Source: Parasedimentitalea marina
GTDB lineage: Bacteria; Pseudomonadota; Alphaproteobacteria; Rhodobacterales; Rhodobacteraceae
Length of the DNA stretch: 64,000 nt
Direction of reading: 5' to 3'
NCBI RefSeq assembly: GCF_004006175.1
Contig: NZ_CP033220.1
Coordinates: 62,001 to 126,000, forward strand
Made by a program: the position numbers and the translations under genes. This document shows, one piece after another, positions 1 through 64,000 of the stretch; the first letter of the stretch is position 1; every line of letters starts with the position of its first letter. The notes under the pieces were generated by a model. The model was not told where the DNA came from and searched no databases. It saw only the letters and a list, made by a program, of their open reading frames with translations.

Positions 1-2054
1 GTGGAGGCGGGCAGGGCATCCAGGACATCCGGCTCCACCACATTCAGCCGAGGCGCAGAGAGAAAAGAGACCGCAGCAGGAAACAGCCCTGCGGACCCGA
101 ATTGCATGGTGGTGGCTTTCCCCCGTAAATCCTCATGCAGCAGAGCGGCTCCAATCGAACCTGCGGCAGGCTCAGCCTCAAGTTCAGCCCCCAGCACTGC
201 GAGGAAGCGGCTGTCCAGCAGGGCGACGGCTTCGTCCAGCATGAGAAGGTGGTCGAAGGTTGCCGCGCCATGGATCGCGTCAAGATCGCCAAGGGTGCCA
301 GTGTCAGGGGCTATGCAGGTGACCCGCCCCGGAAATAGGGCTTCGGCAATCTCTATGACCCTGGCAATTTCAGCATCCCCAGCATAGCGCGCCGGGCGGA
401 CGAGGACCTGACCAACATGAATGTCCTGTTGCGGTAGCAGCGAAGAAAGCGCCCTTTCAGAGAGTGCTGGATCCGAGGCCTGCAACACCACTGTCAGCGA
501 CAATTCAGTCTCTAACAAGGGGATATAGGGGGCATCTGGCGCCACCGGGAAGAGATTACGGCTATCATTTGGAGATCGATCCGGGTGGCAGACCACAGCC
601 AGATGCAGCGGTGCCAGCCAATGCCCGTCTGCCTGGGCATCATCCAGGGTGGTCGCACCACTGTCTGCGCGCAACAGCAGCGGCTGGTCCGCCTGCGGTC
701 TGTGGGACTGGGGCAGCGCAACGGACCACAGGGGTTTCAGACTGGTTTTGCTGCACACAAGATACGGGCCAGGGGCCTGTGTATAACCTTTTGGCAGCGC
801 CATGCGGCGGGACACCAGGGCCGCCAGGGAGGGCACGCCATGACAGGGAAGCTGTAGGGTCATGCCGGTACCGCGACTATGGCCCTCTTCTGGATCCAGA
901 GACGCCTGCAGCCATTCCAGCCCTGGGGTTTCGGCCTTATCCTGCGGTGCAGAAACTGCAGTCAGCCCCAGGCCAAAGACCGTTTTCAGCCAGCCCCGGA
1001 ATGCGGGAGAGAACAGCCGTTCTGCACCGGTAGCACCGGCTGTGCGCACAGCCAGGCGGGACACCGCAAATCCGGATCGGGCCGGGCCTGCCGCAAGTTC
1101 GCCCAGCAGGGCTTGGCTGATGCGCCAATACTCATCCATCGGGTTGCTGGCCAGACTGTGCGCCGCCCGCTCTACTGCGTGCAGCCCGCCCCGCAACAGC
1201 GAAGGGAAGGTGATCAGCGCATAGCCCTGTGTCACAGAAAAACTGTCCGACAACTCAAGGAGGACCGGCATAAAGGGATTGATCATAGCAACATCAAGGA
1301 ATGCCGGGCCCTTGACGGGTAGACTGGCGCTCCCGACGGCAACAAAACGGAGGGGGGTAAGGGGATCCGCCTGCCAGGCCCGCAGCATTCCTGGCGCCTC
1401 ATCAGAGCTGTCCTCTTGCCCGGTGAAGACAAAGCGCAAGCGACTCTCATCCGCAAACCAGATGTTCTCAATACAGGCGCGCCCCTTCAGGAAGCAGCCA
1501 GCGACCGGGGAACTCACTGCCCCGTCCATAGGCAAGAAGGCTTCCTCTGGGCTGTCCGGAGACTTCAGGACCGGCGCCTGGGCCGTATTCGCCAAGTCGC
1601 GCGCAACCATCTGGACATAGGTCGAGATCGGTCCGCATGTCTTTGTGGCCTCCTCCGGGGAGGCAAAGCGGCCCAGCTCATAAGAGGCGGCAAACAAGGC
1701 GGTATAGCCAACATTATGTGGTCGCTGATCAGCAGGCTGGCCGGACAGGGGCTCCAGCGTTGTCTGGTCAGGCCCGGCAATGATTGGACTGTCTTGCGCA
1801 ACATCGGCCCCGGGAATCGCAAGGACCTCCCCAGACCCGAAATTCTGAGCCGCAGCATGGGGGCTGAGCACTGTGGTTTTCACGGGCTCCGGCTGCGGGG
1901 GCTGCGGGAAACCCGGACGGCCAAGAACGCGGCCGATCAGCAGGTAATGCTGCTGCGGTGACAGGCCAGACAGAACCGCATCGGGGTAGGTTTGACTGTA
2001 CCAGTCCGGGTCGAAACCGGCCAGCGTTGCTAAATGTTCATCTGTGTCAGACAT
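1..2054 (-). CDS. Glycosyltransferase-like protein, partial (C-terminus beyond window)
   Basis: The minus-strand frame is open from the ATG at 2054 to the window edge, giving at least 684 residues with no stop. A GGAG ribosome site lies 5 nt upstream. Residues 14-45 carry the FDPDWYSQTYPDA...HYLLIGRVLGRPG motif that often precedes glycosyltransferase domains in large alphaproteobacterial polysaccharide proteins. The last 150 visible residues look like the start of a GT-A fold (LSLTVVLQASDPALSER, then LLMLDEAVALLDSRFLAVL, then a G-S-I-G-A-A-L strand). The canonical DxD is not evident in the visible part. It follows kdsD by 101 bp on the same strand and could be its operon partner. The family assignment is inference from weak motifs. 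The downstream half, which would decide it, is missing. Confidence 0.6.
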   Translation of the reverse strand, partial: MSDTDEHLATLAGFDPDWYSQTYPDAVLSGLSPQQHYLLIGRVLGRPGFPQPPQPEPVKTTVLSPHAAAQNFGSGEVLAIPGADVAQDSPIIAGPDQTTLEPLSGQPADQRPHNVGYTALFAASYELGRFASPEEATKTCGPISTYVQMVARDLANTAQAPVLKSPDSPEEAFLPMDGAVSSPVAGCFLKGRACIENIWFADESRLRFVFTGQEDSSDEAPGMLRAWQADPLTPLRFVAVGSASLPVKGPAFLDVAMINPFMPVLLELSDSFSVTQGYALITFPSLLRGGLHAVERAAHSLASNPMDEYWRISQALLGELAAGPARSGFAVSRLAVRTAGATGAERLFSPAFRGWLKTVFGLGLTAVSAPQDKAETPGLEWLQASLDPEEGHSRGTGMTLQLPCHGVPSLAALVSRRMALPKGYTQAPGPYLVCSKTSLKPLWSVALPQSHRPQADQPLLLRADSGATTLDDAQADGHWLAPLHLAVVCHPDRSPNDSRNLFPVAPDAPYIPLLETELSLTVVLQASDPALSERALSSLLPQQDIHVGQVLVRPARYAGDAEIARVIEIAEALFPGRVTCIAPDTGTLGDLDAIHGAATFDHLLMLDEAVALLDSRFLAVLGAELEAEPAAGSIGAALLHEDLRGKATTMQFGSAGLFPAAVSFLSAPRLNVVEPDVLDALPAS

Positions 2055-2110
2055 CGAGACTCCAACTCATCCCTTGCCGGTGCTCTGTGGGCAATTGGCA
2101 TTTCTGGTGC

Positions 2111-2131
2111 GGGCTGGTTTTGAACCAGCCC
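2111..2131. other. Perfect 9-bp hairpin between kdsD and the glycosyltransferase gene
   Basis: GGGCTGGTT and AACCAGCCC are perfect inverted arms around a 3-nt loop (ttg). No T-run follows on the minus strand, the direction of both flanking genes, so it is not a canonical terminator. It could be a processing or attenuation hairpin between two co-directional genes. Confidence 0.4.
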
Positions 2132-2155
2132 ATTTTAAACCGGCCTTTTGTGGTC

Positions 2156-3133
2156 TCACACAAGACCAGCTTTGAGGCAATCATGTATGCGCAAAAGTCC
2201 GATCGGTGCATTGTCTGCATCAACGACGATCAGAGCATTGATCTTGCTTTCGTTCATCAGTCCCAAAGCTTGGGCTGCCATCATCTCCGGGCCAACGGTT
2301 TTAGGGTTAGACGTCGCAACTTCACAGGCCGTGAGGTCCGTAATCCTGTCGATATGACGGCGCAGATCCCCGTCCGAGATCACCCCTGCGACCTTCCCGT
2401 CTGCAACCACGCAGGCAATCCCAAAACCAGCTTCACTCATCTGGATCAGTACCTCTGTCATCGGCAGATCTGGCGCCACGGCTGCGAGAGCGCTGGTCTC
2501 ATGCATCAATTGGCGCACCTGGGCGAGCTGCAGACCCAGCTTCCCCCCAGGATGATTGTTGCGGAACTCTTCTGGTTTAAAGGCGCGTTGCTCCATCAAA
2601 GCCACCGCCAGAGCATCCCCCAGGGCCAAAGTCAGGGTTGTCGACGTGGTTGGCGCCATCCCGATTGCACAGGCTTCCGGTGCGCCCGGAAGGAGCAGAC
2701 GCAGGTCGGCCTGCCGCATGAGCGTGCTGTCCGAGATGCTGGAAATGCCAATCAGGGGAATGTTGAACCGACGTGTATAAGTAATCAGATCACTCAACTC
2801 GCGGGTTTCCCCAGAGTTTGAGATCAGGATGCAGACATCATCCTTGGTGATCATGCCCAGATCGCCGTGGCTTGCCTCGGAGGCATGCACAAAATAGGCC
2901 GTTGTCCCGGTAGAGGCCAAGGTGGCTGCCAGCTTGCGGCCAATATGGCCTGACTTCCCGATGCCGGACACAATCACGCGCCCCCGGCTGGCCAGAATGC
3001 AGCGCACAGCAGGTGCAAGATCCGCTGGCAGATTGTCTCTCATACAGGCAATGGCGGTGCTTTCGATGTCCAGCACCCGGGCGGCTGTCCGCAAAATTCC
3101 CGAGGCATCCTGTGCCATCTTATCCTGAGGCAT
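2156..3133 (-). CDS. kdsD: Arabinose-5-phosphate isomerase (KdsD/KpsF family)
   Basis: The 325-residue protein has the family layout: a SIS sugar-isomerase domain at about 45-175 with the motif VSGIGKSGHIGRK (55-67) and the EASHGDLGMI segment, followed by a tandem CBS pair at about 205-325. The family converts D-ribulose 5-phosphate to D-arabinose 5-phosphate, the first step to Kdo, in the cytoplasm. Kdo is needed for LPS and for the lipid linker of ABC-exported (KpsMTE-type) capsules. Such an exporter lies at 14.4-17.2 kb, so this is probably the capsule-specific KpsF-like paralogue. The ATG at 3133 has GGAGA 7 nt upstream. Length is normal and the frame is intact. Confidence 0.93.
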   Translation of the reverse strand: MPQDKMAQDASGILRTAARVLDIESTAIACMRDNLPADLAPAVRCILASRGRVIVSGIGKSGHIGRKLAATLASTGTTAYFVHASEASHGDLGMITKDDVCILISNSGETRELSDLITYTRRFNIPLIGISSISDSTLMRQADLRLLLPGAPEACAIGMAPTTSTTLTLALGDALAVALMEQRAFKPEEFRNNHPGGKLGLQLAQVRQLMHETSALAAVAPDLPMTEVLIQMSEAGFGIACVVADGKVAGVISDGDLRRHIDRITDLTACEVATSNPKTVGPEMMAAQALGLMNESKINALIVVDADNAPIGLLRIHDCLKAGLV

Positions 3134-3169
3134 ATAGCTCTCCGTGGTTACGTTTAAGTCGCAAGTGCA

Positions 3170-3192
3170 TTTGAAGTAAATATTACTTCAAA
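3170..3192. promoter_or_regulatory. 10-bp inverted repeat in the kdsD / glycosyltransferase divergent region
   Basis: TTTGAAGTAA and TTACTTCAAA form perfect arms around the 3-nt spacer ATA, in the 248-bp region between two divergently transcribed genes. A smaller dyad (TGAC-N4-GTCA) follows at 3197-3208. The symmetry and position suit a dimeric regulator site. No regulator gene is visible nearby, so the role is inferred. Confidence 0.45.
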
Positions 3193-3381
3193 TCAATGAC
3201 ATACGTCAATTTCAATCGGTTCAAGTGGAAGGGGGTGACCTGAAAGAAATAATGAAATTGCCCTCGCAAAGCCAAGCGTAGAACATTATACAGGCTGCAT
3301 GCCAAGTTGCAACACGCAGCGGCGCGCGGACAGAGAGAAGCCTTGTGGGGTCTCTCGCTGTCAATTCAAGGGTATACTGCT

Positions 3382-4103
3382 ATGACGCATTTTACAGAGA
3401 AGACATTGAAGATTTTTGTTGGGTGGGATTCCGGGAAGATATTGCCTGGCAGGTCTGTCGCCATTCCATCACCCGCCACACCCGCGGTGATGTGGAGATT
3501 TACCCACTCAAACAGCCAACGCTACGAGAACTGGGCCTTTATACAAGGACCGCAGACAAAGCCACGACCGAATTCTCGATCACCCGCTTCCTGACGCCTT
3601 ATCTTGCGGCGCATGATGGCTGGTCAATCTTTGTCGACTGCGACTTTCTGCTCTCCGGTGATGTGACCAAATTGCTCGATATCGTGTCCAGCGATAAGGC
3701 CCTTTATTGCGTGCAGCACGATTACACACCGGCCAATGCTGTCAAGATGGACGGTAAAGAGCAAACAACCTACCCACGCAAGAACTGGTCCTCCTTCATG
3801 GCCTTCAATGGGGCTCATCCCAAGGTCAAGGCGCTGACACCGGCTGTGGTCAATTCCTCCAGTCCCGCCTACCTGCACCGGTTCAACTGGCTGGAAGACG
3901 AAGATATGGGCGCTTTGGATCTGGAATGGAACTTCCTCGAAGGGGAATATGCAAAGCCGGATCAAATGCCCATGTGCGTGCATTACACCAATGGCGGCCC
4001 TTGGTTTGAGAATTGGCAAGACGTTGATTTTGGAAACGAGTGGCGCACAGAACGCGATATGTATCTCGCCAGCACTCAGGCTTCGGAGCAGGCTGCCGAA
4101 TAG
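3382..4103 (+). CDS. GT-A-fold glycosyltransferase-like protein (one frameshift)
   Basis: A protein of about 240 residues. The N-terminus MTHFTEKTLKIFVGWDS and the rest (REDIAWQVCRHSI onward) sit in two frames. They join if one C is restored near 3432 (tccggg to tcccggg). FVDCDFLLSGD at about residue 85 resembles the DxD metal/nucleotide-sugar motif of GT8-like enzymes, and the FVGWD start fits their first strand. The ATG at 3382 has AAGGG 9 nt upstream. It leads a plus-strand run of sugar-modifying genes, with the next start 52 bp on. Donor and acceptor are unknown. Glycosyltransferase is the best reading but the exact family is not certain. Confidence 0.65.
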
Positions 4104-4155
4104 GCCCCGCCTGCCTCCAGAACAGCCCGCAGACCCAGCCGGAGGATCGCCGCCG

Positions 4156-5040
4156 ATGATTGACTATGACCGTTTGAAACAGCAATTTTCCGCCGCTCAG
4201 CAGACCTGGGCTGCGGCTGACCCGTTTCCCTATTGCACCTTCGAGGGCTTTCTCGCGCTCCCCCGGGCGCAGCAGATTGCCGATGATTTCCCCGCCGTCA
4301 TGGCCAAGATCAGCAAACCTCTGAAACGCCATCACGATGTCGAACAGAAGCGCGGCGTGCCGGATCTCAGCCTGATGTCCGAGACCCAGCAGCAGTTTTT
4401 CGACCAGATCCTGGGCCCCGAATTCATCGCCTTTCTGGAACAGCTCACCGGGATTTCACCGCTGTATCCGGATCCGGATCTGGCCGGCGGCGGATTGCAT
4501 GAAATCTACACCGGCGGGTTTCTCAACACCCATGCCGATTTCAACTTTCACCCCAAGACCGGCAAGCACCGCTGCCTGAACCTGATCCTCTATCTCAATG
4601 CCGACTGGCAGGAGGACTGGCACGGCCAGCTTGAACTGTGGTCCGAAAACCTGGACGGCGAACCGGTACGGGTTGCACCGACACTGAACACTGCGGCGCT
4701 GTTTCGCACCACCGAAACCTCGTGGCATGGTCACCCCAAGCCGCTGGCCTGCCCCGAGCACGTCAGCCGCCGCTCGCTGGCGGTCTATTACTACACCGAC
4801 TGGCCCGAGGGGCTGGAGCAGCGCGCCAAGACCACCTATGTGCTGACCCCGGATCAGCAACAGGACCTGCGTCAGGACCTGCTGGCGGGCTGGGATCAGA
4901 TCGCCGATGCCGATGCCGCCTGCCGACTGGCCCGGCGCTATCAGCCCCGCCATGTGCGCCAGACCTACGAGGCGCTGCTGGCCGAAAAGGCGTCGACGGC
5001 CGGGTCCGCTGCCGCCTCTGACACAGACCAACCCGGGTAG
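4156..5040 (+). CDS. 2-oxoglutarate/Fe(II) oxygenase family protein
   Basis: The intact 294-residue protein shows the double-stranded beta-helix signature of Fe(II)/2OG dioxygenases: HAD at 126-128 (His and Asp ligands), a GQLELW strand at 158-163, a distal His at 191 (TSWHGHP) and an Arg at 205 ([10 protein letters not shown]) placed to bind the 2OG carboxylate. It resembles the prolyl-4-hydroxylase-like 2OG enzymes often found in glycan clusters. Those enzymes hydroxylate a substrate using O2 and 2OG. The neighbours suggest a sugar, glycolipid or small peptide substrate, but this is inference. GGAGG lies 10 nt before the ATG. A longer ATG in the same frame at 3949 is rejected because it sits inside the upstream gene. 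Confidence 0.8.
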
Positions 5041-5050
5041 GATTATACGA

Positions 5051-6186
5051 ATGACACGCATTCTGGTCACCGGCGGCGCCGGTTTCATTGGCTCTCATCT
5101 GGTGCCCGCGCTGCTGGCCCAGGGCCACGAGCTGCGCATTCTGGACAGCCTCAGCCCGCAAATTCACGGCGCGGTGCCTGAAGGCACCGGCTGGCTCAAT
5201 GCCACCCCGGGCTGGAGTTCCAGCGCGGCAGCGTCACGGTACGCGAAGACCTGGCCCGCGCCATCGACGGCATCGAGGCCATCGTGCACCTGGCCTCGGA
5301 AACCGGCACCGGGCAATCGATGTATGAAATCAGCCGCTATGCCCAGGAAAACGTGCAGGGCACCGCCGAGCTGATGCAGGTGCTGGCCACCACCCCCGGC
5401 CATGCGGTGCAGCGGGTGCTGCTGGCCTCATCCCGGTCGGTCTATGGCGAAGGCGCCTATCTGCGCGCCTCGGACGGTCAGCGTCTGACCCCGGCGGCGC
5501 GCAGTGCCGCCGCCCTGAAGAGCCACCAGTGGGATCCCACCTGCCCGGATAGCGGCGAAGTGCTGCAGCTGGTTGCCACCCGCGAAGAGGACCGCACCGC
5601 GCCGTCGTCGATCTATGCGGCGACCAAGCTGATGCAAGAGGATCTTTTGCGCATCACCTGTGACAGCACCGGCATTGGCTACGGCATCCTGCGGTTGCAG
5701 AATGTCTACGGCGAAGGCCAGTCGCTGAAAAACCCCTATACCGGCATCCTGTCGATCTTCTCGACCAAGATCCGCCGCGGGCTGGAACTGCCGATTTTTG
5801 AGGACGGGCTGGAAAGCCGTGACTTCGTGCATGTCTCGGATGTGGCGGCGGCCTTTGCAGCGGCGCTGGCGCGCCCCAAGGCGCCCGATACGGTGATCAA
5901 TGTCGGCTCGGGCCGCGCCACCTCGGTGCTTGAGATGGCCACGGCGCTGGCGCGCGCCTTTGACGCCACCCCCAACACCCGGATCACCGGCGAGTACCGG
6001 CTGGGCGACATCCGCCACAACGCCGCCGACATCACCCGCCTGCATGATGTTCTGGGCCTGGAGCCGCAAATCGACCTGCAACAGGGTCTGAACCGCTTTG
6101 CCACCTGGGTGCAGGACCAGCCGCTGCCCGAAGACCTGCTGGCCCAGGCCAATGCCGAACTCAAAGCCCGGAATATGATGGGATGA
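5051..6186 (+). CDS. NAD-dependent nucleotide-sugar epimerase/dehydratase (SDR), one frameshift
   Basis: An extended SDR of about 378 residues. It has the Rossmann start [16 protein letters not shown], a SSRSVYGEG strand with the catalytic Ser/Thr region, YAATK as the catalytic YxxxK, and the [11 protein letters not shown] and DFVHVSDVA blocks of sugar epimerases. The first 54 residues are in another frame. One missing base near 5210 (ggctggag for ggcctggag) restores [15 protein letters not shown]. The length and the insert around [13 protein letters not shown] resemble dTDP-L-rhamnose 4-epimerase-like proteins. With rmlCBDA on the same replicon this suggests a modified deoxysugar such as a 6-deoxytalose, but the substrate is not proven. 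Confidence 0.82.
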
Positions 6187-6236
6187 GATTGAACGCCGCA
6201 ACACCAGCGATCAAACACGGATAAAGGTTAAACCCA

Positions 6237-7754
6237 ATGTCACTTTTTCAATTCTCTTCGCAAGAAGCCTCCCAAAACATTCGAAAAAATCGTAGCAGCC
6301 GCTGGCCGGATGGACGGCGTAAAAACGAAACCCGACTGACTGGTTTTGCCGATGTAACGGTCACCCCCACCTTCAGCTTTGATACGGCTGACAAGATTCT
6401 GACAATCGGCTCCTGTTTTGCACGGGAGATTGAAAAACGTCTGGCCTCGCTGGGATTTACACTGCCTGCTCTCGACATCGAGATTCCGCAGGAAGAACGG
6501 ATCCGGCAGACCGCCAATAGCATCCTAAACAAATACACTGTTCATTCGATGGAAAACGAAATCCGCTGGGGATTTGAAGACGTCGGCATCCCCTTTCAAG
6601 ATTTTTTTCTACGCGGAGGAGAAGACACCTGGCATGACGCGCAGATGGTGCCCAACCTGCCCCCCGTCAGTTTTGAACGGGTAACCGAGCGACGCCGGAT
6701 GGTGTCAAAAATGATGTCTCGGCTCCCAGAATGCCGGATTGTCGTCATTACCCTTGGCCTTGTTGAAGCCTGGTACGACAGCAAGACAGAGATGTTCTTG
6801 AATGCCATGCCTCCTGCCTTCGCCATAAAGGAAGAACCCCAGCGCTTTCAGCTGAGAACGTTGGATCTTGATGAAATCGTTGCCTCCCTGGAGCGAATCC
6901 ATGGGTTGATCACCCGGTACGGGCATCCTGACTTCAAAATGCTGATCACGGTATCTCCGGTTCCGTTCAAGGCCACAATGACCGGAACTGATGCACTGAT
7001 CGCCAACACCTACGGCAAAAGTGTGCAACGGGCCGCCGCCGAAGTGTTCAATGCACGCCATGACAACGTCAATTACTTCCCCAGCTATGAAATGGTGACC
7101 CTGTCCGAGCGGGCGGCGGCATATGAGGCCGACAACATTCACGTCACACGGCCCATGGTCGAACACATTATGGCAACTGTCGTAGCGGCATACGCCCCCA
7201 GCGTCAGCCTGTCTAAAGCTGAGGAGCCGCGGCCAGAAAATGATCGAGACCGGGAAAAGTCCAACACCCGCAGTGGCCTGCTGTTGGAAGCCAAACAAAA
7301 TCTATCCGATGGGAATTTCGAATCTGCCATTACCAATCTGAGCAGTCTGCTCTATCGCTTTTCCAACAAGCTGCGCCCCGCACAGCTTGCCAACGCTCAT
7401 CTGAAATTGGGTGTTGCCCTGTTTCGGACCAAACAAGCGAATGAAGCTGTCCAGCAACTAAAGATAGCAAAAAAACTGAACCCAGAGCACCCCAACACCA
7501 CATATTATCTTGGCTTAGGCTTGGCGCGTCTCAAGCAGGACGATAGAGCCCTGGATATGTTCCGTGAAGCCCTACGCCTGGACAGCTCGGTTCCGGATCA
7601 CCATTGGCGCCTGGGCAAACAGCTGATGAACATGCAGCAAGAAGATGAAGCCCTCACACATCTCAGAAATGCTCTCGCTCTGGCTCCCGACCACAAGGGG
7701 GCAAAGGCAGCACTGGATGAGCATGCACGAAATGCACCCAACCCCACATCTTAA
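6237..7754 (+). CDS. GSCFA-domain protein with C-terminal TPR repeats
   Basis: A 505-residue protein. The GSCFA family signature TIGSCFAREIE spans 56-66. The domain continues to about 310, with IVVITLGLVEAWYD and the TVSPVPFKAT strand typical of this SGNH-like fold. Residues about 340-500 form three or four TPR units (LKLGVALFRTKQANEAVQQL; YYLGLGLARLKQDDRALDMF; HWRLGKQLMNMQQEDEALTH). GSCFA proteins are poorly characterised and recur beside polysaccharide genes. An esterase or acyl-transfer role is inferred from the SGNH relationship. AAAGG lies upstream of the ATG. Its codon use is less GC-biased than its neighbours, so it may have a separate origin. Confidence 0.85.
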   Translation: MSLFQFSSQEASQNIRKNRSSRWPDGRRKNETRLTGFADVTVTPTFSFDTADKILTIGSCFAREIEKRLASLGFTLPALDIEIPQEERIRQTANSILNKYTVHSMENEIRWGFEDVGIPFQDFFLRGGEDTWHDAQMVPNLPPVSFERVTERRRMVSKMMSRLPECRIVVITLGLVEAWYDSKTEMFLNAMPPAFAIKEEPQRFQLRTLDLDEIVASLERIHGLITRYGHPDFKMLITVSPVPFKATMTGTDALIANTYGKSVQRAAAEVFNARHDNVNYFPSYEMVTLSERAAAYEADNIHVTRPMVEHIMATVVAAYAPSVSLSKAEEPRPENDRDREKSNTRSGLLLEAKQNLSDGNFESAITNLSSLLYRFSNKLRPAQLANAHLKLGVALFRTKQANEAVQQLKIAKKLNPEHPNTTYYLGLGLARLKQDDRALDMFREALRLDSSVPDHHWRLGKQLMNMQQEDEALTHLRNALALAPDHKGAKAALDEHARNAPNPTS

Positions 7755-7792
7755 AGATTGCGGACAAGCCCAGGGACGGCGAGTGAAGACGA

Positions 7793-7942
7793 ATGACATT
7801 GCAAACAGGGGCGCGTGAAATGGCAGCCACAGAAAAGGCTCAGATCAATGACGGCAGTAGCGTCATGAAGGCGACTGCCTGTGCTGATGCCGCCACCGCC
7901 CGTACAACAACGGCCCGAACCACGATGGGACATGTGACATGA
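7793..7942 (+). CDS. Possible 49-residue small ORF coupled to the sulfotransferase
   Basis: The reading frame ATG 7793 to TGA 7942 overlaps the next start by ATGA (7939-7942), as in translationally coupled genes, and fills an otherwise empty 184-bp gap. The peptide is Ala/Thr rich (residues 25-45 contain KATACADAATARTTTARTT) with no signal or known motif. It may be a real coupling leader, a decayed gene tail, or chance. Confidence 0.25.
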   Translation: MTLQTGAREMAATEKAQINDGSSVMKATACADAATARTTTARTTMGHVT

Positions 7943-8715
7943 CCACTGCTGAAACCGCGACCGGGGTGATCTGGCTGGCCTCCTACCCCAAATCCGGCAA
8001 CACCTGGCTGCGGGAAATCCTGACCAATATCCTCTCGCCCAAGGGCACCAAACGCGGCGAGGCCATCCCCTCGTTCCAGAAGGACTGGCCCGGCGATATC
8101 CCGCACTACCAGATCCGTGGTCAGGCGGTGCATCTGATGAAGACCCACCTGCACCCCGGGCATGCGCGGATGGACAATTGCCCCTTGCCCACCGCCGGCG
8201 CCATCACCATCCGCCGCCATCCGTTGGATGTGCTGCTGTCGGCGCTGAACTATGCCAAGATCAAGGAAAAGGCGCAGGTCTTTCTCGATCAGGAAATCAA
8301 GCCGGTGGAACAGATCATCGCCGATGGCGAGTTTTCCCATTACATCGACCAGTTTCGCGATACCGACGGGTTTTCCTGGTTCGCCGGACCAGCGGGCGAA
8401 CTGTCACTGCACCGGCAGCGCTGGCAGGCGGCCTGCATCGATCTGGCCTATCATGAAATCTGCTATGAAGACCTGTTTGCGGATCCCGAGGCCGGGATCC
8501 GCGCCCTGCTGGACTTTCTGCAGATCGATGCCAGCGCCGAGGAGATCTCCAGAATCTATGAACGCGCGGACCGGCGCACAGCGCAGAACGGCACCTTCTT
8601 CTGGAAACGGCGCGCCTATAATTTCCAGGACCTGCTGCCGCCCGAGCTGATTGCCGAATTCCACGAAAAATACAGCCCCCAGCTGACCGCGCTTGACTAC
8701 CCCACTGCGCCCTGA
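7939..8715 (+). CDS. Sulfotransferase family protein
   Basis: An intact 258-residue cytosolic-type sulfotransferase. The 5'-phosphosulfate-binding loop is YPKSGNTWLR (16-25). The 3'-phosphate-binding segment is IRRHPLDVLLSALNYAK (about 91-107), with a conserved Arg and Ser, and FFWKRRAYNFQDLL near the end resembles the family's C-terminal PAPS contact. The family moves a sulfuryl group from PAPS to a hydroxyl. Set among glycan genes, the acceptor is probably an exopolysaccharide or glycolipid. No PAPS synthesis genes are in the window. It is first of three consecutive sulfotransferase-type genes. Confidence 0.88.
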   Translation: MTTAETATGVIWLASYPKSGNTWLREILTNILSPKGTKRGEAIPSFQKDWPGDIPHYQIRGQAVHLMKTHLHPGHARMDNCPLPTAGAITIRRHPLDVLLSALNYAKIKEKAQVFLDQEIKPVEQIIADGEFSHYIDQFRDTDGFSWFAGPAGELSLHRQRWQAACIDLAYHEICYEDLFADPEAGIRALLDFLQIDASAEEISRIYERADRRTAQNGTFFWKRRAYNFQDLLPPELIAEFHEKYSPQLTALDYPTAP

Positions 8716-8757
8716 AACAGGCTAGGCCGAGTGCCCGACAACAAGGACCAAACCAAG

Positions 8758-9391
8758 ATGAGCAATGCACAGCCCAACCCTGGCTATACCGTGCTGAACG
8801 ACGCCCCTGCGGCGAGGTTGCAACTATCGGCGCCACCGGGCTGGGCCGTTCGGGCACCACCATGCTGGCGCGCACCCTGTTTGAAATCGGCCTGCCGATG
8901 TGGGATCGGCTGACGCCAAGAACCTGCGAAGACAAGGTGATCCAGAAGCAGCTCAAGGCACGCGATCATGACGCCTTTGCCGACCTGTGCAGCAGCCGCA
9001 GTGCCCAGACCCCGCGCTGGGGTTCAAATGTCCGGCCCTGCGCAACCAGATGCAGGGCTGTGTGCCGCTGATGCAGGGCGCCCGCTTTGTGGTGGTGTTC
9101 CGCGACATGCTGGCGGTGGCCCTGCGCAACAACCTGTCGATGGGGCGCGAACAGCTCGAGGCGCTGGAGCGGGCCGAACAGGGCTATCGCCGACTGATAA
9201 AGGAGATCCAGCGGCTCGAAGCGCCGGTGCTGCTGCTGTCTTATGAAAAGGCCCTGCAGCACCCAGAGACCCTGGTCACCACCCTGGCCGATTTCAGTGG
9301 CCTGCCGGTCAGCCCCGAACGCGCCGCCGAGATCGCCGCCAGCACCATCCGCAATGCCGATCCGCGCTATCAGGGCACCCAGGCAGGGTAG
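8758..9391 (+). CDS. Sulfotransferase-like P-loop protein (two frameshifts)
   Basis: Three frames combine into about 211 residues. The start is MSNAQPNPGYTVLND. The PAPS loop GATGLGRSGTTMLART follows after restoring one base near 8812. The remainder, FKCPALRNQ to the end, follows after one missing T near 9024. RFVVVFRDMLAVALRNN resembles the 3'-phosphate-binding region, although the usual Arg-Asp-Pro is RDM here. LLLSYEKALQHPETLV is the typical second-half block of bacterial sulfotransferases. The total length with two restored bases is a whole number of codons. It is short for the family and divergent from its neighbours, so the activity is uncertain. Confidence 0.68.
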
Positions 9392-9424
9392 CCCCCGAAC
9401 CGGAGAGAGAGTTTCCGAGGCCCC

Positions 9425-10360
9425 ATGACACAGTTTGTCCTGCATATCGGCACCCACAAGACCGGCAGCTCCCTGCTGCAGCAGTTCCTGCTCAAGAACC
9501 GCGATGCCCTGCGGGCGCAGGGCATCGACATCCCCACCTTTGCCGGTCGCAGTGGCGCCAAGGTGCACACACACATCGCCAACTTCTTTCGCGGGTTGGA
9601 CGACCCCTGTCACGACGAGGTCGCCGCCCTGATCGCCAGGGGCATCTCGGAGCTGCCGCACTGCCTGATCTCGTCTGAAAACCTGTATTGGTGCAATACC
9701 CGTGACATGGTTGCTGGAGTCCGCGCAGTCTTTCCCGTCGACACCCGGATCATCTGTCATTTCCGCACCCCGGCCAGCCATGCGGTCTCGATGTGGAAGC
9801 AGCTGCTAAAGGGCAAACGCAAAAGCAACAGCCTGCCGGACTATCTGGCAACCGCCACCGAAGAGCTGAATCAGGGGATCTCGTATTATTGCTATGACCC
9901 GTCGATGGCCCATTGGCGCAACTTCTTTGCGGATACCACCGCCGCGCTTTATACCCCGCAGGACAATCAGGCCTTTGTGCGCGCCTTCTTTGAAACCTGC
10001 CGCCTGCCGCTGCAGATCAGCGACACGCTGATCTATCCCAAGGCGGTGAATGTCTCGGTGTCGGATGAATGCTCGGTCCTGATGCTGCGGCTGAACCAAA
10101 TGCTGGCGGCGGGGCGGCTCAGCACCGAGACGCGGGACAGATTCACCGCCAAGATCCTCAAGAATGCGCCTGCCTTCTCCGAGCAGGTCGCCCCTCATGC
10201 GACCTGGGAAACAGTGGACCTTAGCGCTTTCAATCAGGCCTTTGCCAAGGACAGCCCACAGCTAGCTGCCACCCTGCCCGCACCAGAACCCGAAATTGCC
10301 TTTCCCACCGACCTGCGGCTGAGCGACGAAGAGATCAAGAGGATTTGCGGTTCGCCTTGA
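9425..10360 (+). CDS. Sulfotransferase-like protein
   Basis: An intact 311-residue protein. HIGTHKTGSSLLQQFL (7-22) is the phosphate loop seen in bacterial carbohydrate sulfotransferase-like proteins. IICHFRTPASHAVSMWKQL (about 109-127) matches the 3'-phosphate-binding segment with conserved Arg and Ser. It follows the previous gene by 33 bp, with GGAGAG in the gap, and ends the plus-strand modification run. It differs enough from the 7939 and 8758 genes that the three are probably not recent duplicates and may act on different acceptors. Confidence 0.78.
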   Translation: MTQFVLHIGTHKTGSSLLQQFLLKNRDALRAQGIDIPTFAGRSGAKVHTHIANFFRGLDDPCHDEVAALIARGISELPHCLISSENLYWCNTRDMVAGVRAVFPVDTRIICHFRTPASHAVSMWKQLLKGKRKSNSLPDYLATATEELNQGISYYCYDPSMAHWRNFFADTTAALYTPQDNQAFVRAFFETCRLPLQISDTLIYPKAVNVSVSDECSVLMLRLNQMLAAGRLSTETRDRFTAKILKNAPAFSEQVAPHATWETVDLSAFNQAFAKDSPQLAATLPAPEPEIAFPTDLRLSDEEIKRICGSP

Positions 10361-10540
10361 AGTGCAGGACTTCCTGTGGGGCGCGCAAATCGGCTCTTTT
10401 CCGTAACTTCTTCCTATGGTTGCAGCAAGTTTTCGCGTCTCAACACATGGGCATGTCTTGCCCGAATCCTATGAAATTCCTATGAATGAAATGGGGGCAG
10501 GTATGTTTGGCAAGATGCGAGCAGCATGAAAGGCTGAAAC

Positions 10541-11029
10541 ATGGTGCGGGGTGTAAGATGCGATTTTTCAACATGTTCGGCTGGCCGGGCTGTTTTGCTT
10601 GGAATCCTGGCAGTGACGATCGCCTCAGGGCCGAGCACAGCCATGAGCCAGCAGCGGGCCCGCCCGGTTGTCACCCTGCACTGCGCTGTTACGGCGCCGC
10701 AGGTTGAAAGCCTGTGTCTGGCACTGGTGCAGCGCCTGGCCGCAGAGGTCCCAGGTGCGGTGATCCGGCGGGTTGCTACTCCGGTAGATGATACGCCTAT
10801 GCTGGTGGCCCTGGACGCGGCAGTTGTCAGTGCCCGCCAAATGAGCGGGCGCCTCAGCTGGAAACACGGCGTCACGGCGCGCCAACAGGGGCCTGAGGTG
10901 AGGTTTGACGTCATCGACGCCACGCTCTCTGCCACAGTCTATGATGGCTTTGCCCGGGGCCTGATACGGGCCAGCCCAGATTTTAGGCTGGCCCTGCAAA
11001 CCTTCCGGAATGAATCCGGGACGTTTTGA
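10541..11029 (+). CDS. Small exported protein of unknown function
   Basis: A 162-residue protein. A hydrophobic segment, AVLLGILAVTIASG (about 17-30), followed by AMSQ looks like a signal peptide. The mature part (VTLHCAVTAPQVESLCLALVQRLA...) matches no family I recognise. The start has AAAGG 7 nt upstream. The N-terminus reads awkwardly, and a missing base before residue 20 could hide a different start (a second frame gives MRFFNMFG at 10558). It sits 49 bp before the RTX protease on the same strand and could be an accessory or inhibitor, but no sequence evidence proves this. The preceding 180 bp (10361-10540) are non-coding with no clear promoter boxes. Confidence 0.6.
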   Translation: MVRGVRCDFSTCSAGRAVLLGILAVTIASGPSTAMSQQRARPVVTLHCAVTAPQVESLCLALVQRLAAEVPGAVIRRVATPVDDTPMLVALDAAVVSARQMSGRLSWKHGVTARQQGPEVRFDVIDATLSATVYDGFARGLIRASPDFRLALQTFRNESGTF

Positions 11030-11078
11030 AACGAGTAATCTGATGCAGTTTATTGCTATCAATGAATGGATTTAGACG

Positions 11079-13464
11079 ATGTGCGAAATATGTAATGTAA
11101 CCGGAAATTTTGATCCTGACCGCCATGCCGACGGCACTGGCTTTGATGGGCCTATCATGGCGACAGTAAACGAGGGTGCGGATGCGGCCGCCAGTACTGC
11201 GACCGCCTATTCGATCTCCGTGGGCGATACCTTCAACGGCACGCTGAGCGCAGCCGGTGATCGCGATTGGGTGGCCATCACTCTGACGGCAGGCCAGACC
11301 TATGATATTACCCTGAATGGCGGCTCACTGAGTGATCCCTTCCTGCGGCTCTACGATTCCGGCGGCAACTTGATCGGTTACAATGATGATGTGAGCTATC
11401 CATCAAATTTGAATTCCGGGTGAGTTACACCGCTAAGCAGCACCGGCACCTATTATATCGCCGCGGGGCCTATGCGGATTCGTACAGTGGCACCTATAGC
11501 ATGTCGGTGTCCGGCAGCACGACGCCGCCGACGCCGGGCACGGTAGGCACGCTGGATCAATTGGCCGATTACCTGACCCACGGCTTCTGGGGCGGCAGTC
11601 CACGCAGTTTTGATACCAGCGGTAGCAATCAGATTTCGGTGAATATCACCGGGCTGACAGCAGCCGGGCAGCAACTGGCCCGCTGGGCCTTTGAGGCCTG
11701 GGAAACGGTGGCCAATATCAATTTTGTCGAAACCAGCGGCTCTGCCCAGATGACCTTTGACGACAATGACAGCGGCGCCTACGCGACCTCTTCGACCAGC
11801 GGCACCACGATCAACTCTTCCAACGTCAATATCAGCACCGGTTGGCTCAGCAGCTACGGCACCGCCCTCGACAGCTACTCCTTCTCCACCTATGTACATG
11901 AGATCGGCCATGCGCTGGGACTGGGACACCAGGGCGATTACAACGGCAGTGCCACCTATGGCGTCGATGACACCTTCACCAACGACAGTTGGCAGATCTC
12001 GGTGATGTCCTATTTTAACCAGACGGAAAACACGACAACCAATGCCAGCTATGCAGCCATTGTCTCGACGATGATGGCGGATATTGTGGCGATCCAGAAC
12101 CTGTATGGGGCGCCGGGGTCCAACAGTGCCACCGCAGGTAACACCATCTACGGTGCGAACAGTGCCCTGGGCACCTATATGGATCAGCTGTTTGACCTGA
12201 TTGCGGCGGGCACCACCTCCAGTGTCTATGGCGGCGATCCGATCACCTTTACGATCTATGATCAGGGTGGCACCGATACGGTGGATCTGTCCTTTTCCAC
12301 CACCCATGACCGCGTCAGCCTGCTGGGAGAAAGCTTCTCGAATATTGGCGGCCTGATTGGCAATGTCGGTATTGCCCGCGGCACGGTGATCGAAAACCTC
12401 CTGGCCGGGTCTGGCAATGACACCCTCACCGGCAATAGCGTGGGCAACCAGATCAGCGGCAATGGCGGTAATGATGTCATCTCGGGCGGCAATGGCAACG
12501 ACACCCTGTCGGGCGGCCTGGGCAGTGACTGGATATTCGGCGGCTTCGATGATGACAGCATCAATGGCGGCGACGGCCTCAATCACCTCTTTGGCGGCAC
12601 CGGTCAGGATACTCTGATCGGCGGCAACCAGGCGGACCGGCTGATTGGCGAAGCGGGGCACGACGTGCTCTCGGGCGGCAATGGCAATGATACTCTCAAT
12701 GGCAATCAGAATGCCGACCGCCTGTATGGTGGGTTTGACGATGATCTGCTTTATGGTGGCGATGGCACTGATCGGCTGTTTGGGGGCACTGGCCAGGACA
12801 CCCTGTACGGTGGCAGCCAGGGGATATTCTGTACGGCGAGTGGGGCCATGATGTCCTGTCCGGTGAGGCGGGCAATGACACGCTTTATGGCAATCAGAAC
12901 GCTGACCGCCTGTACGGCGGCCTGGGCAATGACCTGCTTGACGGGGGACGGCCTTGACCGCCTGTTTGGTGGGTTGGGCAATGATACCCTGAATGGTGGC
13001 GCTCAGAATGACCGGCTTGTGGGGAATGGGGCAATGATCGCCTTGTTGGCGGCAGCGGCAACGACACGCTGTTTGGCGACCAGAACCAAGACCGTCTGGA
13101 AGGCGGCAGCGGCAATGACAGTCTTGATGGCGGCGTCGGTTTCGATACCCTTCTGGGAGGCTTTGGCAATGACACGCTCAACGGCGGCGCCCATGCTGAT
13201 TTGCTTGCAGGGGGACGGATCCGATATCTTTGTCTTCACCGACGGCACCGGCGCAGATCGGGTGACCGATTTTGACGCTTTTGACAATGCAGAGCGGTTG
13301 GACTTGAGCGGCCTGTCGGCAATCACAAGCTTTGCCGATCTGACCAGCAATCACCTGACCCAGTCCGGCGCCAATGCCTTCATCAATGCTTAAGCAGCGC
13401 TGGCACCATCACATTGTTGAATGTGCAACTCTCTGATCTGGACGCGAGTGACTTCATCTTCTGA
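11079..13464 (+). CDS. Serralysin-like RTX zinc metalloprotease (several frameshifts)
   Basis: A protein of about 795 residues. Residues 25-150 form a pre-peptidase C-terminal-type beta domain ([22 protein letters not shown]). The catalytic part has [11 protein letters not shown], the HExxHxxGxxH zinc site of M10 peptidases, with an ISVMSYF Met-turn downstream. About 17 glycine-rich nonapeptides (GGNGNDTL type) then bind calcium, ending in an acidic, hydrophobic tail, DLDASDFIF, typical of type I secretion substrates. There is no N-terminal signal peptide. Apparent one-base losses occur near 11419-11462, 12822, 12948, 13028, 13209 and 13393. Conserved RTX units resume after each, so I read one gene to the TGA at 13462. 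No ABC exporter for it is in the window. Confidence 0.85.
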
Positions 13465-13476
13465 GGTCTGGCCTAA

Positions 13477-13532
13477 ATCCTGACCACCAAATGCCCCTGC
13501 CTGGGGTGCCTGGTGGTCAGGATTCCATTTTT
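13477..13532 (+). terminator. Rho-independent terminator after the RTX protease
   Basis: ATCCTGACCACCA (13477-13489) and TGGTGGTCAGGAT (13511-13523) form a perfect 13-bp stem. An inner CCCC/GGGG pairing lies in the loop, and a T-rich tract (ccattttt) follows. Confidence 0.8.
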
Positions 13533-13623
13533 GTGGTACCCAAACGGATCTTGCCCTAACGAGCGACCGGGACCACCAAGTCAGGTTGCCCCTTCAGCCA
13601 CAGTTGGACAGAGGTCAGCCTGA

Positions 13624-14384
13624 GTGGAAAAGCAGGACGCAACAGTTGAATTTCAACCCATGGTCAACTTCGTTGTTGCCGGGGCTCAAAATCTGGAACA
13701 ACCGCATTGCGCAGTTTCCTGAGCCAACATCCGGACATCGGACTGGTTGACGGCGGCAGTGAAACCCATTTCTTTAACAAGCACAGCGCAGCAGCGGCCC
13801 GCAAAGACTATGACCTGTATCATGCCATGTACACACCGCAGGCCCTAAGCCTCTGCACCGGTGATGTCACTCCCATTTATCTCTATCGCGCGGACTGCCT
13901 GCCTGCGATCCAGCAGTACAACCCGGATATGAAACTCATCGTTCTTCTGCGCAATCCGGTCGACAGAGCCTATTCCCATTGGGGTATGGAACGGAAAAAA
14001 AAGAAAGAGAGTCGCGGTTTTCTACCGGCACTGCTCCATGAAGCAAGATATCTGCGAACCCATGGGCAGCATCCGGTCTATTCCTATATTCAGCGCAGTT
14101 TTTATGATGCTCAGATTGCTCGGCTACACAGGCTGTTTCCGGCAGAAAACTGCCTGATCCTGCGCAATGAAGACCTGCGCAACGCGCACAGCGCAACCCT
14201 CAGCAAGGTCTTCAGATTCCTTGGCGTTTCAGAAATGATTCAGCCAGCCCCTGCAGCGGTCAGGACCGGAAGCTACGCGCCCATGCATCCTGTGATACGG
14301 CGCGGGCTGACTGCGGTTTTCCGCAAGGATATCCGCAGGCTGGAAGCCCGCCTCAATTGGGATCTGTCTGACTGGTGCCGCTAA
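13624..14384 (+). CDS. Sulfotransferase family protein (one frameshift)
   Basis: About 253 residues. NFVVAGAQKSGTTALRSFL is the PAPS-binding loop. It is seen only after restoring one A in a four-A run near 13690, which joins two frames. LIVLLRNPVDRAYSHW is the 3'-phosphate-binding segment (RNPxxRAYS), and SETHFFNKHSAA and DVTPIYLYR match NDST/heparan-type bacterial sulfotransferases. I place the start at the GTG at 13624, with AGAGG 9 nt upstream. An ATG at 13660 is the alternative. The gene is convergent with the KpsM permease gene, 28 bp away, and may sulfate the exported polysaccharide. Confidence 0.83.
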
Positions 14385-14412
14385 AGCCTGCTTCGAACAG
14401 GCCCCGCCGGGC

Positions 14413-15215
14413 TCATCTGAACAGAAAGTCCTGATGATAGCGCCGCAAAAGGAACAGGCCCAAGATACAAGTGATGCCCGAAACCAAGAATATATAGATC
14501 GGTGAAATATAGTTGGGTGAGTAAAACGGATAAAACCCCTCCCGCATCTGTCCCACCACATGGATGAGGGGGTTGTACCAAAGGAAGTCTGAATAGGGAC
14601 GCGGCACATCATCAAATACAAAAAAGATGGCCGAGATCAGGAAGAGCGGGCGCGTTAGGATAGACCAGATGGTTTGCCAGAGCGGATAGGCCAGAACCAG
14701 GAAGGCATTGAGGCTGCCAAAACCAGCCGCAAGGGACAGGGCCAGCACATAGGCAAAGACAATACTGGTGAAATCAAACGTGGTGCTCGCATCGGTTACC
14801 AGAAGAATAGCGCCGACAACAATACTATGGACGATCAGATGCGTCAGAGCATTCAGCAGGTAACGCGCAAGCAGCGCATCCAGAAAAGTCACCCGCGGAT
14901 ATTCTAGCAAACTGCGCGAAAACGGAATTGTCTGGGCCATCTTGTTGGTGATGTCATTGAACATCGTAAAAGGCAGCATCCCAGAGGCGTAAAACAGCGC
15001 AAAACTGGTCCCCATAGGAGGGCTACGGAAGCCCGCCGAGAAAATTGCCACCAGCAGGGCAATCCCTGCCGCGGGCTCAAGAACCGCCCAAAGATACCCC
15101 CGGGTGAGCGCCCGTATGTGGTCGACATTTCACGCAGCATCAGGGCCGTGATGGCACGCCCGCTGGACAGGCGCGGCTGAACAGGCCGCAGGCGTACTTG
15201 GCTCAAATCACTCAT
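14413..15215 (-). CDS. kpsM: Capsule polysaccharide ABC transporter permease, KpsM-like (one frameshift)
   Basis: About 267 residues and six predicted membrane segments (for example LIVHSIVVGAILLV, IVFAYVLALSLAAGFG, ITCILGLFLLRRY). The N-terminal cytoplasmic stretch RAITALMLREMSTTYGRSPGGYLWAVLEP is the hallmark of the ABC-2 polysaccharide permeases. One G is missing from a run near 15100, which splits residues 1-40 from the rest. With the KpsT-like ATPase (16562) it would move a lipid-linked glycan across the inner membrane. It is divergent from kpsE/kpsT across a 93-bp gap that should hold promoters for both directions. Confidence 0.9.
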
Positions 15216-15308
15216 CGGGAGGGTTGGTTAATCTCTGGTTTTGATGCGAGGTCTACTGTATCGTCCGCCGCAATGAAACGCAAATTTTTCCCAAAGGCAC
15301 TTTGATAC

Positions 15309-16562
15309 ATGCCTGCTACCAATACAAAAACTGATCCGGCAGCACCGGCCCCAGTCAAACCTGTCGACGATGGTGCCCCACCAAAGTCCCCGACCGGTAC
15401 CGCCGTCCATTAAGGTGGAAACGGTGCAACACATCCGTCCTCCAGCCGCAGCAAGCCGTACCCGCGGGCGGCACCGTGGCATTGCCCTCAGCTTTCTGCT
15501 CGCCGTGGTTTTACCCTTCGCGGTGGCCACTTGGTATCTCTATGAACGCGCCGCTGACCAATATGCCTCTTATCTGGGATTTTCAGTCAGGACCGAAGAA
15601 AGCAGTTCAGCCATCGAACTTTGGGCGGAATTACCGAACTTTCCGGCTCCAGTTCTTCTGACACGGACATCCTGTTTGACTACCTGAACAGCCAGCAAAT
15701 GGTACGAAAGGTCGATGAAAAGGCGGATCTGCGCGGGATCTGGTCTCGGGTCAGCACGCGCCAGGATCCGGTTTTGCTTATGATCCCAACGGCAGCATCG
15801 AGGATCTTCTGGACCATTGGAAACGTATGGTGCAAATCACCTACGACAGCGGCTCAGGACTTCTGAACCTGCGCATCCTGGCCTTTGATCCGGCAGAGGC
15901 GCGCAAGATCGCCAGCGTCATTCTCGAAGAATCCGACACCATGATCAATAATCTCTCAGCCATCGCGCGTGAGGATGCGATCAAATACGCCCGCGATGAG
16001 CTTGAAACAGCCGTAGAGCGCCTGAAAGAAGCCCGGCGCGCCATGACCTCCTACCGCAACCGGACCCAGATCGTTGATCCCTCGATCGATACGCAGAACC
16101 AAATGGGGTTGCTCACCATCTTGCAGCAACAATTGGCTGAGGCGCTGATCGAACAGGACCTTCTCATGGACAATGCGCGCGAGGGGATCCACGGGTCATT
16201 CAGGGCGGCGCCGCGTGGTGGTCATCGAACAGCGCATCGCCGCTGAACGGCGCAAGCTGGGGCTGGGGGGCAGTGCTGCCGGGGCCACAGTCTTTGCCAA
16301 TCTTGTTGGCGAATACGAAGGGCTTCTGGTGGATCGGGAATTTTCCGAGCAGGCCTATACCGTGGCCTGGGCCGCTTATGATGCAGCTCAGGCAGAGGCC
16401 CGCAAACAAAGCCGCTATCTGGCAGCCCATATCCGCCCAACCTTGGCGGAGCGTGCGGAATATCCTGACCGCCCCATCCTGCTTCTTGTGATTGGGGTCT
16501 TTTTGCTGTTTGTCTGGCTTCTGCTGGTGCTGATCTACTACAGCCTGCGCGACCGTCGCTGA
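15309..16562 (+). CDS. kpsE: Capsule polysaccharide export inner-membrane protein, KpsE-like (several frameshifts)
   Basis: About 418 residues. Order: a Pro/Ala-rich N-terminus; a first membrane segment, GIALSFLLAVVLPFAVATWYLY; a periplasmic region with the coiled-coil DELETAVERLKEARRAM; EGDPRVIQ...IEQRIAAERRKL; and a second membrane segment, ILLLVIGVFLLFVWLLLVLIYYSL, just before the C-terminus. This is the KpsE/RkpR/BexC layout (PCP-3 class), bridging the ABC exporter to the outer-membrane channel. One-base losses near 15408, 15620, 15775 and twice near 16190 fragment it. Each break is bridged by conserved residues. It overlaps kpsT by one base. Confidence 0.85.
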
Positions 16563-17229
16563 TGATTTATCTGGATCGGCTCAGGAAAACTGTGCCCTTA
16601 CGCGGCAGTGAAAAGTCATCATTGATGATATCACGGCGACCTTTCCCACCGGGGCAAGCGTCGCGCTTCTGGGCCGTAATGGTGCCGGCAAAAGCACTCT
16701 GCTCAAAATTATCGCGGGCACCCTGCGTCCAACCTCGGGGCAGGTGCTCACGGATGGATCAATCTCATATCCAGTCGGCTTTGCCGGGTCTTTCCATGGC
16801 GACCTGACCGGCGTGCAGAACACCCGTTTTGTGGCCCGGCTTTATGGTGTCGACACGGATGAGCTGGTAGATTTTGTACAGGATTTTGCCGAACTGGGAC
16901 GGCATTTCCACATGCCCTTGCGCACCTACTCTTCAGGAATGAAAGCGCGGCTGTCCTTCGGTGTCTCCATGGGGATCCGCTTTGACACCTACCTGATCGA
17001 CGAGGTGACCTCGGTCGGGGATGGGGCTTTCAAGCGCAAGAGCGTCGAGCTTTTTGAAGCCCGGCTGGAGAACGCAAGCGCCGTGGTAGTGACCCATTCT
17101 CCGCCCATGGTCCGACGCATGTGCAACTACGGAGTGGTGCTGGAAGAGGGTAAGGTCGTGGCCTATAGCGACATCGAGGAAGCCCTGGAACATCACGATC
17201 GCAACCTGAAAGAAGCCAGTTCCCAATAG
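16562..17229 (+). CDS. kpsT: Capsule polysaccharide ABC transporter ATP-binding protein, KpsT-like (one frameshift)
   Basis: About 222 residues. MIYLDRLRKTVPLRGSEK is joined to VIIDDITATFPTG by restoring one A near 16613. Walker A is GRNGAGKST, the signature region is TYSSGMKARLSFG, and Walker B is TYLIDEVTSVGD. The protein is short, with no C-terminal glycan-binding domain, which places it with KpsT/BexA rather than Wzt. It energises KpsM. The TGATG junction with kpsE indicates translational coupling. Confidence 0.9.
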
Positions 17230-17230
17230 G

Positions 17231-18391
17231 TTATTGGCGGGGCGACAGCAACTCGCGCAACAGAGCCTGGGCATTTCTGTCAAAAGCAGATCGACTCCAC
17301 TGCTGTTTCCAGGCCGCGCGGATCTCTGTGCTGTGCCGCTCCCGCGCCACCAGATACTCGTGGATCAGGAGGTCTGCACTCTTGGCATCCTGATCCATGC
17401 TCTCAGCACTCAGCTGCAGCACCCGCGCCATGGGATGACCGGCTGCCACATCTGCAGCGGTTTCGAATGGGCTGAGCAACAGCGGCAACCCCGCCTCACA
17501 GGCTTCGAGGGCCCCGATCGGGGTGCCTTCATAACGGGAGGTGAGGAGATAACCATCCGCCTCAGCCAAGACGGGGCGGATATCGGCCATGGCACCGCGA
17601 AATTCCAGCCGGGCTGCCGCCGGTCCCGCGATCTGGCGCATCTGGCGCTGGAATGCAGGCTCTGCGGTGCCACCACCACACAGGATGAGCCGCATATCTT
17701 GGGGCAGGTGGGAAAAGAAGCGCACGGCCAGTGCATAGTTCTTCTGATAACCCACACGCCCGGTCAGAACCAATGTGCGGCCTGGGGTTCGGGGGTCAGG
17801 CCGCTGGGGCAGGGGCCCCAGATCCGAACTGTTGGGCAGAACATGGCAGCGGTGCCGCCGCAACACCGAAGCACCAACAGCGGTGACCATGCGCTGTTTC
17901 TGGGTCACCGTGAGAAAAATCAAATCCAACGGCGGGCAGGCTGCAAGCAGGGCCTGCTCGACCCGGCGCGACAGCGCCGCCATCCCCGACCGGTGACCTG
18001 GTCCAAAAGGCAGCCCGTGATAGGTCAGAGCCACGCGGGTTTCCGGTGCCGGACGCCAGAGGCGCAAGGCCAGCGCAAGACGCCCCAGCAGGACAGGCAA
18101 ACGGGCATGCAGCCAGACGAGAGACCAGGGCCTGCTTTGCACAATCCCAAGAAAACCACACCATCCGCGCCACAGATGGCCAGGGTTCAAGCTGCTTTTC
18201 AACCTCTGAACAACATGATGCCTGGCACCACTTGCTTTGAGATCAACATAGCCACCACGGTCTGCCTCACTCACCACATGCACTTCGGCCGCGTCTTGCA
18301 AGGCGCGGGCCAACATGCAGATATTGCGTGGCACACCCGAGGGCCCCCCATCGCCACCTGCCAACAGGATGGTGGGACGCGCGTCAGACAC
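17231..18391 (-). CDS. Glycosyltransferase family 4-type protein
   Basis: About 386 residues, two-Rossmann GT-B fold. The N-domain starts PTILLAGGDGGPSGVPRNI. The C-domain has TLVLTGRVGYQKNYALAVRFF, MRLILCGGG and the nucleotide-sugar motif SRYEGTPIGALEACEAGLP (the E-x7-E region of GT4). I chose the GTG at 18391 because it overlaps the upstream stop in GTGTCTGA. An ATG at 18451 would add 20 residues but overlap the upstream gene by 68 bp. It probably adds one sugar to the exported glycan. Donor and linkage are unknown. Confidence 0.82.
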   Translation of the reverse strand: MSDARPTILLAGGDGGPSGVPRNICMLARALQDAAEVHVVSEADRGGYVDLKASGARHHVVQRLKSSLNPGHLWRGWCGFLGIVQSRPWSLVWLHARLPVLLGRLALALRLWRPAPETRVALTYHGLPFGPGHRSGMAALSRRVEQALLAACPPLDLIFLTVTQKQRMVTAVGASVLRRHRCHVLPNSSDLGPLPQRPDPRTPGRTLVLTGRVGYQKNYALAVRFFSHLPQDMRLILCGGGTAEPAFQRQMRQIAGPAAARLEFRGAMADIRPVLAEADGYLLTSRYEGTPIGALEACEAGLPLLLSPFETAADVAAGHPMARVLQLSAESMDQDAKSADLLIHEYLVARERHSTEIRAAWKQQWSRSAFDRNAQALLRELLSPRQ

Positions 18392-19331
18392 GGCCAAGAG
18401 CGGCACCTCCCCAAAAGCCAAAGCGCGACGCCCGTGACTGTCGATAGACACCGCTTTGATAAAAGCGCCACAGGCGACAGGGAAGGTGACTTTGGCGCGC
18501 GGCAGTAAACCGCTCCAGGGTCGATCTGGTGTCAGGCGTCAGCAGGGGTGCCACCGCCTGCATAGCCTGAAGATTACCGCCAACCCGTTGCGCAAAGGCG
18601 CCCTGCATCACGGCGTATTTACGGCGCAGCTGGGCCCGGATGCCTGCGCCTTCGCCAATCACATTGGCCCCATGCTGTCGGTAAAGCAGGCCCGGTTCCT
18701 CATCAAACAAGATCCGTCCTCCAACACCGCTGATCAGCAAATAGAGCCACCAGTCATGCGCAAAGACATCGCCTGTCAGGCGGGCCGCCTCGCGCACCAG
18801 CCCTGCGGCCGCAGGATTCAGGACGATGGTGTTTCCTGTCGCGATATTTTCGACCAAGGCATTGCGAAAACCCGCGGGCCGCTGCAGCCGCGCGCTCAAT
18901 CGTTTGCGTTGGGTGTCTGATTCCCAGACCCATTGCCGCGACGCATAGAGGGCCGGAACTGTGGCCGGGACCTTTGAGAGCGCGGTCAGGGCCCGGGAGA
19001 GTTTATGCGGCAACCAGATATCATCTTGATCAGAAAATGAAATATACTCCGGGCTCTCCTCCAGATTACGGATCATCTGCATGAAATTCCGGGAAAACCC
19101 CTGGCCAGGGCCTTGGCGCAATTCCAGCGGGTGGCGGTTTTGACCGGCAAAGCTGCGAATGATCTGCTGGCTGCCATCACTGGACCCATCATCGCTGCAC
19201 AAAAGCCGCCAGTTCACATGGTCCTGGGCTGCCAGGCTCTCCAGCTGTTCAGCCAGGTGGCGCGCGCCATTATAAACCCCCATGAGAATAAGGACTGGCA
19301 CAGGGGCTGAAGAAGCGGGGGCAACGGGCAT
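18384..19331 (-). CDS. Glycosyltransferase family 2 protein
   Basis: About 315 residues from the ATG at 19331. VPVLILMGVYNGARHLAEQL starts the GT-A fold, LLCSDDGSSDGS carries the first Asp cluster, and YISFSDQDDIWLPHKL is the DxD/DDxW motif that marks rhamnosyltransferase-like GT2 enzymes. TGNTIVLNPAAAG and AHDWWLYLL match the acceptor-side blocks of the same group. Given the rml operon, L-rhamnose is a reasonable donor guess. A TTG at 19394 extends the frame but has a poor context. It precedes the GT4 gene on the same strand with an 8-bp overlap. Confidence 0.83.
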   Translation of the reverse strand: MPVAPASSAPVPVLILMGVYNGARHLAEQLESLAAQDHVNWRLLCSDDGSSDGSQQIIRSFAGQNRHPLELRQGPGQGFSRNFMQMIRNLEESPEYISFSDQDDIWLPHKLSRALTALSKVPATVPALYASRQWVWESDTQRKRLSARLQRPAGFRNALVENIATGNTIVLNPAAAGLVREAARLTGDVFAHDWWLYLLISGVGGRILFDEEPGLLYRQHGANVIGEGAGIRAQLRRKYAVMQGAFAQRVGGNLQAMQAVAPLLTPDTRSTLERFTAARQSHLPCRLWRFYQSGVYRQSRASRFGFWGGAALGRV

Positions 19332-19461
19332 GACTTGGACATCCGCCACTTGTTGCTGGTGGTCAAGGCCCGTTTTCAATGCGCCCGTCCGCAATAGGTT
19401 TGGCGCTATGGTGCAGCATTTGAAAATAGGCTAGCAACGATGTTAAAATAAGGATTTTATT

Positions 19462-20787
19462 GTGCGTCGTTTTTTTAGAACAGCTCTTATTCAAAGGTTT
19501 ATTCAAAGCTGCCGGGAGGAGGGGCTGCGGTCAGCCGCACGCAAGGCCCGGATCTATATTGCGATGCGTCTCCGGGGCCTTGCCCCTTCTGGGACTGCCG
19601 CGCTGGGTCATGATACTGCCATGCACCGAGATCACATGTACCTTGGCAAGGTCTGGCAAACCCTGGCCCAAAAGGAGGCCTTTCACATTTCCCCGGCGCC
19701 GGCGGTTCTGCGGCAACGCCGCAAAATTGCGCTGATTGCAGATATGAACCTGCCCCAGTGCCGCAAATACCGGGTCGAACAGCTGGCGGGTTTCTGGGAG
19801 ACCCAAGGGGTAGATGTCGGCTATGCCCATTACCAGGACGTACCGCGCTGCGTCTCAGTCCTGCAGGATGCCACGCATCTGATGGAATACCGGCTGCAAA
19901 ACACACCCGTCACCTCGATGTATCGCTACGAAGCCCATCGGCTACGGCTGCCAATTCTGTATGATCTTGACGACCCATTGTTCTCGGTCTCTGCCTATGA
20001 GACCTATCAGAATATGTCAGCGCTGCCCGCCTCCATGAAGCTGCATTTTCTCTCCGAAGCGCCCCGTTACCTGGACATGATGAACGGGGCCGATCTGATT
20101 ACCGTTTCGACCCCCGGGATGGCGCAACACACGCGACTTTACACAAGACGTCCTGTCCATATCCGCCGCAACTTTGCCGATGCGCTCACCCTGGAAGCTG
20201 GCGCTCAGGCCCAGGCCGCCGCAGGCGCCGCCAAAAGGCAGGACGGTGTCTTCCGCTTGGCCTTTGCCAGCGGGTCGCAGGGGCATGAGGCCGATTTTGC
20301 CATCATCCAAGAGCAGGTCTCTGCATTCCTCGCTGCTGCTCCCCAACGGCGATTGATGATCCTGGGCCATTTCGACACGGATTTCCTACCCACAGACTTG
20401 CAAAAGCAAGTCGAAACACACCCGTTCACCACCTATGCGCGCTATCTTGAAACATTGGCCCTGGCGGATTGCGCCATCATGCCGCTGGCAAATGATATCT
20501 TTAACAGCTGCAAATCCGCCGTGCGGGTCATTGATGCTGCCTCGGTCGGGGTCCCCTCGATTGCTGGTACGGTCAGCGATATGGCGCATGTGATCCGCGC
20601 AGGGGAAACCGGCCTGATTGCAGATGAGCCTGAGGCCTGGACCACCGCATTTGAGCAGCTGGCGCGCGATCCCGACACAGCCCGAAAGATGGGCAATGCA
20701 GCCCGCGCTGATCTTGAAACCCGCTGGTCTGGTCAACCCGAAGACCACATTATTTCCCCCGAAATTTTACACTGGGTCAAGGGATGA
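19462..20787 (+). CDS. Glycosyltransferase, GT-B type
   Basis: A 441-residue protein starting at the GTG at 19462 with AGGA 7 nt upstream. The N-half (RKIALIADMNLPQCRKYRVEQL, YDLDDPLFS) and C-half (FRLAFASGSQGHEADFAIIQEQ, LMILGHFD, SCKSAVRVIDAASVGVPSIAG, GETGLIADEPEAWTTAFEQL) match GT-B enzymes of the GT4-like clan that occur in capsule and O-antigen loci. There is no signal or membrane segment. It overlaps the next glycosyltransferase by ATGA, so the two are probably coupled, and is divergent from the 18384 gene. Confidence 0.8.
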   Translation: MRRFFRTALIQRFIQSCREEGLRSAARKARIYIAMRLRGLAPSGTAALGHDTAMHRDHMYLGKVWQTLAQKEAFHISPAPAVLRQRRKIALIADMNLPQCRKYRVEQLAGFWETQGVDVGYAHYQDVPRCVSVLQDATHLMEYRLQNTPVTSMYRYEAHRLRLPILYDLDDPLFSVSAYETYQNMSALPASMKLHFLSEAPRYLDMMNGADLITVSTPGMAQHTRLYTRRPVHIRRNFADALTLEAGAQAQAAAGAAKRQDGVFRLAFASGSQGHEADFAIIQEQVSAFLAAAPQRRLMILGHFDTDFLPTDLQKQVETHPFTTYARYLETLALADCAIMPLANDIFNSCKSAVRVIDAASVGVPSIAGTVSDMAHVIRAGETGLIADEPEAWTTAFEQLARDPDTARKMGNAARADLETRWSGQPEDHIISPEILHWVKG

Positions 20788-21995
20788 AAGACATGCACAT
20801 CCTGCTCGCCAATGTCTTCTTTGCCCCTTTCACCTATGGCGGCGCAACCATTGTAGCTGAAGAGGTCGCCCAGGCTCTTGTTCATCAGACCGGCTGCCGC
20901 GTTTCGGTGGTCTCGGTCACCTTCGGGCAGGGACTTGCCCCCTATACGCTGACAAAATCTGAAAAGAACGGCATCGCCAATTACCTCATCCATATCGATC
21001 AGAACCGCTCCTATGCAGAGCTCTATGACAATCCGCAGATAACGGCCCTGTTCGGACAGTTGATAGACCAGCTACAACCCGATGTCCTACACGCCCATTG
21101 CCTGCAGGATATCGGCGCAGGCGTCCTTCAGACAGCCAAGGCCCGCGGTCTCCCTGTTGTTCTGAGCGTGCATGATTTCTGGTGGATCTGCGATCGGCAA
21201 TTCATGATCCGGGTCAACCAACGGTACTGCGGCCAGGATCCGGTGCGCATTGAGAACTGTCGCTCCTGTGCAGAGAATTTCTCTGCAGCCCGCACCCGTT
21301 TTGACTATCTGGCGGCCCAGGCCGCCTATGCCGATGTCATTACATACCCCAGCCAGTTCGCCCTGAACCTGAGCGAGGCCTCTGGCTTTGGTCCTGGCAA
21401 GGGTGTGGTGTGGAGCAATGGCGTCAACATGCCGAAGGCTGATTTCAAAGACCGCCAGGCCGCGCGGCGCGAAAAAGACCCAAGGCTGGTTTTTGGATTT
21501 GTCGGGGGGCCCTCACAAATCAAAGGCTGGCCACTGATCCGTGAGGCCTTTACGGGGTTGCCACACAGTCATTTCGCCGGGCTTGTGGTCGATGGCAGTC
21601 TGGATGGCAGTTGGTGGAAGGGCCGCACTCTAAAGGCCCTATCCGGCAACTGGCAGATACACCCCAGGTTCTCACAGTCGGACATGGATGATTTCTACTC
21701 AAAAATAGATGTTTTACTGTTCACCTCTCAATGGAAAGAAACCTTTGGGCTTGCCATCCGCGAGGCTTTGGCCCGCGGTATCCGGGTCATCCAGACGGAC
21801 AGTGGCGGTACGGTCGAACATGGCAGCATTCCAGCTCATAAGCTGATCCCAATCGGAGCCCCCAGCACCGAATTGCGTCAACAGATTATTGAAGTTCTCG
21901 ACGAGAAACCCACCGCAACCCCATCGATACCCGTCACCAGCTTCTCTGATCAAGCACGGCAGCTCTCAAGCATTCTGAATGATCTCGTGCCATAG
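20784..21995 (+). CDS. Glycosyltransferase family 4 protein
   Basis: A 403-residue protein. HILLANVFFAPFTYGGATIVAEEVA is the N-terminal GT4 donor-cleft loop, DVLHAHCLQDIGAGVL contains the conserved His, and SQWKETFGLAIREALARGI is the E-x7-E nucleotide-sugar motif. VSVHDFWWICDR and a four-Cys patch at about 150-172 (ICDR, RYC, NCRSCAE) match a GT4 subgroup with a short Cys cluster. The frame is intact. Start overlaps the previous stop by ATGA. Its product is likely a cytoplasmic enzyme extending the lipid-linked glycan. Confidence 0.86.
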   Translation: MKDMHILLANVFFAPFTYGGATIVAEEVAQALVHQTGCRVSVVSVTFGQGLAPYTLTKSEKNGIANYLIHIDQNRSYAELYDNPQITALFGQLIDQLQPDVLHAHCLQDIGAGVLQTAKARGLPVVLSVHDFWWICDRQFMIRVNQRYCGQDPVRIENCRSCAENFSAARTRFDYLAAQAAYADVITYPSQFALNLSEASGFGPGKGVVWSNGVNMPKADFKDRQAARREKDPRLVFGFVGGPSQIKGWPLIREAFTGLPHSHFAGLVVDGSLDGSWWKGRTLKALSGNWQIHPRFSQSDMDDFYSKIDVLLFTSQWKETFGLAIREALARGIRVIQTDSGGTVEHGSIPAHKLIPIGAPSTELRQQIIEVLDEKPTATPSIPVTSFSDQARQLSSILNDLVP

Positions 21996-22071
21996 GGTCT
22001 TGGTGTATTTAACATAACCCCTATTATGGGTGCGCGCATTGTGACAGGGTGCGCGCTACTTCCAACTGCAA

Positions 22072-22106
22072 CTCTTGTTAGGAAACAGTAGCTTATCTAA
22101 CAAGAG
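22072..22106. repeat. Inverted repeat with 10-bp arms
   Basis: CTCTTGTTAG (22072-22081) and CTAACAAGAG (22097-22106) are perfect arms with a 15-nt spacer. They lie in the 250-bp non-coding stretch between convergent genes (21996-22245). No T-run follows, so it is not a standard terminator. The rest of this stretch holds only the terminator at 22180. Confidence 0.45.
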
Positions 22107-22179
22107 GAATCGGTATGGGGCCGTTTATAGCCAAGTGGCCCCGCATTCGGCGCATCACTGCCTATAGGTGACGCCAAAC

Positions 22180-22203
22180 GGAAAAACGGGCCCAACGGGC
22201 CCG
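22180..22203 (-). terminator. Rho-independent terminator for the YjbE-like gene
   Basis: On the minus strand CGGGCCC-GTT-GGGCCCG is a perfect 7-bp GC stem with a 3-nt loop, followed directly by TTTTTCC. It lies 43 bp past the stop of the gene at 22246. Confidence 0.78.
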
Positions 22204-22245
22204 CTATCTCAAAACCACAGACCCATAGGCCTGCCTTACCAAGTC

Positions 22246-22452
22246 TTAGTTGGTTGTGGTTGTGGTTGTGGTGCCCGATTCGTCATCGTCATTGACGATG
22301 ACGCCAACGACAACCACAGTCGTAACGACAGCAGCCGTGGTGCCAACGGTCAGGCCGGTCTGACCCAGAAAGATTGGGGTTTCTTCAACGACTTGTGCCG
22401 AGGCCGAAGTTGCGACAGCGGCAAGAAAAAATGCGGTAATGATCTGTTTCAT
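22246..22452 (-). CDS. Small secreted protein with Thr-rich tail, YjbE/GfcA-like
   Basis: 68 residues from the ATG at 22452, which has a clean GGAG site 8 nt upstream. A signal peptide, MKQIITAFFLAAVATSASAQ, is followed by a Gly/Val/Thr-rich segment (TTAAVVTTVVVVGVIV) and an acidic, poly-Thr tail, NDDDESGTTTTTTTN. E. coli YjbE and GfcA are small exported proteins with the same plan and Thr-rich C-termini, encoded beside YjbF/YjbH. Here the neighbours are YjbF- and YjbH-like genes, so I call it a YjbE-like element by composition and position, since alignment across such low-complexity sequence means little. A longer start at 22512 has no ribosome site. Confidence 0.7.
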   Translation of the reverse strand: MKQIITAFFLAAVATSASAQVVEETPIFLGQTGLTVGTTAAVVTTVVVVGVIVNDDDESGTTTTTTTN

Positions 22453-22587
22453 AATCCAAACTCCATTGGAATGCTCTGGGCTAATGTTAAGCCAGTTCAG
22501 GTTATAGTTCAACGCAGGTTTTTCGCGCCTATTGGTTGAAATTTAGTTTTTATGTCTCCGTTGCCGAAAATCAGCAGATATTGACCT

Positions 22588-23286
22588 TCAGAGGGTCAAT
22601 TGCCGGATCCGCAGATACCCTATGGTGGGACCGGCCCATTGGCGCGACTGCCACAGACGCCCCGAGACCGAATCAACCCAATAATCATTCACCACCACGC
22701 CAGCCTCGGCGCCCTCACCGCCTTCGCACCGCTGCTGCAGATGCCGGGTGGCATAGCTGAGCGCGATAATCTCTATCGTCTCGGCACCCAGATCCTGCAA
22801 GTCACAGGCCAGGTTGAGGCTGCGGGATTCATTGTCCAGCCCGCGAATATGATAGCTCCGCGCCCCCCCGCGCTGCGGTCCACTGGCACCATTTCCAACC
22901 AGCGCCGAGGCCGATAGCAGATCATCGCCAAGACCGCGGGTGGCAATCAATACACCATTGCGCAGCGCCAGAGTGACATTGTCATCGGTGCGCCAGACCA
23001 CGATCTGGCCGGGCTCGCCATCGCGACGCACCGCCTCTTGGCGCAGATAGGCCAGCAGATCGTGGCGCTCTAGCGTCACCTCGATATAGGGGCTTTTGAC
23101 AGTGTCGAGCTGAGCTCGGGTCGGCGGCGGACGCACCTCCTCAGAGCGGTTGCGCAGAGCGGCGACCTTCTGCCCCACGGCCTGCGCCACCTCAACCTCA
23201 AGCGGGGCTTTCTCTGGTCCCCGGCTACAACCGCCAACCAGGATCATGACGCTCAGCGCCGTCAGTCTTGCCAGATGCAATCTCAT
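22588..23286 (-). CDS. yjbF: YjbF/GfcB-family polysaccharide lipoprotein
   Basis: 232 residues from the ATG at 23286. It begins with a lipoprotein signal, LTALSVMILVGGC (Cys at 19), then a beta-rich domain. Characteristic pieces are YIEVTLERHDLLAYL, GQIVVWRTDDNVTLALRNGVLIATRGLG and the ending WVDSVSGRLWQSRQWAGPTIGYLRIRQL, which match the YjbF family of exopolysaccharide and group 4 capsule systems. It is an outer-membrane lipoprotein, probably acting in periplasmic passage of the glycan. The start overlaps the yjbH stop by ATGA, so the pair is coupled. Confidence 0.87.
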   Translation of the reverse strand: MRLHLARLTALSVMILVGGCSRGPEKAPLEVEVAQAVGQKVAALRNRSEEVRPPPTRAQLDTVKSPYIEVTLERHDLLAYLRQEAVRRDGEPGQIVVWRTDDNVTLALRNGVLIATRGLGDDLLSASALVGNGASGPQRGGARSYHIRGLDNESRSLNLACDLQDLGAETIEIIALSYATRHLQQRCEGGEGAEAGVVVNDYWVDSVSGRLWQSRQWAGPTIGYLRIRQLTL

Positions 23287-25498
23287 TCCCAAAACGTTGC
23301 CCCTTGCTGTTCCAGGCTGGCGCGATGCGCATCGCGGATTTTTCCATAAAGCCGTCCCGGCACCACCACCCGTTGCCCCCCATCGCGCTGCACCGGACGT
23401 ATGGTCGTGCCAAAGGCGTTGCGGCTGGGGCGTCCCAGCATCCAATCCAGCGGAATCCGGAAGCGAAAGCCCTTGTCAAACGAGCCTTCGCCGAAATCTT
23501 CCGCCGAGACATCGGTCTTGGTGAAAAAGCCGCCCACCGACCAGCCATTGGCGAACACCCGATCAATACTGAAGGTGGCGCCATAGTCGCCGGCCAGATA
23601 CCGGCCCACATCGACCTGCGCGTGAAAGCCATTGTTCAGTTGGTAATAGGCCGAGGCATGTCCGGTAAACGTTTTATAGTCGCGAAAGCCCAGGCGCTGA
23701 TCGAAGTCACGCTGAATGACATAGTTGCCCTCGACCCCCAGCGCCAAGCGGCTCGACACCGGCTTCCACAGCAGTTCACTCGAGACGCCGCCATACATGC
23801 TCTCAAAATAGCCAACCGTGGCGCGGGCATAGAGATTTTCGCCCGGTTTCCAGCTGCGCGCCAGATAAAGGTTCTCCAGGGTGGTGCCAAACTGCGCATA
23901 TTCCACCTGATCGGTGCGCACATGCGGCAAGGCAGAATTCGAGGCGCGCCCGTCTTTGACATTGCCGGCCAGGCGTTGACGGATGGCACCGGCAAAGATC
24001 CAGCCCGGCGCCGGCGCGTAGCTGGCGGCGAAATCAAGACCGACATCCAGCCGGAACGGGCGATCCGGATCGAAATAGGCCGGTGCCGAATAGGGGCTGA
24101 TCGAGGTCGCGAAGGCCGGATAAAGATCACCCGATTGCAGCGCCTGATCGGACATCGGGCGCGCGTCGGTGAAACCGGTCACCGCCAATATCGCCGCGGT
24201 GCTATCGGGGGCAAATTCCAGCGCCTCTAGGTCTGAACGCCGCAGCACCGTGGAGGACAGGCCCATACCGGTGCGCACAGGCACCAGTCGAAAGGTCTCG
24301 ACCGAGGCTAGCAGAGCCCGCGATGCCGCCCGCGCAGCGCGACCCACCGCCAGCATATAGGAGCGGTAGCGGGTATTGCGGAACCGTATTTCGGCGCTGG
24401 TCCCATTGATATCCAGGCTTTCCAGAATCAGTCCATCTTGGCGCAGCGCTTCGGCAAGCTGGTCACGGATCTTCAGCACCGTGGCCTCGCTTCTGGCCCA
24501 GTCTTGGCTCCAGTCGCTCGGGTCCGGTGCCCAATTGCTGCGGGGCGACACGGGTATCGGCGCGGGCACCATCATCGGAGTTGGCGAGTATTTCGGGTTC
24601 AGCTGGAACTGCGCGCTCAGCCCGATTTCCGAGCCATAGAGGTAATAGAGGCCCAGCCGGGTGCGAGGCGTCCACTCGTATTCTACCCCAAAGTTGAGAG
24701 AGGACTCGCGTTCAAAAACATCCGGCCCGCCGGTTTCTGTTACATAGGCATCCGAGGAATATTCCGCCTTTAGCCCCCAGCGGTCATCAACCTGCCATTC
24801 AAGACCTGCAAAAGGGGCGAAATCGCCGCGAAACCACTGGTCAATAGACAGCTCGCCACCTGAAGATCCAGCAACAAAGCCAGGCCGCACTCCACCGATA
24901 TTGCCAATTGCCCCGTGGGTGGCCAGTCTCCCCCAGCCCAGCCCTGCCGTCACCTTCAGCCGTCCGGGTCCCCCCCGCGCCGTCAGCGCAGGTGTATCAA
25001 AGCCCTTGGTCGCAACAATATATTCGCTCGCATAGATGCCGGTGCCGGCAAAATCCTGCAGCCCCACCGTCACAGCAGGACGCCAGCGTCCCTCTCTCCA
25101 GAGGCGGGCCCGCACATCAAAGCCGCGGTCGTAATAGGTGTTAAAGCCGTCAATCGGAGTTCCGTTGGTCTGGATACCATTGTAGCGAAAGGTGGCCGAG
25201 AGCCAGGGCAGTGCCTGGAATGTCATATTGTAGCGGCTTTGGCCTGCAAACCAGGACACAGTGGTGTTCCATTGACCATCGGGCTGCATTTCAGCACTGG
25301 GCATATCAATCAGCCCGGAGGTGCCGTAGAAATTCAGGCTCGGCGCCGGAATGCGTTTGAAGCGCGGCGCCTCCTCAGCGCTGGCGGTACTTTGAGTAGC
25401 AAAGGCTCCGATTGCGCCAAAGCCGGCGCCGCCCCTATACAGGTCACCGCAGCAATCCAGCCCGCAAGCGCCAACCGCGCGGAAAATTTCGAAATCAT
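23283..25498 (-). CDS. yjbH: YjbH-family exopolysaccharide outer-membrane protein (one frameshift)
   Basis: About 738 residues. A signal peptide (MISKFSARLALAGWIAAVTCIGAAPALAQ) is in one frame. The mature protein (FYGTSGLIDMPSAEM onward) is in the next, joined if one base is restored near 25400-25440. PSAEMQPDGQW...SRYNMTFQ is the YjbH (DUF940) N-terminal block. The alternating beta pattern and final strands (GDYGATFSIDRVFANGWSVGGFFTKT) indicate an outer-membrane barrel. YjbH/GfcD-type proteins are proposed to let glycans cross or anchor at the outer membrane. It forms a coupled unit with yjbF. No YjbG/GfcC gene lies between or beside them. Confidence 0.87.
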
Positions 25499-25577
25499 AT
25501 TCACCGGGGAATCCACTGCCCTTACTGCCATACGCTGCATACCGTTAAAGCATGAAAGAGACAAACATTTCAATGGA

Positions 25578-27453
25578 TCAGGAGGTCTTTCGCGCCCCGA
25601 TCGTGTCTTCTCCGCCGCCCTCGATCCAGCGAGCGATCAAAGTTCGAACCCCCACTTCATCACCGCTGGCCACCGCCTGGCGCAGTTCTCGCATCAGGGC
25701 TGCCACCTCAATTTCCGACAGCACCGCCTCTCGGGCGCAGAAAATCTTGGGGTTGTGGGTCGGGGTCAGGTTGGCGCTCAGCGTCAGCTCTTCTTCCATC
25801 TTCTCACCTGGCCTGAGGCCAATGATTTCGATCGCGATGTCCCCATCCGGGTGTCTTCATCCCGCAGGCTATAGCCTGCGCTTTCGATCACTTGGCGCGC
25901 CAAATGCAGGATAGAAACCGGCTTACCCATATCCAGGACAAAGACCTCACCGCCCTGGGCTTCGGCACCAGCCTGCAACACCAGTTGCACTGCCTCGTGG
26001 GTGGTCATGAAATAGCGTTTGACCCGCGGGTCGGTCACCGTCACCGGCCCGCCCCGGCTGATCTGATCCTGAAACAGCGGCACCACAGAGCCGGAGGACC
26101 CCAGCACATTGCCAAAACGCACCATGGTGAAGATGGTCCTGGAATTGCGCGAAGCCAGATCCTGCACAATAAGTTCCGCCATGCGCTTGGAGGCCCCCAT
26201 CACATTGGTCGGGCGCACCGCTTTGTCCGAGGAAATCAGAATAAAGCGCTCCACGCCCGCACGGGCGGAAAGCCGCGCCAGTGTCTGGGTGCCAAAGGCA
26301 TTGTTGGCCAGCCCAGGCAGGGGATTGGCCTCGACCAGGGGCACATGTTTATAGGCGGCCGCATGCAGGACCACCTGGATCTGATGCCGCTCCAGCACCA
26401 TACGGACCTGACGTGGGTCAGTCACCGACCCCAGCACTGGCACCACCTCAACTCCAAGTTCCTGGCCCAGTGGGAACAATTCCTGATGGATAGTATAAAG
26501 CGCCAGCTCGGAGAGCTCGTAGAGCACCAGTTTGGTGGGATGACAGGCCAGGACCTGACGGCAAAGTTCGGACCCGATCGATCCCCCAGCCCCCGAGACC
26601 AGCACCACCCGATCCTGATAAGACTGGCTGGCCGCATTCAAGGGCACATCCCGCGTATCCCGCCCCAGGAAACTCTGCGCTGAAGCGGGTGTCAGCTTGT
26701 CTACCAGCGCCTCTTCGCCAATCAGTTGGGCAAAGGAAGGCAACACCTGAACCTCTAGGTCCAGCGCCTGCAGGCGACGGGTGATCTGAGCCTGTTTTGC
26801 GACGCTTTGCGACGGCATTGCCAAGAGCACCCGTCTGATTCCACGGTTGGCGACGATCTCGGCGATATCCGTCGGCGTGTGGACCGGCAGCCCCAGCAGG
26901 GTCGCCCCCTGCAAAGAGGTATTGTCATCGACAAAGGCCACCGGATCGATGCCATCATGGGATTTCAGCGCCTGGGCCAGTTGCGTGCCCGTAGCACCGG
27001 CGCCATAAATCAGCACCCGGCAGCGCGGCTGCATCCGGCGATAAATCACCAACGTCAGCTGCAGCATGATCGCCCGCGCCAGCGCCATAGAGACGAAATA
27101 GAATAACCCAAAGACCACATAGGTGCCCGGCGGCAAATCCGGCCCCACCATATAGGTGAGCAGGGCCAGAACCGTCGCCGTCAACACAGCCACCAGCGCC
27201 GTCAGCATCATTGCGTGACGCTCATAAGCGTTGAGTTTAACCCGGTACAATCCCAACCAGACCGAGGTTCCCGCCGTCACCAGAACCGCGTAGGGCAGGA
27301 CAGGCACCATCAGGGCCAGGGTCTGCAGCGCTGGATCTGGCAGGGGTTGTACCACAAAGGTAAAAACAGTGCCAAAGGACAAAGCAGCGCATCCAGCGTC
27401 AGAAAGACATAGGATTTTTGTTTTCTCGAAAGCCGACTGATTAAATCAAACAT
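25578..27453 (-). CDS. Membrane-bound nucleotide-sugar dehydratase, CapD/WbpM type (two frameshifts)
   Basis: About 625 residues. Four N-terminal membrane segments (for example TALVAVLTATVLALLTYMV) lead to a CoA-binding-like Rossmann region (RVLIYGAGATGTQLAQAL), then the catalytic SDR domain: VSGAGGSIGSELCRQV and SSDKAVRPTNVMGASKRMAE. The Ser-Met-Lys triad replaces Ser-Tyr-Lys, as in WbpM-type 4,6-dehydratases acting on UDP-GlcNAc. One missing T near 27365 hides the first 32 residues (MFDLISRLSRKQKSYVF...). One missing C near 25840 cuts off the last 85 residues, which include IIGLRPGEKMEEEL. It probably makes a UDP-4-keto-6-deoxy sugar for the polysaccharide. Confidence 0.9.
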
Positions 27454-27819
27454 ATCCTGTGCCCCGGCACTCAACTACTTCTACTTCACTTATTCACCGC
27501 GTTATCGCCCGCCAACCCTGCAAAAATCAGGCGCATGCCTATCGCATCAAGCCCCGGAAAATACTGGGCCTGCGCATAATCGGTATAAAAAGTGCCATGA
27601 CCCAAGACCTCGTGACCATCGCACATTTAGAGTTTCAAAATTTATTTGAGTCTCAGTATTACTCACTTCCGTTTCCTAACACAAATATAAGCTTAGCGAA
27701 AACCCGCCGTTTCTTCTAAAACCGAAAACGCACAAATTTGTATCCTTTCGCCCCCAAAAAGCCCGGCCAGAAAGCAGGAGAGACCCGCCCCGCCATTGCG
27801 GCCGCCTCGTCCCTCCGGT
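27454..27819. other. 366-bp AT-rich non-coding gap, likely promoter region
   Basis: No credible gene. The stretch at 27580-27740 is clearly more AT-rich than its surroundings. Because it lies directly upstream of the CapD-type gene (minus strand) and downstream of the sugar-transferase gene, it probably holds the CapD promoter. I could not find a convincing -35/-10 pair, nor a terminator for the 28.4 kb unit. Confidence 0.4.
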
Positions 27820-28431
27820 TCAGGAGCGCCGAAAGATATTGCCGATGGTCTGAAACACCAGATCAAGATCGAAGCACATGCTTTGGTGCCGCTGATAGAT
27901 CAGATCCAGGCGCGCCTTGGCCGGAATGCAGATCCGGGAATAGACCGCATCGGTTGCCTTGGCACTGGCGCAGCGCCGCAGCAGCGCCGCCTCATGTTTG
28001 TGATAGACGATCGAGCCCAGGCCGGTGACACCGGGGCGCGATTTCAGCACCGCCTCGTAGATCTCCGGATAGGCTTCGACATATTGACGCAGTGGCGGAC
28101 GCGGCCCCACAAAGGAGAGATCGCCCCTGAGGATATTCCACAGCTGTGGGAATTCATCCAACCGCTTAGAGCGCAGCCAGGCGCCGGTCTTGGTGATGCG
28201 CGCCGTCTTGTCGCCGCCCGAGACCCCGGTATCGCCCTCCACCACCGTCATCGTCCTGAGTTTCCACAAGCGGAAGCCGCGGGTTGGCGTGGTCATGCGT
28301 TCTGCCAGGTAGAACACCGGCCGACCCTCTTTCAGCAACAGCCACAAAAGCAGAGCCAGCAGAATTGGCCCCAGAATAACGATCAGCAGCGTGACGAAGA
28401 AAAGATCAAAAAATCGTTTGCGCCAGGTCAT
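27820..28431 (-). CDS. Priming sugar-phosphate transferase (WbaP/WcaJ/ExoY-like)
   Basis: 203 residues, intact. One membrane helix (FFVTLLIVILGPILLALLLWLLL, 10-32), then the bacterial sugar transferase domain: FRLWKLRTMTV, RITKTGAWLRSKRLDEFPQLWNILRGDLSFVGPRPP and SRPGVTGLGSI. These contain the Asp-Glu catalytic pair and the PRP motif. It starts polysaccharide repeat synthesis by moving a sugar-1-phosphate to undecaprenyl phosphate at the inner membrane. The short, single-helix form fits ExoY/PglC-size enzymes. It overlaps the next upstream gene by ATGA. Confidence 0.93.
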   Translation of the reverse strand: MTWRKRFFDLFFVTLLIVILGPILLALLLWLLLKEGRPVFYLAERMTTPTRGFRLWKLRTMTVVEGDTGVSGGDKTARITKTGAWLRSKRLDEFPQLWNILRGDLSFVGPRPPLRQYVEAYPEIYEAVLKSRPGVTGLGSIVYHKHEAALLRRCASAKATDAVYSRICIPAKARLDLIYQRHQSMCFDLDLVFQTIGNIFRRS

Positions 28432-29366
28432 GGGCGTTCAGAACCTTCCAAATGCAGGGCGTGAAAATCCGGTTCTAGTACGGCCCATTCCCTTGCCAGA
28501 CAAGCGGCATCCGCTGTGGCAGGCATATCTTTCTGTGAGAGGGCTTTCTGCAACAAGGTCAGGTCAAACGCCACCTCTGGAATGGCCCGCTCTGAGGCCG
28601 GTTGCAGCGCAAATTCCCGACCCGCCGCGCGCAACAGATCCCCCATGTCGATCGTCCCCGGCTGCGCCAGATTGACGATGGGCGGCAGACGCGGGGTCCG
28701 CAGCAGGGCTGCCAGAACCTGTGCCAGTGTGCGCACTCCGATATAACTGCGTCGCGGGCTCTGGCCGTTGGGAAAACAATCCAAAGAGAATCCCGGTCGC
28801 CAGCCGCCCAGAATAGCATCCAACCCGGCGATATTGCCGATGCGCAGGGCACAGACCGGCACGCCCAGCTCCTGCCCCCGCGCCAAAGCCTGCAACTCCA
28901 TGTCCCGTTTGGCTTGACCATAGGCATGGGTTGGCCGCACCGGCTCTTCTTCTCGCAACAGCCCCGAACCCGCGCCATAGACGGCGGCCGACGAGGCCAG
29001 AAACACCCTAGCTGCACCCTCGTCTCGCCCGGACCGGTCTGCCGCCTGAGCCGCAGCCTCAATCGCGGCCAGCGCCAGATGCGTATTGTCCGCAAGATCG
29101 GTGCCACGCCCGGGCACGACCCCGGCCAGGCAAAGCACCTGATCTGCCCCCTCCAGCGCCTGCATCAAACCATCAGGGTCCTGCAGCGGATCCAGTATCA
29201 CCCAATCTTCCTGCAGCCCCGCATCCGCCTGAGGCCTGCGCGCCTGCCAGCGGGTTTGCGCCTCTGCCGACAACATCCCGGGCCAGCACTGGCGTAGCAC
29301 CCAGCCAATCCCCCCCGAGGCCCCTAAAACCACCGTAACCTCTCTCACTGTGGCTGGAAAACCCAT
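28428..29366 (-). CDS. NAD-dependent epimerase/dehydratase (atypical SDR)
   Basis: 312 residues. The N-terminal nucleotide loop is VVLGASGGIGWVLRQC. VFLASSAAVYGAGSG supplies the Ser and YGQAKRDME the YxxxK pair. ALRIGNIAGLDAILGGW and RSYIGVRTLAQVLAALL follow UDP-glucose 4-epimerase-like proteins. It is coupled to the priming transferase gene by ATGA and lies divergent to wza, so it may supply the priming sugar or a reduced derivative. The substrate cannot be read from the sequence. Confidence 0.8.
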   Translation of the reverse strand: MGFPATVREVTVVLGASGGIGWVLRQCWPGMLSAEAQTRWQARRPQADAGLQEDWVILDPLQDPDGLMQALEGADQVLCLAGVVPGRGTDLADNTHLALAAIEAAAQAADRSGRDEGAARVFLASSAAVYGAGSGLLREEEPVRPTHAYGQAKRDMELQALARGQELGVPVCALRIGNIAGLDAILGGWRPGFSLDCFPNGQSPRRSYIGVRTLAQVLAALLRTPRLPPIVNLAQPGTIDMGDLLRAAGREFALQPASERAIPEVAFDLTLLQKALSQKDMPATADAACLAREWAVLEPDFHALHLEGSERP

Positions 29367-29482
29367 TTCTGGTTCCTGTTCCTGCTGAAGACACTACTGC
29401 TTGCGTCCTCTTGGTTGACGCACCGCCCAAGCCTAGTATCTTGCGGCTATCAAAAATCAAGATGTTTCCTGAAAGAGCCTCC

Positions 29483-30598
29483 ATGCGCCTAGTGATTCCC
29501 CTGCTCGCCCTTGTTGGCCTATCTCTGGTTACGGCGGCCTGCGGGCGCCTGCCCGGCGGCGCCCCTGCCAGCGAAGAGATTGTCAAACAATCCGACGCAG
29601 AGGATGCCGGTTTTTCCCTCTACCAGGTGACTCGCGCCTTTCTGCCCACGGTGGCGCATTGGCCCGCCACCGGCAAACAGGAACGTTTACCTTGGATCCG
29701 CGCCAGCCATGGCGCCAAGACCCAGATCATTCAGCCCGGTGACATGCTGACCCTGCGCATTTGGGACAGCAGCGACAATTCTCTGCTCACCTCGATCGAT
29801 CAGAAGGATGTACAACTGCAGGATGTTCGGGTGGCGGCCAATGGCACCATCTTCATGCCCTATGTAGGCAATGTGAATGTGCTGGGGCTGACCCCGGATC
29901 TGGCCCGCGAAAACCTACAGGTTGAACTGGAAGCCATTGTTCCCTCTGCCCAGCTGCAGCTGGACGTCAAAGAAGGGCGCAACAACTCGGTCGACCTGGT
30001 CTCAGGCGTCGCCCGGCCGGGCACCTATCCGATGCCCAACCGGAACTATTCGGTGATGGGCCTGATTTCAGCGGGCGGCGGCATCAGCGCCGGCCTCAAC
30101 AATCCGCAGATCCGCCTGGTGCGCGGCCACCAGATCTACGGCACCTCGGTGGACAAGCTGCTGGACGATCCACAGCTCGACACTCTGCTGCGCGGCGACG
30201 ACCGGGTCTTTGTCGAGGAGGATGAACGCTATTTCCTGTCCTTTGGTGCCACCGGCAAAGAAGATCTGCACATCTTCACCAAGGATGAGATGTCAGCGAT
30301 GGACGCGATATCCATCTCTGGCGGGTTTCAAGACAGCCGTGCGGATCCGCAGGGATTGCTGGTTCTGCGTGAGTACCCCCCTAGCGCCATCGCGCCGGGA
30401 GAGCGCGGCCCGCGTCAGCAACGGGTGGTTTTCAGTCTTGATCTGACATCAGCGGACGGGTTGTTTTCGGCGCGCAGCTTCCAGATCAACCCAGGTGACT
30501 TGCTGATCGCAACGGAATCGCCCATCAATGATGCGCTGACCATCTCCAACCTGATCGGAAACTTCTTTGGTGTCTTCAGCCAGGCCGGAGTTCTTTAA
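29483..30598 (+). CDS. wza: Polysaccharide export outer-membrane lipoprotein, Wza-like
   Basis: 371 residues from the ATG at 29483. Lipoprotein signal LLALVGLSLVTAAC, Cys at 20. The polysaccharide-export domain covers about 85-180 (IQPGDMLTLRIWDSSDNSLLT; VAANGTIFMPYVGNVNVLGLTP). Two SLBB-type repeats follow (VDLVSGVARPGTYPMPNRNYSVMGLISAGGG; YFLSFGATGKEDLHIFTKDEMSAMDAISISGGF). It forms the periplasmic and outer-membrane channel for capsule or EPS. It is divergent from the epimerase and priming-transferase unit. An alternative in-frame ATG at 29462 lacks the clear GAAAGAG site seen before 29483. Confidence 0.92.
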   Translation: MRLVIPLLALVGLSLVTAACGRLPGGAPASEEIVKQSDAEDAGFSLYQVTRAFLPTVAHWPATGKQERLPWIRASHGAKTQIIQPGDMLTLRIWDSSDNSLLTSIDQKDVQLQDVRVAANGTIFMPYVGNVNVLGLTPDLARENLQVELEAIVPSAQLQLDVKEGRNNSVDLVSGVARPGTYPMPNRNYSVMGLISAGGGISAGLNNPQIRLVRGHQIYGTSVDKLLDDPQLDTLLRGDDRVFVEEDERYFLSFGATGKEDLHIFTKDEMSAMDAISISGGFQDSRADPQGLLVLREYPPSAIAPGERGPRQQRVVFSLDLTSADGLFSARSFQINPGDLLIATESPINDALTISNLIGNFFGVFSQAGVL

Positions 30599-30616
30599 CA
30601 GGCTGGAGTTCTTTAA
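30581..30616 (+). repeat. 18-bp tandem duplication spanning the wza stop codon
   Basis: CAGGCCGGAGTTCTTTAA (30581-30598) is followed at once by CAGGCTGGAGTTCTTTAA (30599-30616), differing in one base. The first copy contains the last five codons and stop of wza. The second lies just beyond and includes a second TAA in the same frame. Confidence 0.9.
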
Positions 30617-30773
30617 AATATCGCGCCGACAACGTAAAATGGCGATATCGTTAAAAAACACTTAAGATTTATATTATCTTGCGTTATCCTGACGTGGGGT
30701 CAGGTTGCTTTTGTCTCTAGAAGCGACCTGATCAGCCATAAGAGTTGATGCTCCCAACAAGGACAGAGCACGG

Positions 30774-31199
30774 ATGAGATATGTATCAAACCTTCTGACC
30801 GCGGGACTGGGCCTGCTGTGCTATCTGGTGACTGCGGGGGCTGTTCTGGCGCTGAACGCTGATCCGGCGTTCCAGCACAATTCCAATGCTGTCTGGTTTG
30901 AAAACTGGACCGGTCTCAGCAACGCGACCCTGATTATATCAGCCCCCAATGGTAAAAGAACCGAGATTTTCGTGGCAGCCGGCACGCCAGTTTACGAACT
31001 GGAGCGCGGCGTGGTGCTGGACGGGAATTACCATTATGAGTTGAGGGCAGCCACCGATGAGCAGATTGAGATCGCTAATCCCATCGACAACGGCAGGGAA
31101 GAAATTGCCTCCTCCAAGGCCAAACCCTTTTACAAAGACGGCACATTTGTGGTCTCGCGCGGAGTGATCATCACTCCCGAAGAGATTAACGAAGACTGA
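30774..31199 (+). CDS. Exported protein of unknown function
   Basis: 141 residues. Signal-like segment LLTAGLGLLCYLVTAGAVLALNA, then a compact, mostly beta-predicted domain (AVWFENWTGLSNATLIISAPNGKRTEIFVAAGTPVYEL...) ending in acidic residues. I recognise no family. It lies 175 bp after wza and 61 bp before the secreted repeat protein at 31261, all on one strand, so it may belong to the export unit. The signal peptide call rests on hydrophobicity and an Ala-rich cleavage region. Confidence 0.65.
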   Translation: MRYVSNLLTAGLGLLCYLVTAGAVLALNADPAFQHNSNAVWFENWTGLSNATLIISAPNGKRTEIFVAAGTPVYELERGVVLDGNYHYELRAATDEQIEIANPIDNGREEIASSKAKPFYKDGTFVVSRGVIITPEEINED

Positions 31200-31260
31200 C
31201 CGATAAAAAATATGCAGCGCAGCGCAAGACACGCGGCGCCAACGAAGAAGGAATTTTTTG

Positions 31261-32190
31261 ATGTTACATGTATTCCAACGTAGCCTCATTTCTGGGATCG
31301 GCGCCCTGGGCTTTATCGCCGGTGCAGCCCAGGCAGACCAGGTGATCCTAGATGACCTGATTGTCGATGGCAGCATCTGTGCCGGCTTTGACTGTGTGAA
31401 TGGCGAGAGCTTTGGCTTTGACACCCTGCGGCTGAAGGAAAACAACCTGCGCATCCACGCCGTGGACACCTCCAACTCGGCCTCTTTCCCAAGCAATGAC
31501 TGGCAGATCACCTTCAACGACAGTTCCAATGGCGGTGCCAACAAGTTCTCCATTGACGATATCGACGGCGGTCGCACCCCGTTTACCATCGAAGCCGGAG
31601 CACCATCGCATTCGCTCTACGTCGACAATGCGGGCCGTCTTGGTATCGGCACCAACAACCCGGTGGTTGAAATCCATGTGCCCGATGGTGATACCCCAAC
31701 CCTGCGACTGGAACAGAACGGTTCTTCCGGCTTTACCCCCCAGACCTGGGATGTGGCAGGCAACGAGACCAACTTCTTTGTCCGCGATGCCACCAATGGC
31801 AGCAAGCTGCCGTTCAAGATCAGGCCCTCTGCGCCCACCAATTCCATTTATGTGGATACGGATGGCGATCTTGGTCTGGGTACCGCCAGTCCACGGGCCG
31901 CCCTGGATGTTGCGAATGGCAGCATAATTGCCAGTGCCAGTGGGGCCGTCGGCCTGACACTGGATGACACCTCCGGAAGTGATCCCGACTTCAAACTGCA
32001 GTATGAAAGCGGATCTGCGCGGATGTCCTTTGCCGGAACCGGGCAACCGGAACTGGAACTGAAGCAAAACGGCAATATCGTTGTGGCTGGCACATGTGTT
32101 GAGTTTGCCCGCGGGGGCTCCTCTTTTGCCTGTACCTTCGCTGCCGGCGGAAGCGCCTCCTGCGCGGCTGCGCCTTCCTCCTGCCCCTAA
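31261..32190 (+). CDS. Secreted protein with tail-fibre-like repeats
   Basis: 309 residues from the ATG at 31261 (AGGA 9 nt upstream). Signal peptide LISGIGALGFIAGAAQA. The body contains two repeats: SHSLYVDNAGRLGIGTNNPVVEIHV and, about 72 residues later, TNSIYVDTDGDLGLGTASPRAALDV. Each is followed by a segment with PTLRLEQN/VGLTLDDT. This G-I-G-T-x-x-P-x-x-x-L-x-V pattern occurs in phage tail-fibre and bacterial surface proteins that form trimeric beta structures. The C-terminus has five Cys (CVEFARGGSSFAC, CAAAPSSC). A strong terminator follows at 32252. A surface or matrix role is inferred. Confidence 0.65.
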   Translation: MLHVFQRSLISGIGALGFIAGAAQADQVILDDLIVDGSICAGFDCVNGESFGFDTLRLKENNLRIHAVDTSNSASFPSNDWQITFNDSSNGGANKFSIDDIDGGRTPFTIEAGAPSHSLYVDNAGRLGIGTNNPVVEIHVPDGDTPTLRLEQNGSSGFTPQTWDVAGNETNFFVRDATNGSKLPFKIRPSAPTNSIYVDTDGDLGLGTASPRAALDVANGSIIASASGAVGLTLDDTSGSDPDFKLQYESGSARMSFAGTGQPELELKQNGNIVVAGTCVEFARGGSSFACTFAAGGSASCAAAPSSCP

Positions 32191-32201
32191 AACCGCATAC
32201 C

Positions 32202-32237
32202 GCCTATCCGCACGAAATCATCTTCGTGCGGATAGGC
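32202..32237 (+). other. 15-bp perfect hairpin in the 3' region of the secreted repeat gene
   Basis: Arms 32202-32216 and 32223-32237 (GCCTATCCGCACGAA and its complement) pair perfectly around a 6-nt loop (atcatc). It lies 11 bp after the stop codon and 14 bp before the terminator. No T-run follows. A likely role is mRNA 3'-end stabilisation or a back-up terminator. Confidence 0.55.
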
Positions 32238-32251
32238 CTATATTCCTGTAA

Positions 32252-32288
32252 CCAGCCAAAAGGATGACACCCTTTTGGCTGGTTTTTT
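32252..32288 (+). terminator. Strong rho-independent terminator
   Basis: CCAGCCAAAAGG (32252-32263) and CCTTTTGGCTGG (32271-32282) form a perfect 12-bp stem with a 7-nt loop. A run of Ts follows. It ends the wza, 30774 and 31261 transcript. Confidence 0.9.
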
Positions 32289-32413
32289 TATACGTCCCTA
32301 AACTGAGCTCTCACCCTGCCTGAGCCTGGCTGCAGGTATTGGAAAAAAGCGCAGGAGAATCGCATTGGCGCCTAATCAGGGCTGCAGCTGATCTTGTTCG
32401 AGGCCCCATAACA

Positions 32414-32451
32414 GATGTGGCTGCTTCACAACAAAGCAGCCACATCTTTTT
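32414..32451 (+). terminator. Second hairpin terminator before the convergent sulfotransferase gene
   Basis: GATGTGGCTGCTT (32414-32426) and AAGCAGCCACATC (32434-32446) form a perfect 13-bp stem, 7-nt loop, then TTTTT. The T-tract lies on the plus strand. It may act with the upstream terminator to insulate the convergent gene ending at 32485. Confidence 0.72.
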
Positions 32452-32484
32452 CACCAATGCACAAGGTCGGGATCTGTGACCCCG

Positions 32485-33348
32485 CTAGAGCCAGCTGTCC
32501 GGGATCTGGTAGCCTTCGGCGCGGATTTCAGTCTTAATCCGATCAACATCTTTCGCCACCAGCTCTGTAAAGAACTCGGGCATCGACCGTTTCACGCCTT
32601 CGGTAGGGCGGGCATCCAGCTGCTTCTGCGGATAATTGAAATGCTCGACCCCGAGGAAATCCTCAATACCTTTCAGCATACCACGCTGATCAGCGTGAAT
32701 ATCTTCGTAAAAGATCACTTTGACATTTTCGGCAGGCAATTGCGGCTTCAGGTTCCGCAACACGCGGCCGTATTCTGCATTGTCCCAGATATGAGGTTGA
32801 CGCATGAATTTCTCAAATTCCCGCGGCCCCCATGTCTCCAGCTTGTCAGTGCGGCCGGTCATTTGAAGATGGAATTTTGTATGGCTCCACAGTCGTTTGA
32901 CCGGGTCACGCATGGTATAAAGAACCCGCAGATTGTCACATTGCGCCGCAATCTGGCCCCAGGCTTCTGGGGGGAGATGCGCATTCAGATTTGAAAATTC
33001 GCAGGCCCAGGTTTGATGCGGCCGCATATGGAACAGGTTGCGGAACCAGAAGTCATCAACAGGCCGGTTGAGATAGGAACTGACCCAATGGAGGTTCTCC
33101 CGAACCCGGTCCACATTCGCCTTTTCAGGATTGAAGCGGAACATGTAGCGATCTTTGGCATTCGCCAAACGCTTTGGTTCGTTCAGGAACGTGGTATCTA
33201 CGTATTTATGGTAAAAATAGTGGATTTCCTTTTCCAACGAAAAGTGAAGTTCGGGGTGACGATTCAATACGGAATAAAGCCAAGTTGTACCGGCCTTCAT
33301 CGCCCCTATGCTCAAGAATAGGTTTCCAAATAACTTATGTGAAGACAT
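32485..33348 (-). CDS. Sulfotransferase family protein
   Basis: 287 residues, intact. FLSIGAMKAGTTWLYSVLNRHP (11-32) is the PAPS loop. RVLYTMRDPVKRLWSHTKFHL is the 3'-phosphate segment with RDPxxRxxSH. EKEIHYFYHKY near residue 40 and VIFYEDIHADQRGML in the second half match bacterial heparan-type sulfotransferases. It stands alone between two surface-protein genes and may act on the same polysaccharide or on a glycosylated surface protein. The closest relatives by eye within this window are the genes at 13624 and 41759. Confidence 0.9.
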   Translation of the reverse strand: MSSHKLFGNLFLSIGAMKAGTTWLYSVLNRHPELHFSLEKEIHYFYHKYVDTTFLNEPKRLANAKDRYMFRFNPEKANVDRVRENLHWVSSYLNRPVDDFWFRNLFHMRPHQTWACEFSNLNAHLPPEAWGQIAAQCDNLRVLYTMRDPVKRLWSHTKFHLQMTGRTDKLETWGPREFEKFMRQPHIWDNAEYGRVLRNLKPQLPAENVKVIFYEDIHADQRGMLKGIEDFLGVEHFNYPQKQLDARPTEGVKRSMPEFFTELVAKDVDRIKTEIRAEGYQIPDSWL

Positions 33349-33513
33349 TTAAGTATCCGTTTGTGTCTGCTGAAACTGGCCTAGCCTGTCTGTTCCAAAA
33401 GGTAAAGTCTCGGAGGAGTTGAGTAGAGACCGCCCCGGGAAGAGTGTCCTGCCTGACAGCCGATCGCGCGGATCTCTCCTTCGTCACCGGCTGTCAACAG
33501 GGCTGCGGTGATC

Positions 33514-35286
33514 TTACAGCCAGCTTAAACCGCTGGCCCCATCGCCATAAATGACGTCATTTCCCGCACCGCCATAGAGACTGTCATCTCCGTCACCGCC
33601 CACAATGATATCCGCGCCACTGCCACCGTATATAGTATCCGCACCACTGCGGCCTGAGAGACGGTCATCGCCGCCTGCCCCATCCAGAAAGTCCCCTTCG
33701 ATACTGCCAATCAGCAGGTCAGGGCCGCTACCGCCCACCAGATGGCCACTCCCCGGCTCAATGGGCGTTGGCGTTACCCGGTCCAGGAAAAGGGCGAATT
33801 GAGCGGGCCCGAAATCCGAAGCATCCAGAGAGCTGCCATCCAGGCTGCGGATCTCAAAGACTTCGCCATGATAGATCAGTTCAGCGCCCCAAGACCGGCT
33901 GAAGACCTGTAAGTCCTGCAGATCCCAACTGCCCTCGAATTCACTCAGATCCAACCTGTCACGGGTTATGTCAAAATCCGTGACCACATCCCTTTCTCCA
34001 TCGGCGACAAAGGCAAAGACATCTGCACCTGCACCGCCGGACAGGAAATCGACCCCTCCCCCGTCCCGCAGGATATCGTCGCCGGCGCCACCAATTAATG
34101 TGTCATTCCCCTCAAGCCCAAACAAGACATCCGCGTCTTCGCCCCCCGTCAGGGCAGAACCCGCCTGTGACGCGGTCATCTGCATACCCTGCCCGGACAA
34201 ATCCGCCGAAAACTCCATCAGGTAGGGCGCGGTTTCCGTCGCAGCCCAGACCCGCAGCCCCTGCCCCGTCACCACCACCTCCAGCGCTGTAATCCCCCGC
34301 AAAGGTTGATCCAACGTTCCGGCAATACTGTCCAAATACCGCAAATGCCCATCTGGCATCAAAATGAGAAGGCTCAACCCCTGGTCGGCGCCGGCAGCAA
34401 CCACATAGGTCGCCCCGCCATATTCTGCCGTTGCAATATGGGTCACCCCAGCAAAGCGGGTTTCCAGTGTATCCAGAACGTGATCCACCGGAGACAGCGC
34501 TCCGGTGGTGCTGTCCATCGCAAGAACCGTCAGCGACCCACTGCCCGACGCACCAACCACCACAAAGATACTGTCACCAACCGTCGCCACCGCCACCGCA
34601 TCAGGATGCGAGAACCAGACCCCATCCTCCAGCCCGCTGCTCAGCTCCGCAGCGACGCTCAGGCTGCCCCCCGGCACCCCCGTAAGACTGACCAAAGTAT
34701 TGTTGGGTCCAAAGGCGGCAACGGCAAACGTCCGGCCGCCCTGCTCTATCCAACTGAGCGCATCAACCTGCGCAGTCTGCAACTCGGAAGACAGCGCAAT
34801 GGACGTCAGATGCGCCGCGCCTGCCCCGTCCAGGTTAAGCTGTGCCAGCCCCCCCGACCGGAACGCCACGAGACTGTTTCCAGCCCCGTCCCCCGCAGTC
34901 AGCAGAGAGACATCTGACAGGCTGGTAGAGGCGGTCTCAAAAGTGACAGGGGCGCCAAAAAGCGACCCGTTGCCCGGCGCCAGGAACGGCAACCCCAGCA
35001 TCTGCTCTGCTGCCAGCCCTGCCAGCATAAGCTGACCACCCGGACCTTCGATCAAATCCGTTGTTTCCAGCTGAAGGTAGTGATCCGGAATACGCCAGCC
35101 GCCGCGCTCCTGCAGCGCGCCGCTGCCAGAGAGCAGCTCAAAGCCAACCACCCAGCCACCGCCCCGCGCCGCCGCGGTCAGAAATTCCTGATCCCCAACC
35201 TGAACGACGCATAAATCCGTCAGCCCAATGAGCATATCTTCGTCTGCAGCGCGAATGACACCCGCCGCCGTCCACAGTTCTCCCAC
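33514..35286 (-). CDS. RTX calcium-binding surface protein with beta-propeller-like N-terminus
   Basis: About 590 residues, intact. The first 380 residues are repeats with small polar and hydrophobic strands (VAVATVGDSIFVVVGASGSGSL; THIATAEYGGATYVVAAGADQG), the usual look of a seven-bladed lactonase-type propeller. Two RTX blocks follow: GGEDADVLFGLEGNDTLIGG (about 400) and SGRSGADTIYGGSGADIIVG (near the end). A DVVTDFDITRDRLDLSEF hinge lies between them. No N-terminal signal is visible, which fits type I secretion. The start is uncertain. The GTG at 35286 has AAGGGG upstream, whereas the longer TTG at 35346 has none. Role: probably a matrix or adhesion protein. Confidence 0.75.
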   Translation of the reverse strand: MGELWTAAGVIRAADEDMLIGLTDLCVVQVGDQEFLTAAARGGGWVVGFELLSGSGALQERGGWRIPDHYLQLETTDLIEGPGGQLMLAGLAAEQMLGLPFLAPGNGSLFGAPVTFETASTSLSDVSLLTAGDGAGNSLVAFRSGGLAQLNLDGAGAAHLTSIALSSELQTAQVDALSWIEQGGRTFAVAAFGPNNTLVSLTGVPGGSLSVAAELSSGLEDGVWFSHPDAVAVATVGDSIFVVVGASGSGSLTVLAMDSTTGALSPVDHVLDTLETRFAGVTHIATAEYGGATYVVAAGADQGLSLLILMPDGHLRYLDSIAGTLDQPLRGITALEVVVTGQGLRVWAATETAPYLMEFSADLSGQGMQMTASQAGSALTGGEDADVLFGLEGNDTLIGGAGDDILRDGGGVDFLSGGAGADVFAFVADGERDVVTDFDITRDRLDLSEFEGSWDLQDLQVFSRSWGAELIYHGEVFEIRSLDGSSLDASDFGPAQFALFLDRVTPTPIEPGSGHLVGGSGPDLLIGSIEGDFLDGAGGDDRLSGRSGADTIYGGSGADIIVGGDGDDSLYGGAGNDVIYGDGASGLSWL

Positions 35287-35514
35287 CAAAACACCCCTTA
35301 TTCTCACCAGAACGGAGCAAAACCCGCTCAAATCCACCGCGGACAAAGGTACAGGTCAAAAATTAACCTTTGGTTCCGGAATGGGGATAATTCCGCCCTG
35401 CCCGGGTTATTGTTTCCTGCATTTAATTAAAGACTGCGTGCGCTCTGGTTGGAGAACCGCAACCTATGCACCGTTTAATGCAAGCCCCTCGCTGCCGTTA
35501 ACCGGAGTCTTGCT

Positions 35515-36914
35515 ATGTCCGATACCTCCCCCGCCCTGTCCCTCCCTTTACTGATGCCGTCCCAGGCGCAAAAACATGTCACCCATAACGAGGCCCTGAT
35601 GATCCTGGATATGGTGACCCAGCTTGCGGTGGCTGACCTGCCCCTGGCAGATCCACCGCCGACGCCCGCAACAGGTGCACGCTACATCATAGGCGCCGCG
35701 CCCACCGGGCACTGGGCCGGTCATGACAGCGAGATTGCGGTGTGGGATGGGATGATCTGGCGCTTTGTGATGCCGCAGCCTGGCTGGCGGGCAGATGTGT
35801 CCCCCACGGGGCAAAGCCTGCGCTTTGACGGCAGTGACTGGCAGACGGTCCTGCCGCAGTTGCAGAATTTGCCAGCTCTGGGAGTTGGAGCCACTGCAGA
35901 TGCGAGCAATCCCTTGACTGTGGCCGCCGCTGCAACCCTGTTGACCCACACGGGCGCGGGCCATCAGCTGAAGCTCAACAAGTCTGGCGCCAGCGATACC
36001 ACCAGCCTGCTGTTTCAAACCAGCTGGTCTGGACGCGCTGAAATGGGCACAACCGGAAGCGATGACTTTTCCATCAAGGTCAGCAGCGATGGCAGCAACT
36101 GGCAGGAGGCTCTGCATATCGCGGGCACCACAGGACAGGTCCACTTTCCTCAGGGCAGTCCAGATCTGCGGGACCGCCTGACCGCGCCCCGCACCTACTA
36201 TGTGCGCCCAGACGGATCGGACACCAATACCGGGTTAAGCGACGCGGCCAGTGGCGCCTTTCTCACCCTGCAACATGCCGTTAATCAGGCTCTAAGTCTG
36301 GATAATGGTCTGCATGACGTCACTCTCCAGGTGGCCGATGGCAGCTATGGCGAGGATCTGGTCATTGCGGACCGGCTGCTTGGTTCCGGGCTTTGCAGCT
36401 TATCGGAGAGACCGCAGATCCAAGCCTCGTAAGCCTCAATCGGATCACCTGTCATAACGGTGCACGGGTCGCGCTGGCTGGGGTGACGTTGACCGGCGCG
36501 GATGCACTCAAAGTCGAAAGTGGCGCTGCGGTCACCTTGGCTGATATCCATTTTGAAGGCAGCGGTGCGGCACTGAGCCTTGAGAGCGCCGAAGTCTCCT
36601 GTGCAGATCAGGCGCTTGTCTTGGGCAGCAATCTGACAGCCCTGGCACATCTGCGCGGACATGCCCGGCTTTTGGCGGAAGATTGCACTTTCAGCCTGGG
36701 TCTGGGGGTGGCCTGGAACACCGGCGCGCTGGATTTGAGCGGCTTTTGTCACGCCGCGCTTACCGGCGCCAGTTTTACCGGCGATACTGCGGGCTGTACT
36801 GGCCCACGCTATGCCCTGGCCCAAAACGCCATCCTCGACAGTGGCGGGGCGGGCAGCAGTTCCCTTCCTGGCACCCTGGCCGGAACCACAGAAAGCGGTG
36901 GTCAATATCTCTGA
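35515..36914 (+). CDS. DUF2793 protein with right-handed beta-helix C-terminus (one frameshift)
   Basis: About 466 residues. The N-terminal 110 residues are a clear DUF2793 domain: LPLLMPSQAQKHVTHNEALMILD, GARYIIGAAPTGHWAGHDSEIAVWDGMIWRF. DUF2793 is common in gene-transfer-agent and prophage tail regions of Rhodobacterales. The middle has TYYVRPDGSDTNTGLSDA, a typical start of pectate-lyase-like beta-helices, and the end is Ala/Gly-rich helix repeats. One missing T near 36390 separates the two halves. No phage genes lie nearby, so it may be a recruited surface protein. It ends 78 bp before rmlC. Confidence 0.78.
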
Positions 36915-36992
36915 GGTTTTGCGGCAAAAGCTTCCCGTGACAACCACGTCCCGGCTTGTTAAAGCGAAGCAGTATTCTAGACGGAGATTACT

Positions 36993-37556
36993 GTGGAAAT
37001 TACACAGACCCCCCTGCCAGGCGTTCTATTGCTGGAACCCCGTCGTTTTGGCGATGCCCGTGGATTTTTCAGTGAAAGCTGGAACCGGAAAAACCTTGAA
37101 GGTCATGGCATCACTCTGGATTTTGTGCAGGACAATCACTCGATGTCGGCGCAGGTGGGCACCCTGCGTGGATTGCATTTCCAATCCCCGCCCCACGCCC
37201 AGGCAAAACTGGTGCGCTGCGGTCGCGGCCGGCTTTTTGATGTGGCGGTTGATATCCGCAAAGGCTCCCCCACCTATGGGCACTGGTTCGGCGCTGAGCT
37301 GAGCTTTGAGAACGGCTTACAGCTGCTGATCCCCGCAGGGTTCTTACACGGGTTCATTACCCGCGAGCCTGATACAGAAATCATCTATAAATGCACCGAT
37401 TACTACGCCCCCGACTGCGATGGCGCGGTGGCCTGGGACAGTTGCGGTATCGACTGGGACTTTGAAGGCCCCCCCCTACTGAGCGAAAAAGATGCGGTGG
37501 CCACTGCGCTGGCCAACTTCGATAGCCCCTTCACCTGGGACGGAGAGATGGCATGA
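36993..37556 (+). CDS. rmlC: dTDP-4-dehydrorhamnose 3,5-epimerase
   Basis: 187 residues starting at the GTG at 36993, with GGAG 6 nt upstream. RmlC cupin features are all present: [25 protein letters not shown] with the catalytic His62, and [26 protein letters not shown]. It epimerises C3 and C5 of the keto sugar to the L-lyxo form. First gene of the rml operon, with rmlB starting in its stop codon (ATGA). Length is normal and the frame is intact. Confidence 0.96.
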
Positions 37557-38604
37557 AAATCCTGGTAACTGGCGGTGCCGGCTTTATTGGCTCGGCGGTG
37601 GTCCGGCTGGCGATCGCCCGCGGCCATGAGGTGGTGAACCTGGATGCCCTGACCTATGCAGCCTGTTTGGATAATGTTTCGCAAGCCGCCCAAAGCCCCA
37701 ATTATGCCTTTGTAGAGTCTGATATTCGGGATCGCAGCGCCCTGGACCGGGTCTTTTCTGCCCATGCACCGGATGTGGTGATGCATCTGGCCGCCGAAAG
37801 CCATGTGGACCGCTCCATTGATGGGCCGGGTGATTTTATCGAGACCAATATCACCGGCACTTTCAATATGCTGGAGGCTGCCAGAAAGTACTGGGTTGAG
37901 GCTGGCCGCCCGGCGGCCTTCCGCTTTCATCATATTTCGACAGATGAGGTCTACGGCTCGCTGCCAAATGATCCTGAGGTCTTGTTCACTGAAGACACCG
38001 CTTATGATCCGCGGTCGCCCTATTCCGCCAGCAAAGCCGCCTCTGACCATCTGGTGCGCGCCTGGGCCGAAACCTATGGGCTGCCGATCCTGCTGACCAA
38101 TTGTTCCAACAATTATGGCCCCTTTCACTTTCCCGAAAAGCTGGTGCCGGTGGTGATCCTGAATGCGCTGGCGGGCAAGGACCTGCCGATCTATGGCGAT
38201 GGCTCAAACATTCGCGACTGGCTTTATGTGGAAGATCACGCTGATGCGCTGCTGACGGTGCTGACCAGGGGGCACTGGGGCGCACCTATAACATTGGTGG
38301 CGAGAATGAGCGCACGAACCTCGAGTTGGTGCAGACCCTTTGTGCGATCCTCGATCAGAAACGCCCGCGCGATGATGGCACCTCTTACGCGGACCAGATC
38401 ACCTATGTCACGGACCGCCCCGGTCATGATGCGCGCTATGCCATCGATCCCTCACGCATCCGGGACGAGCTGGGCTGGCGCCCCTCTGTCACGGTTGAGC
38501 AGGGCCTGGAGCGCACCGTGCAATGGTACCTGGACAACGAGACCTGGTGGCGCGCCCTGCAGGCCCGCGACGGGGTGGGACAGCGTCTGGGAACTGGCGG
38601 GTGA
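37553..38604 (+). CDS. rmlB: dTDP-glucose 4,6-dehydratase (one frameshift)
   Basis: About 350 residues. [19 protein letters not shown] binds [14 protein letters not shown] supplies the Thr-Asp-Glu catalytic triplet, and [15 protein letters not shown] the Tyr/Lys pair. [17 protein letters not shown] and the C-terminal [22 protein letters not shown] are RmlB signatures. One missing G near 38272 shifts the last 110 residues ([19 protein letters not shown]). The restored length is a whole number of codons. It makes dTDP-4-keto-6-deoxyglucose from dTDP-glucose. Confidence 0.95.
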
Positions 38605-38674
38605 TGACGACGGCCAGGCGAGCAATCATCGGACGAGCAATCATACAGCACCCTGCGCCCGAAGGGCGCCTGCG

Positions 38675-39146
38675 GTGCTGACCGCGCATCTGCCGTCAGG
38701 CTATGTGCTGGCCTATGGGATTGGTCGTGGCATTCCGCTTTTGATACCCGCCGCGCTGATCGGGGCCGTGCTGCCGGATCTGGATATGATCTGGTTTCAC
38801 CTGGTCGATCAACGGGCCTTTCACCATCACCGTTATTGGGTGCACATTCCGCTGTTCTGGGCGATAGTGGCCGCTGTTATCCTGCCGGGGTTGGCCCTGT
38901 TTGCACGACGTTACCTGGCCACAGGCGGAATTTTTATAGCGGCGATCTTTCTGCATCTGGTGCTGGACAGTATTGGCGGCGGCATTATGTGGGCAGCGCC
39001 CTTCAATGATCACCTCTATGCACTGGTGACGGTGCCCCAACGCAGGCCCATTGGATACTGTCCTTTGTCCTGCATTGGACCTTTTGTTTGAGGTTGCAGT
39101 TTGGATTGCTGCCGTGTTGCTATGGCGCAAAAGGAGACAGATATGA
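38675..39146 (+). CDS. Membrane protein, DUF457/YdjM-like metal-dependent hydrolase (two frameshifts)
   Basis: About 157 residues from a GTG with GAAGG about 9 nt upstream. [15 protein letters not shown] begins with an H-x-P-x-G motif. [18 protein letters not shown] carries the conserved P-D-x-[17 protein letters not shown] has the His-His-His/Tyr-Trp block, and [12 protein letters not shown] the second H-x-x-L-D. These match the membrane-bound metal-dependent hydrolase group, which has 3-4 helices. The last helix ([12 protein letters not shown]...[14 protein letters not shown]) appears after two restored bases (about 39040 and 39080). The stop then overlaps the rmlD start by ATGA. It is an unusual insertion inside an rml operon, and its role there is unknown. 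Confidence 0.72.
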
Positions 39147-39991
39147 CAGTTTTGGTTTTGGAAAAACCGGTCAGGTGGCGCAGGAGCTGGCGGCGTTTGA
39201 CGATGTGATCTGTCTGGACCGGGCGGCGGCGGATCTGTCTGATCCGGCCGCCTGTGCAGAGGTGATCCGGCAGGCCCAGCCGCAGGCTGTGATCAATGCC
39301 GCCGCTTACACCGCTGTAGACAAGGCAGAGGACGACGAAGCCGCTGCAACGATGATCAACGGGGATAGCCCTGGTGCCATGGCACAGGCCTGTGCTGATC
39401 TGGGCATTCCCTTTGTCGCTATCTCAACCGATTACGTATTTGATGGCAGCGGCACCACGGTCTGGCGGCCAGAAGACGCCACCGGTCCACTGGGGCCTAT
39501 GGCCGCAGCAAGTTGAAAGGTGAACAGCGGATTGCGGCGGCAGGTGGCGCTTACGCCATCCTGCGTACCTCTTGGGTGGTCTCCGCCCATGGCAACAACT
39601 TTGTCAAAACCATGCTGCGGCTGGGCGCCGAACGCGATGCGCTTACCATTGTGGCGGATCAGATCGGTGCCCCCACCATGGCGCGCGACATTGCCGCCGC
39701 TTGCATCACCATGGCGCAGCAGTTGACCGCTGATCCATCCAAGGCCGGGATCTATCATTTCAGCGGCGCACCGCAGACCAACTGGGCCGATTTTGCCCGC
39801 GAAATTTTTGCGCAGGCCAATCTGAACTGCGCGGTCACCGATATTGCCAGCTCCGACTACCCCACCCCAGCGGCACGCCCCCTGAACTCCAGGCTGGATT
39901 GCACCACATTAGAGACTGTTTTGACATCCCGCAACCTGATTGGCGACGCGGGTTAAATGATATTTTGCAAGATTTAGGAGCCTGCACATGA
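39143..39991 (+). CDS. rmlD: dTDP-4-dehydrorhamnose reductase (three frameshifts)
   Basis: About 283 residues. [19 protein letters not shown] (a T is missing near 39160), [33 protein letters not shown], then [10 protein letters not shown] (one C missing near 39500) with the catalytic Tyr/Lys. The tail [19 protein letters not shown] appears after a missing T near 39920. All three repairs recover standard RmlD sequence and a stop that overlaps rmlA by ATGA. It reduces the 4-keto group to give dTDP-L-rhamnose. AAGGAG precedes the start. Confidence 0.93.
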
Positions 39992-40859
39992 CGCAGCGAA
40001 AAGGTATTATTCTGGCCGGGGGATCCGGCACCCGGCTGTATCCGATCACTATGGGCGTCTCCAAGCAGTTGCTGCCGATCTATGACAAGCCGATGATCTA
40101 TTACCCGATCTCGGTCCTGATGCTGGCCGGCATCCGCGAAATCTGCCTGATCACCACACCGCAAGACCAGGACCAGTTCAAGCGCACCCTGGGCGATGGC
40201 AGCCAATGGGGAATATCGCTGACTTATGTGGTGCAGCCCTCGCCCGATGGGCTGGCGCAGGCCTTTATCCTGGCTGAGGATTTTCTGAACGGGGCCGCCT
40301 CGGCGCTGGTGCTGGGCGATAATATTTTCTTTGGTCATGGCCTGCCGGACGTTCTGGCTGCTGCGGATAAACAAGTGTCCGGCGGCACGGTGTTTGGCTA
40401 TCACGTGGCCGATCCGGAACGCTACGGTGTGGTAGATTTTGACGCCGAAGGCAAAGCGCGTGAGATCATCGAGAAACCCGAGGTGCCGCCGTCGAACTAT
40501 GCGGTGACGGGTCTTTATTTCCTGGATGGTACCGCCCGGCGCGGGCGCGTCAGGTCAAACCCTCGCCGCGCGGCGAGTTAGAGATTACCGATTTGTTGCA
40601 GATGTACCTGGATGACGGCCAATTGCGGGTGGAGACCATGGGGCGCGGTTATGCCTGGTTGGACACTGGCACCCATGGCAGTCTGCTGGATGCAGGCAAT
40701 TTCGTGCGCACCCTAGAGAAACGTCAGGGTCTGCAAACGGGGTGCCTTGAGGAAATTGCCTGGAGCCAAAACTGGATTGACGACGCTCAGCTGTCCGCGC
40801 GGGCAAAAATATTCTCCAAGAATGCCTATGGAGAATATCTGCAGGGACTTCTTCGCTAA
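39988..40859 (+). CDS. rmlA: Glucose-1-phosphate thymidylyltransferase (one frameshift)
   Basis: About 290 residues. [17 protein letters not shown] (6-22) is the nucleotidyl-transfer loop, [17 protein letters not shown] the substrate block, and YGVVDFD plus [20 protein letters not shown] complete the active site. One C is missing near 40543. Repair gives [20 protein letters not shown]. The last 90 residues ([32 protein letters not shown]) are intact. It makes dTDP-glucose, the first step of the pathway encoded by the operon that it ends. No T-run terminator is visible in the 148-bp convergent gap that follows. Confidence 0.95.
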
Positions 40860-41007
40860 CGCCGGCCTGATCCTGTTTCCTCTCCGCCTCTGGACACGCG
40901 GCTTGCAAGACCCGTGCCAGGGCGGAACCATGGGGGAAACGTAAAGAGTTTAAGGGTGGCGTCAGTCCAGAGCGGCACCATGGACGCCAAAGCAGCGGGA
41001 CCCGCTG

Positions 41008-41762
41008 CTAGCCCCTCAACTTATCGATAACCCGGCGCAGGGGGGCAGTCACTTTCCAGGAGCGACTGGTGCGCATCACATGCACCACATGCTCATGATA
41101 CGCCCGCTCGGCGAGGGCCTGCTCCTCCAGGTCCCGAAGTTTTGCGCCGTGGCGGACTGCTCATCCTGGGCAGACTGAAGCGCCGCACGCAGATTTTCGG
41201 TCTGTTTCTCAGCCTCTGCCTGCTCGCTGCACAGGAGTGTGGCGAGCTGAGACAACTCCTGATATCGCGTCTGCAACTGTCCCAGCAGAGCGGCCTTTTC
41301 TGCCTCCCGCTGTACAAGTTCTTTTTCCATCTGATCACACCTGGCCTCGCGCTGGTGCAGTTTTTCCTCGAGAGTGGCAATGCGCGCGATTTGCTCCGCA
41401 GAGGGTTCCTCTTTCAAGCGCTTACACTCGGTCTCCAAAACAGCAATCTGAGCTTTGGCGGCGGCGATCTCGGTCCGCGTCTCCTCCAGCTCCCACTTAC
41501 GCTGCTTCAGCGCGCTTTGAGCGGTCCCGAGATCCCCCAACAGCTGCCGTTTCTCGCTTTCGCTCTGTTCCAGGCCGCGAGAGGTATCTAACACTTTTTC
41601 CCGGTCCAAGACCGCAAGGGTCTGGAGCTTCGTATTAGCCGCTTCCATAGCTCGTTCCATTTCTTGAATAGCCCCGTGTTCCTGCTCTAACTGCTTGGAC
41701 AAAGCGTTCCGGCTCTCTGTCACTTGCATCAGTTCTCTTTTGAGTTTTCCTGCCCGCTTCAC
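41008..41762 (-). CDS. Long coiled-coil protein with SWKVTAPLR tail (one frameshift)
   Basis: About 251 residues. Residues 1-215 are a nearly unbroken heptad coiled coil (SKQLEQEHGAIQEMERAMEA; LEETRTEIAAAKAQIAVLE; LEEKLHQREARCDQMEKEL). After one base is restored near 41140, the end reads RTSRSWKVTAPLRRVIDKLRG. A Ser-x-Ser-W-x-x-T-x-P-L-R tail is common at the C-terminus of bacterial glycosyltransferase-associated proteins. The GTG start at 41762 overlaps the sulfotransferase stop in GTGA. One missing base there would instead fuse both into a single sulfotransferase plus coiled-coil protein, which I cannot exclude. Confidence 0.65.
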
Positions 41763-42724
41763 CGCTTCTTTTCACGGGTTTCGGCAACGGCCACTGCCTG
41801 CTGGCCTTGATCGCTCACTTCGGCTTTTAGGTTGCGCGCTTCATTGCTGGTAAATGGCGCAAAGACAGGTCCGGTTCTGTCGAAATCACCTTTAACGCGA
41901 TCCAGGATCTCATAATCGGCAGTGTCCTCACCTTCGGCGGCCCAGCGTTCCAAGACCGCATAGGTATCACTAACCCAGGTCGGCACAGACTGATTCCCCG
42001 CCAGATCATCCTGCTTTTCAAAATGCTTCAGATCGCGGCTCAAAAAGCTCTCAACCTCTTGTTGGCTGGCCTGTGAATGCCCCCGAAACACAAAGCCGAG
42101 CTCTTGTTCAGCTTTGGCGATCTCCCGGGGCCAGTCCTCGATGATCCTCTGAAAACTGGTAAAACACCGGCGCTCGCCTCTGGTGGCAATCTCAGCATCC
42201 AGAACATAGCGCAGCCAGATTATCAGGCCTGCTTCTGCGGAAGCCTTCTTGAGATTTGCTAATGACGCCGCCACTTCCAACGGATTGCGGTGCGTATACA
42301 ATAAAGCTGGTGTACAACCTTCGGCCTCCAGCACCTTTTTCCAAAATGGATAAACCCGGCAAATGCGTGGATCCTTCATAACAAAGAAGGACGAGGACCC
42401 AAATTCGCCCCGCAAAACCTCCCGCGCTTGATCCTGGAACTGCTCTGCCTGCTTGGAATGTTCCCAATCGGCTGGAAAAGGCATCCAGTCCCGCCAGTCA
42501 ATTCCAGCAGATTGCATCAAGGCGTTGTTCAATTCGTAAATGCGTCGGGATTCATAAAACCCCTTTTCGTTTGATGCGGTGGCAGGCATTTCGGTCGTAG
42601 GCAGGCTGCATCCCAATCGAGCTGCAATTCCAGAAAGCGCTGACGTTCCGGAGCGGTGCATTCCCATCACCATCAGAGCAAGCCGTTGGCCTGTCTCCTC
42701 ACCTTCTGGTCTAAGAGACTCCAT
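41759..42724 (-). CDS. Sulfotransferase-like protein, possibly fused to the downstream coiled coil
   Basis: 321 residues from the ATG at 42724. LALMVMGMHRSGTSALSGIAARLG is the PAPS-type P-loop (MHRSGTSA form). FFVMKDPRICRVYPFWKKVL and ALLYTHRNPLEVAASLANLKK give the KDPR and RNPxEVA blocks of this sulfotransferase subgroup, in which fusion to glycosyltransferase or coiled-coil regions is frequent. A GTG at 42823 extends the frame by 33 residues (MGSILYLLCRH...). Neither start has a good ribosome site. It is the last of six sulfotransferase-type genes in the window. Confidence 0.78.
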   Translation of the reverse strand: MESLRPEGEETGQRLALMVMGMHRSGTSALSGIAARLGCSLPTTEMPATASNEKGFYESRRIYELNNALMQSAGIDWRDWMPFPADWEHSKQAEQFQDQAREVLRGEFGSSSFFVMKDPRICRVYPFWKKVLEAEGCTPALLYTHRNPLEVAASLANLKKASAEAGLIIWLRYVLDAEIATRGERRCFTSFQRIIEDWPREIAKAEQELGFVFRGHSQASQQEVESFLSRDLKHFEKQDDLAGNQSVPTWVSDTYAVLERWAAEGEDTADYEILDRVKGDFDRTGPVFAPFTSNEARNLKAEVSDQGQQAVAVAETREKKR

Positions 42725-43002
42725 CACGTCAGCCACAGTTTTATTGGAATGCTTTGTACTGGAAGACAATTGGACGCCTCTGCTGAATAAGTGCCTGCAC
42801 AGCAGGTATAATATGGAGCCCACTTTCTACGTGATCAGCCTCAAAAGTCCAGCTCTTCTCCACATGACGCAAAGGGCCCGCTCGGCTCATTTTTCCCTTA
42901 GCGACGCGCATGAATATCCTGACAGCGGATGGTATCCGTCGCCGCCGAGAGAACCGGCAATCTGCGCGTCTATCCGGTTGCGCCGCGTGCTCAACCGCCC
43001 TC

Positions 43003-43026
43003 AAATGTTTCGCGCGCGAAACATTT
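43003..43026. promoter_or_regulatory. 24-bp perfect palindrome, candidate parS copy 1
   Basis: AAATGTTTCGCG-CGCGAAACATTT is fully symmetric. Its core TGTTTCG...CGAAACA resembles the bacterial parS site TGTTTCACGTGAAACA, with CGCG in the centre and two more base pairs. A second copy lies at 44448, beside parB. It sits 92 bp before the ugd start in a roughly 390-bp non-coding stretch (42725-43117) in which I see no gene. Confidence 0.75.
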
Positions 43027-43117
43027 CTGGTGTTTAAGTCTTTTCCCCCATTGTGCCCCAGCCATGCTCCCTTCAAAATTGCTGCAAAAGTTCGGGCATT
43101 CAGACAAGGAAGATCTC

Positions 43118-44436
43118 ATGCGCATTGCAATGATCGGCACAGGGTACGTCGGCTTGGTTTCAGGCATCTGTTTCTCAGATTTTGGCCATGACGTGATCTG
43201 TGTCGACAAGGACGCAGGCAAAATCGCTCGTTTGCGGGCAGGTGAGGTTCCAATCTATGAACCTGGTCTGGATCAGTTGATGGAAAAGAACGTTGCCGCC
43301 GGGCGCCTCAGTTTCACTGGCGATCTGACTGCGGCGGTGGCCGAAGCGGATGCCGTCTTCATCGCGGTCGGCACCCCTACCCGTCGTGGCGACGGTCACG
43401 CCGATCTCACCTATGTGATGGCCGCCGCCGAAGAGATCGCCGCCGCAATCACCAGTTACACCGTGGTGGTGACCAAATCCACTGTGCCATTGGGCACCAA
43501 TAGGCAAGTTAAACAGGTCATCGCCAAGACCAACCCACAGGCCGATTTCGACGTTGCCTCAAACCCCGAATTCCTGCGCGAAGGCGCCGCCATTGACGAC
43601 TTCATGAAACCCGACCGGGTGGTTGTCGGCGTGCAGAACGAGCGCGCCGCCGAGGTCATGAGTGATATCTACCGGCCCCTGTACCTGCGTGATTTTCCGA
43701 TCCTCACCACCGATCTGGAAAGCGCCGAGATGATCAAATATGCGGCCAATGCGTTTCTCGCCACCAAGATCACCTTTATCAACGAGATCGCGGGCCTGTG
43801 TGAACGCACCGGCGCGGATGTCAAAGAAGTATCGCGCGGCATCGGGCTGGATGGGCGCATTGGCAACAAGTTCCTGCATGCGGGCCCGGGCTATGGCGGC
43901 TCGTGCTTTCCCAAGGACACCGCCGCGCTGGCCCGCATTGGCCAGGACCACGCCTATCCGATGCAGATCACCGAGACGGTGATCCGGGTCAATGACGAGG
44001 TCAAACAGCGCATGGTGGAAAAGCTGCGCGACGCCTGTGACGGCAGTTTTAATGGCAAGACCATTGCGGTGCTGGGCGTGACCTTCAAACCCAATACCGA
44101 CGACATGCGGGATGCGCCCAGCCTGACCATCGTGCGCTGATCGGCGGCGGTGCCCGGGTGCGGGTGGTGGACCCTCAGGGCATGGCCGAAGGCGAGGCGC
44201 TGCTGCCCGGGGTAAAGTGGATGGACGATCCTTATCACGCCGTCCGCAATGCGGATCTGGTGGTGCTGCTGACCGAATGGAACGAGTTCCGCGCCCTGGA
44301 TCTGAAAGTTCTGGCGCGCAAGATGACCAGCCCGCGGATGGTGGATCTGCGCAATATCTACAATGCCAAGGCGGCCAAACGGGGTGGGTTTGAATATTAC
44401 ACCGCTGTGGGACGCGACGAACGGGCCTCAAAATAA
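43118..44436 (+). CDS. ugd: UDP-glucose 6-dehydrogenase (one frameshift)
   Basis: About 439 residues. MRIAMIGTGYVGLVSGICFSDFG binds NAD, DAVFIAVGTPTRRGDG and SNPEFLREGAAIDDF are family blocks, and GPGYGGSCFPKDTAAL carries the catalytic Cys. The C-terminal UDP-binding domain (ADLVVLLTEWNEFRALDL, MVDLRNIYN) is in another frame after a base lost near 44141 in SLTIV...LIGGGARVRVVDP. It makes UDP-glucuronate, an acidic precursor for capsule or EPS. AAGGA precedes the ATG. The gene is framed by two parS-like palindromes and so lies within the plasmid backbone region. Confidence 0.95.
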
Positions 44437-44447
44437 TTTAACATAAT

Positions 44448-44467
44448 ATGTTTCGCGCGCGAAACAT
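44448..44467. promoter_or_regulatory. 20-bp perfect palindrome, candidate parS copy 2
   Basis: ATGTTTCGCG-CGCGAAACAT is the same symmetric core as at 43003, here 11 bp after the ugd stop and 121 bp from the parB stop. Exact recurrence of an 18-bp core at two sites near a parAB module supports a centromere role. Confidence 0.8.
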
Positions 44468-44534
44468 TTGAGCTCATCCGTCGGGCAGGGCAGGGGTAGT
44501 AGTTCGACCCTACAGTATAGATTAGAGATGGAGA

Positions 44535-44558
44535 AAGGCGCCAATAGGCGCCTTTTTT
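44535..44558 (+). terminator. Rho-independent terminator after ugd
   Basis: AAGGCGCC (44535-44542), loop AATA, GGCGCCTT (44547-44554), then a run of six Ts. It separates ugd from the convergent parB. Confidence 0.88.
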
Positions 44559-44588
44559 GTCGTTACACGTCGTCCCGGATCCTTGAGC

Positions 44589-45674
44589 TCAGCGCTGGCT
44601 TAGCCAGAGCCTTAAGGCCTGGATCAGGGTATCATCCACTCCTGCGCCGCTCAGCTCAATCCGGTGGCTGCCCGGCGTATAGCCCAGCCGCAATCCCGGT
44701 GCCACCTGGGTATTGATGCGCGTATCCTGGGCAGGCAGGGGGGTGCGGATCCGGGGAGCCGGGTCAACCGAAGTCTCATTTGGCTCCGCGATCTCAGACT
44801 CTGATTGCCGGGTTAGAGCCTCATCTTCCGCCGCAGTGACCGCCGCCGACAGGATCCGCAACTCGGCCACCGGGGTGTCACGCATGCCGGCCCGCAGGTG
44901 ATTGATCAGGGTCTCGGTAAACTGTGGATCACGGGTGATTTCGCGCACCAGCGCCAGTCCCAGCTTTTCGTTGATCGCCACCGGAAACATCAGTACCGCA
45001 TCCAGCGCCTCGACCAGGGCGATAAAGCTGCCAATCTTTGAGCGTTTGGCACGGGTGGCATTGGCAAATAATCCCTGCAGCGCCATTTTCTGGTTCGGAT
45101 AGACCCCCTCGCGCAGGGCGCGCACCGCAATCCGGGCCCGTTCATAGTGGCTTAGATTGACCCGGATTTCGTTTTCTTCGACCATCGCCACATAGGCGTC
45201 CTGAGCCGTTTCGGGCTGGATCACCAGCGCCTTGATGCTGGCGAATTCAGACTCTGAAGTCTGTTCATAGAGCCGCCTAAGGGCGCAAAGCCGGCGCCAA
45301 CCCGAGATCAAACCATGGGTCTTGCCATCGGGGCGGTCTGTCAGCGTCACCAGCTCGATCGGGGTCTGCTGGCCACGGGCGCGCAGTGACGCCATCAGTG
45401 CGCCCATCTCATCCTCGTCCTGTTCCAGCCGGTCGCGCACCAGATGGGTCTCGTCGATCTGTTCAAGGGCAATGCGTTCGATCAGCCGACCATCGGCGCG
45501 CGCAGTTTCCAGCACGGCGCTCAGCTCGCTTAACGCGGCCTGCGCTGCCGCATCACTGGCAACCTGGGCAATCGGCGCCGCGGTGGCCAGCGGCGCCCCA
45601 AGCGCCGATTTGCTTTCGGGGGCGCTGCTCAGATAGGTGGGCTGCGCCGGGGTCAGGCGTTTGCGTTTGGCCAT
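44589..45674 (-). CDS. parB: Plasmid partition protein ParB (RepB family)
   Basis: 361 residues, intact. The ParB N-terminal domain is at about 68-175: IALEQIDETHLVRDR, SLRARGQQTPIELV, HGLISGWRRLCALRRL and the box VAMVEENEIRVNLSHYERARIAV, where ParB proteins contact CTP and the partner protein. A helix-turn-helix region follows (LQGLFANATRAKRSKIGSFIALVEAL). It should bind the palindromes at 43003 and 44448. It lies 60 bp downstream of parA, in the same unit. Confidence 0.92.
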   Translation of the reverse strand: MAKRKRLTPAQPTYLSSAPESKSALGAPLATAAPIAQVASDAAAQAALSELSAVLETARADGRLIERIALEQIDETHLVRDRLEQDEDEMGALMASLRARGQQTPIELVTLTDRPDGKTHGLISGWRRLCALRRLYEQTSESEFASIKALVIQPETAQDAYVAMVEENEIRVNLSHYERARIAVRALREGVYPNQKMALQGLFANATRAKRSKIGSFIALVEALDAVLMFPVAINEKLGLALVREITRDPQFTETLINHLRAGMRDTPVAELRILSAAVTAAEDEALTRQSESEIAEPNETSVDPAPRIRTPLPAQDTRINTQVAPGLRLGYTPGSHRIELSGAGVDDTLIQALRLWLSQR

Positions 45675-45734
45675 GATTATCTCTCCTCAAGGGGCAAAGA
45701 TCGCCGATCCTGTCCCAAATCCTTTATTAGAGCC

Positions 45735-47135
45735 TTACTCGGCCGCGCGTTGCTGATCCAATTCTGCCCGTCGCCAGATCCCCAGCAGTAAGCGTTTGAA
45801 GGCGGCATAGGTGGCGTCGAATGTTTCGCGGCCCCGGGCATAGGTCTCGCGGTTGAAATCGCGATAGTCGGCCTCGTAGATGCCATTGACCTGCTCGCCG
45901 GCCTGACCGATCAGCGCGGTGAAATCCTGCCGGTGCGGCGACAGAGTGCGGCCCAGATAGGCCTGCATCAGGGCCGCCAGCTCGCCCTGCTGGGCGCCGT
46001 CATAGCGGGTGATGACGGTGCGCACCGCCTCCCACTCAAATCCCATCTCGGGGCGGCCCAGGGCGCGGGCGGCCAGATTCTCGCCATCCTCGATGCTGGA
46101 GAAGGTCGAGTGCAGCATGTCAAAGAAGCGACCGGTGGAATCAAATTCGAGAAACGAGGCCCCCATGGGCACCAGCAGGATGTCAGCCGCCGACAGCCCG
46201 TTGATGGTCAGATACCCCAAGGCCGGCGGGGTATCGATGAAGACCAGATCGTACTCATTCAGCACCCCGTCCGCATCAAGGCGATCCGTCAGCGCATCCC
46301 AGAGTTTCCAGCCGCGCGCCGCCATCCGCCAGACCGGGATCTGGAACTCGGCCCAATAGAGGTTCAGCTGGGCGCCGATCAGATCAATATTGGGCCAATG
46401 GGTGCTTTGGATCACGTCCGCCGCGGTCATGTCCATCGCCGCACTCAGCGCCTCGTCCAGCGGTTGCGGTGCATCGCCACGATCCAGACGGCGCTGGTTC
46501 TCCAGCCGCAGATGCTCGCCATAGTGGCGCGCCAGCAGCGGAAAGGCGGTCTGCCATTCGTCGTCGACCTTGCCCCCGAAGATCGAGGTCATCGAGCCCT
46601 GACTGTCGAGATCAATCACCAGCACCTTGTAGCCGTCCAGCGCCGCCGACATCGCCAGATGCGCGGCCGTTGAGGTCTTGCCAACGCCGCCTTTGAAATT
46701 GGCCACAGCGACAATTTTGGCAGGCAGGCCTTTGGGCCGGTAGGGCAGGTAATCTTTCGCTTTGCTGCCCTGGGCGCCAAAGAACGCCCGCAACTTCAGA
46801 ACCTCATCCAGCGAGAACCACTTGGCGCCGCCTTCGGTTTCGGCCTGACCCTGGGGCAGCTCCGGATTGGCCTTCAGCACCCGGCGAAAATGGGCGCTGG
46901 CTACGGGGATCAGGTAACGGGTGATTTCCCAGGTTGAGAATTGGCGCAGCTGTTTGCGGCCCGCCTCGTCGATGCCACGGCTGGACAGATCATCCCGGCC
47001 CCGGGCGCAGGCGGCAGCAATTTCAGCAAAGCCATGGGTGTCGGTTGAAGCATCCAGTTCAGCCATGGCCGCATCGGGGTCGATGTTGAAATAGGGGGGC
47101 AGCATGGGTGCTGCCTTGTGGGTATCTCTTGCCAT
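45735..47135 (-). CDS. parA: Plasmid partition ATPase ParA
   Basis: 466 residues, intact. The deviant Walker A NFKGGVGKTSTAAHLA lies at 147-162, LVIDLDSQGSM is the A' motif, and DLVFIDTPPALGYLTINGL is Walker B. The 140-residue N-terminal extension has a DNA-binding-type region (KQLRQFSTWEITRYLIPVASAHFRRVL), as in ParA proteins that also repress their own operon. It positions plasmid copies by ATP-dependent nucleoid binding. Transcribed away from repA across the origin region. Confidence 0.94.
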   Translation of the reverse strand: MARDTHKAAPMLPPYFNIDPDAAMAELDASTDTHGFAEIAAACARGRDDLSSRGIDEAGRKQLRQFSTWEITRYLIPVASAHFRRVLKANPELPQGQAETEGGAKWFSLDEVLKLRAFFGAQGSKAKDYLPYRPKGLPAKIVAVANFKGGVGKTSTAAHLAMSAALDGYKVLVIDLDSQGSMTSIFGGKVDDEWQTAFPLLARHYGEHLRLENQRRLDRGDAPQPLDEALSAAMDMTAADVIQSTHWPNIDLIGAQLNLYWAEFQIPVWRMAARGWKLWDALTDRLDADGVLNEYDLVFIDTPPALGYLTINGLSAADILLVPMGASFLEFDSTGRFFDMLHSTFSSIEDGENLAARALGRPEMGFEWEAVRTVITRYDGAQQGELAALMQAYLGRTLSPHRQDFTALIGQAGEQVNGIYEADYRDFNRETYARGRETFDATYAAFKRLLLGIWRRAELDQQRAAE

Positions 47136-47339
47136 AATGCCTTGCCCGCCTGGGTTATCTTTTCGCCGATCCTGGGGTCACGGATGTAAACCTGCCCCCT
47201 GAGATCGATGAATATGCTGTCTTTTTGACTGAATAACAGAAAAGGCGGCACATGGGAATATTCAGCAGACCCCTTTTTCTTTTCTATGAAAATCAGAGGC
47301 CTAAAAGACAGGTGTGCGGCAGATTTTGGGCGCTGAACA

Positions 47340-47443
47340 ATTTTCTGCTCTGTTATTTATGAGTTATATAATAGTTAAGGGACAAGCACTGTCCTCGCAA
47401 AGCCTTTTTTTATTGATCATGCGGGGTGTTTTTTGGGTGTGGG
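47340..47443. other. AT-rich stretch in the repA-parA intergenic region, candidate DNA-unwinding element
   Basis: 47340-47415 is markedly AT-rich (ttatttatgagttatataatagtt) in an otherwise GC-rich replicon and lies just before the iterons. The wider 47136-47722 gap contains no gene. It should also hold the parA and repA promoters. Confidence 0.6.
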
Positions 47444-47504
47444 TGACTCTGAAACCCCGATCAAATGACTCTGATCCCCCGAAACAGTGATTCCGGAACC
47501 CCGT
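47444..47504 (+). repeat. Three 17-bp iterons, 22-bp period, upstream of repA
   Basis: TGACTCTGAAACCCCGA (47444), TGACTCTGATCCCCCGA (47466) and TGATTCCGGAACCCCGT (47488) repeat at exactly two helical turns. This is the usual layout of binding sites for a plasmid initiator. The third copy is the most diverged. Confidence 0.8.
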
Positions 47505-47514
47505 TGCGAGGGGT

Positions 47515-47523
47515 TGTGGATAA
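47515..47523 (-). other. DnaA box in the plasmid origin
   Basis: TGTGGATAA is the exact complement of the consensus DnaA box TTATCCACA. It lies 11 bp after the last iteron. Confidence 0.75.
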
Positions 47524-47722
47524 CTCTAGGGTGAGTGTATTCAAAACCACGAAAACGAGTCACCTGGGAAAGCTGCGATACGCCGCGCATAAACCGGGGA
47601 CCAGCAACGGGCAGAAGAACAATGGCAGCAGCGCTGACAGCGGGAGGGGAGCCAGCTGAAGGGCAGGGGGATTTCTTCCTGTGTGATATTTTGGGGGCGA
47701 TTCCCAAAATGATCTGGTCTCG

Positions 47723-48631
47723 ATGGAGCACCCGTTGTTTTCCCTGTCGACCCGGCCAGACCGGCGTATTTTAAATTACCAGCATAATGGCGCTGAGATT
47801 ACTGTGGTGCCCTCGGTCAAGGGTCTGGCGACGATCCACGACAAGGATATCCTGATCTTTTGTATCAGTCAGCTGATGGCGGCGTTGAATGCGGGGCGCC
47901 AGGTCAGTCGTACGCTGCATCTGAAAGCGCATGATTTGTTGCTGGCCACCAACCGCGAGACCAGCGGCGATGCCTACCGTCGGCTGCGCGAAAGTTTTGA
48001 GCGTCTTGTCGGCACCCGGATTACCACCAATATCGTCACTGGCGGGCAAGAGGTGACCACGGGGTTTGGTCTTATCGAAAGCTGGGAGATCATCCGCAAG
48101 GCCAAAGGCGGCCGTATGGTCAATGTGACTGTGACGCTGTCGGACTGGCTGTTTCGGGCGGTGCTGTCGAAGTCGGTCCTGACGCTCAACCGGGACTATT
48201 TTCGCCTGCGTAAACCGCTGGAGCGGCGGGTCTATGAGTTGGCGCGCAAGCATTGCGGACGGCAGGACAGCTGGCAAATTTCGGTGGAAACCCTGTTGAA
48301 GAAATCGGGCTCCGCCTCTCCACGCCGGGTTTTTCGCAAGATGATCCGCGACATGATCACAGCACAGCCCCTGCCGGATTACGCACTGGAAGAATTGCCC
48401 GGTGATCTGATCCGCTTTAGCCAGAAACATATGGTCACCGAAGTGGGCAGTGCCAATGCGCCGGTCCTGAAGTCGGTGACGCTGGAGCACGCCCGTGAGA
48501 TGCTGCCGGGTGTGGATGTCTATGCACTGGAGGCCGAGTGGCGTGCGATGTGGGCGCGTTCGGGCAGTCCGCGTCTGCGCCAGGCAGATGCTGCTTTCCT
48601 GGGCTGGGTCAAAAAACGCAGCGCTGATTAG
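47723..48631 (+). CDS. repA: Plasmid replication initiator RepA
   Basis: 302 residues, intact. LFSLSTRPDRRILNYQHNGAEITVVPSVKGLATIHDKDILIF is the start of the replication protein A family widespread on roseobacter plasmids. Winged-helix blocks follow (AYRRLRESFERLVGTRITTNI; LERRVYELARKHCG; LLKKSGSASPRRVFRKMIRDM). It should bind the iterons upstream and open the origin. An in-frame stop at 47684-47686 limits the start to the ATG at 47723. The compatibility subtype (RepA-I to IV) needs a tree. Confidence 0.92.
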   Translation: MEHPLFSLSTRPDRRILNYQHNGAEITVVPSVKGLATIHDKDILIFCISQLMAALNAGRQVSRTLHLKAHDLLLATNRETSGDAYRRLRESFERLVGTRITTNIVTGGQEVTTGFGLIESWEIIRKAKGGRMVNVTVTLSDWLFRAVLSKSVLTLNRDYFRLRKPLERRVYELARKHCGRQDSWQISVETLLKKSGSASPRRVFRKMIRDMITAQPLPDYALEELPGDLIRFSQKHMVTEVGSANAPVLKSVTLEHAREMLPGVDVYALEAEWRAMWARSGSPRLRQADAAFLGWVKKRSAD

Positions 48632-48790
48632 GCCTGCTTTTCCGGTTTGTTTCCCCCTTAACGATCGCTTCCGGGACGGGCTGAGGGTCATTGTGGTGAC
48701 GGGCTTATCCTTGGGGAAAACAGGCTCTGATATTGGGGTATCGCCGGTGCCACCCCTGATAGAGGCGCCGAAAAAGGGCATCCCGTTGGC

Positions 48791-50035
48791 TTACATCTGA
48801 ATGCGTTTTGCGGCAGGCACCAGGGCGTTGATCTGGGCGATGTGTTCGGGCAGGCAGCGGCTCAGGAAATCATAGGTCTCCCCCACATGGGCGCGCGCAT
48901 TGGGGCCGAGATGCGCATAGGTGCCGGGGTTTTCCAACACATCCACGACCTGGCTTGCCAGCGCCTGGACATCAAAGAAATCCACCAGCATGCCAGTCTC
49001 GCCATGGGTCACCGCCTCGCGCACCGGGGCGACATCAGCCGCCACCACCGTGGCCTGCATCGACATCGCTTCCAGCAGCGACCAGCTGAGCACAAAGGGC
49101 ATGGTCAAATAGATATGACAGCGGCTGATGCGGATGATGCGGCAAAGATCATCATAGGGCACCTTGCCGAGAAAATGCACCCGGTTCCAGTCGACGCTGT
49201 CGCCCAGCTCTTCCTCCATCTCCCCACGCAATCCATTGGTGTGTTTGCTTTCGGGGCCATAAGAGGTTTCATTGCCGCCGATCATCAGCACCCGCGCTTT
49301 GGGTCGGTCCTTTAGGATTTGGGGCAGGGCGCGCATCATGATGTGAAAGCCGCGGGCCCGTTCCATATTGCGGGCCACATAGGTCACCACCTCGTCGGCG
49401 CGGGTCAAGGGGTGCTCCAGTCGCCCCAGTCCTATCCAGGCCTTGGGGTCGGGCAAAAGCCGATCGGTGCGAATACCATCATGGCAGGTATACATGCGAT
49501 CATGGAACGAGGTCGGAAACCGGTCGCGCTGCCAATAAGTCGGCACATGGCCGAGATCGACACTTTCGATACTGGCGTAAGGCACTGTGTTGCGGGCCTT
49601 GGCAAAAAAGCCGGCCTGATCATTGGATGGGCTGTCCGGGTCAAAGCCCACCAGCCCGCCAGTGGTGTTATAGAAATACTCAAAGAAGCCGATCACCGGC
49701 ACATCCGGCCAGATCTCTTTTACAAACAGCAGCTCTCCCCAGCCAGTATGGCCAATGACGATATCTGGCTTGAAGCCATCACTTTTCTCGAAGGAGCGCA
49801 GCGCCATGGCGGCTCCCAGACCTGCCCCGGCCGCGTCCTCCCAATCCTTGGAGAGCCCGTAAGAGTCTTTGCTGGCCTGATGATGCACCCGGTACGTGAC
49901 GGTTTTCACGCCTTTGATCTGTATATTCGGGCGCTGGGTCAGAAAGACCAGCTCATGACCGCCCTGTGCCGCCAGCCAGGTGAGGATCTCGCGGTATTGA
50001 CCGGGCATATTCTGATGGACAAAAAGGAGTTTCAT
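48791..50035 (-). CDS. Glycosyltransferase family 4 protein
   Basis: 414 residues, intact. MKLLFVHQNMPGQYREILTWLAAQGGHELVFLTQ is a distinctive N-terminus of a GT4 subgroup. DIVIGHTGWGELLFVKEIWPDVPVIGFFEYFY, VVTYVARNMERARGFHIMMRALP and ARVLMIGGNETSYG match it, and HIYLTMPFVLSWSLLEAMSMQATVVA is the donor motif with Glu in SWSLLEAM. It stands between repA and the T2SS genes with no polysaccharide neighbours. It is convergent with repA, with a 159-bp gap holding no clear terminator. Confidence 0.87.
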   Translation of the reverse strand: MKLLFVHQNMPGQYREILTWLAAQGGHELVFLTQRPNIQIKGVKTVTYRVHHQASKDSYGLSKDWEDAAGAGLGAAMALRSFEKSDGFKPDIVIGHTGWGELLFVKEIWPDVPVIGFFEYFYNTTGGLVGFDPDSPSNDQAGFFAKARNTVPYASIESVDLGHVPTYWQRDRFPTSFHDRMYTCHDGIRTDRLLPDPKAWIGLGRLEHPLTRADEVVTYVARNMERARGFHIMMRALPQILKDRPKARVLMIGGNETSYGPESKHTNGLRGEMEEELGDSVDWNRVHFLGKVPYDDLCRIIRISRCHIYLTMPFVLSWSLLEAMSMQATVVAADVAPVREAVTHGETGMLVDFFDVQALASQVVDVLENPGTYAHLGPNARAHVGETYDFLSRCLPEHIAQINALVPAAKRIQM

Positions 50036-50275
50036 AAATGCGTCCTGTCATCTGTCTGCTTGGAAATACCCTATGCATGCCGGGGGAACCGGGTCTGCGC
50101 AAGTGGGGAGTTTTTGGCAGGACTGTGTCTTATCTGCCGGGGATGGGCCCGGTTCGAGAAACGCGCAGAAAACCGTGCGCTTTGATGCAAACTTCTCTAA
50201 TGTGCATGCAACAGGCAAACGGTGCAGCATTATTTGCCCACCGGTCCAGCGATATAACGATAAGAGAGCAGATCC

Positions 50276-52273
50276 ATGAATACCTCGGCAGTGTTGCAGC
50301 ACAATAAGCTGAAGCCAGCGCGATCCTTTCGTGTTTGGGGCTGTAATGTGATTTTACCTGCTCTCTTGCTGTTGCTGGTCTGGCCTTTTTCTCTGTTCGC
50401 TCAGGTTACGCTGAACCTGCGCGATGCCGATCTGCGCAGTTTTGTCGAAATCGTCTCAGAGGCAACGGGGCGCAGTTTTGTCTTGGATCCTGCGGTCCGG
50501 GGAACTGTAACCGTGCTGGCACCGGACACAATGTCGCCGGAGGACCTCTATGAGGTGTTCCTCTCTGTGCTGGAACTGAATCGGCTGACCATTATTGATG
50601 GGGTGGGGGCGGATCGGGTTGTGCCGATGAATGCCGCCCGTGAGCTGGCTCCAGGTGGCGGTCAACCACTGCCGGGTGGCTTTGAGACCCGGGTGATTTC
50701 GGTGCGTCATATCTCTTTGCAAGAGGTGGTTGAGGTGGTGCGTCCGCTGTTGCCCGCTGAGGCGGTGATTACACCCGTGCGGGGCGCCAAGCGGTTGATA
50801 CTGTCGGACCGGGGGGCCAATCTCGACCGTATTTCTGATCTGATCAAGCGGCTGGATCAACCCCGCAGGTCAGATCCGGTGGAAATCATCCGGTTGCAGA
50901 ATGCCTCGGCCTCGGATGTGATGCAGGTGGTGCAGGCCATGGATCTGATCCAGGACGGGGCAGCCATCAGTATCGACCGGCGTTCGAATGCCTTGGTGCT
51001 CTCGGGGCCCGAAGCGCTGCGTCACCGGGTGCGGGTGCTGGTGTCCGAGCTCGACACCCAGCGTGATACAGTGGTCGCGCGCACCATCGGGTTGAACTAT
51101 GCAGATGCGGCTTCGATTGCGGATGTGGTGTTGCGCACGCTGAATGCCGAGGGCGGGGGCAATGTGCGGGCTCCTGTACGCATCGTGCCAGAACCACAGA
51201 CCAACTCGCTTTTGGTCTCGGCCCCGCGAGAGCGGATAGACGAGATCGTACAGATGGTGCGCTATCTGGATCGGCGCCCGACCCAGGTTCTGGTCGAGGC
51301 GATCATTTTTGAGATATCGGTTGAAGGTCTGCGCGATCTCTCGGTGCAATTTGGGGCGGTGCTGAATAATGCGCTGGTAGGGGGCGCGCAGTTTTCCCTG
51401 CCAGGGCGCACCAGTCTGATCAATCTGATGTCCGCGCTCAGCAGTGGCGAGACCGCCGATCTTGGCAATGGAGGGTTTCTGGGCGGTGGCCGTTACAACG
51501 AAAGTGACGGCGACGGGCTGGTGGGGCTTTTGACGGCGATCAATTCGGTGAGTTCCACCCGGCTTTTGTCGACCCCCTCAATTTTGACGCTGAACAATCA
51601 GGAAGCTGAGATCGTGGTTGCGCAGAATGTGCCTTTTGTCACCGGCAGCTTTTCCACCGTCAGCGGTGGCACCGCAGTTGAAAACCCCTTTCAAACCATT
51701 GAGCGCCTGGATGTGGGTCTGACACTGAATGTCACGCCGCAGATCAATGCGGACCGCACCGTACGCCTGCTGATCAAGCAGGAGGTTTCGAACCTCACCA
51801 ATAGTACTGCGTCTTCGGGCGGTGAAATCACCACACGGCGTGCGATCTCGACCACCGCGCTGGTGCGAGACGGAGCGGTCATCATGTTGGGTGGCCTGTT
51901 GGAAAATGGCTCAGGGGCGGTCAGTCAAAAGGTCCCCGGACTGGCAGAGCTCCCTCTTCTGGGCAACCTGTTTCGCGGCAAGAATGCCACCGGTCGGCAG
52001 CGGGTGCTTTTGGTGCTTCTGCGTCCGCAGGTGGTGTCATCAGACGCTGAGGCCGCCCGCATTACCCGACAGTTGTCACGCAAAGCGCGGGACGTCAGCG
52101 CCTCTATTGCGCCCGTGGATGATGGAAGATACCCCAGAACCCAGCTGGGCTATCTTCCCTTTGACGGGGCCGATCTAAACCAACCGTTTGATGCTGGATT
52201 CATTGATGATGTCGCGCAAAGCCGAAACTACCCCCCTCTCCCCAGTCGGCTCCGCTTCAACGCAGGCAACTGA
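50276..52273 (+). CDS. gspD: Type II secretion system secretin GspD
   Basis: 665 residues, intact. Signal segment VILPALLLLLVWPFSLFAQ, then the N0 domain (VTLNLRDADLRSFVEIVSEATGRSFVLDP), N1-N3 repeats (RVISVRHISLQEVVEVVRPLL; ARTIGLNYADAASIADVVLRTL) and the secretin core (VLVEAIIFEISVEGLRDLSVQFG; SILTLNNQEAEIVVAQNVPFVTGS; VPGLAELPLLGNLFRG). It forms the outer-membrane pore. AGAG precedes the start. The preceding 240 bp (50036-50275) should hold the promoter of gspDEF. Confidence 0.95.
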   Translation: MNTSAVLQHNKLKPARSFRVWGCNVILPALLLLLVWPFSLFAQVTLNLRDADLRSFVEIVSEATGRSFVLDPAVRGTVTVLAPDTMSPEDLYEVFLSVLELNRLTIIDGVGADRVVPMNAARELAPGGGQPLPGGFETRVISVRHISLQEVVEVVRPLLPAEAVITPVRGAKRLILSDRGANLDRISDLIKRLDQPRRSDPVEIIRLQNASASDVMQVVQAMDLIQDGAAISIDRRSNALVLSGPEALRHRVRVLVSELDTQRDTVVARTIGLNYADAASIADVVLRTLNAEGGGNVRAPVRIVPEPQTNSLLVSAPRERIDEIVQMVRYLDRRPTQVLVEAIIFEISVEGLRDLSVQFGAVLNNALVGGAQFSLPGRTSLINLMSALSSGETADLGNGGFLGGGRYNESDGDGLVGLLTAINSVSSTRLLSTPSILTLNNQEAEIVVAQNVPFVTGSFSTVSGGTAVENPFQTIERLDVGLTLNVTPQINADRTVRLLIKQEVSNLTNSTASSGGEITTRRAISTTALVRDGAVIMLGGLLENGSGAVSQKVPGLAELPLLGNLFRGKNATGRQRVLLVLLRPQVVSSDAEAARITRQLSRKARDVSASIAPVDDGRYPRTQLGYLPFDGADLNQPFDAGFIDDVAQSRNYPPLPSRLRFNAGN

Positions 52274-53737
52274 TCCTGACGCTGCAGACCTTCGGCTGCC
52301 CTTTGTTTTTGCCCAGAGCCAGCAGGTGGTTCTGGAGGGGGAGAAATTGACAGCAGGCCCTGACGCTACTCAGCTCGGGCTGCGTGAAGCGCAGCGGCGA
52401 TTGGGGGCAAACAGGGCTGTCAGCGTGGTGCGGGCCGACCGGATGGGGTTTGAGACCGCCTTGGCCCGGGCCTATCAGTCGGGCGCTGTTGCTGAGGCCG
52501 GAGTGGCGGGCGAAATCAGCTTTGATCTTGAGGAAGCGGCCTTTTCCCGCCGTCAGCGCGATCTGCTGGATGAGCCGGGAGATGCGCCGGTCATTCAACT
52601 GGTGAACCGGCTCCTGCGGCAGGCCGTGCAGAGCAGTGCATCGGATCTGCATATCGAACCTCATGAAGGCGGTCTGCGGGTGCGCATGCGTATTGACGGG
52701 GTGTTGCAGGAAGTGATGGACCGCGCCGATGTGCCGGTGCGCCGGATCGTGTCGCGGCTCAAAGTCATGGCCGGGCTGGATATCGCGGAAACCCGGCTGC
52801 CGCAGGACGGGCGCATCCCGCTGTCGCTGGGCGGAAAAGGGATCGACACCCGGGTCAGCTCGCTGCCAGGTCACTATGGCGAGCGGGTTGTGCTGCGGAT
52901 TCTTGACCGCAGTGCCGGGCTGATGCCGCTGGACCGGCTGGGCCTGTCAGCGGTGCAAGAGACCCAGTTGCGGCGCCTTGCTGATTTTCCTGATGGGATC
53001 ATTCTGGCCACCGGCCCGACCGGCGCCGGGAAGACGACGACACTTTATTCGCTGTTGCAGCTCTCTGATCGGGATGAGCGTAATGTGGTGACGGTGGAAG
53101 ATCCGATCGAGTATGATTTGCCCGGGGTATCGCAAAGCCAGATCAATGCAGCCATCGGTATGAGCTTTGCTGCTGGGTTGCGTGCCATTCTGCGCCAGGA
53201 TCCGGATGTGATCCTGGTGGGCGAAGTGCGCGATGGTGAGACGGCCAGCACCGCGGCTCAGGCGGCGCTGACCGGGCACCTGGTGTTTTCCTCGCTGCAT
53301 GCCAACAGCTCGGCAGGGGCCGTGGTACGGTTGCGTGATCTCGGGCTTGATGACTTTCTGATTGCGGCAACGCTGCGGGGGTGATCGCGCAGCGGCTGCT
53401 GCGCAGGCTGTGCCTGCAGTGCCGCAGCTCTCATGCGCCAGCTCCGGATGAGGCGGCGCATTTTCTGCGGTGTGGGATGAGCCCCCGCAGCAGCTGTTTC
53501 GCGCCACGGGATGCAGCGCCTGTCAGGGTCTGGGCACAGCGGTCGGCTGGGGATTTTGAGATCACCAGGATCACCCCGGAGCTGCGCGGAGCGATTGATG
53601 CAGGGGTTAGTGAAACCGCCCTGAAGGAGCTGGCGCTGGCTCCGGAGGAAACCCTGACGGGTCAGGGGTTGGCGGCGGTGGCGGCGGGCACCGTCAGTCT
53701 CGAAGAGGTGCTGCGGGTTGCGGGAGATATGGCATGA
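52206..53737 (+). CDS. gspE: Type II secretion ATPase GspE (frameshifts)
   Basis: About 510 residues. ASDLHIEPHEGGLRVRMRIDG is the N2 domain, IILATGPTGAGKTTTLYSL is Walker A, VEDPIEYDLPGVSQSQIN the Asp box, LRQDPDVILVGEVRDGETA Walker B and TGHLVFSSLHANSSAGA the His box. The zinc tetracysteine appears only after repair: LCLQCR in one frame and TGCSACQG in another. Bases are missing near 53381, 53478 and 53555. It powers pseudopilus growth from the cytoplasm. The start overlaps gspD by about 68 bp, because no later in-frame start exists. Confidence 0.92.
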
Positions 53738-54938
53738 GGGCCTACCGCTATACTGCCTTTACAGCCCAGGGTCGCCGCCGCACTGGTTCGGTTGTGGCCG
53801 AAACGGAAAGAGATGCGGCCGTGCAATTGCAGGCGCAGGATCTCTTTGTTTCCGAGCTGAGCGAAGCAAAGCTGTGTCCGGCGCGCGCTCTGGCTGGCGC
53901 CGACGGCTTACTCCGGAACTACAAGCGGTCTTCACCCGCCAGATGGCCGTGCTGTTGGAGGCTGAGCTTCCGGTTGATGCCGCCCTGGAAGCGGTGCGGG
54001 CGGGTGGCCATCCGGCTTTGGATGCGGTGGCGGCTGAGGCCCGGGCCGCGCTGCTGGACGGTGCGCCATTGTCCGCCGCGCTGGAGGGGTCCGGGGCTGG
54101 GTTTGGGCCCTATTATCTTGCGGCGTTGCGGGCAGGTGAAGGCGCCGGGGAGCTTTCAGCGGTGTGTTCAGAATTGGCCACATATCTGGAAGAACAGGAC
54201 AGCGGGCGGGCGCAAATCGTCACGGCCCTGATTTATCCAGGTTTTGTGGCGGCGGTTTCGCTGCTGGTCTGCGGTATCTTAATGGTCAACGTGGCGCCCG
54301 AGATTGTGTCGATGTTTGAAATGACGGGCCGTCCGTTGCCGCCGCTGACCCAGGCGGTGATGGGGCTGTCGGACTGGATCGGGCGCCAGGCGCTGGTGTT
54401 GATCCTGCTGTCAGGCGCGGGAGTTCTGCTGCTTTTGGCGGTGCCACGTGTGACGGTGCTGCGTAGCCTGCGAGACCGGCTGGTGCTGCGTTTGCCGATA
54501 CTGGGACCTTTGCGGCGGCAGGCGGAGGCGGTGCAGTATATGCGCACGCTGGCCCTGGTGCTGGGATCACGACATGCGGTGCTGAGTGCAGTGGACAGCG
54601 CTGCTGAGGTCCTCTCGGTTGCCAGTTTCCGGAACCAGGCCGAGACGGTCTCGGCGGCGGTGCGCCAGGGTGAAAGCCTGGCCCGGGCGCTTGAACGGTT
54701 GTCTTTCCTGCCGCCGGTTGCGCGCCAGCTGATTGGCGCCGGCGAGATTTCGGTCCGGTTGGCGCCCATGACCAAACGGGCGGCTGTTCTCACCGAGCAG
54801 GGGCTGTCAGCCCGTCGCAAACGCATTGCGGCGCTGCTTGAGCCAATGCTGATGATTCTGGTCGGTGTCCTGGTGCTGGTGATTGTGCTGGCCGTCTTGC
54901 TGCCAATCTTTGACCTGCAGGCAGCGGTGACGATCTAG
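53734..54938 (+). CDS. gspF: Type II secretion inner-membrane platform protein GspF (one frameshift)
   Basis: About 401 residues. MRAYRYTAFTAQGRRRTGSV is the GspF N-terminus. A base lost near 53900 links it to RRRLTPELQAVFTRQMAVLLEAELPVDAALEAV. Two GspF domains surround three membrane segments (FVAAVSLLVCGILMVNVAPEIV; LVLILLSGAGVLLLLAV; MLMILVGVLVLVIVLAVLLPIF). Start and gspE stop overlap in ATGA. It ends only 10 bp from the convergent gspC stop. Confidence 0.92.
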
Positions 54939-54948
54939 GGACCTGCTG

Positions 54949-55412
54949 CTATTCTGGAAAGGCCAAGAGCTCTGCGGCTTCACCGTCCCGGCTGACCCAG
55001 AGACCGGCCTTATCGATCCGCATCACCGTGAGGCCGCCGTCCAGCACATCCCTGGCCGCACCAGGTGCTCACCAGTTGGATGTGAGACCATGGCCCAGGC
55101 CGTGCCGCCTGTCTGAACCACCCCATTCAGCGCATAGCCAAAGCTTTGTAGCGGGCGAACGGGTGGCTTTGGCGGTTGTGGTTCTGCGGCGGGAGTGGGG
55201 GGTTGCGGTTTGGGCGGCTGTTTCTCTCCAAACAGCGCCGACCAGCGGCGGTTTGGTCGGGGCTGCGGTTCTGCAACGCGGTCTGAGGCCGCCGGAGCTG
55301 CGTAGACTACGGCAGGGGCGGCGGGTGCACGCATCTCCAGCCACAGCTGCTGTCCTGCCCAAAGGGCAGCCGTCAGCGCAGGGAGCGTGCATATCACTGC
55401 AATCAAACGCAT
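54949..55412 (-). CDS. gspC: GspC-like type II secretion protein (one frameshift)
   Basis: About 154 residues. One N-terminal membrane helix (LIAVICTLPALTAALWAGQQLWL), a Pro-rich linker (KPQPPTPAAEPQPPKPPVRPL), then a homology-region domain (FGYALNGVVQTGGTAWAMVSHPTGEHLVRPGDVLDGGLTVMRIDKAGLWVSRDGE...). The last 35 residues need one G restored near 55055. It would link the secretin to the inner-membrane platform. It is short for GspC, with no PDZ domain. It is transcribed against gspDEF, which is unusual, since gspC normally precedes gspD. Confidence 0.75.
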
Positions 55413-55766
55413 GGGTGTGTTCCTTGCAGAGCTTAGAAATGGATATGACCCAGTTTGCCATAGCAGTCTGGGCTTCGTAAGGGCAAAATTTCAACTGTGG
55501 CTTGCCCGACCGGTAGAACGGCCCTGCGGTTTGACCGCAGGGCCGGCTTTGCGCGTCAGTTTTGTGAGGCTCAGACTGATATCGGGTGTTTTCGTGTCCT
55601 GTGGGGCCCAGTTGACAGTTTACCGTCTTTGGATCTGAGATCCCAATCCAGAAAAGTAGACGCGCAGGGGGGCGCGTGTTAAATTCACAGCAGCACTTAT
55701 CCTTCGATTGAGCAGATATAATTAGCGGGCCTTCTAAATGAGCCCCTCAGCAGGCAGAAAGATCAT
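55413..55766. other. 354-bp divergent non-coding region with an 11-bp hairpin
   Basis: Lies between gspC (minus) and the TPR lipoprotein gene (plus), so it should contain both promoters. GGCCCTGCGGT (55520-55530) and ACCGCAGGGCC (55534-55544) are perfect arms with a 3-nt loop and no T-run. No credible gene is present. Confidence 0.6.
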
Positions 55767-56285
55767 ATGATGAGGACAGTTATTTTTGCCAAGGTTAGCC
55801 TTGCCGCTGTAGCATTGGTGGTCTTGGGCAGCTGCAGTGACAGTGTGACCGGGGCGACTAGCTTTCAGTCTCGCTATGGGGTGGCCCGCACTGCACTGGA
55901 AAGCGGCAACTACGACAAGGCCAGGCGAGCCTATACCCGGTTGCTGCAGGAAGAGGCCGGACCGCTGACCCCTCGGTTGCAGTTAGAATATGCGCATACG
56001 GAATTGCGCAGTGGTAATTTTCAGCAGGCTGCCAGCCTGGCCGCCGGTTTGGTTGCCAGTCAGAAAGACGAGGCGCGCGCCGCCGCGCTTTCGGTACAGG
56101 GAACTGCGCAACATGAATTGGGGCTGCGCCTCTTGAGTGAAGGTAAGACCGCTGAAGGGAAAGCTCAGCTGCAAGCCGCCAGTGCTGCTTTTTCTGAGGT
56201 TCTGAAACAGTATTCCAGCCTGGACCCATTGGGCTCTATGGCGGGACGCAGAGCCAGTATTGAGGCCAGGTTAAAAACCCTATAG
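55767..56285 (+). CDS. TPR lipoprotein in the T2SS locus
   Basis: 172 residues. Signal and lipobox VALVVLGSC, with Cys at about 23. The rest is helical TPR-type (SRYGVARTALESGNYDKARRAYTRLL; LQLEYAHTELRSGNFQQAASLAAGL; ALSVQGTAQHELGLRLLSEGKTAEGKAQL). Small TPR lipoproteins can act as secretin pilotins (PilF/PilW-like), and its place between gspC and gspM makes that attractive, but it is inference. The stop lies 27 bp before the convergent gspM stop, with a 6-bp hairpin (56305-56322) between them. Confidence 0.75.
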   Translation: MMRTVIFAKVSLAAVALVVLGSCSDSVTGATSFQSRYGVARTALESGNYDKARRAYTRLLQEEAGPLTPRLQLEYAHTELRSGNFQQAASLAAGLVASQKDEARAAALSVQGTAQHELGLRLLSEGKTAEGKAQLQAASAAFSEVLKQYSSLDPLGSMAGRRASIEARLKTL

Positions 56286-56312
56286 CTGCAAAATAGCCTG
56301 TATTAGACCCTA

Positions 56313-56813
56313 TTATGGGTCTGATGCCGGGGACAGGGTCAGCCATACATTGACCTGATTGGGAGCGTCTGTGGCCTCAAAGCGAAACCCTTTGAACCGA
56401 TACCCCCAGTCGGGATGCGTGGTCGAGAGCCAATTGGCCAACCGGGCGAAATCAGCGCGCTCAAAGCGCATTTCTACTGTGCCGCCGGTGCCAGAGCGCA
56501 GTTCACCCAAAGAGGACCCCAGACCTGCAGCCCTCAGCCCGCTTTCCAACCCGCTCAGCCCAATGGCGCTGGCGGGTGCGGCAGAAAGGTCGGGCTGCTG
56601 CAGATTGATTTTTTCCACGGTCTGATCGGCGACCCAGACCAGCAGAGCCTGCGCCTCGGCCTCGGTGGCCTGTGCCTGCAGACGGTGATCATGCAAAGGC
56701 ACCAGAACCGTCAGAAAAATCCCCAGAGGCAACACCGCAAAGACCAGGGCGGCCACCAGCAGCCGTTCGCGGCGGCTGAGGCGCAAAAGCAGAGAGATCA
56801 GGCCAGTGTTCAT
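56313..56813 (-). CDS. gspM: Type II secretion protein GspM
   Basis: 166 residues, intact. LLLRLSRRERLLVAALVFAVLPLGIFLTVLVPL is the cytoplasmic tail and single membrane helix. The remaining periplasmic region (EMRFERADFARLANWLSTTHPDWGYRFKGFRFEA) is a ferredoxin-like fold typical of GspM. It pairs with GspL in the inner-membrane platform. Start overlaps the gspL stop by ATGA. Last gene of the gspGHIJKLM unit. Confidence 0.87.
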   Translation of the reverse strand: MNTGLISLLLRLSRRERLLVAALVFAVLPLGIFLTVLVPLHDHRLQAQATEAEAQALLVWVADQTVEKINLQQPDLSAAPASAIGLSGLESGLRAAGLGSSLGELRSGTGGTVEMRFERADFARLANWLSTTHPDWGYRFKGFRFEATDAPNQVNVWLTLSPASDP

Positions 56814-58116
56814 TCTGTGTCCTCGGCCTGTGTTGCGATGGTGAATTCGGCGCGTACCCCATCGGAATCGCTGGCGGTGCCAGATTCTGTCAACCGGGCG
56901 TCCAGGCCCTCTGCGGCAAAGGCTGCGGCAAGCCGTTCGGCTGCGGCAAAATCCGGGAGACGCAGGATCACTGAGAGGCCCTGTCCCTCTCGATAGGTTA
57001 GCATTTCGGGTTTGGCGTCCGCCGCAGTGATGATGGCGCCGGCGCGCCGGGCCAGCTCCAGTGGGCTGGTCTGATGGGTGCTGGAGCCATTGGCACGCTG
57101 CAGCTCGGCCAGTACGCGGCTGACTTGCAGGCGGGGATCCAGCACTGGACCGCCCTGGGTGAAGTGCTGTTGCACCAGTTCCTGGGTCTTCGCTCTCAAG
57201 GCCTGGGTATGGGTCTCACTGCGCTGAATGGCAATCTGCTGGGCTGCCGCCCAAAGTGCTGCTGCCAGCGCCGCCGCCAAGAGTGGCCAGCGCCAAGGCA
57301 GGACACGCCGTGCCATCTGTACCTGCGATGCGATGGGATTTTTGCGCAGATCACATGCCAGCTCACCATGGGCGAGAACGCGCGGGACTATTTTCAATGC
57401 CTCAGCGTCAAAAAGCGTCTCTAATATTGGGATATTTCGTGATTCTGCCAGCGCTCTGATGGCCGGACCCACCTCGTTCATCACCAGTATAGCCCGCGGT
57501 GGTGGGCCGCTGTCCAAGGCTTGCTCCAAGAGCAGGGGGGTCAGTGTGAGATGCGCACTGAAACCGTCACTTGGACCAAGGCGGGCTTGGACACGGTCCT
57601 CGGCGGTACAGGCCAGGGTCCAGAGATCGGTGGCAGTGGGGAGGGACAAATAGTCTGGTAGGACCGCGCGCCCTGAAAGGGTACTGAGGCTTTCGAGCCA
57701 GGCCGGATCTGCGGTGAAGACCCGGGTCCAGTTTTGGTGTTCGCCTTAGGGTGTCCCTGTATCGTAGGCACAAAGGGGCGCAGGGCCGGGGCAAAGCCCA
57801 GCCGGTCCGCCAGCTGACGACGGGCCACTTTTTCGCGGATACCGCTGCGCAGTGAGGCCGGCAAATCAAGGCTGTAGAGTGGTACCATCTCGCCAGGCAC
57901 CAGCACCACTTGATGCGACGCGGCCAGGGGCCCGCCCAAAAGTATGAAGTCTGGTGCAGCCTTGGAGGGCCGGCTGGTGGGGGCTGCGGACATCGGGGCA
58001 GGGCTCCAGTTGCGGGGTGGTATCGCTGCAGAATGCGCAGGGACGCTGGCAAGTGCAATCCGTTGGCGGACAGGATCTGTTGTGTCTGCAGGTTTTACCC
58101 GAGAACTCAAGGCCAT
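56810..58116 (-). CDS. gspL: Type II secretion protein GspL (one frameshift)
   Basis: About 435 residues. The cytoplasmic actin-like region is diverged (FILLGGPLAASHQVVLVPGEMVPLYSLDLPASLRSGIREKVARRQL). The membrane helix LPWRWPLLAAALAAALWAAAQQIA is followed by a periplasmic ferredoxin-like domain (EMLTYREGQGLSVILRLPDF). A missing A near 57735 splits the N-terminal 130 residues from the rest. The repaired length is a whole number of codons. It recruits GspE to the membrane. The start overlaps the gspK end by 10 bp. Confidence 0.87.
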
Positions 58117-59036
58117 GCGCTGCGGCGCCAGGCAATCGTGATGCGTCGGGGCAACCCTTTCCGTTGAAATATCGTGACCCGCTGCGCTTTGCGATCCCCC
58201 AGGGTGGTGGTCGCCTCAGCCCGGAACCAGTTTGAAGAGACCGCGAACAGATCGGGGGACAGCTGCGGCGCGGAATCCGTTGGGTCGTCGGTCTCCTCGG
58301 TGTCTTCTTCAATCCCGACAGCTGAGAGAAAGGCTGCAGAGGAGTCAAAGGGCTGTCGTTGCCGGGTGGACAGCAGACGAATGAGAACGGCGGGGGGCAA
58401 ATGTGGCAGGAAAGCTGCCAGCACCTCTTTGGATGCAGTGTTCACATTGAGGGCGCTGTCCCCTGGCAGGGCCGCCAAAAACGGAGACAACCGCTGAAAT
58501 GAGCGATCCGAAAGCTGTGGAATGGCCCGCAGCTGCTCCAGACTGAGAATGGCCCCCCCGACCGGATCCAGAGGCGGGTCTAACCGGATCCAGGGCCCCT
58601 GGTTTTCTGGCCCTCCCGGGCGCAGGAAAGAGCGGATTGCCGCGCCCGTCCGGGCGGGGATGGCCAGCCGCGTCAACAGGCGGTCAAACGCCTGATGGGC
58701 GATGATATGTTCGGGGTCGGCCAACCAATTCACGTTGAAACGCCCCTGCAGACCGGTGATCTGGCCGCTGACAGAGCCGCGGGCCAATGGCAAAACCGGC
58801 AACGGTTTTGCCCAGGATTCTCCAAGATGGTCGATGCTGTTGGTGTCGGCAGTGAGCTGCGCCATGGCAAAGGCATCAAAGGCATCCAACCCCATGGCCA
58901 GCTGATCCGCATCCTGGCCCGCCTGCAACCGCGCCCGCCCGATTTCAGACCGGGTCAACAAAAAGACTGCCACCGCAGAGAGCGCGGCCACGAGAATGAG
59001 GGCATTGATCAGGACAAAGCCTCTGTCCGGGCTCAT
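58107..59036 (-). CDS. gspK: Type II secretion minor pseudopilin GspK
   Basis: 309 residues, intact. SPDRG-FVLINALILVAALSAVAVFLL is the prepilin cleavage site and helix, with Asn instead of Glu at position 5, as expected for GspK. A large alpha domain holds INTASKEVL-like NVNTASKEVLAAFLPHLP and the GRFNVNWL segment. It caps the pseudopilus tip with GspI and GspJ. Start overlaps the gspJ stop by ATGA. Confidence 0.92.
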   Translation of the reverse strand: MSPDRGFVLINALILVAALSAVAVFLLTRSEIGRARLQAGQDADQLAMGLDAFDAFAMAQLTADTNSIDHLGESWAKPLPVLPLARGSVSGQITGLQGRFNVNWLADPEHIIAHQAFDRLLTRLAIPARTGAAIRSFLRPGGPENQGPWIRLDPPLDPVGGAILSLEQLRAIPQLSDRSFQRLSPFLAALPGDSALNVNTASKEVLAAFLPHLPPAVLIRLLSTRQRQPFDSSAAFLSAVGIEEDTEETDDPTDSAPQLSPDLFAVSSNWFRAEATTTLGDRKAQRVTIFQRKGLPRRITIAWRRSAWP

Positions 59037-59692
59037 TTTAGGGTCTCCACAAGGGAAAGGCGGCCAAAATTACGGGTTTCCAAGATCAGTTCCAACGCCA
59101 GAGGGACTGTGCTTGAATAAATTTCAGGCGCGGGGCCACTGTGATCGCCATCAGATGCGTGGCCGGTATCAGGAGTGGGCTGCAGGGTGGTTGGTGCGAC
59201 ACCATCAACCCAACCCTGCGTCTCCCAGTAACTGCGCAGACGGAGCCCGGTCACACCTTCAAGCACTGGCATGGCCGGGTTTTGCGCAGAGGCACGCGCG
59301 GGTGTCAGCGCGGGCCAGATGCGCCGGCTGAGCCGCTCGTTCTGGAGCTGCCACTCGATGCGGTGCAGGCCAGCGCTGCCGTGATCCGTCAGCCTGGATT
59401 GCCCACTGACCGAAAGCGCCAGCACCCCGTTCCGGAACCGGACAGCCGATTGCGGTGGGGCGCGTTCTGGGGGGTAAAACAACATGGGAACCACGGCCGA
59501 AAGATCCGCGCGCAACAGGCTGACGGTGCGGTCAAGCTCGGCGGCCCGTTCACTGCGCTGGATCAGATCTTCGCGCATGCGGATCATACCACTCAGGGCC
59601 TGCACACCCAGAACGGCCACCAGGGCGAAAATGGCCATAGCGGCGACCAGCTCAAGGAGGCTGAGGCCATGATCCTGCTGCGATAGTTTCAC
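59033..59692 (-). CDS. gspJ: Type II secretion minor pseudopilin GspJ
   Basis: 219 residues, intact. The prepilin site is DHG-LSLLELVAAMAIFALVAVLG with Glu at position 5, followed by the GspJ block QALSGMIRMREDLIQRSERAAELDRTVSLLRADLSAVV and a WPAL...LEGVTGLRLRSYWE beta region. Part of the tip complex. It overlaps gspI by ATGA. Confidence 0.92.
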   Translation of the reverse strand: MKLSQQDHGLSLLELVAAMAIFALVAVLGVQALSGMIRMREDLIQRSERAAELDRTVSLLRADLSAVVPMLFYPPERAPPQSAVRFRNGVLALSVSGQSRLTDHGSAGLHRIEWQLQNERLSRRIWPALTPARASAQNPAMPVLEGVTGLRLRSYWETQGWVDGVAPTTLQPTPDTGHASDGDHSGPAPEIYSSTVPLALELILETRNFGRLSLVETLK

Positions 59693-60063
59693 CGTCGCAC
59701 CCCGGGCGGCAGATAAACCACCAGCATCGCCGCTTCACCAGATACGGCGCGCGCGGTGATCCTGCTGAGCAACAGCCCGCCTGCGGTGGTTTCAGAGTGG
59801 GTTTCAATGGAAATGGGCTGACCCGCCAGGGTAACCTGACCGGGGAGCGCGTGGCCAGGACCGTAAAGCTGCAGTTCCTCGGCGCGATTGCGGGCGGCCA
59901 GCCGGGCCAGAATCCGGGGCATCTCGCTGCCGATGCTCAGGCGTGACTGATCAGTGGCCCGCAGCGCTGCCATGCTGCCGATGGCCAGCACCAGGATGGC
60001 CACGGCAAGCTCGACCAGTGTCAGCCCGGAGGTGCGCGCTTGCGGGGTCAATTGCTCTGGCAT
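59689..60063 (-). CDS. gspI: Type II secretion minor pseudopilin GspI
   Basis: 124 residues from the ATG at 60063, with AGG upstream. TSG-LTLVELAVAILVLAIGSMAAL is the prepilin region with Glu at position 5. RNRAEELQL is the GspI block. An ATG at 60078 would overlap gspH by 31 bp and is less likely. It nucleates the tip complex. Confidence 0.9.
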   Translation of the reverse strand: MPEQLTPQARTSGLTLVELAVAILVLAIGSMAALRATDQSRLSIGSEMPRILARLAARNRAEELQLYGPGHALPGQVTLAGQPISIETHSETTAGGLLLSRITARAVSGEAAMLVVYLPPGVRR

Positions 60064-60509
60064 GTCAGGCCTGTCCATCCATCGCTTTCGCAGCGGCCAC
60101 CAGAACCAAAGTTGATATGAAACGCGCTGGTTTGTCCGGTGGCGAGAAGGATGATTTCGGGAGTGTCAGACGCGGCTGCGCGGTCCGAGGGTACCAGATG
60201 CACGGGGCCTTGCCAGCGTTGCAGTTGGGTAGAGAATTGCCAACCGTCTTTGAGTTTTTCAGCCCGGCGCAGTCCCTGTAGGGACAGCGCGAGCCCCAGA
60301 CTTTGGTGCCCCGTGATTGCCCGCTGGCGGGTTGACGAAAACTGGATCTGAAACAGGGCCATATCGCGGTCCGACGGGGCAGCCCCGCGCGGGAGGGACA
60401 GGACAGCTGCAATTGCAAGCACGGCAAGAATGGCGAGGCTGACCAACAGTTCAATCAGCGTAAAACCCGCATCCGAGTGGATAGGCTGTGTCTCTAATTT
60501 AAGGCCCAA
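60048..60509 (-). CDS. gspH: Type II secretion minor pseudopilin GspH
   Basis: 153 residues. SDAG-FTLIELLVSLAILAVLAIAAVL is the prepilin region with Glu at position 5. The rest matches the small GspH beta domain (FQIQFSSTRQRAITGHQSLGLALSLQGL). The only in-frame start is the TTG at 60509, overlapping the gspG end by 16 bp. That start is unusual, and a missing base could hide another. It connects tip and shaft. Confidence 0.85.
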   Translation of the reverse strand: MGLKLETQPIHSDAGFTLIELLVSLAILAVLAIAAVLSLPRGAAPSDRDMALFQIQFSSTRQRAITGHQSLGLALSLQGLRRAEKLKDGWQFSTQLQRWQGPVHLVPSDRAAASDTPEIILLATGQTSAFHINFGSGGRCESDGWTGLTCQSN

Positions 60510-60955
60510 GAACCTATGTCCGCCTCTGTACCGGTGCCGCCGACCACTCCGTTGGCGCCATAGCTGAAAATGTCGAACTCGCCATGAACCCCAGGTGAAA
60601 GATACAGATAAGGTTGACCCCAGGGATCCACCGGCAACCGGTCCATATACCCGTTTTCAGCCCAGTTGGCGGGCACTGGATCGCCGCTCGGCCGGGTGAC
60701 CAGCGCCAGGAGGCCCTGCTCAGTTGTGGGGTATCGATAGTTGTCGAGCCGGTAGAGTTTCACCGCACTGGAGATGGCAGCAATATCAGATTGCGCGCGC
60801 ACCGCGCGGGCCTGATCCGGGCGATCGATGACGCGGGGCACGATCACCAATGCAAGCACGGAAAGGATGACCACGACCACCATCAGCTCCAACAGGGAAA
60901 AGCCTGCATCTCGGCGGGGCGGGCAGCAGCCGGGCTGGGCGCTGGGATGCGTCAT
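60494..60955 (-). CDS. gspG: Type II secretion major pseudopilin GspG
   Basis: 153 residues, intact. DAG-FSLLELMVVVVILSVLALVIVPRV is the prepilin site and helix with Glu at position 5. LYRLDNYRYPTTEQGLLALV and the calcium loop region WGQPYLYLSPGVHGEFDIFSYGANG...GGTGTEADIGSW are diagnostic of GspG. It builds the pseudopilus shaft. First gene of the minus unit, 147 bp from the divergent gspO. Confidence 0.95.
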   Translation of the reverse strand: MTHPSAQPGCCPPRRDAGFSLLELMVVVVILSVLALVIVPRVIDRPDQARAVRAQSDIAAISSAVKLYRLDNYRYPTTEQGLLALVTRPSGDPVPANWAENGYMDRLPVDPWGQPYLYLSPGVHGEFDIFSYGANGVVGGTGTEADIGSWALN

Positions 60956-61102
60956 GGGAGGGACTCTTTCATTTGTCTGGTCACATGGTAGAGGGGGACC
61001 TCTGTCTTTTGATCTTTAACCGATCCGGGTAGGAGTCCGAAAGGGGGAAGACAGAGGAGTGCGGCTTATGCAGACAGGTTTTGGACACAGAGTAGAACCT
61101 AC

Positions 61103-61864
61103 ATGAGTACAGATCTGCTGTTTGTGCTTTTGCTGGCTCCGGCTATTGGCTCCTTTCTTGGGGTCCTGGTCGACCGGCTGACCCGGGGAGGACGTGATTC
61201 GGCGCCGCTCTGCCTGCCGCAACTGCAAGACGGTGCTGGCGCCCCGCGACCTTATTCCAATCGTCTCTTTGCTCTGGTGCGCGGCCACTGTCGCCATTGC
61301 GCTGCGCCGATTCCGGCCTGGTTGCTCTATATTGAGATCCTGGCCACAGGGGCGGCGGTGCTGGCGGTGGCAGCCGGGGACGGTTGCCACTGTGCTGCTG
61401 TCCTGTCTGCTCCTGTGGCTCCTGATTGGTCTGGCGGTGGCGGACCTGTTGTGGTTCCGGTTGCCGGACGGGCTGACCCTGGCTCTGTTTTTGACTGTTT
61501 TGATTGGAGCCTGGCAGGCGGACACTTTGACGCTGACCCTCTGGGGCGCGCTGTTGGGGGCGGCAGTTTTGGGGGCTGCGGGTGGGCTACAGGCTTTGCG
61601 TGGTCGCCAGGGGCTGGGGTTTGGAGATGTCAAACTGATGGTGGGGCTCGGCGGTTTTTCTGGCCCCTATGATCTTCCCCTGATGGTGCTGTTGGCGGCG
61701 CTTTCGGGGTTGGGCGCGGCGCTGGTCCTGGCATGGCGGGGCGGGGACGTCAGGTCGTTGGGTCAACGCGCGTTACCTTTGGCACAGCGCTCTGTGCAGC
61801 AGCAGCAGTGCTTTGGCTTCTGCGTGCCGCCGGGGTGATGGTCCCAGTGGGCCGTTGGGTTTGA
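61103..61864 (+). CDS. gspO: Prepilin peptidase/N-methyltransferase GspO (several frameshifts)
   Basis: About 253-255 residues. APAIGSFLGVLVDRLTRG is the first helix. Two Cys pairs appear in different frames (SACRNCK; GHCRHCAAPIPAWL), giving the CxxC...CxxC zinc site. Later membrane helices include LLSCLLLWLLIGLAVADLL with the catalytic-type Asp. GLGFGDVKLMVGLG holds the aspartyl GxGDxK motif. Bases are missing near 61190, 61280, 61375 and 61740. It cleaves and methylates GspG-K at the inner membrane. Confidence 0.88.
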
Positions 61865-61909
61865 TCTTGCCGCAGGTGGGTCGTAAGATCGCGCCGCAGG
61901 TTCCAGAAG

Positions 61910-63504
61910 ATGAGATATTATGACACTTTCAAAACCACTTTTCCACTTATGGCTCTTCTGGCGTTGTCGCCCATCTGGCCTTCTGCTCCTTGGGCACAGG
62001 AGGCGGGTGCGGAAACAGCGACCGCCCTGCCAGAGATGGCAGATATCGAACAGGCCTGGGCGCAGGGAAATTTTGTTTTGCCCGGCAGGGTTAAAACGCC
62101 GTGCCGAAGAAACCGGGGCGGCCCTGGCACAGTACCGCTATGGGCGGGTCTTGCTGGAAGGTCGCGGTGGACCCACAGATCGTGAGGCGGCCCGGCTCTG
62201 GTTAGAGAAGGCGGCGGCGCAGACCCATGTGGAGGCCTCGGTGCTGCTGGCCAGGATTTATCTCAGCGCCCCGAGGGAGATCCCGTCAGCCAGCCCGCCC
62301 GCGCGGCGCGGCTGTTCAAATCTGCGGCGGCGCGGGGCAACAGTGAGGCGCAATATTATCTGGGTCTGCTGTATCGCAGTGGTGTTAGGGGTAACAGCGC
62401 ATCCAGAGGAAGCGTTTACCTGGCTGCTGGCGGCTTCGGAGAACGGTCATATAGAGGCACAATTTGAGCTGAGCCGGGCCTATGCACGCGGGAAGGCATC
62501 GCGGAGGATGCCAAACAGGCGCTGCGCTGGATGCAGGAAGCCGCTGATGCAGGCCATGGTGAGGCGCAGTTCTTTTGGCCTATGCGCTGGACCGCGGACA
62601 GGGGTAGAACAGAACCGAAGGGCGGCCGTTGACTGGTTGCTGCGCTCGGCCGAAACCGGCTTTGGTCAGGCGCAATTGGCACTGGGGCGCAAATATCTGA
62701 CAGGAGACGGAGTCGCGGCCCGTCCCGCCGAGGCGCAGCGCTGGCTGGAAGCGGCGGCGGCGCAGGGCAGCGGCGGCGGCCACCGTGCTGGGGACCGCCT
62801 TGCGCGGCGCCCATGGGGTTCCTGCTGACCCGGCGCTGGCGGTGCGTTGGCTAAAGGCAGCCTCCGATGCAGGGGTGGCTGAGGCCAGTTTTACGTTAGG
62901 ACAGATACGCGAAGCGGGAGACGCCGCTGCACCAGACCTTCAGGACGCGGTGGTGCTGTACCGGCTGGCAGTGGACCAAGGCAGCGCGGTGGCAGAGCAG
63001 CATCTGGGCAGTTTGGCGGCGACCGGCGCGCTCGACGGGCTGTTGGCGCCGCACCGTGCCATACCCTGGGTCGTGGCTGCGGCCGAGGCTGGAAATCCGG
63101 CCGCCGCGGATTGGTTATCGCAGCAGGCCGCTGCCGGTCTACGTCCGGCCCAGACGGCCTTTGGCCTTTGGTTGCTGACGCAGGAAGACAGGTCCGGAGA
63201 GATTTCGGTCCAGGCCGCTGACCAGTTTCAAGCGGCCGCTGAAACCGGCGATGTGGAGGCCCAACACAATCTTGGACGTCTTTATATTCAGGGTCAGGGT
63301 GTGGACCAGGACTATGTCATGGCCCACAAATGGTTCAACATCGCGGCCGCAGGCGGTCACCGGGATGCGCTGAAGATGCGCGGCGTGGTGGCTGATTTGA
63401 TGACACCGGAGCAGGTCGCAAAAGCGCAGACCGCGGCAAGAGGGTTTGTTGAGCGCCCGCCTGCGGCGTTGTCAGAAGAGACCTCCGAAGGAATTTCACA
63501 GTGA
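61910..63504 (+). CDS. Sel1-like repeat (SLR) secreted protein (several frameshifts)
   Basis: About 530 residues. Signal peptide FPLMALLALSPIWPSAPWAQ, then SLR units in alternating frames: AALAQYRYGRVLLEGRGGPTDREAARLWLEKAA; SEAQYYLGLLYRSG; GQAQLALGRKYLTGDGVAARPAEAQRWLEAAA. An intact block from 62785 runs to DVEAQHNLGRLYIQGQGVDQDYVMAHKWFNIAAAGG. Breaks lie near 62090, 62280, 62390, 62495, 62570 and 62775. SLR proteins are scaffolds for protein-protein contacts. It follows gspO by 45 bp and overlaps the next SLR gene by GTGA, so it may assist the secretion system. Confidence 0.78.
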
Positions 63505-64000
63505 CCTCGTCTCTGAGCTGGCGCCTGGCTTTCTGTTTTACCCTTTGGCTGTCGCAGCCCCTGTCATTGCAGGCGCAGGAAACGCTTGCCGATTGGCGGG
63601 ACGTACCTGTTGCGCAGCTTGAACAGGGGGCCCAGAACGGGGTGGCTGATGCGCAATACGCCCTGGGACTGCGGCTGGAAAAGGGCCGTGGCCTGCTGCA
63701 GAATTTTGCCCTTGCCGCGACATGGTTCACGCGGGCGGCCGATCAGGGACATGCGGCGGCGCAACACCGGTTGGGCCAGTATTATTTTGATGGCATAGGG
63801 TGGAGACAAACGCACAGGCCGCTTTGAACTGGCTGCGCAAGGCAGCGCAGGCCGGAGATGCGACGTATCTCTATGATCTGGCGCGCGTGCTGGAAACACA
63901 GCCCGAGGGGAAACCTCTGGCGGCTGATCTGTATCAACAGGCTGCGGATCTGGGGCATCAGGAGGCGGCGGTAAGCCTGGCTGTGCTGTATCAAAACGGC
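63501..64000 (+). CDS. Second Sel1-like repeat protein, partial (one frameshift)
   Basis: GTG start at 63501 coupled to the previous stop. Signal peptide LAFCFTLWLSQPLSLQAQ, then SLR units (NGVADAQYALGLRLEKGRGLLQNFALAATWFTRAA; HAAAQHRLGQYYFDGIG). After a base lost near 63800 the units continue (QAALNWLRKAAQAGDATYLYDLARVL; HQEAAVSLAVLYQNG) and run off the window end. A tandem paralogue of the preceding gene. Confidence 0.78.

Follow-up and report, generated by a model that had tools for sequence, protein, structure and literature searches.

The window, a 64,000-nucleotide stretch of Parasedimentitalea marina DNA (contig NZ_CP033220.1, positions 62,001 to 126,000), carries near its left end a run of seven plus-strand genes (3382-10360) with intergenic gaps of 52, 10, 50, 184, 16 and 33 bp. 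All seven genes, described in an earlier note as tightly spaced, were located at these positions, with the gaps spanning 10-184 bp. The run and the features that bear on its interpretation are as follows.

1..2054, minus strand: N-terminal part of a 782-aa protein, starting at 2054 and running off the window's left end; no Pfam match
2156..3133, minus strand: KpsF/KdsD-type arabinose-5-phosphate isomerase (SIS + CBS); TIGR00393, 278 bits, cut-off 203.7
3382..4103, plus strand: glycosyltransferase-like protein (GT), 240 aa, DCD motif; frameshifted in the window, open as L031:4041-4763 in the second copy
4156..5040, plus strand: Fe(II)/2OG oxygenase; PF13640, 59 bits, cut-off 27
5051..6186, plus strand: NAD-dependent epimerase/dehydratase (SDR); PF01370 in both pieces, one indel in each copy
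6237..7754, plus strand: GSCFA (SGNH-like) domain with C-terminal TPRs (GSCFA-TPR); PF08885, 156 bits, cut-off 25
7939..8715, plus strand: sulfotransferase 1 (Sulfotransfer_1); 54.8 bits, cut-off 22
8731..9391, plus strand: sulfotransferase 2 (Sulfotransfer_3); frameshifted in the window, open as L031:9385-10047 in the second copy
9425..10360, plus strand: probable sulfotransferase 3; PF13469, 18.1 bits, cut-off 27
13707..14384, plus strand: fourth sulfotransferase, located past the run and before the exporter genes
14413..15215, minus strand: KpsM-type ABC permease; frameshifted in the window, open as L037:13068-13871 in the second copy
15310..16559, plus strand: KpsE-type export protein; frameshifted in the window, open as L037:13965-15227, start mapped from the second copy
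16559..17226, plus strand: KpsT-type ABC ATPase; open as L037:15227-15895 in the second copy, 61% to pPGA1_65
29483..30595, plus strand: polysaccharide export protein of the shared plasmid backbone; PF02563, 51.6 bits, cut-off 28; 78% to pPGA1_65
36993..40853, plus strand: rml (rhamnose) genes of the shared biofilm-plasmid backbone; 65-87% to pPGA1_65
47723..48631, plus strand: RepA replication initiator of the plasmid; PF10134

The contig consists of two full copies of one sequence (163,293 bp, being 81,635 + 81,658) that are 99.64% identical and differ by 38 mismatches and 217 gap openings, 190 of which lie in homopolymers of at least three bases, against a 17.6% share of all bases. Single-base frameshifts interrupt the GT, epimerase and sulfotransferase 2 genes in the window; the frames of the first and last are open in the second copy, the window itself has intact frames for the 2OG oxygenase and GSCFA-TPR, and the epimerase has one indel per copy at differing positions. 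Because two copies of one sequence differ mostly by homopolymer indels, we take the three frameshifts to be assembly or sequencing errors and reject the reading of true frameshifts that mark pseudogenes.

The product of the first gene had no match in Pfam or NCBIfam (E 0.01), its homologs carry the annotation 'glycosyltransferase' in some public records, and its structure model (pLDDT 43.9) was left unused. The epimerase is 68% identical over its C-terminal 300 aa to a homolog in another locus (L038); as to its substrate, the best solved chains carry only generic epimerase/dehydratase names, all NCBIfam equivalogs among the matches listed fell below cut-off, and dTDP-rhamnose 4-epimerase is one candidate function. 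The oxygenase bears exactly the ligand set attributed to it, H126, D128, H191 and R205, which is kept in all 20 homologs compared, and its Pfam match lies above cut-off. No sign of a relation to KdoO (Kdo 3-hydroxylase) emerged: none of the 27 sequences matched (E up to 10) in a PDB collection that presumably includes a KdoO structure bears that name. Pairing of 2OG oxygenase and sulfotransferase as a general rule found no support, with a relative of the window's sulfotransferases in none of 19 loci of the oxygenase family (E 1e-3; flanks of about 1.5 kb), and none of the six other GT genomes was among the 21 other 2OG genomes (family sample, n=295).

The proposed fusion of a GSCFA SGNH-like domain to TPRs is borne out by the PF08885 score, with the TPRs C-terminal. 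S59, D299 and H302, which we take to be the SGNH Ser-Asp-His motif, are invariant in 11 aligned sequences, and Ser59 directly follows a strand in the structure model (pLDDT 83.5); no residue was assigned to the SGNH Block III Asn. The Foldseek matches listed (50 of 1,761) are TPR-type proteins or designed helical ones and say nothing about the SGNH part. Three PAPS-loop proteins had been claimed: sulfotransferases 1 and 2 lie above their Pfam cut-offs (for the latter, 36.3 bits against 27 when read from the second copy), but the third falls below the family cut-off (18.1 against 27) and is therefore termed a probable sulfotransferase only.

The surroundings of the run resemble a Kps-type capsule-export locus. 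The kpsF gene lies 248 bp upstream and divergent, its product 58% identical to a chromosomal paralog, and kpsM/E/T follow 4-7 kb downstream. In the open frames of the second copy, KpsM reaches 40.7 bits with PF01061 (cut-off 26.9) and KpsT 59.8 bits with PF00005 (cut-off 25); against the NCBIfam KpsM equivalog the score is 90 bits, cut-off 300. KpsE matches nearly the full TIGR01010 model (E 7.5e-59) at 199.6 bits against a cut-off of 437.5; its homology is clear and its subfamily membership putative. KpsS/KpsC-type genes (PF05159) were not found on the plasmid, which counts against a Kps capsule; on the chromosome two such genes flank a Poly_export gene (C1:2,988,658-2,992,816), and the PAPS genes and most Kdo genes are chromosomal too. 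The earlier note's proposal that the genes make and sulfate a glycan holds in outline. A cytoplasmic gene set for building and sulfating a glycan is supported by this export locus around the run and by the proteins themselves, no membrane-like segment being found in those tested (for the epimerase, the C-terminal part only).

The replicon belongs to a known type. RepA is 85-88% identical to proteins of Phaeobacter and Leisingera plasmids (among the 30 matches listed), and the combination of a homologous RepA replicon with an rml operon, by which a roseobacter biofilm plasmid is recognized, is present; a sugar transferase (27823-28431) and Yjb genes are likewise carried. The seven genes had been put forward as one undescribed system. 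We do not retain that description, because they belong to a more extensive variable module (about C2:57,865-72,360) that sits on this known plasmid type, with export genes common to P. inhibens.

Part of the run has a wider distribution. Six loci from other Alpha-, Beta- and Gammaproteobacteria, of which three also have Kdo genes, contain all or some of a core made up of the GT, the epimerase, GSCFA-TPR and two large proteins encoded upstream. The 782-aa protein has weak relatives in three (L007, L038, L039), and GT and epimerase are adjacent in all three other loci having both (L004, L006, L038). Full-length GSCFA-TPR relatives occurred in 4 of 14 genome matches and 1 of 43 plasmid records, and every one of these loci has at least two further core genes. 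In L006 kdsA, kdsB and kdsD adjoin the core, and in L007 and L039 KpsE-M-T precedes GSCFA-TPR and kdsA follows; the L004, L005 and L038 stretches lack both a Kdo gene and a close Kps exporter (L038 a 29% KpsT match only). Gene order, suggested earlier as a check, gives a mixed picture: the core turns up again in other genomes, but the 2OG oxygenase and the three sulfotransferases inside it were matched in none of the six homologous stretches. In the wider GT class a Kdo gene lies within about 8 kb in 3 of 29 stretches, one of them by a weak 28% match (stretches from 29 of 43 other matched genomes, several ending at contig ends), against 0 of 9 control stretches; that only three have one weakens the idea of the GT as a dedicated Kdo enzyme. 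The widest cluster of GT neighbours across 41 loci, besides GT-sized frames, is a TPR protein present in 13, with a C-terminal GT9 match in the one member run against Pfam.

Taken together, we consider that the run probably supplies the polymer-specific (serotype-like) portion of a Kps-type capsule locus with ABC-dependent export, carried by a roseobacter biofilm plasmid. The sequence itself shows the gene content, the catalytic residues, the plasmid context and the recurrence of the core; how the steps follow one another, on which substrates and to what product, is inferred. The large upstream proteins (C2:57,865-64,054) and the GT would build a chain in the cytoplasm, its sugars including the product of the epimerase, and KpsF with chromosomal KdsA would serve Kdo synthesis. 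Before export, two or three PAPS sulfotransferases would sulfate the chain with PAPS supplied by the chromosome, and the 2OG oxygenase would probably hydroxylate it at one carbon. GSCFA-TPR may esterify or de-esterify the chain, its TPRs holding it to the synthase complex. KpsMTE would then export the chain, and chromosomal KpsS/KpsC-type and polysaccharide-export (KpsD-like) proteins could serve the lipid-Kdo linker and passage of the outer membrane.

Alternatively, the run could act on the plasmid's other route, the block of sugar transferase, Yjb and export protein at 22594-30595, and contribute to a rhamnose-type biofilm exopolysaccharide rather than a Kps capsule. This block is 53-79% identical to its counterpart on pPGA1_65, its sugar transferase and Yjb genes suit another polysaccharide route, and published excerpts on P. 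inhibens report that deletion of rml lowers attachment, the operon being needed for full attachment, a finding that also counts in favour of the capsule reading. However, KpsF and KpsM/E/T lie nearer to the run on either side than the block does, in L006, L007 and L039, half of the six homologous loci, the core keeps company with Kdo genes, in two of these also with Kps export, and among the matches listed Yjb genes occur on other plasmids outside the 26 records matching the run's DNA. We regard this alternative as rather unlikely. Decoration of LPS, in its core or O-antigen and with no capsule made, is quite improbable: Kdo genes do lie within about 10 kb of four of the six other GT loci of the family sample, one neighbour (in L082) being a WaaA-type Kdo transferase (PF04413, 167 bits) and a further locus (L085) being counted only through a 51% match to that protein, but GSCFA-TPR and the large upstream proteins are unmatched in those stretches (12-20 kb, E 1e-10), and KpsM/E/T beside the run speaks against it. 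A non-functional or chance cluster of unrelated plasmid cargo, some of it already pseudogenes, would suit the mosaic G+C (53% in GT and GSCFA, 66% in the epimerase), the three window frameshifts and the position of the oxygenase and sulfotransferases outside the recurring core, yet is very improbable given frameshifts that differ between two copies mostly in homopolymers, tight co-directional spacing and conserved ligands and catalytic residues.

The capsule reading invites a bolder extension, which as a whole we hold to be unlikely: that the core represents an uncatalogued capsule type in Alpha-, Beta- and Gammaproteobacteria, that GSCFA-TPR is a cytoplasmic O-acyltransferase acting on the chain as it grows, and that the 2OG oxygenase, inserted between GT and epimerase, hydroxylates one of the chain's sugars (Kdo or a deoxysugar) and so creates a site that is then sulfated. 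Excerpts of a 2022 review place GSCFA among five SGNH families in which no member has a known function. GSCFA-TPR is hence the most interesting loose end; were it an O-acyltransferase, it would become the first member of its family to which a role can be assigned, and the plasmid, if our reading is right, offers a plasmid-borne test case for the family.

Sulfotransferase genes that neighbour those for Kps export and rhamnose have been reported as a sign of a sulfated capsule, which also supports a sulfating gene set here, and the portions available of the reports on Vibrio sp. KMM 8419 and Cobetia marina KMM 1449 (PMC11641403, PMC11766843) describe sulfated capsule clusters with an rml operon, kps ABC export and sulfotransferases, as here; the Vibrio cluster also has yjbFGH, like our plasmid. 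In those portions the PAPS genes lie inside the clusters, unlike the chromosomal ones here, and the term 'oxygenase' is absent from both main texts and GSCFA from the Cobetia text (PMC11641403, PMC11766843). In Sinorhizobium meliloti, excerpts of one study name kdsB2, smb20804 and smb20805 as genes of the Kdo-homopolymer K-antigen (PMC5539429). A plasmid of this species (L079) has a 39% GT homolog together with annotated CMP-Kdo synthetase and KpsF genes, but its 16.7-kb stretch, in which an NDP-sugar epimerase is annotated, gave no match to the epimerase, GSCFA-TPR, the oxygenase or the large upstream proteins. A 15-kb stretch of a Sulfuritalea MAG (JAIPCR010000032, L006) has both large upstream proteins, GT, epimerase, GSCFA-TPR and KpsF; it differs in lacking any match to the oxygenase or sulfotransferases and in encoding kdsA/kdsB, another GSCFA protein, a methyltransferase and an SGNH-like protein that matches no Pfam family. 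The general kind of locus is known, but its mixture of tailoring enzymes, two of them poorly understood, was not met with elsewhere in the collections searched. If our reading is right, an oxygenase that acts on a capsule sugar alongside several sulfotransferases would extend the known ways in which marine polysaccharides become sulfated.

The nearest frame is that of pPGA1_65, the 65-kb biofilm plasmid of Phaeobacter inhibens DSM 17395 (NC_018288.1), which shares RepA (83%), ParA (87%), UDP-Glc dehydrogenase (83-91%), rml (65-87%), the Yjb/export block (53-79%) and KpsM/E/T (42-61%). Among the 43 of its 49 annotated proteins compared, the run has no counterpart beyond a 25% epimerase match; instead pPGA1_65 has glycan genes of its own, namely glf, gmd, fcl, other GTs and one sulfotransferase. 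Should the capsule reading be right, the two plasmids would illustrate a shared biofilm-plasmid frame carrying exchangeable capsule modules.

The seven plus-strand genes at 3382-10360, encoding a glycosyltransferase (GT), a 2OG oxygenase, an epimerase, a GSCFA-TPR protein and three sulfotransferases (ST1-3, the third only probable), probably represent a variant Kps-type locus for a sulfated capsule, carried on a known type of plasmid. The earlier note, which had put forward from sequence a candidate for an undescribed glycan-sulfating system, was right in kind but overstated the novelty. Counting slightly against the reading of the run as the polymer-specific part of an ABC-exported capsule locus, in three of six homologous loci the stretches examined lack a Kdo gene and a close exporter. 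What makes this probable capsule locus of interest is an unexplained 2OG oxygenase together with an uncharacterised enzyme family.

The window corresponds to positions 62001-126000 of C2, one of five contigs in the genome. C2 (163,293 bp) comprises two complete head-to-tail copies of one sequence (81,635 and 81,658 bp), which are 99.64% identical with 38 mismatches and 217 gap openings. Single-base gaps account for 191 of the 217, and 190 lie in homopolymers of at least three, against 17.6% of bases held in such tracts. In our reading, C2 is an 81.6-kb circular plasmid that assembly from error-prone reads left unresolved as two copies; a frameshift anywhere in the window should be compared with the other copy before it is trusted. 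The frames, families and spacing first proposed for the seven genes were confirmed, with the caveat that GT, epimerase and ST2 are frameshifted in the window copy. The GT and ST2 frames are open in the second copy, as are those of KpsM, KpsE and KpsT; the 2OG oxygenase and GSCFA-TPR show the opposite pattern, with frames intact in the window and disrupted in the second copy, and the epimerase carries one indel per copy at different positions. Unlike the run genes, an M10/RTX calcium-binding protein (11079-13393) appears by eye to be frame-shifted alike in both copies across its repeat part, which may be either real or a systematic error.

The 2OG ligands H126, D128, H191 and R205 are kept in 20/20 homologs (19 family loci, with relatives 29-39% identical, and one S. 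meliloti locus). In GSCFA-TPR, residues S59, G174, D299 and H302 are invariant across 11/11 aligned sequences, a pattern that, judged by the SGNH motif blocks, fits a Ser-Asp-His SGNH-like enzyme. The structure model (mean pLDDT 83.5) places S59 immediately after a strand, and a fold search, uninformative on the SGNH part, returned TPR-type or designed helical proteins among the 50 matches listed. G+C content across the run is mosaic (GT and GSCFA-TPR 53%, 2OG 62%, epimerase 66%, ST2 65%), as if the genes came from different sources.

A scan of genome contigs, which detects close relatives only, found 14 relatives of GSCFA-TPR, full-length in four (L004-L007) and with the GSCFA part alone in ten. 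Among plasmids, coverage of at least 80% occurred in one of 43 matching records (Novosphingobium P6W, L039). At least two further core genes, the core being GT, epimerase, GSCFA-TPR and two large upstream proteins, were present in 5/5 of the loci L004-L007 and L039. The homologous loci hold the following.

L006 (Sulfuritalea MAG): upstream proteins of the 506-aa and 429/349-aa types, GT, epimerase, GSCFA-TPR, kdsA, kdsB, kpsF
L007 and L039 (Novosphingobium): KpsE-M-T, GSCFA-TPR, kdsA, 506-aa and 429-aa type proteins, GT
L005: GSCFA-TPR and large proteins; no GT or epimerase match
L004 (9.8-kb contig): GT, epimerase, GSCFA-TPR
L038 (Pararhizobium): GT, epimerase, relatives of all large upstream proteins; GSCFA-TPR not matched within this stretch

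GT adjoins the epimerase in all three other loci having both. At E values up to 1e-3, the 2OG oxygenase and ST1-3 were matched in none of the six, whose stretches span 9.8-25.5 kb. Near GT, both Novosphingobium loci encode a 31-32% relative of the window's 41759-42823 protein, for which no Pfam match was found at E 1e-4. The 506-aa upstream protein is rare, being found in 2 of 72,556 plasmid records and in three of 385 class genomes; one of these is its own genome, and the matches in the remaining two cover only part of the protein, at 25-27%. Genes matching the GSCFA part only (27-36% identity) also occur on plasmids of Antarctobacter, Loktanella, Thalassovita, Octadecabacter, Gemmobacter and others, that of Gemmobacter also carrying an rml operon.

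Counting its own genome, GT is present in 7/295 family and 44/385 class genomes, and the 2OG oxygenase in 22/295 family genomes. Kdo genes lie near GT in 8 of 12 loci of a first set (13 loci, L005 being without GT), a set biased in that several loci entered through GSCFA-TPR. Its family sample gave 4/6, with family locus L085 scored only through a WaaA-type match; class stretches gave 3/29, one a weak match, and control stretches 0/9. The Kdo association is therefore a feature of certain core loci and family relatives and does not hold for the whole GT family.

The run proteins tested, the epimerase as its C-terminal part, were without membrane-like segments. Because capsules exported by ABC transporters are finished in the cytoplasm, PAPS sulfation would take place there, preceding KpsMTE export, as would hydroxylation or ester chemistry if either occurs. 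Sulfation of the product is likely given two clear sulfotransferases; hydroxylation by the 2OG oxygenase would be predicted from its enzyme family and position between GT and epimerase, and a putative acyl transfer by GSCFA-TPR from its residues. An additional sulfotransferase lies at 32485-33348.

Contig C1, regarded as the chromosome, holds PF05159 (KpsS/KpsC type), APS kinase and KdsA genes, none of which was found on the plasmid; C1 also carries a second KpsF (58%). Directly before chromosomal kdsA (L158, near 3,207,566) lies a KpsE-like gene (23%), which suggests a second, chromosomal capsule locus.

No description of the run's gene set was found in the literature searched. PMC9487903 names five SGNH families, GSCFA being one, in which no member has a known function, and PMC11641403 and PMC11766843 describe sulfated capsule clusters; PMC5539429 covers S. 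meliloti KPS genes, PMC10984933 the EPS of P. inhibens, and PMC11481893 reduced attachment on rml deletion.

The plasmid was compared with pPGA1_65, the 65-kb biofilm plasmid of Phaeobacter inhibens DSM 17395, through 43 of its 49 annotated proteins (up to three pieces each, E 1e-8). From about -4,800 to +11,600 in window coordinates, nothing matched these 43 proteins beyond one 25% epimerase match, so the run sits in a variable stretch of the plasmid. A search of 72,556 plasmid records with the run DNA (3100-11000) gave 26 matching records, none of which covered 80% of that DNA; a Pararhizobium plasmid came closest, covering 18%. A type II secretion gene set at 50276-61838 (secretin, T2SSE, T2SSF, T2SSJ, T2SSK, A24 prepilin peptidase) has no counterpart among the pPGA1_65 annotation entries listed. 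RepA is 85-88% identical to Phaeobacter and Leisingera plasmid RepA among the 30 matches listed of 1,179 matching records, which points to Roseobacteraceae as the probable host family. Common to both plasmids are KpsM/E/T (42-61%), the Yjb/export block (53-79%), and rml, UDP-glucose dehydrogenase, ParAB, RepA and a GT4 (63-91%).
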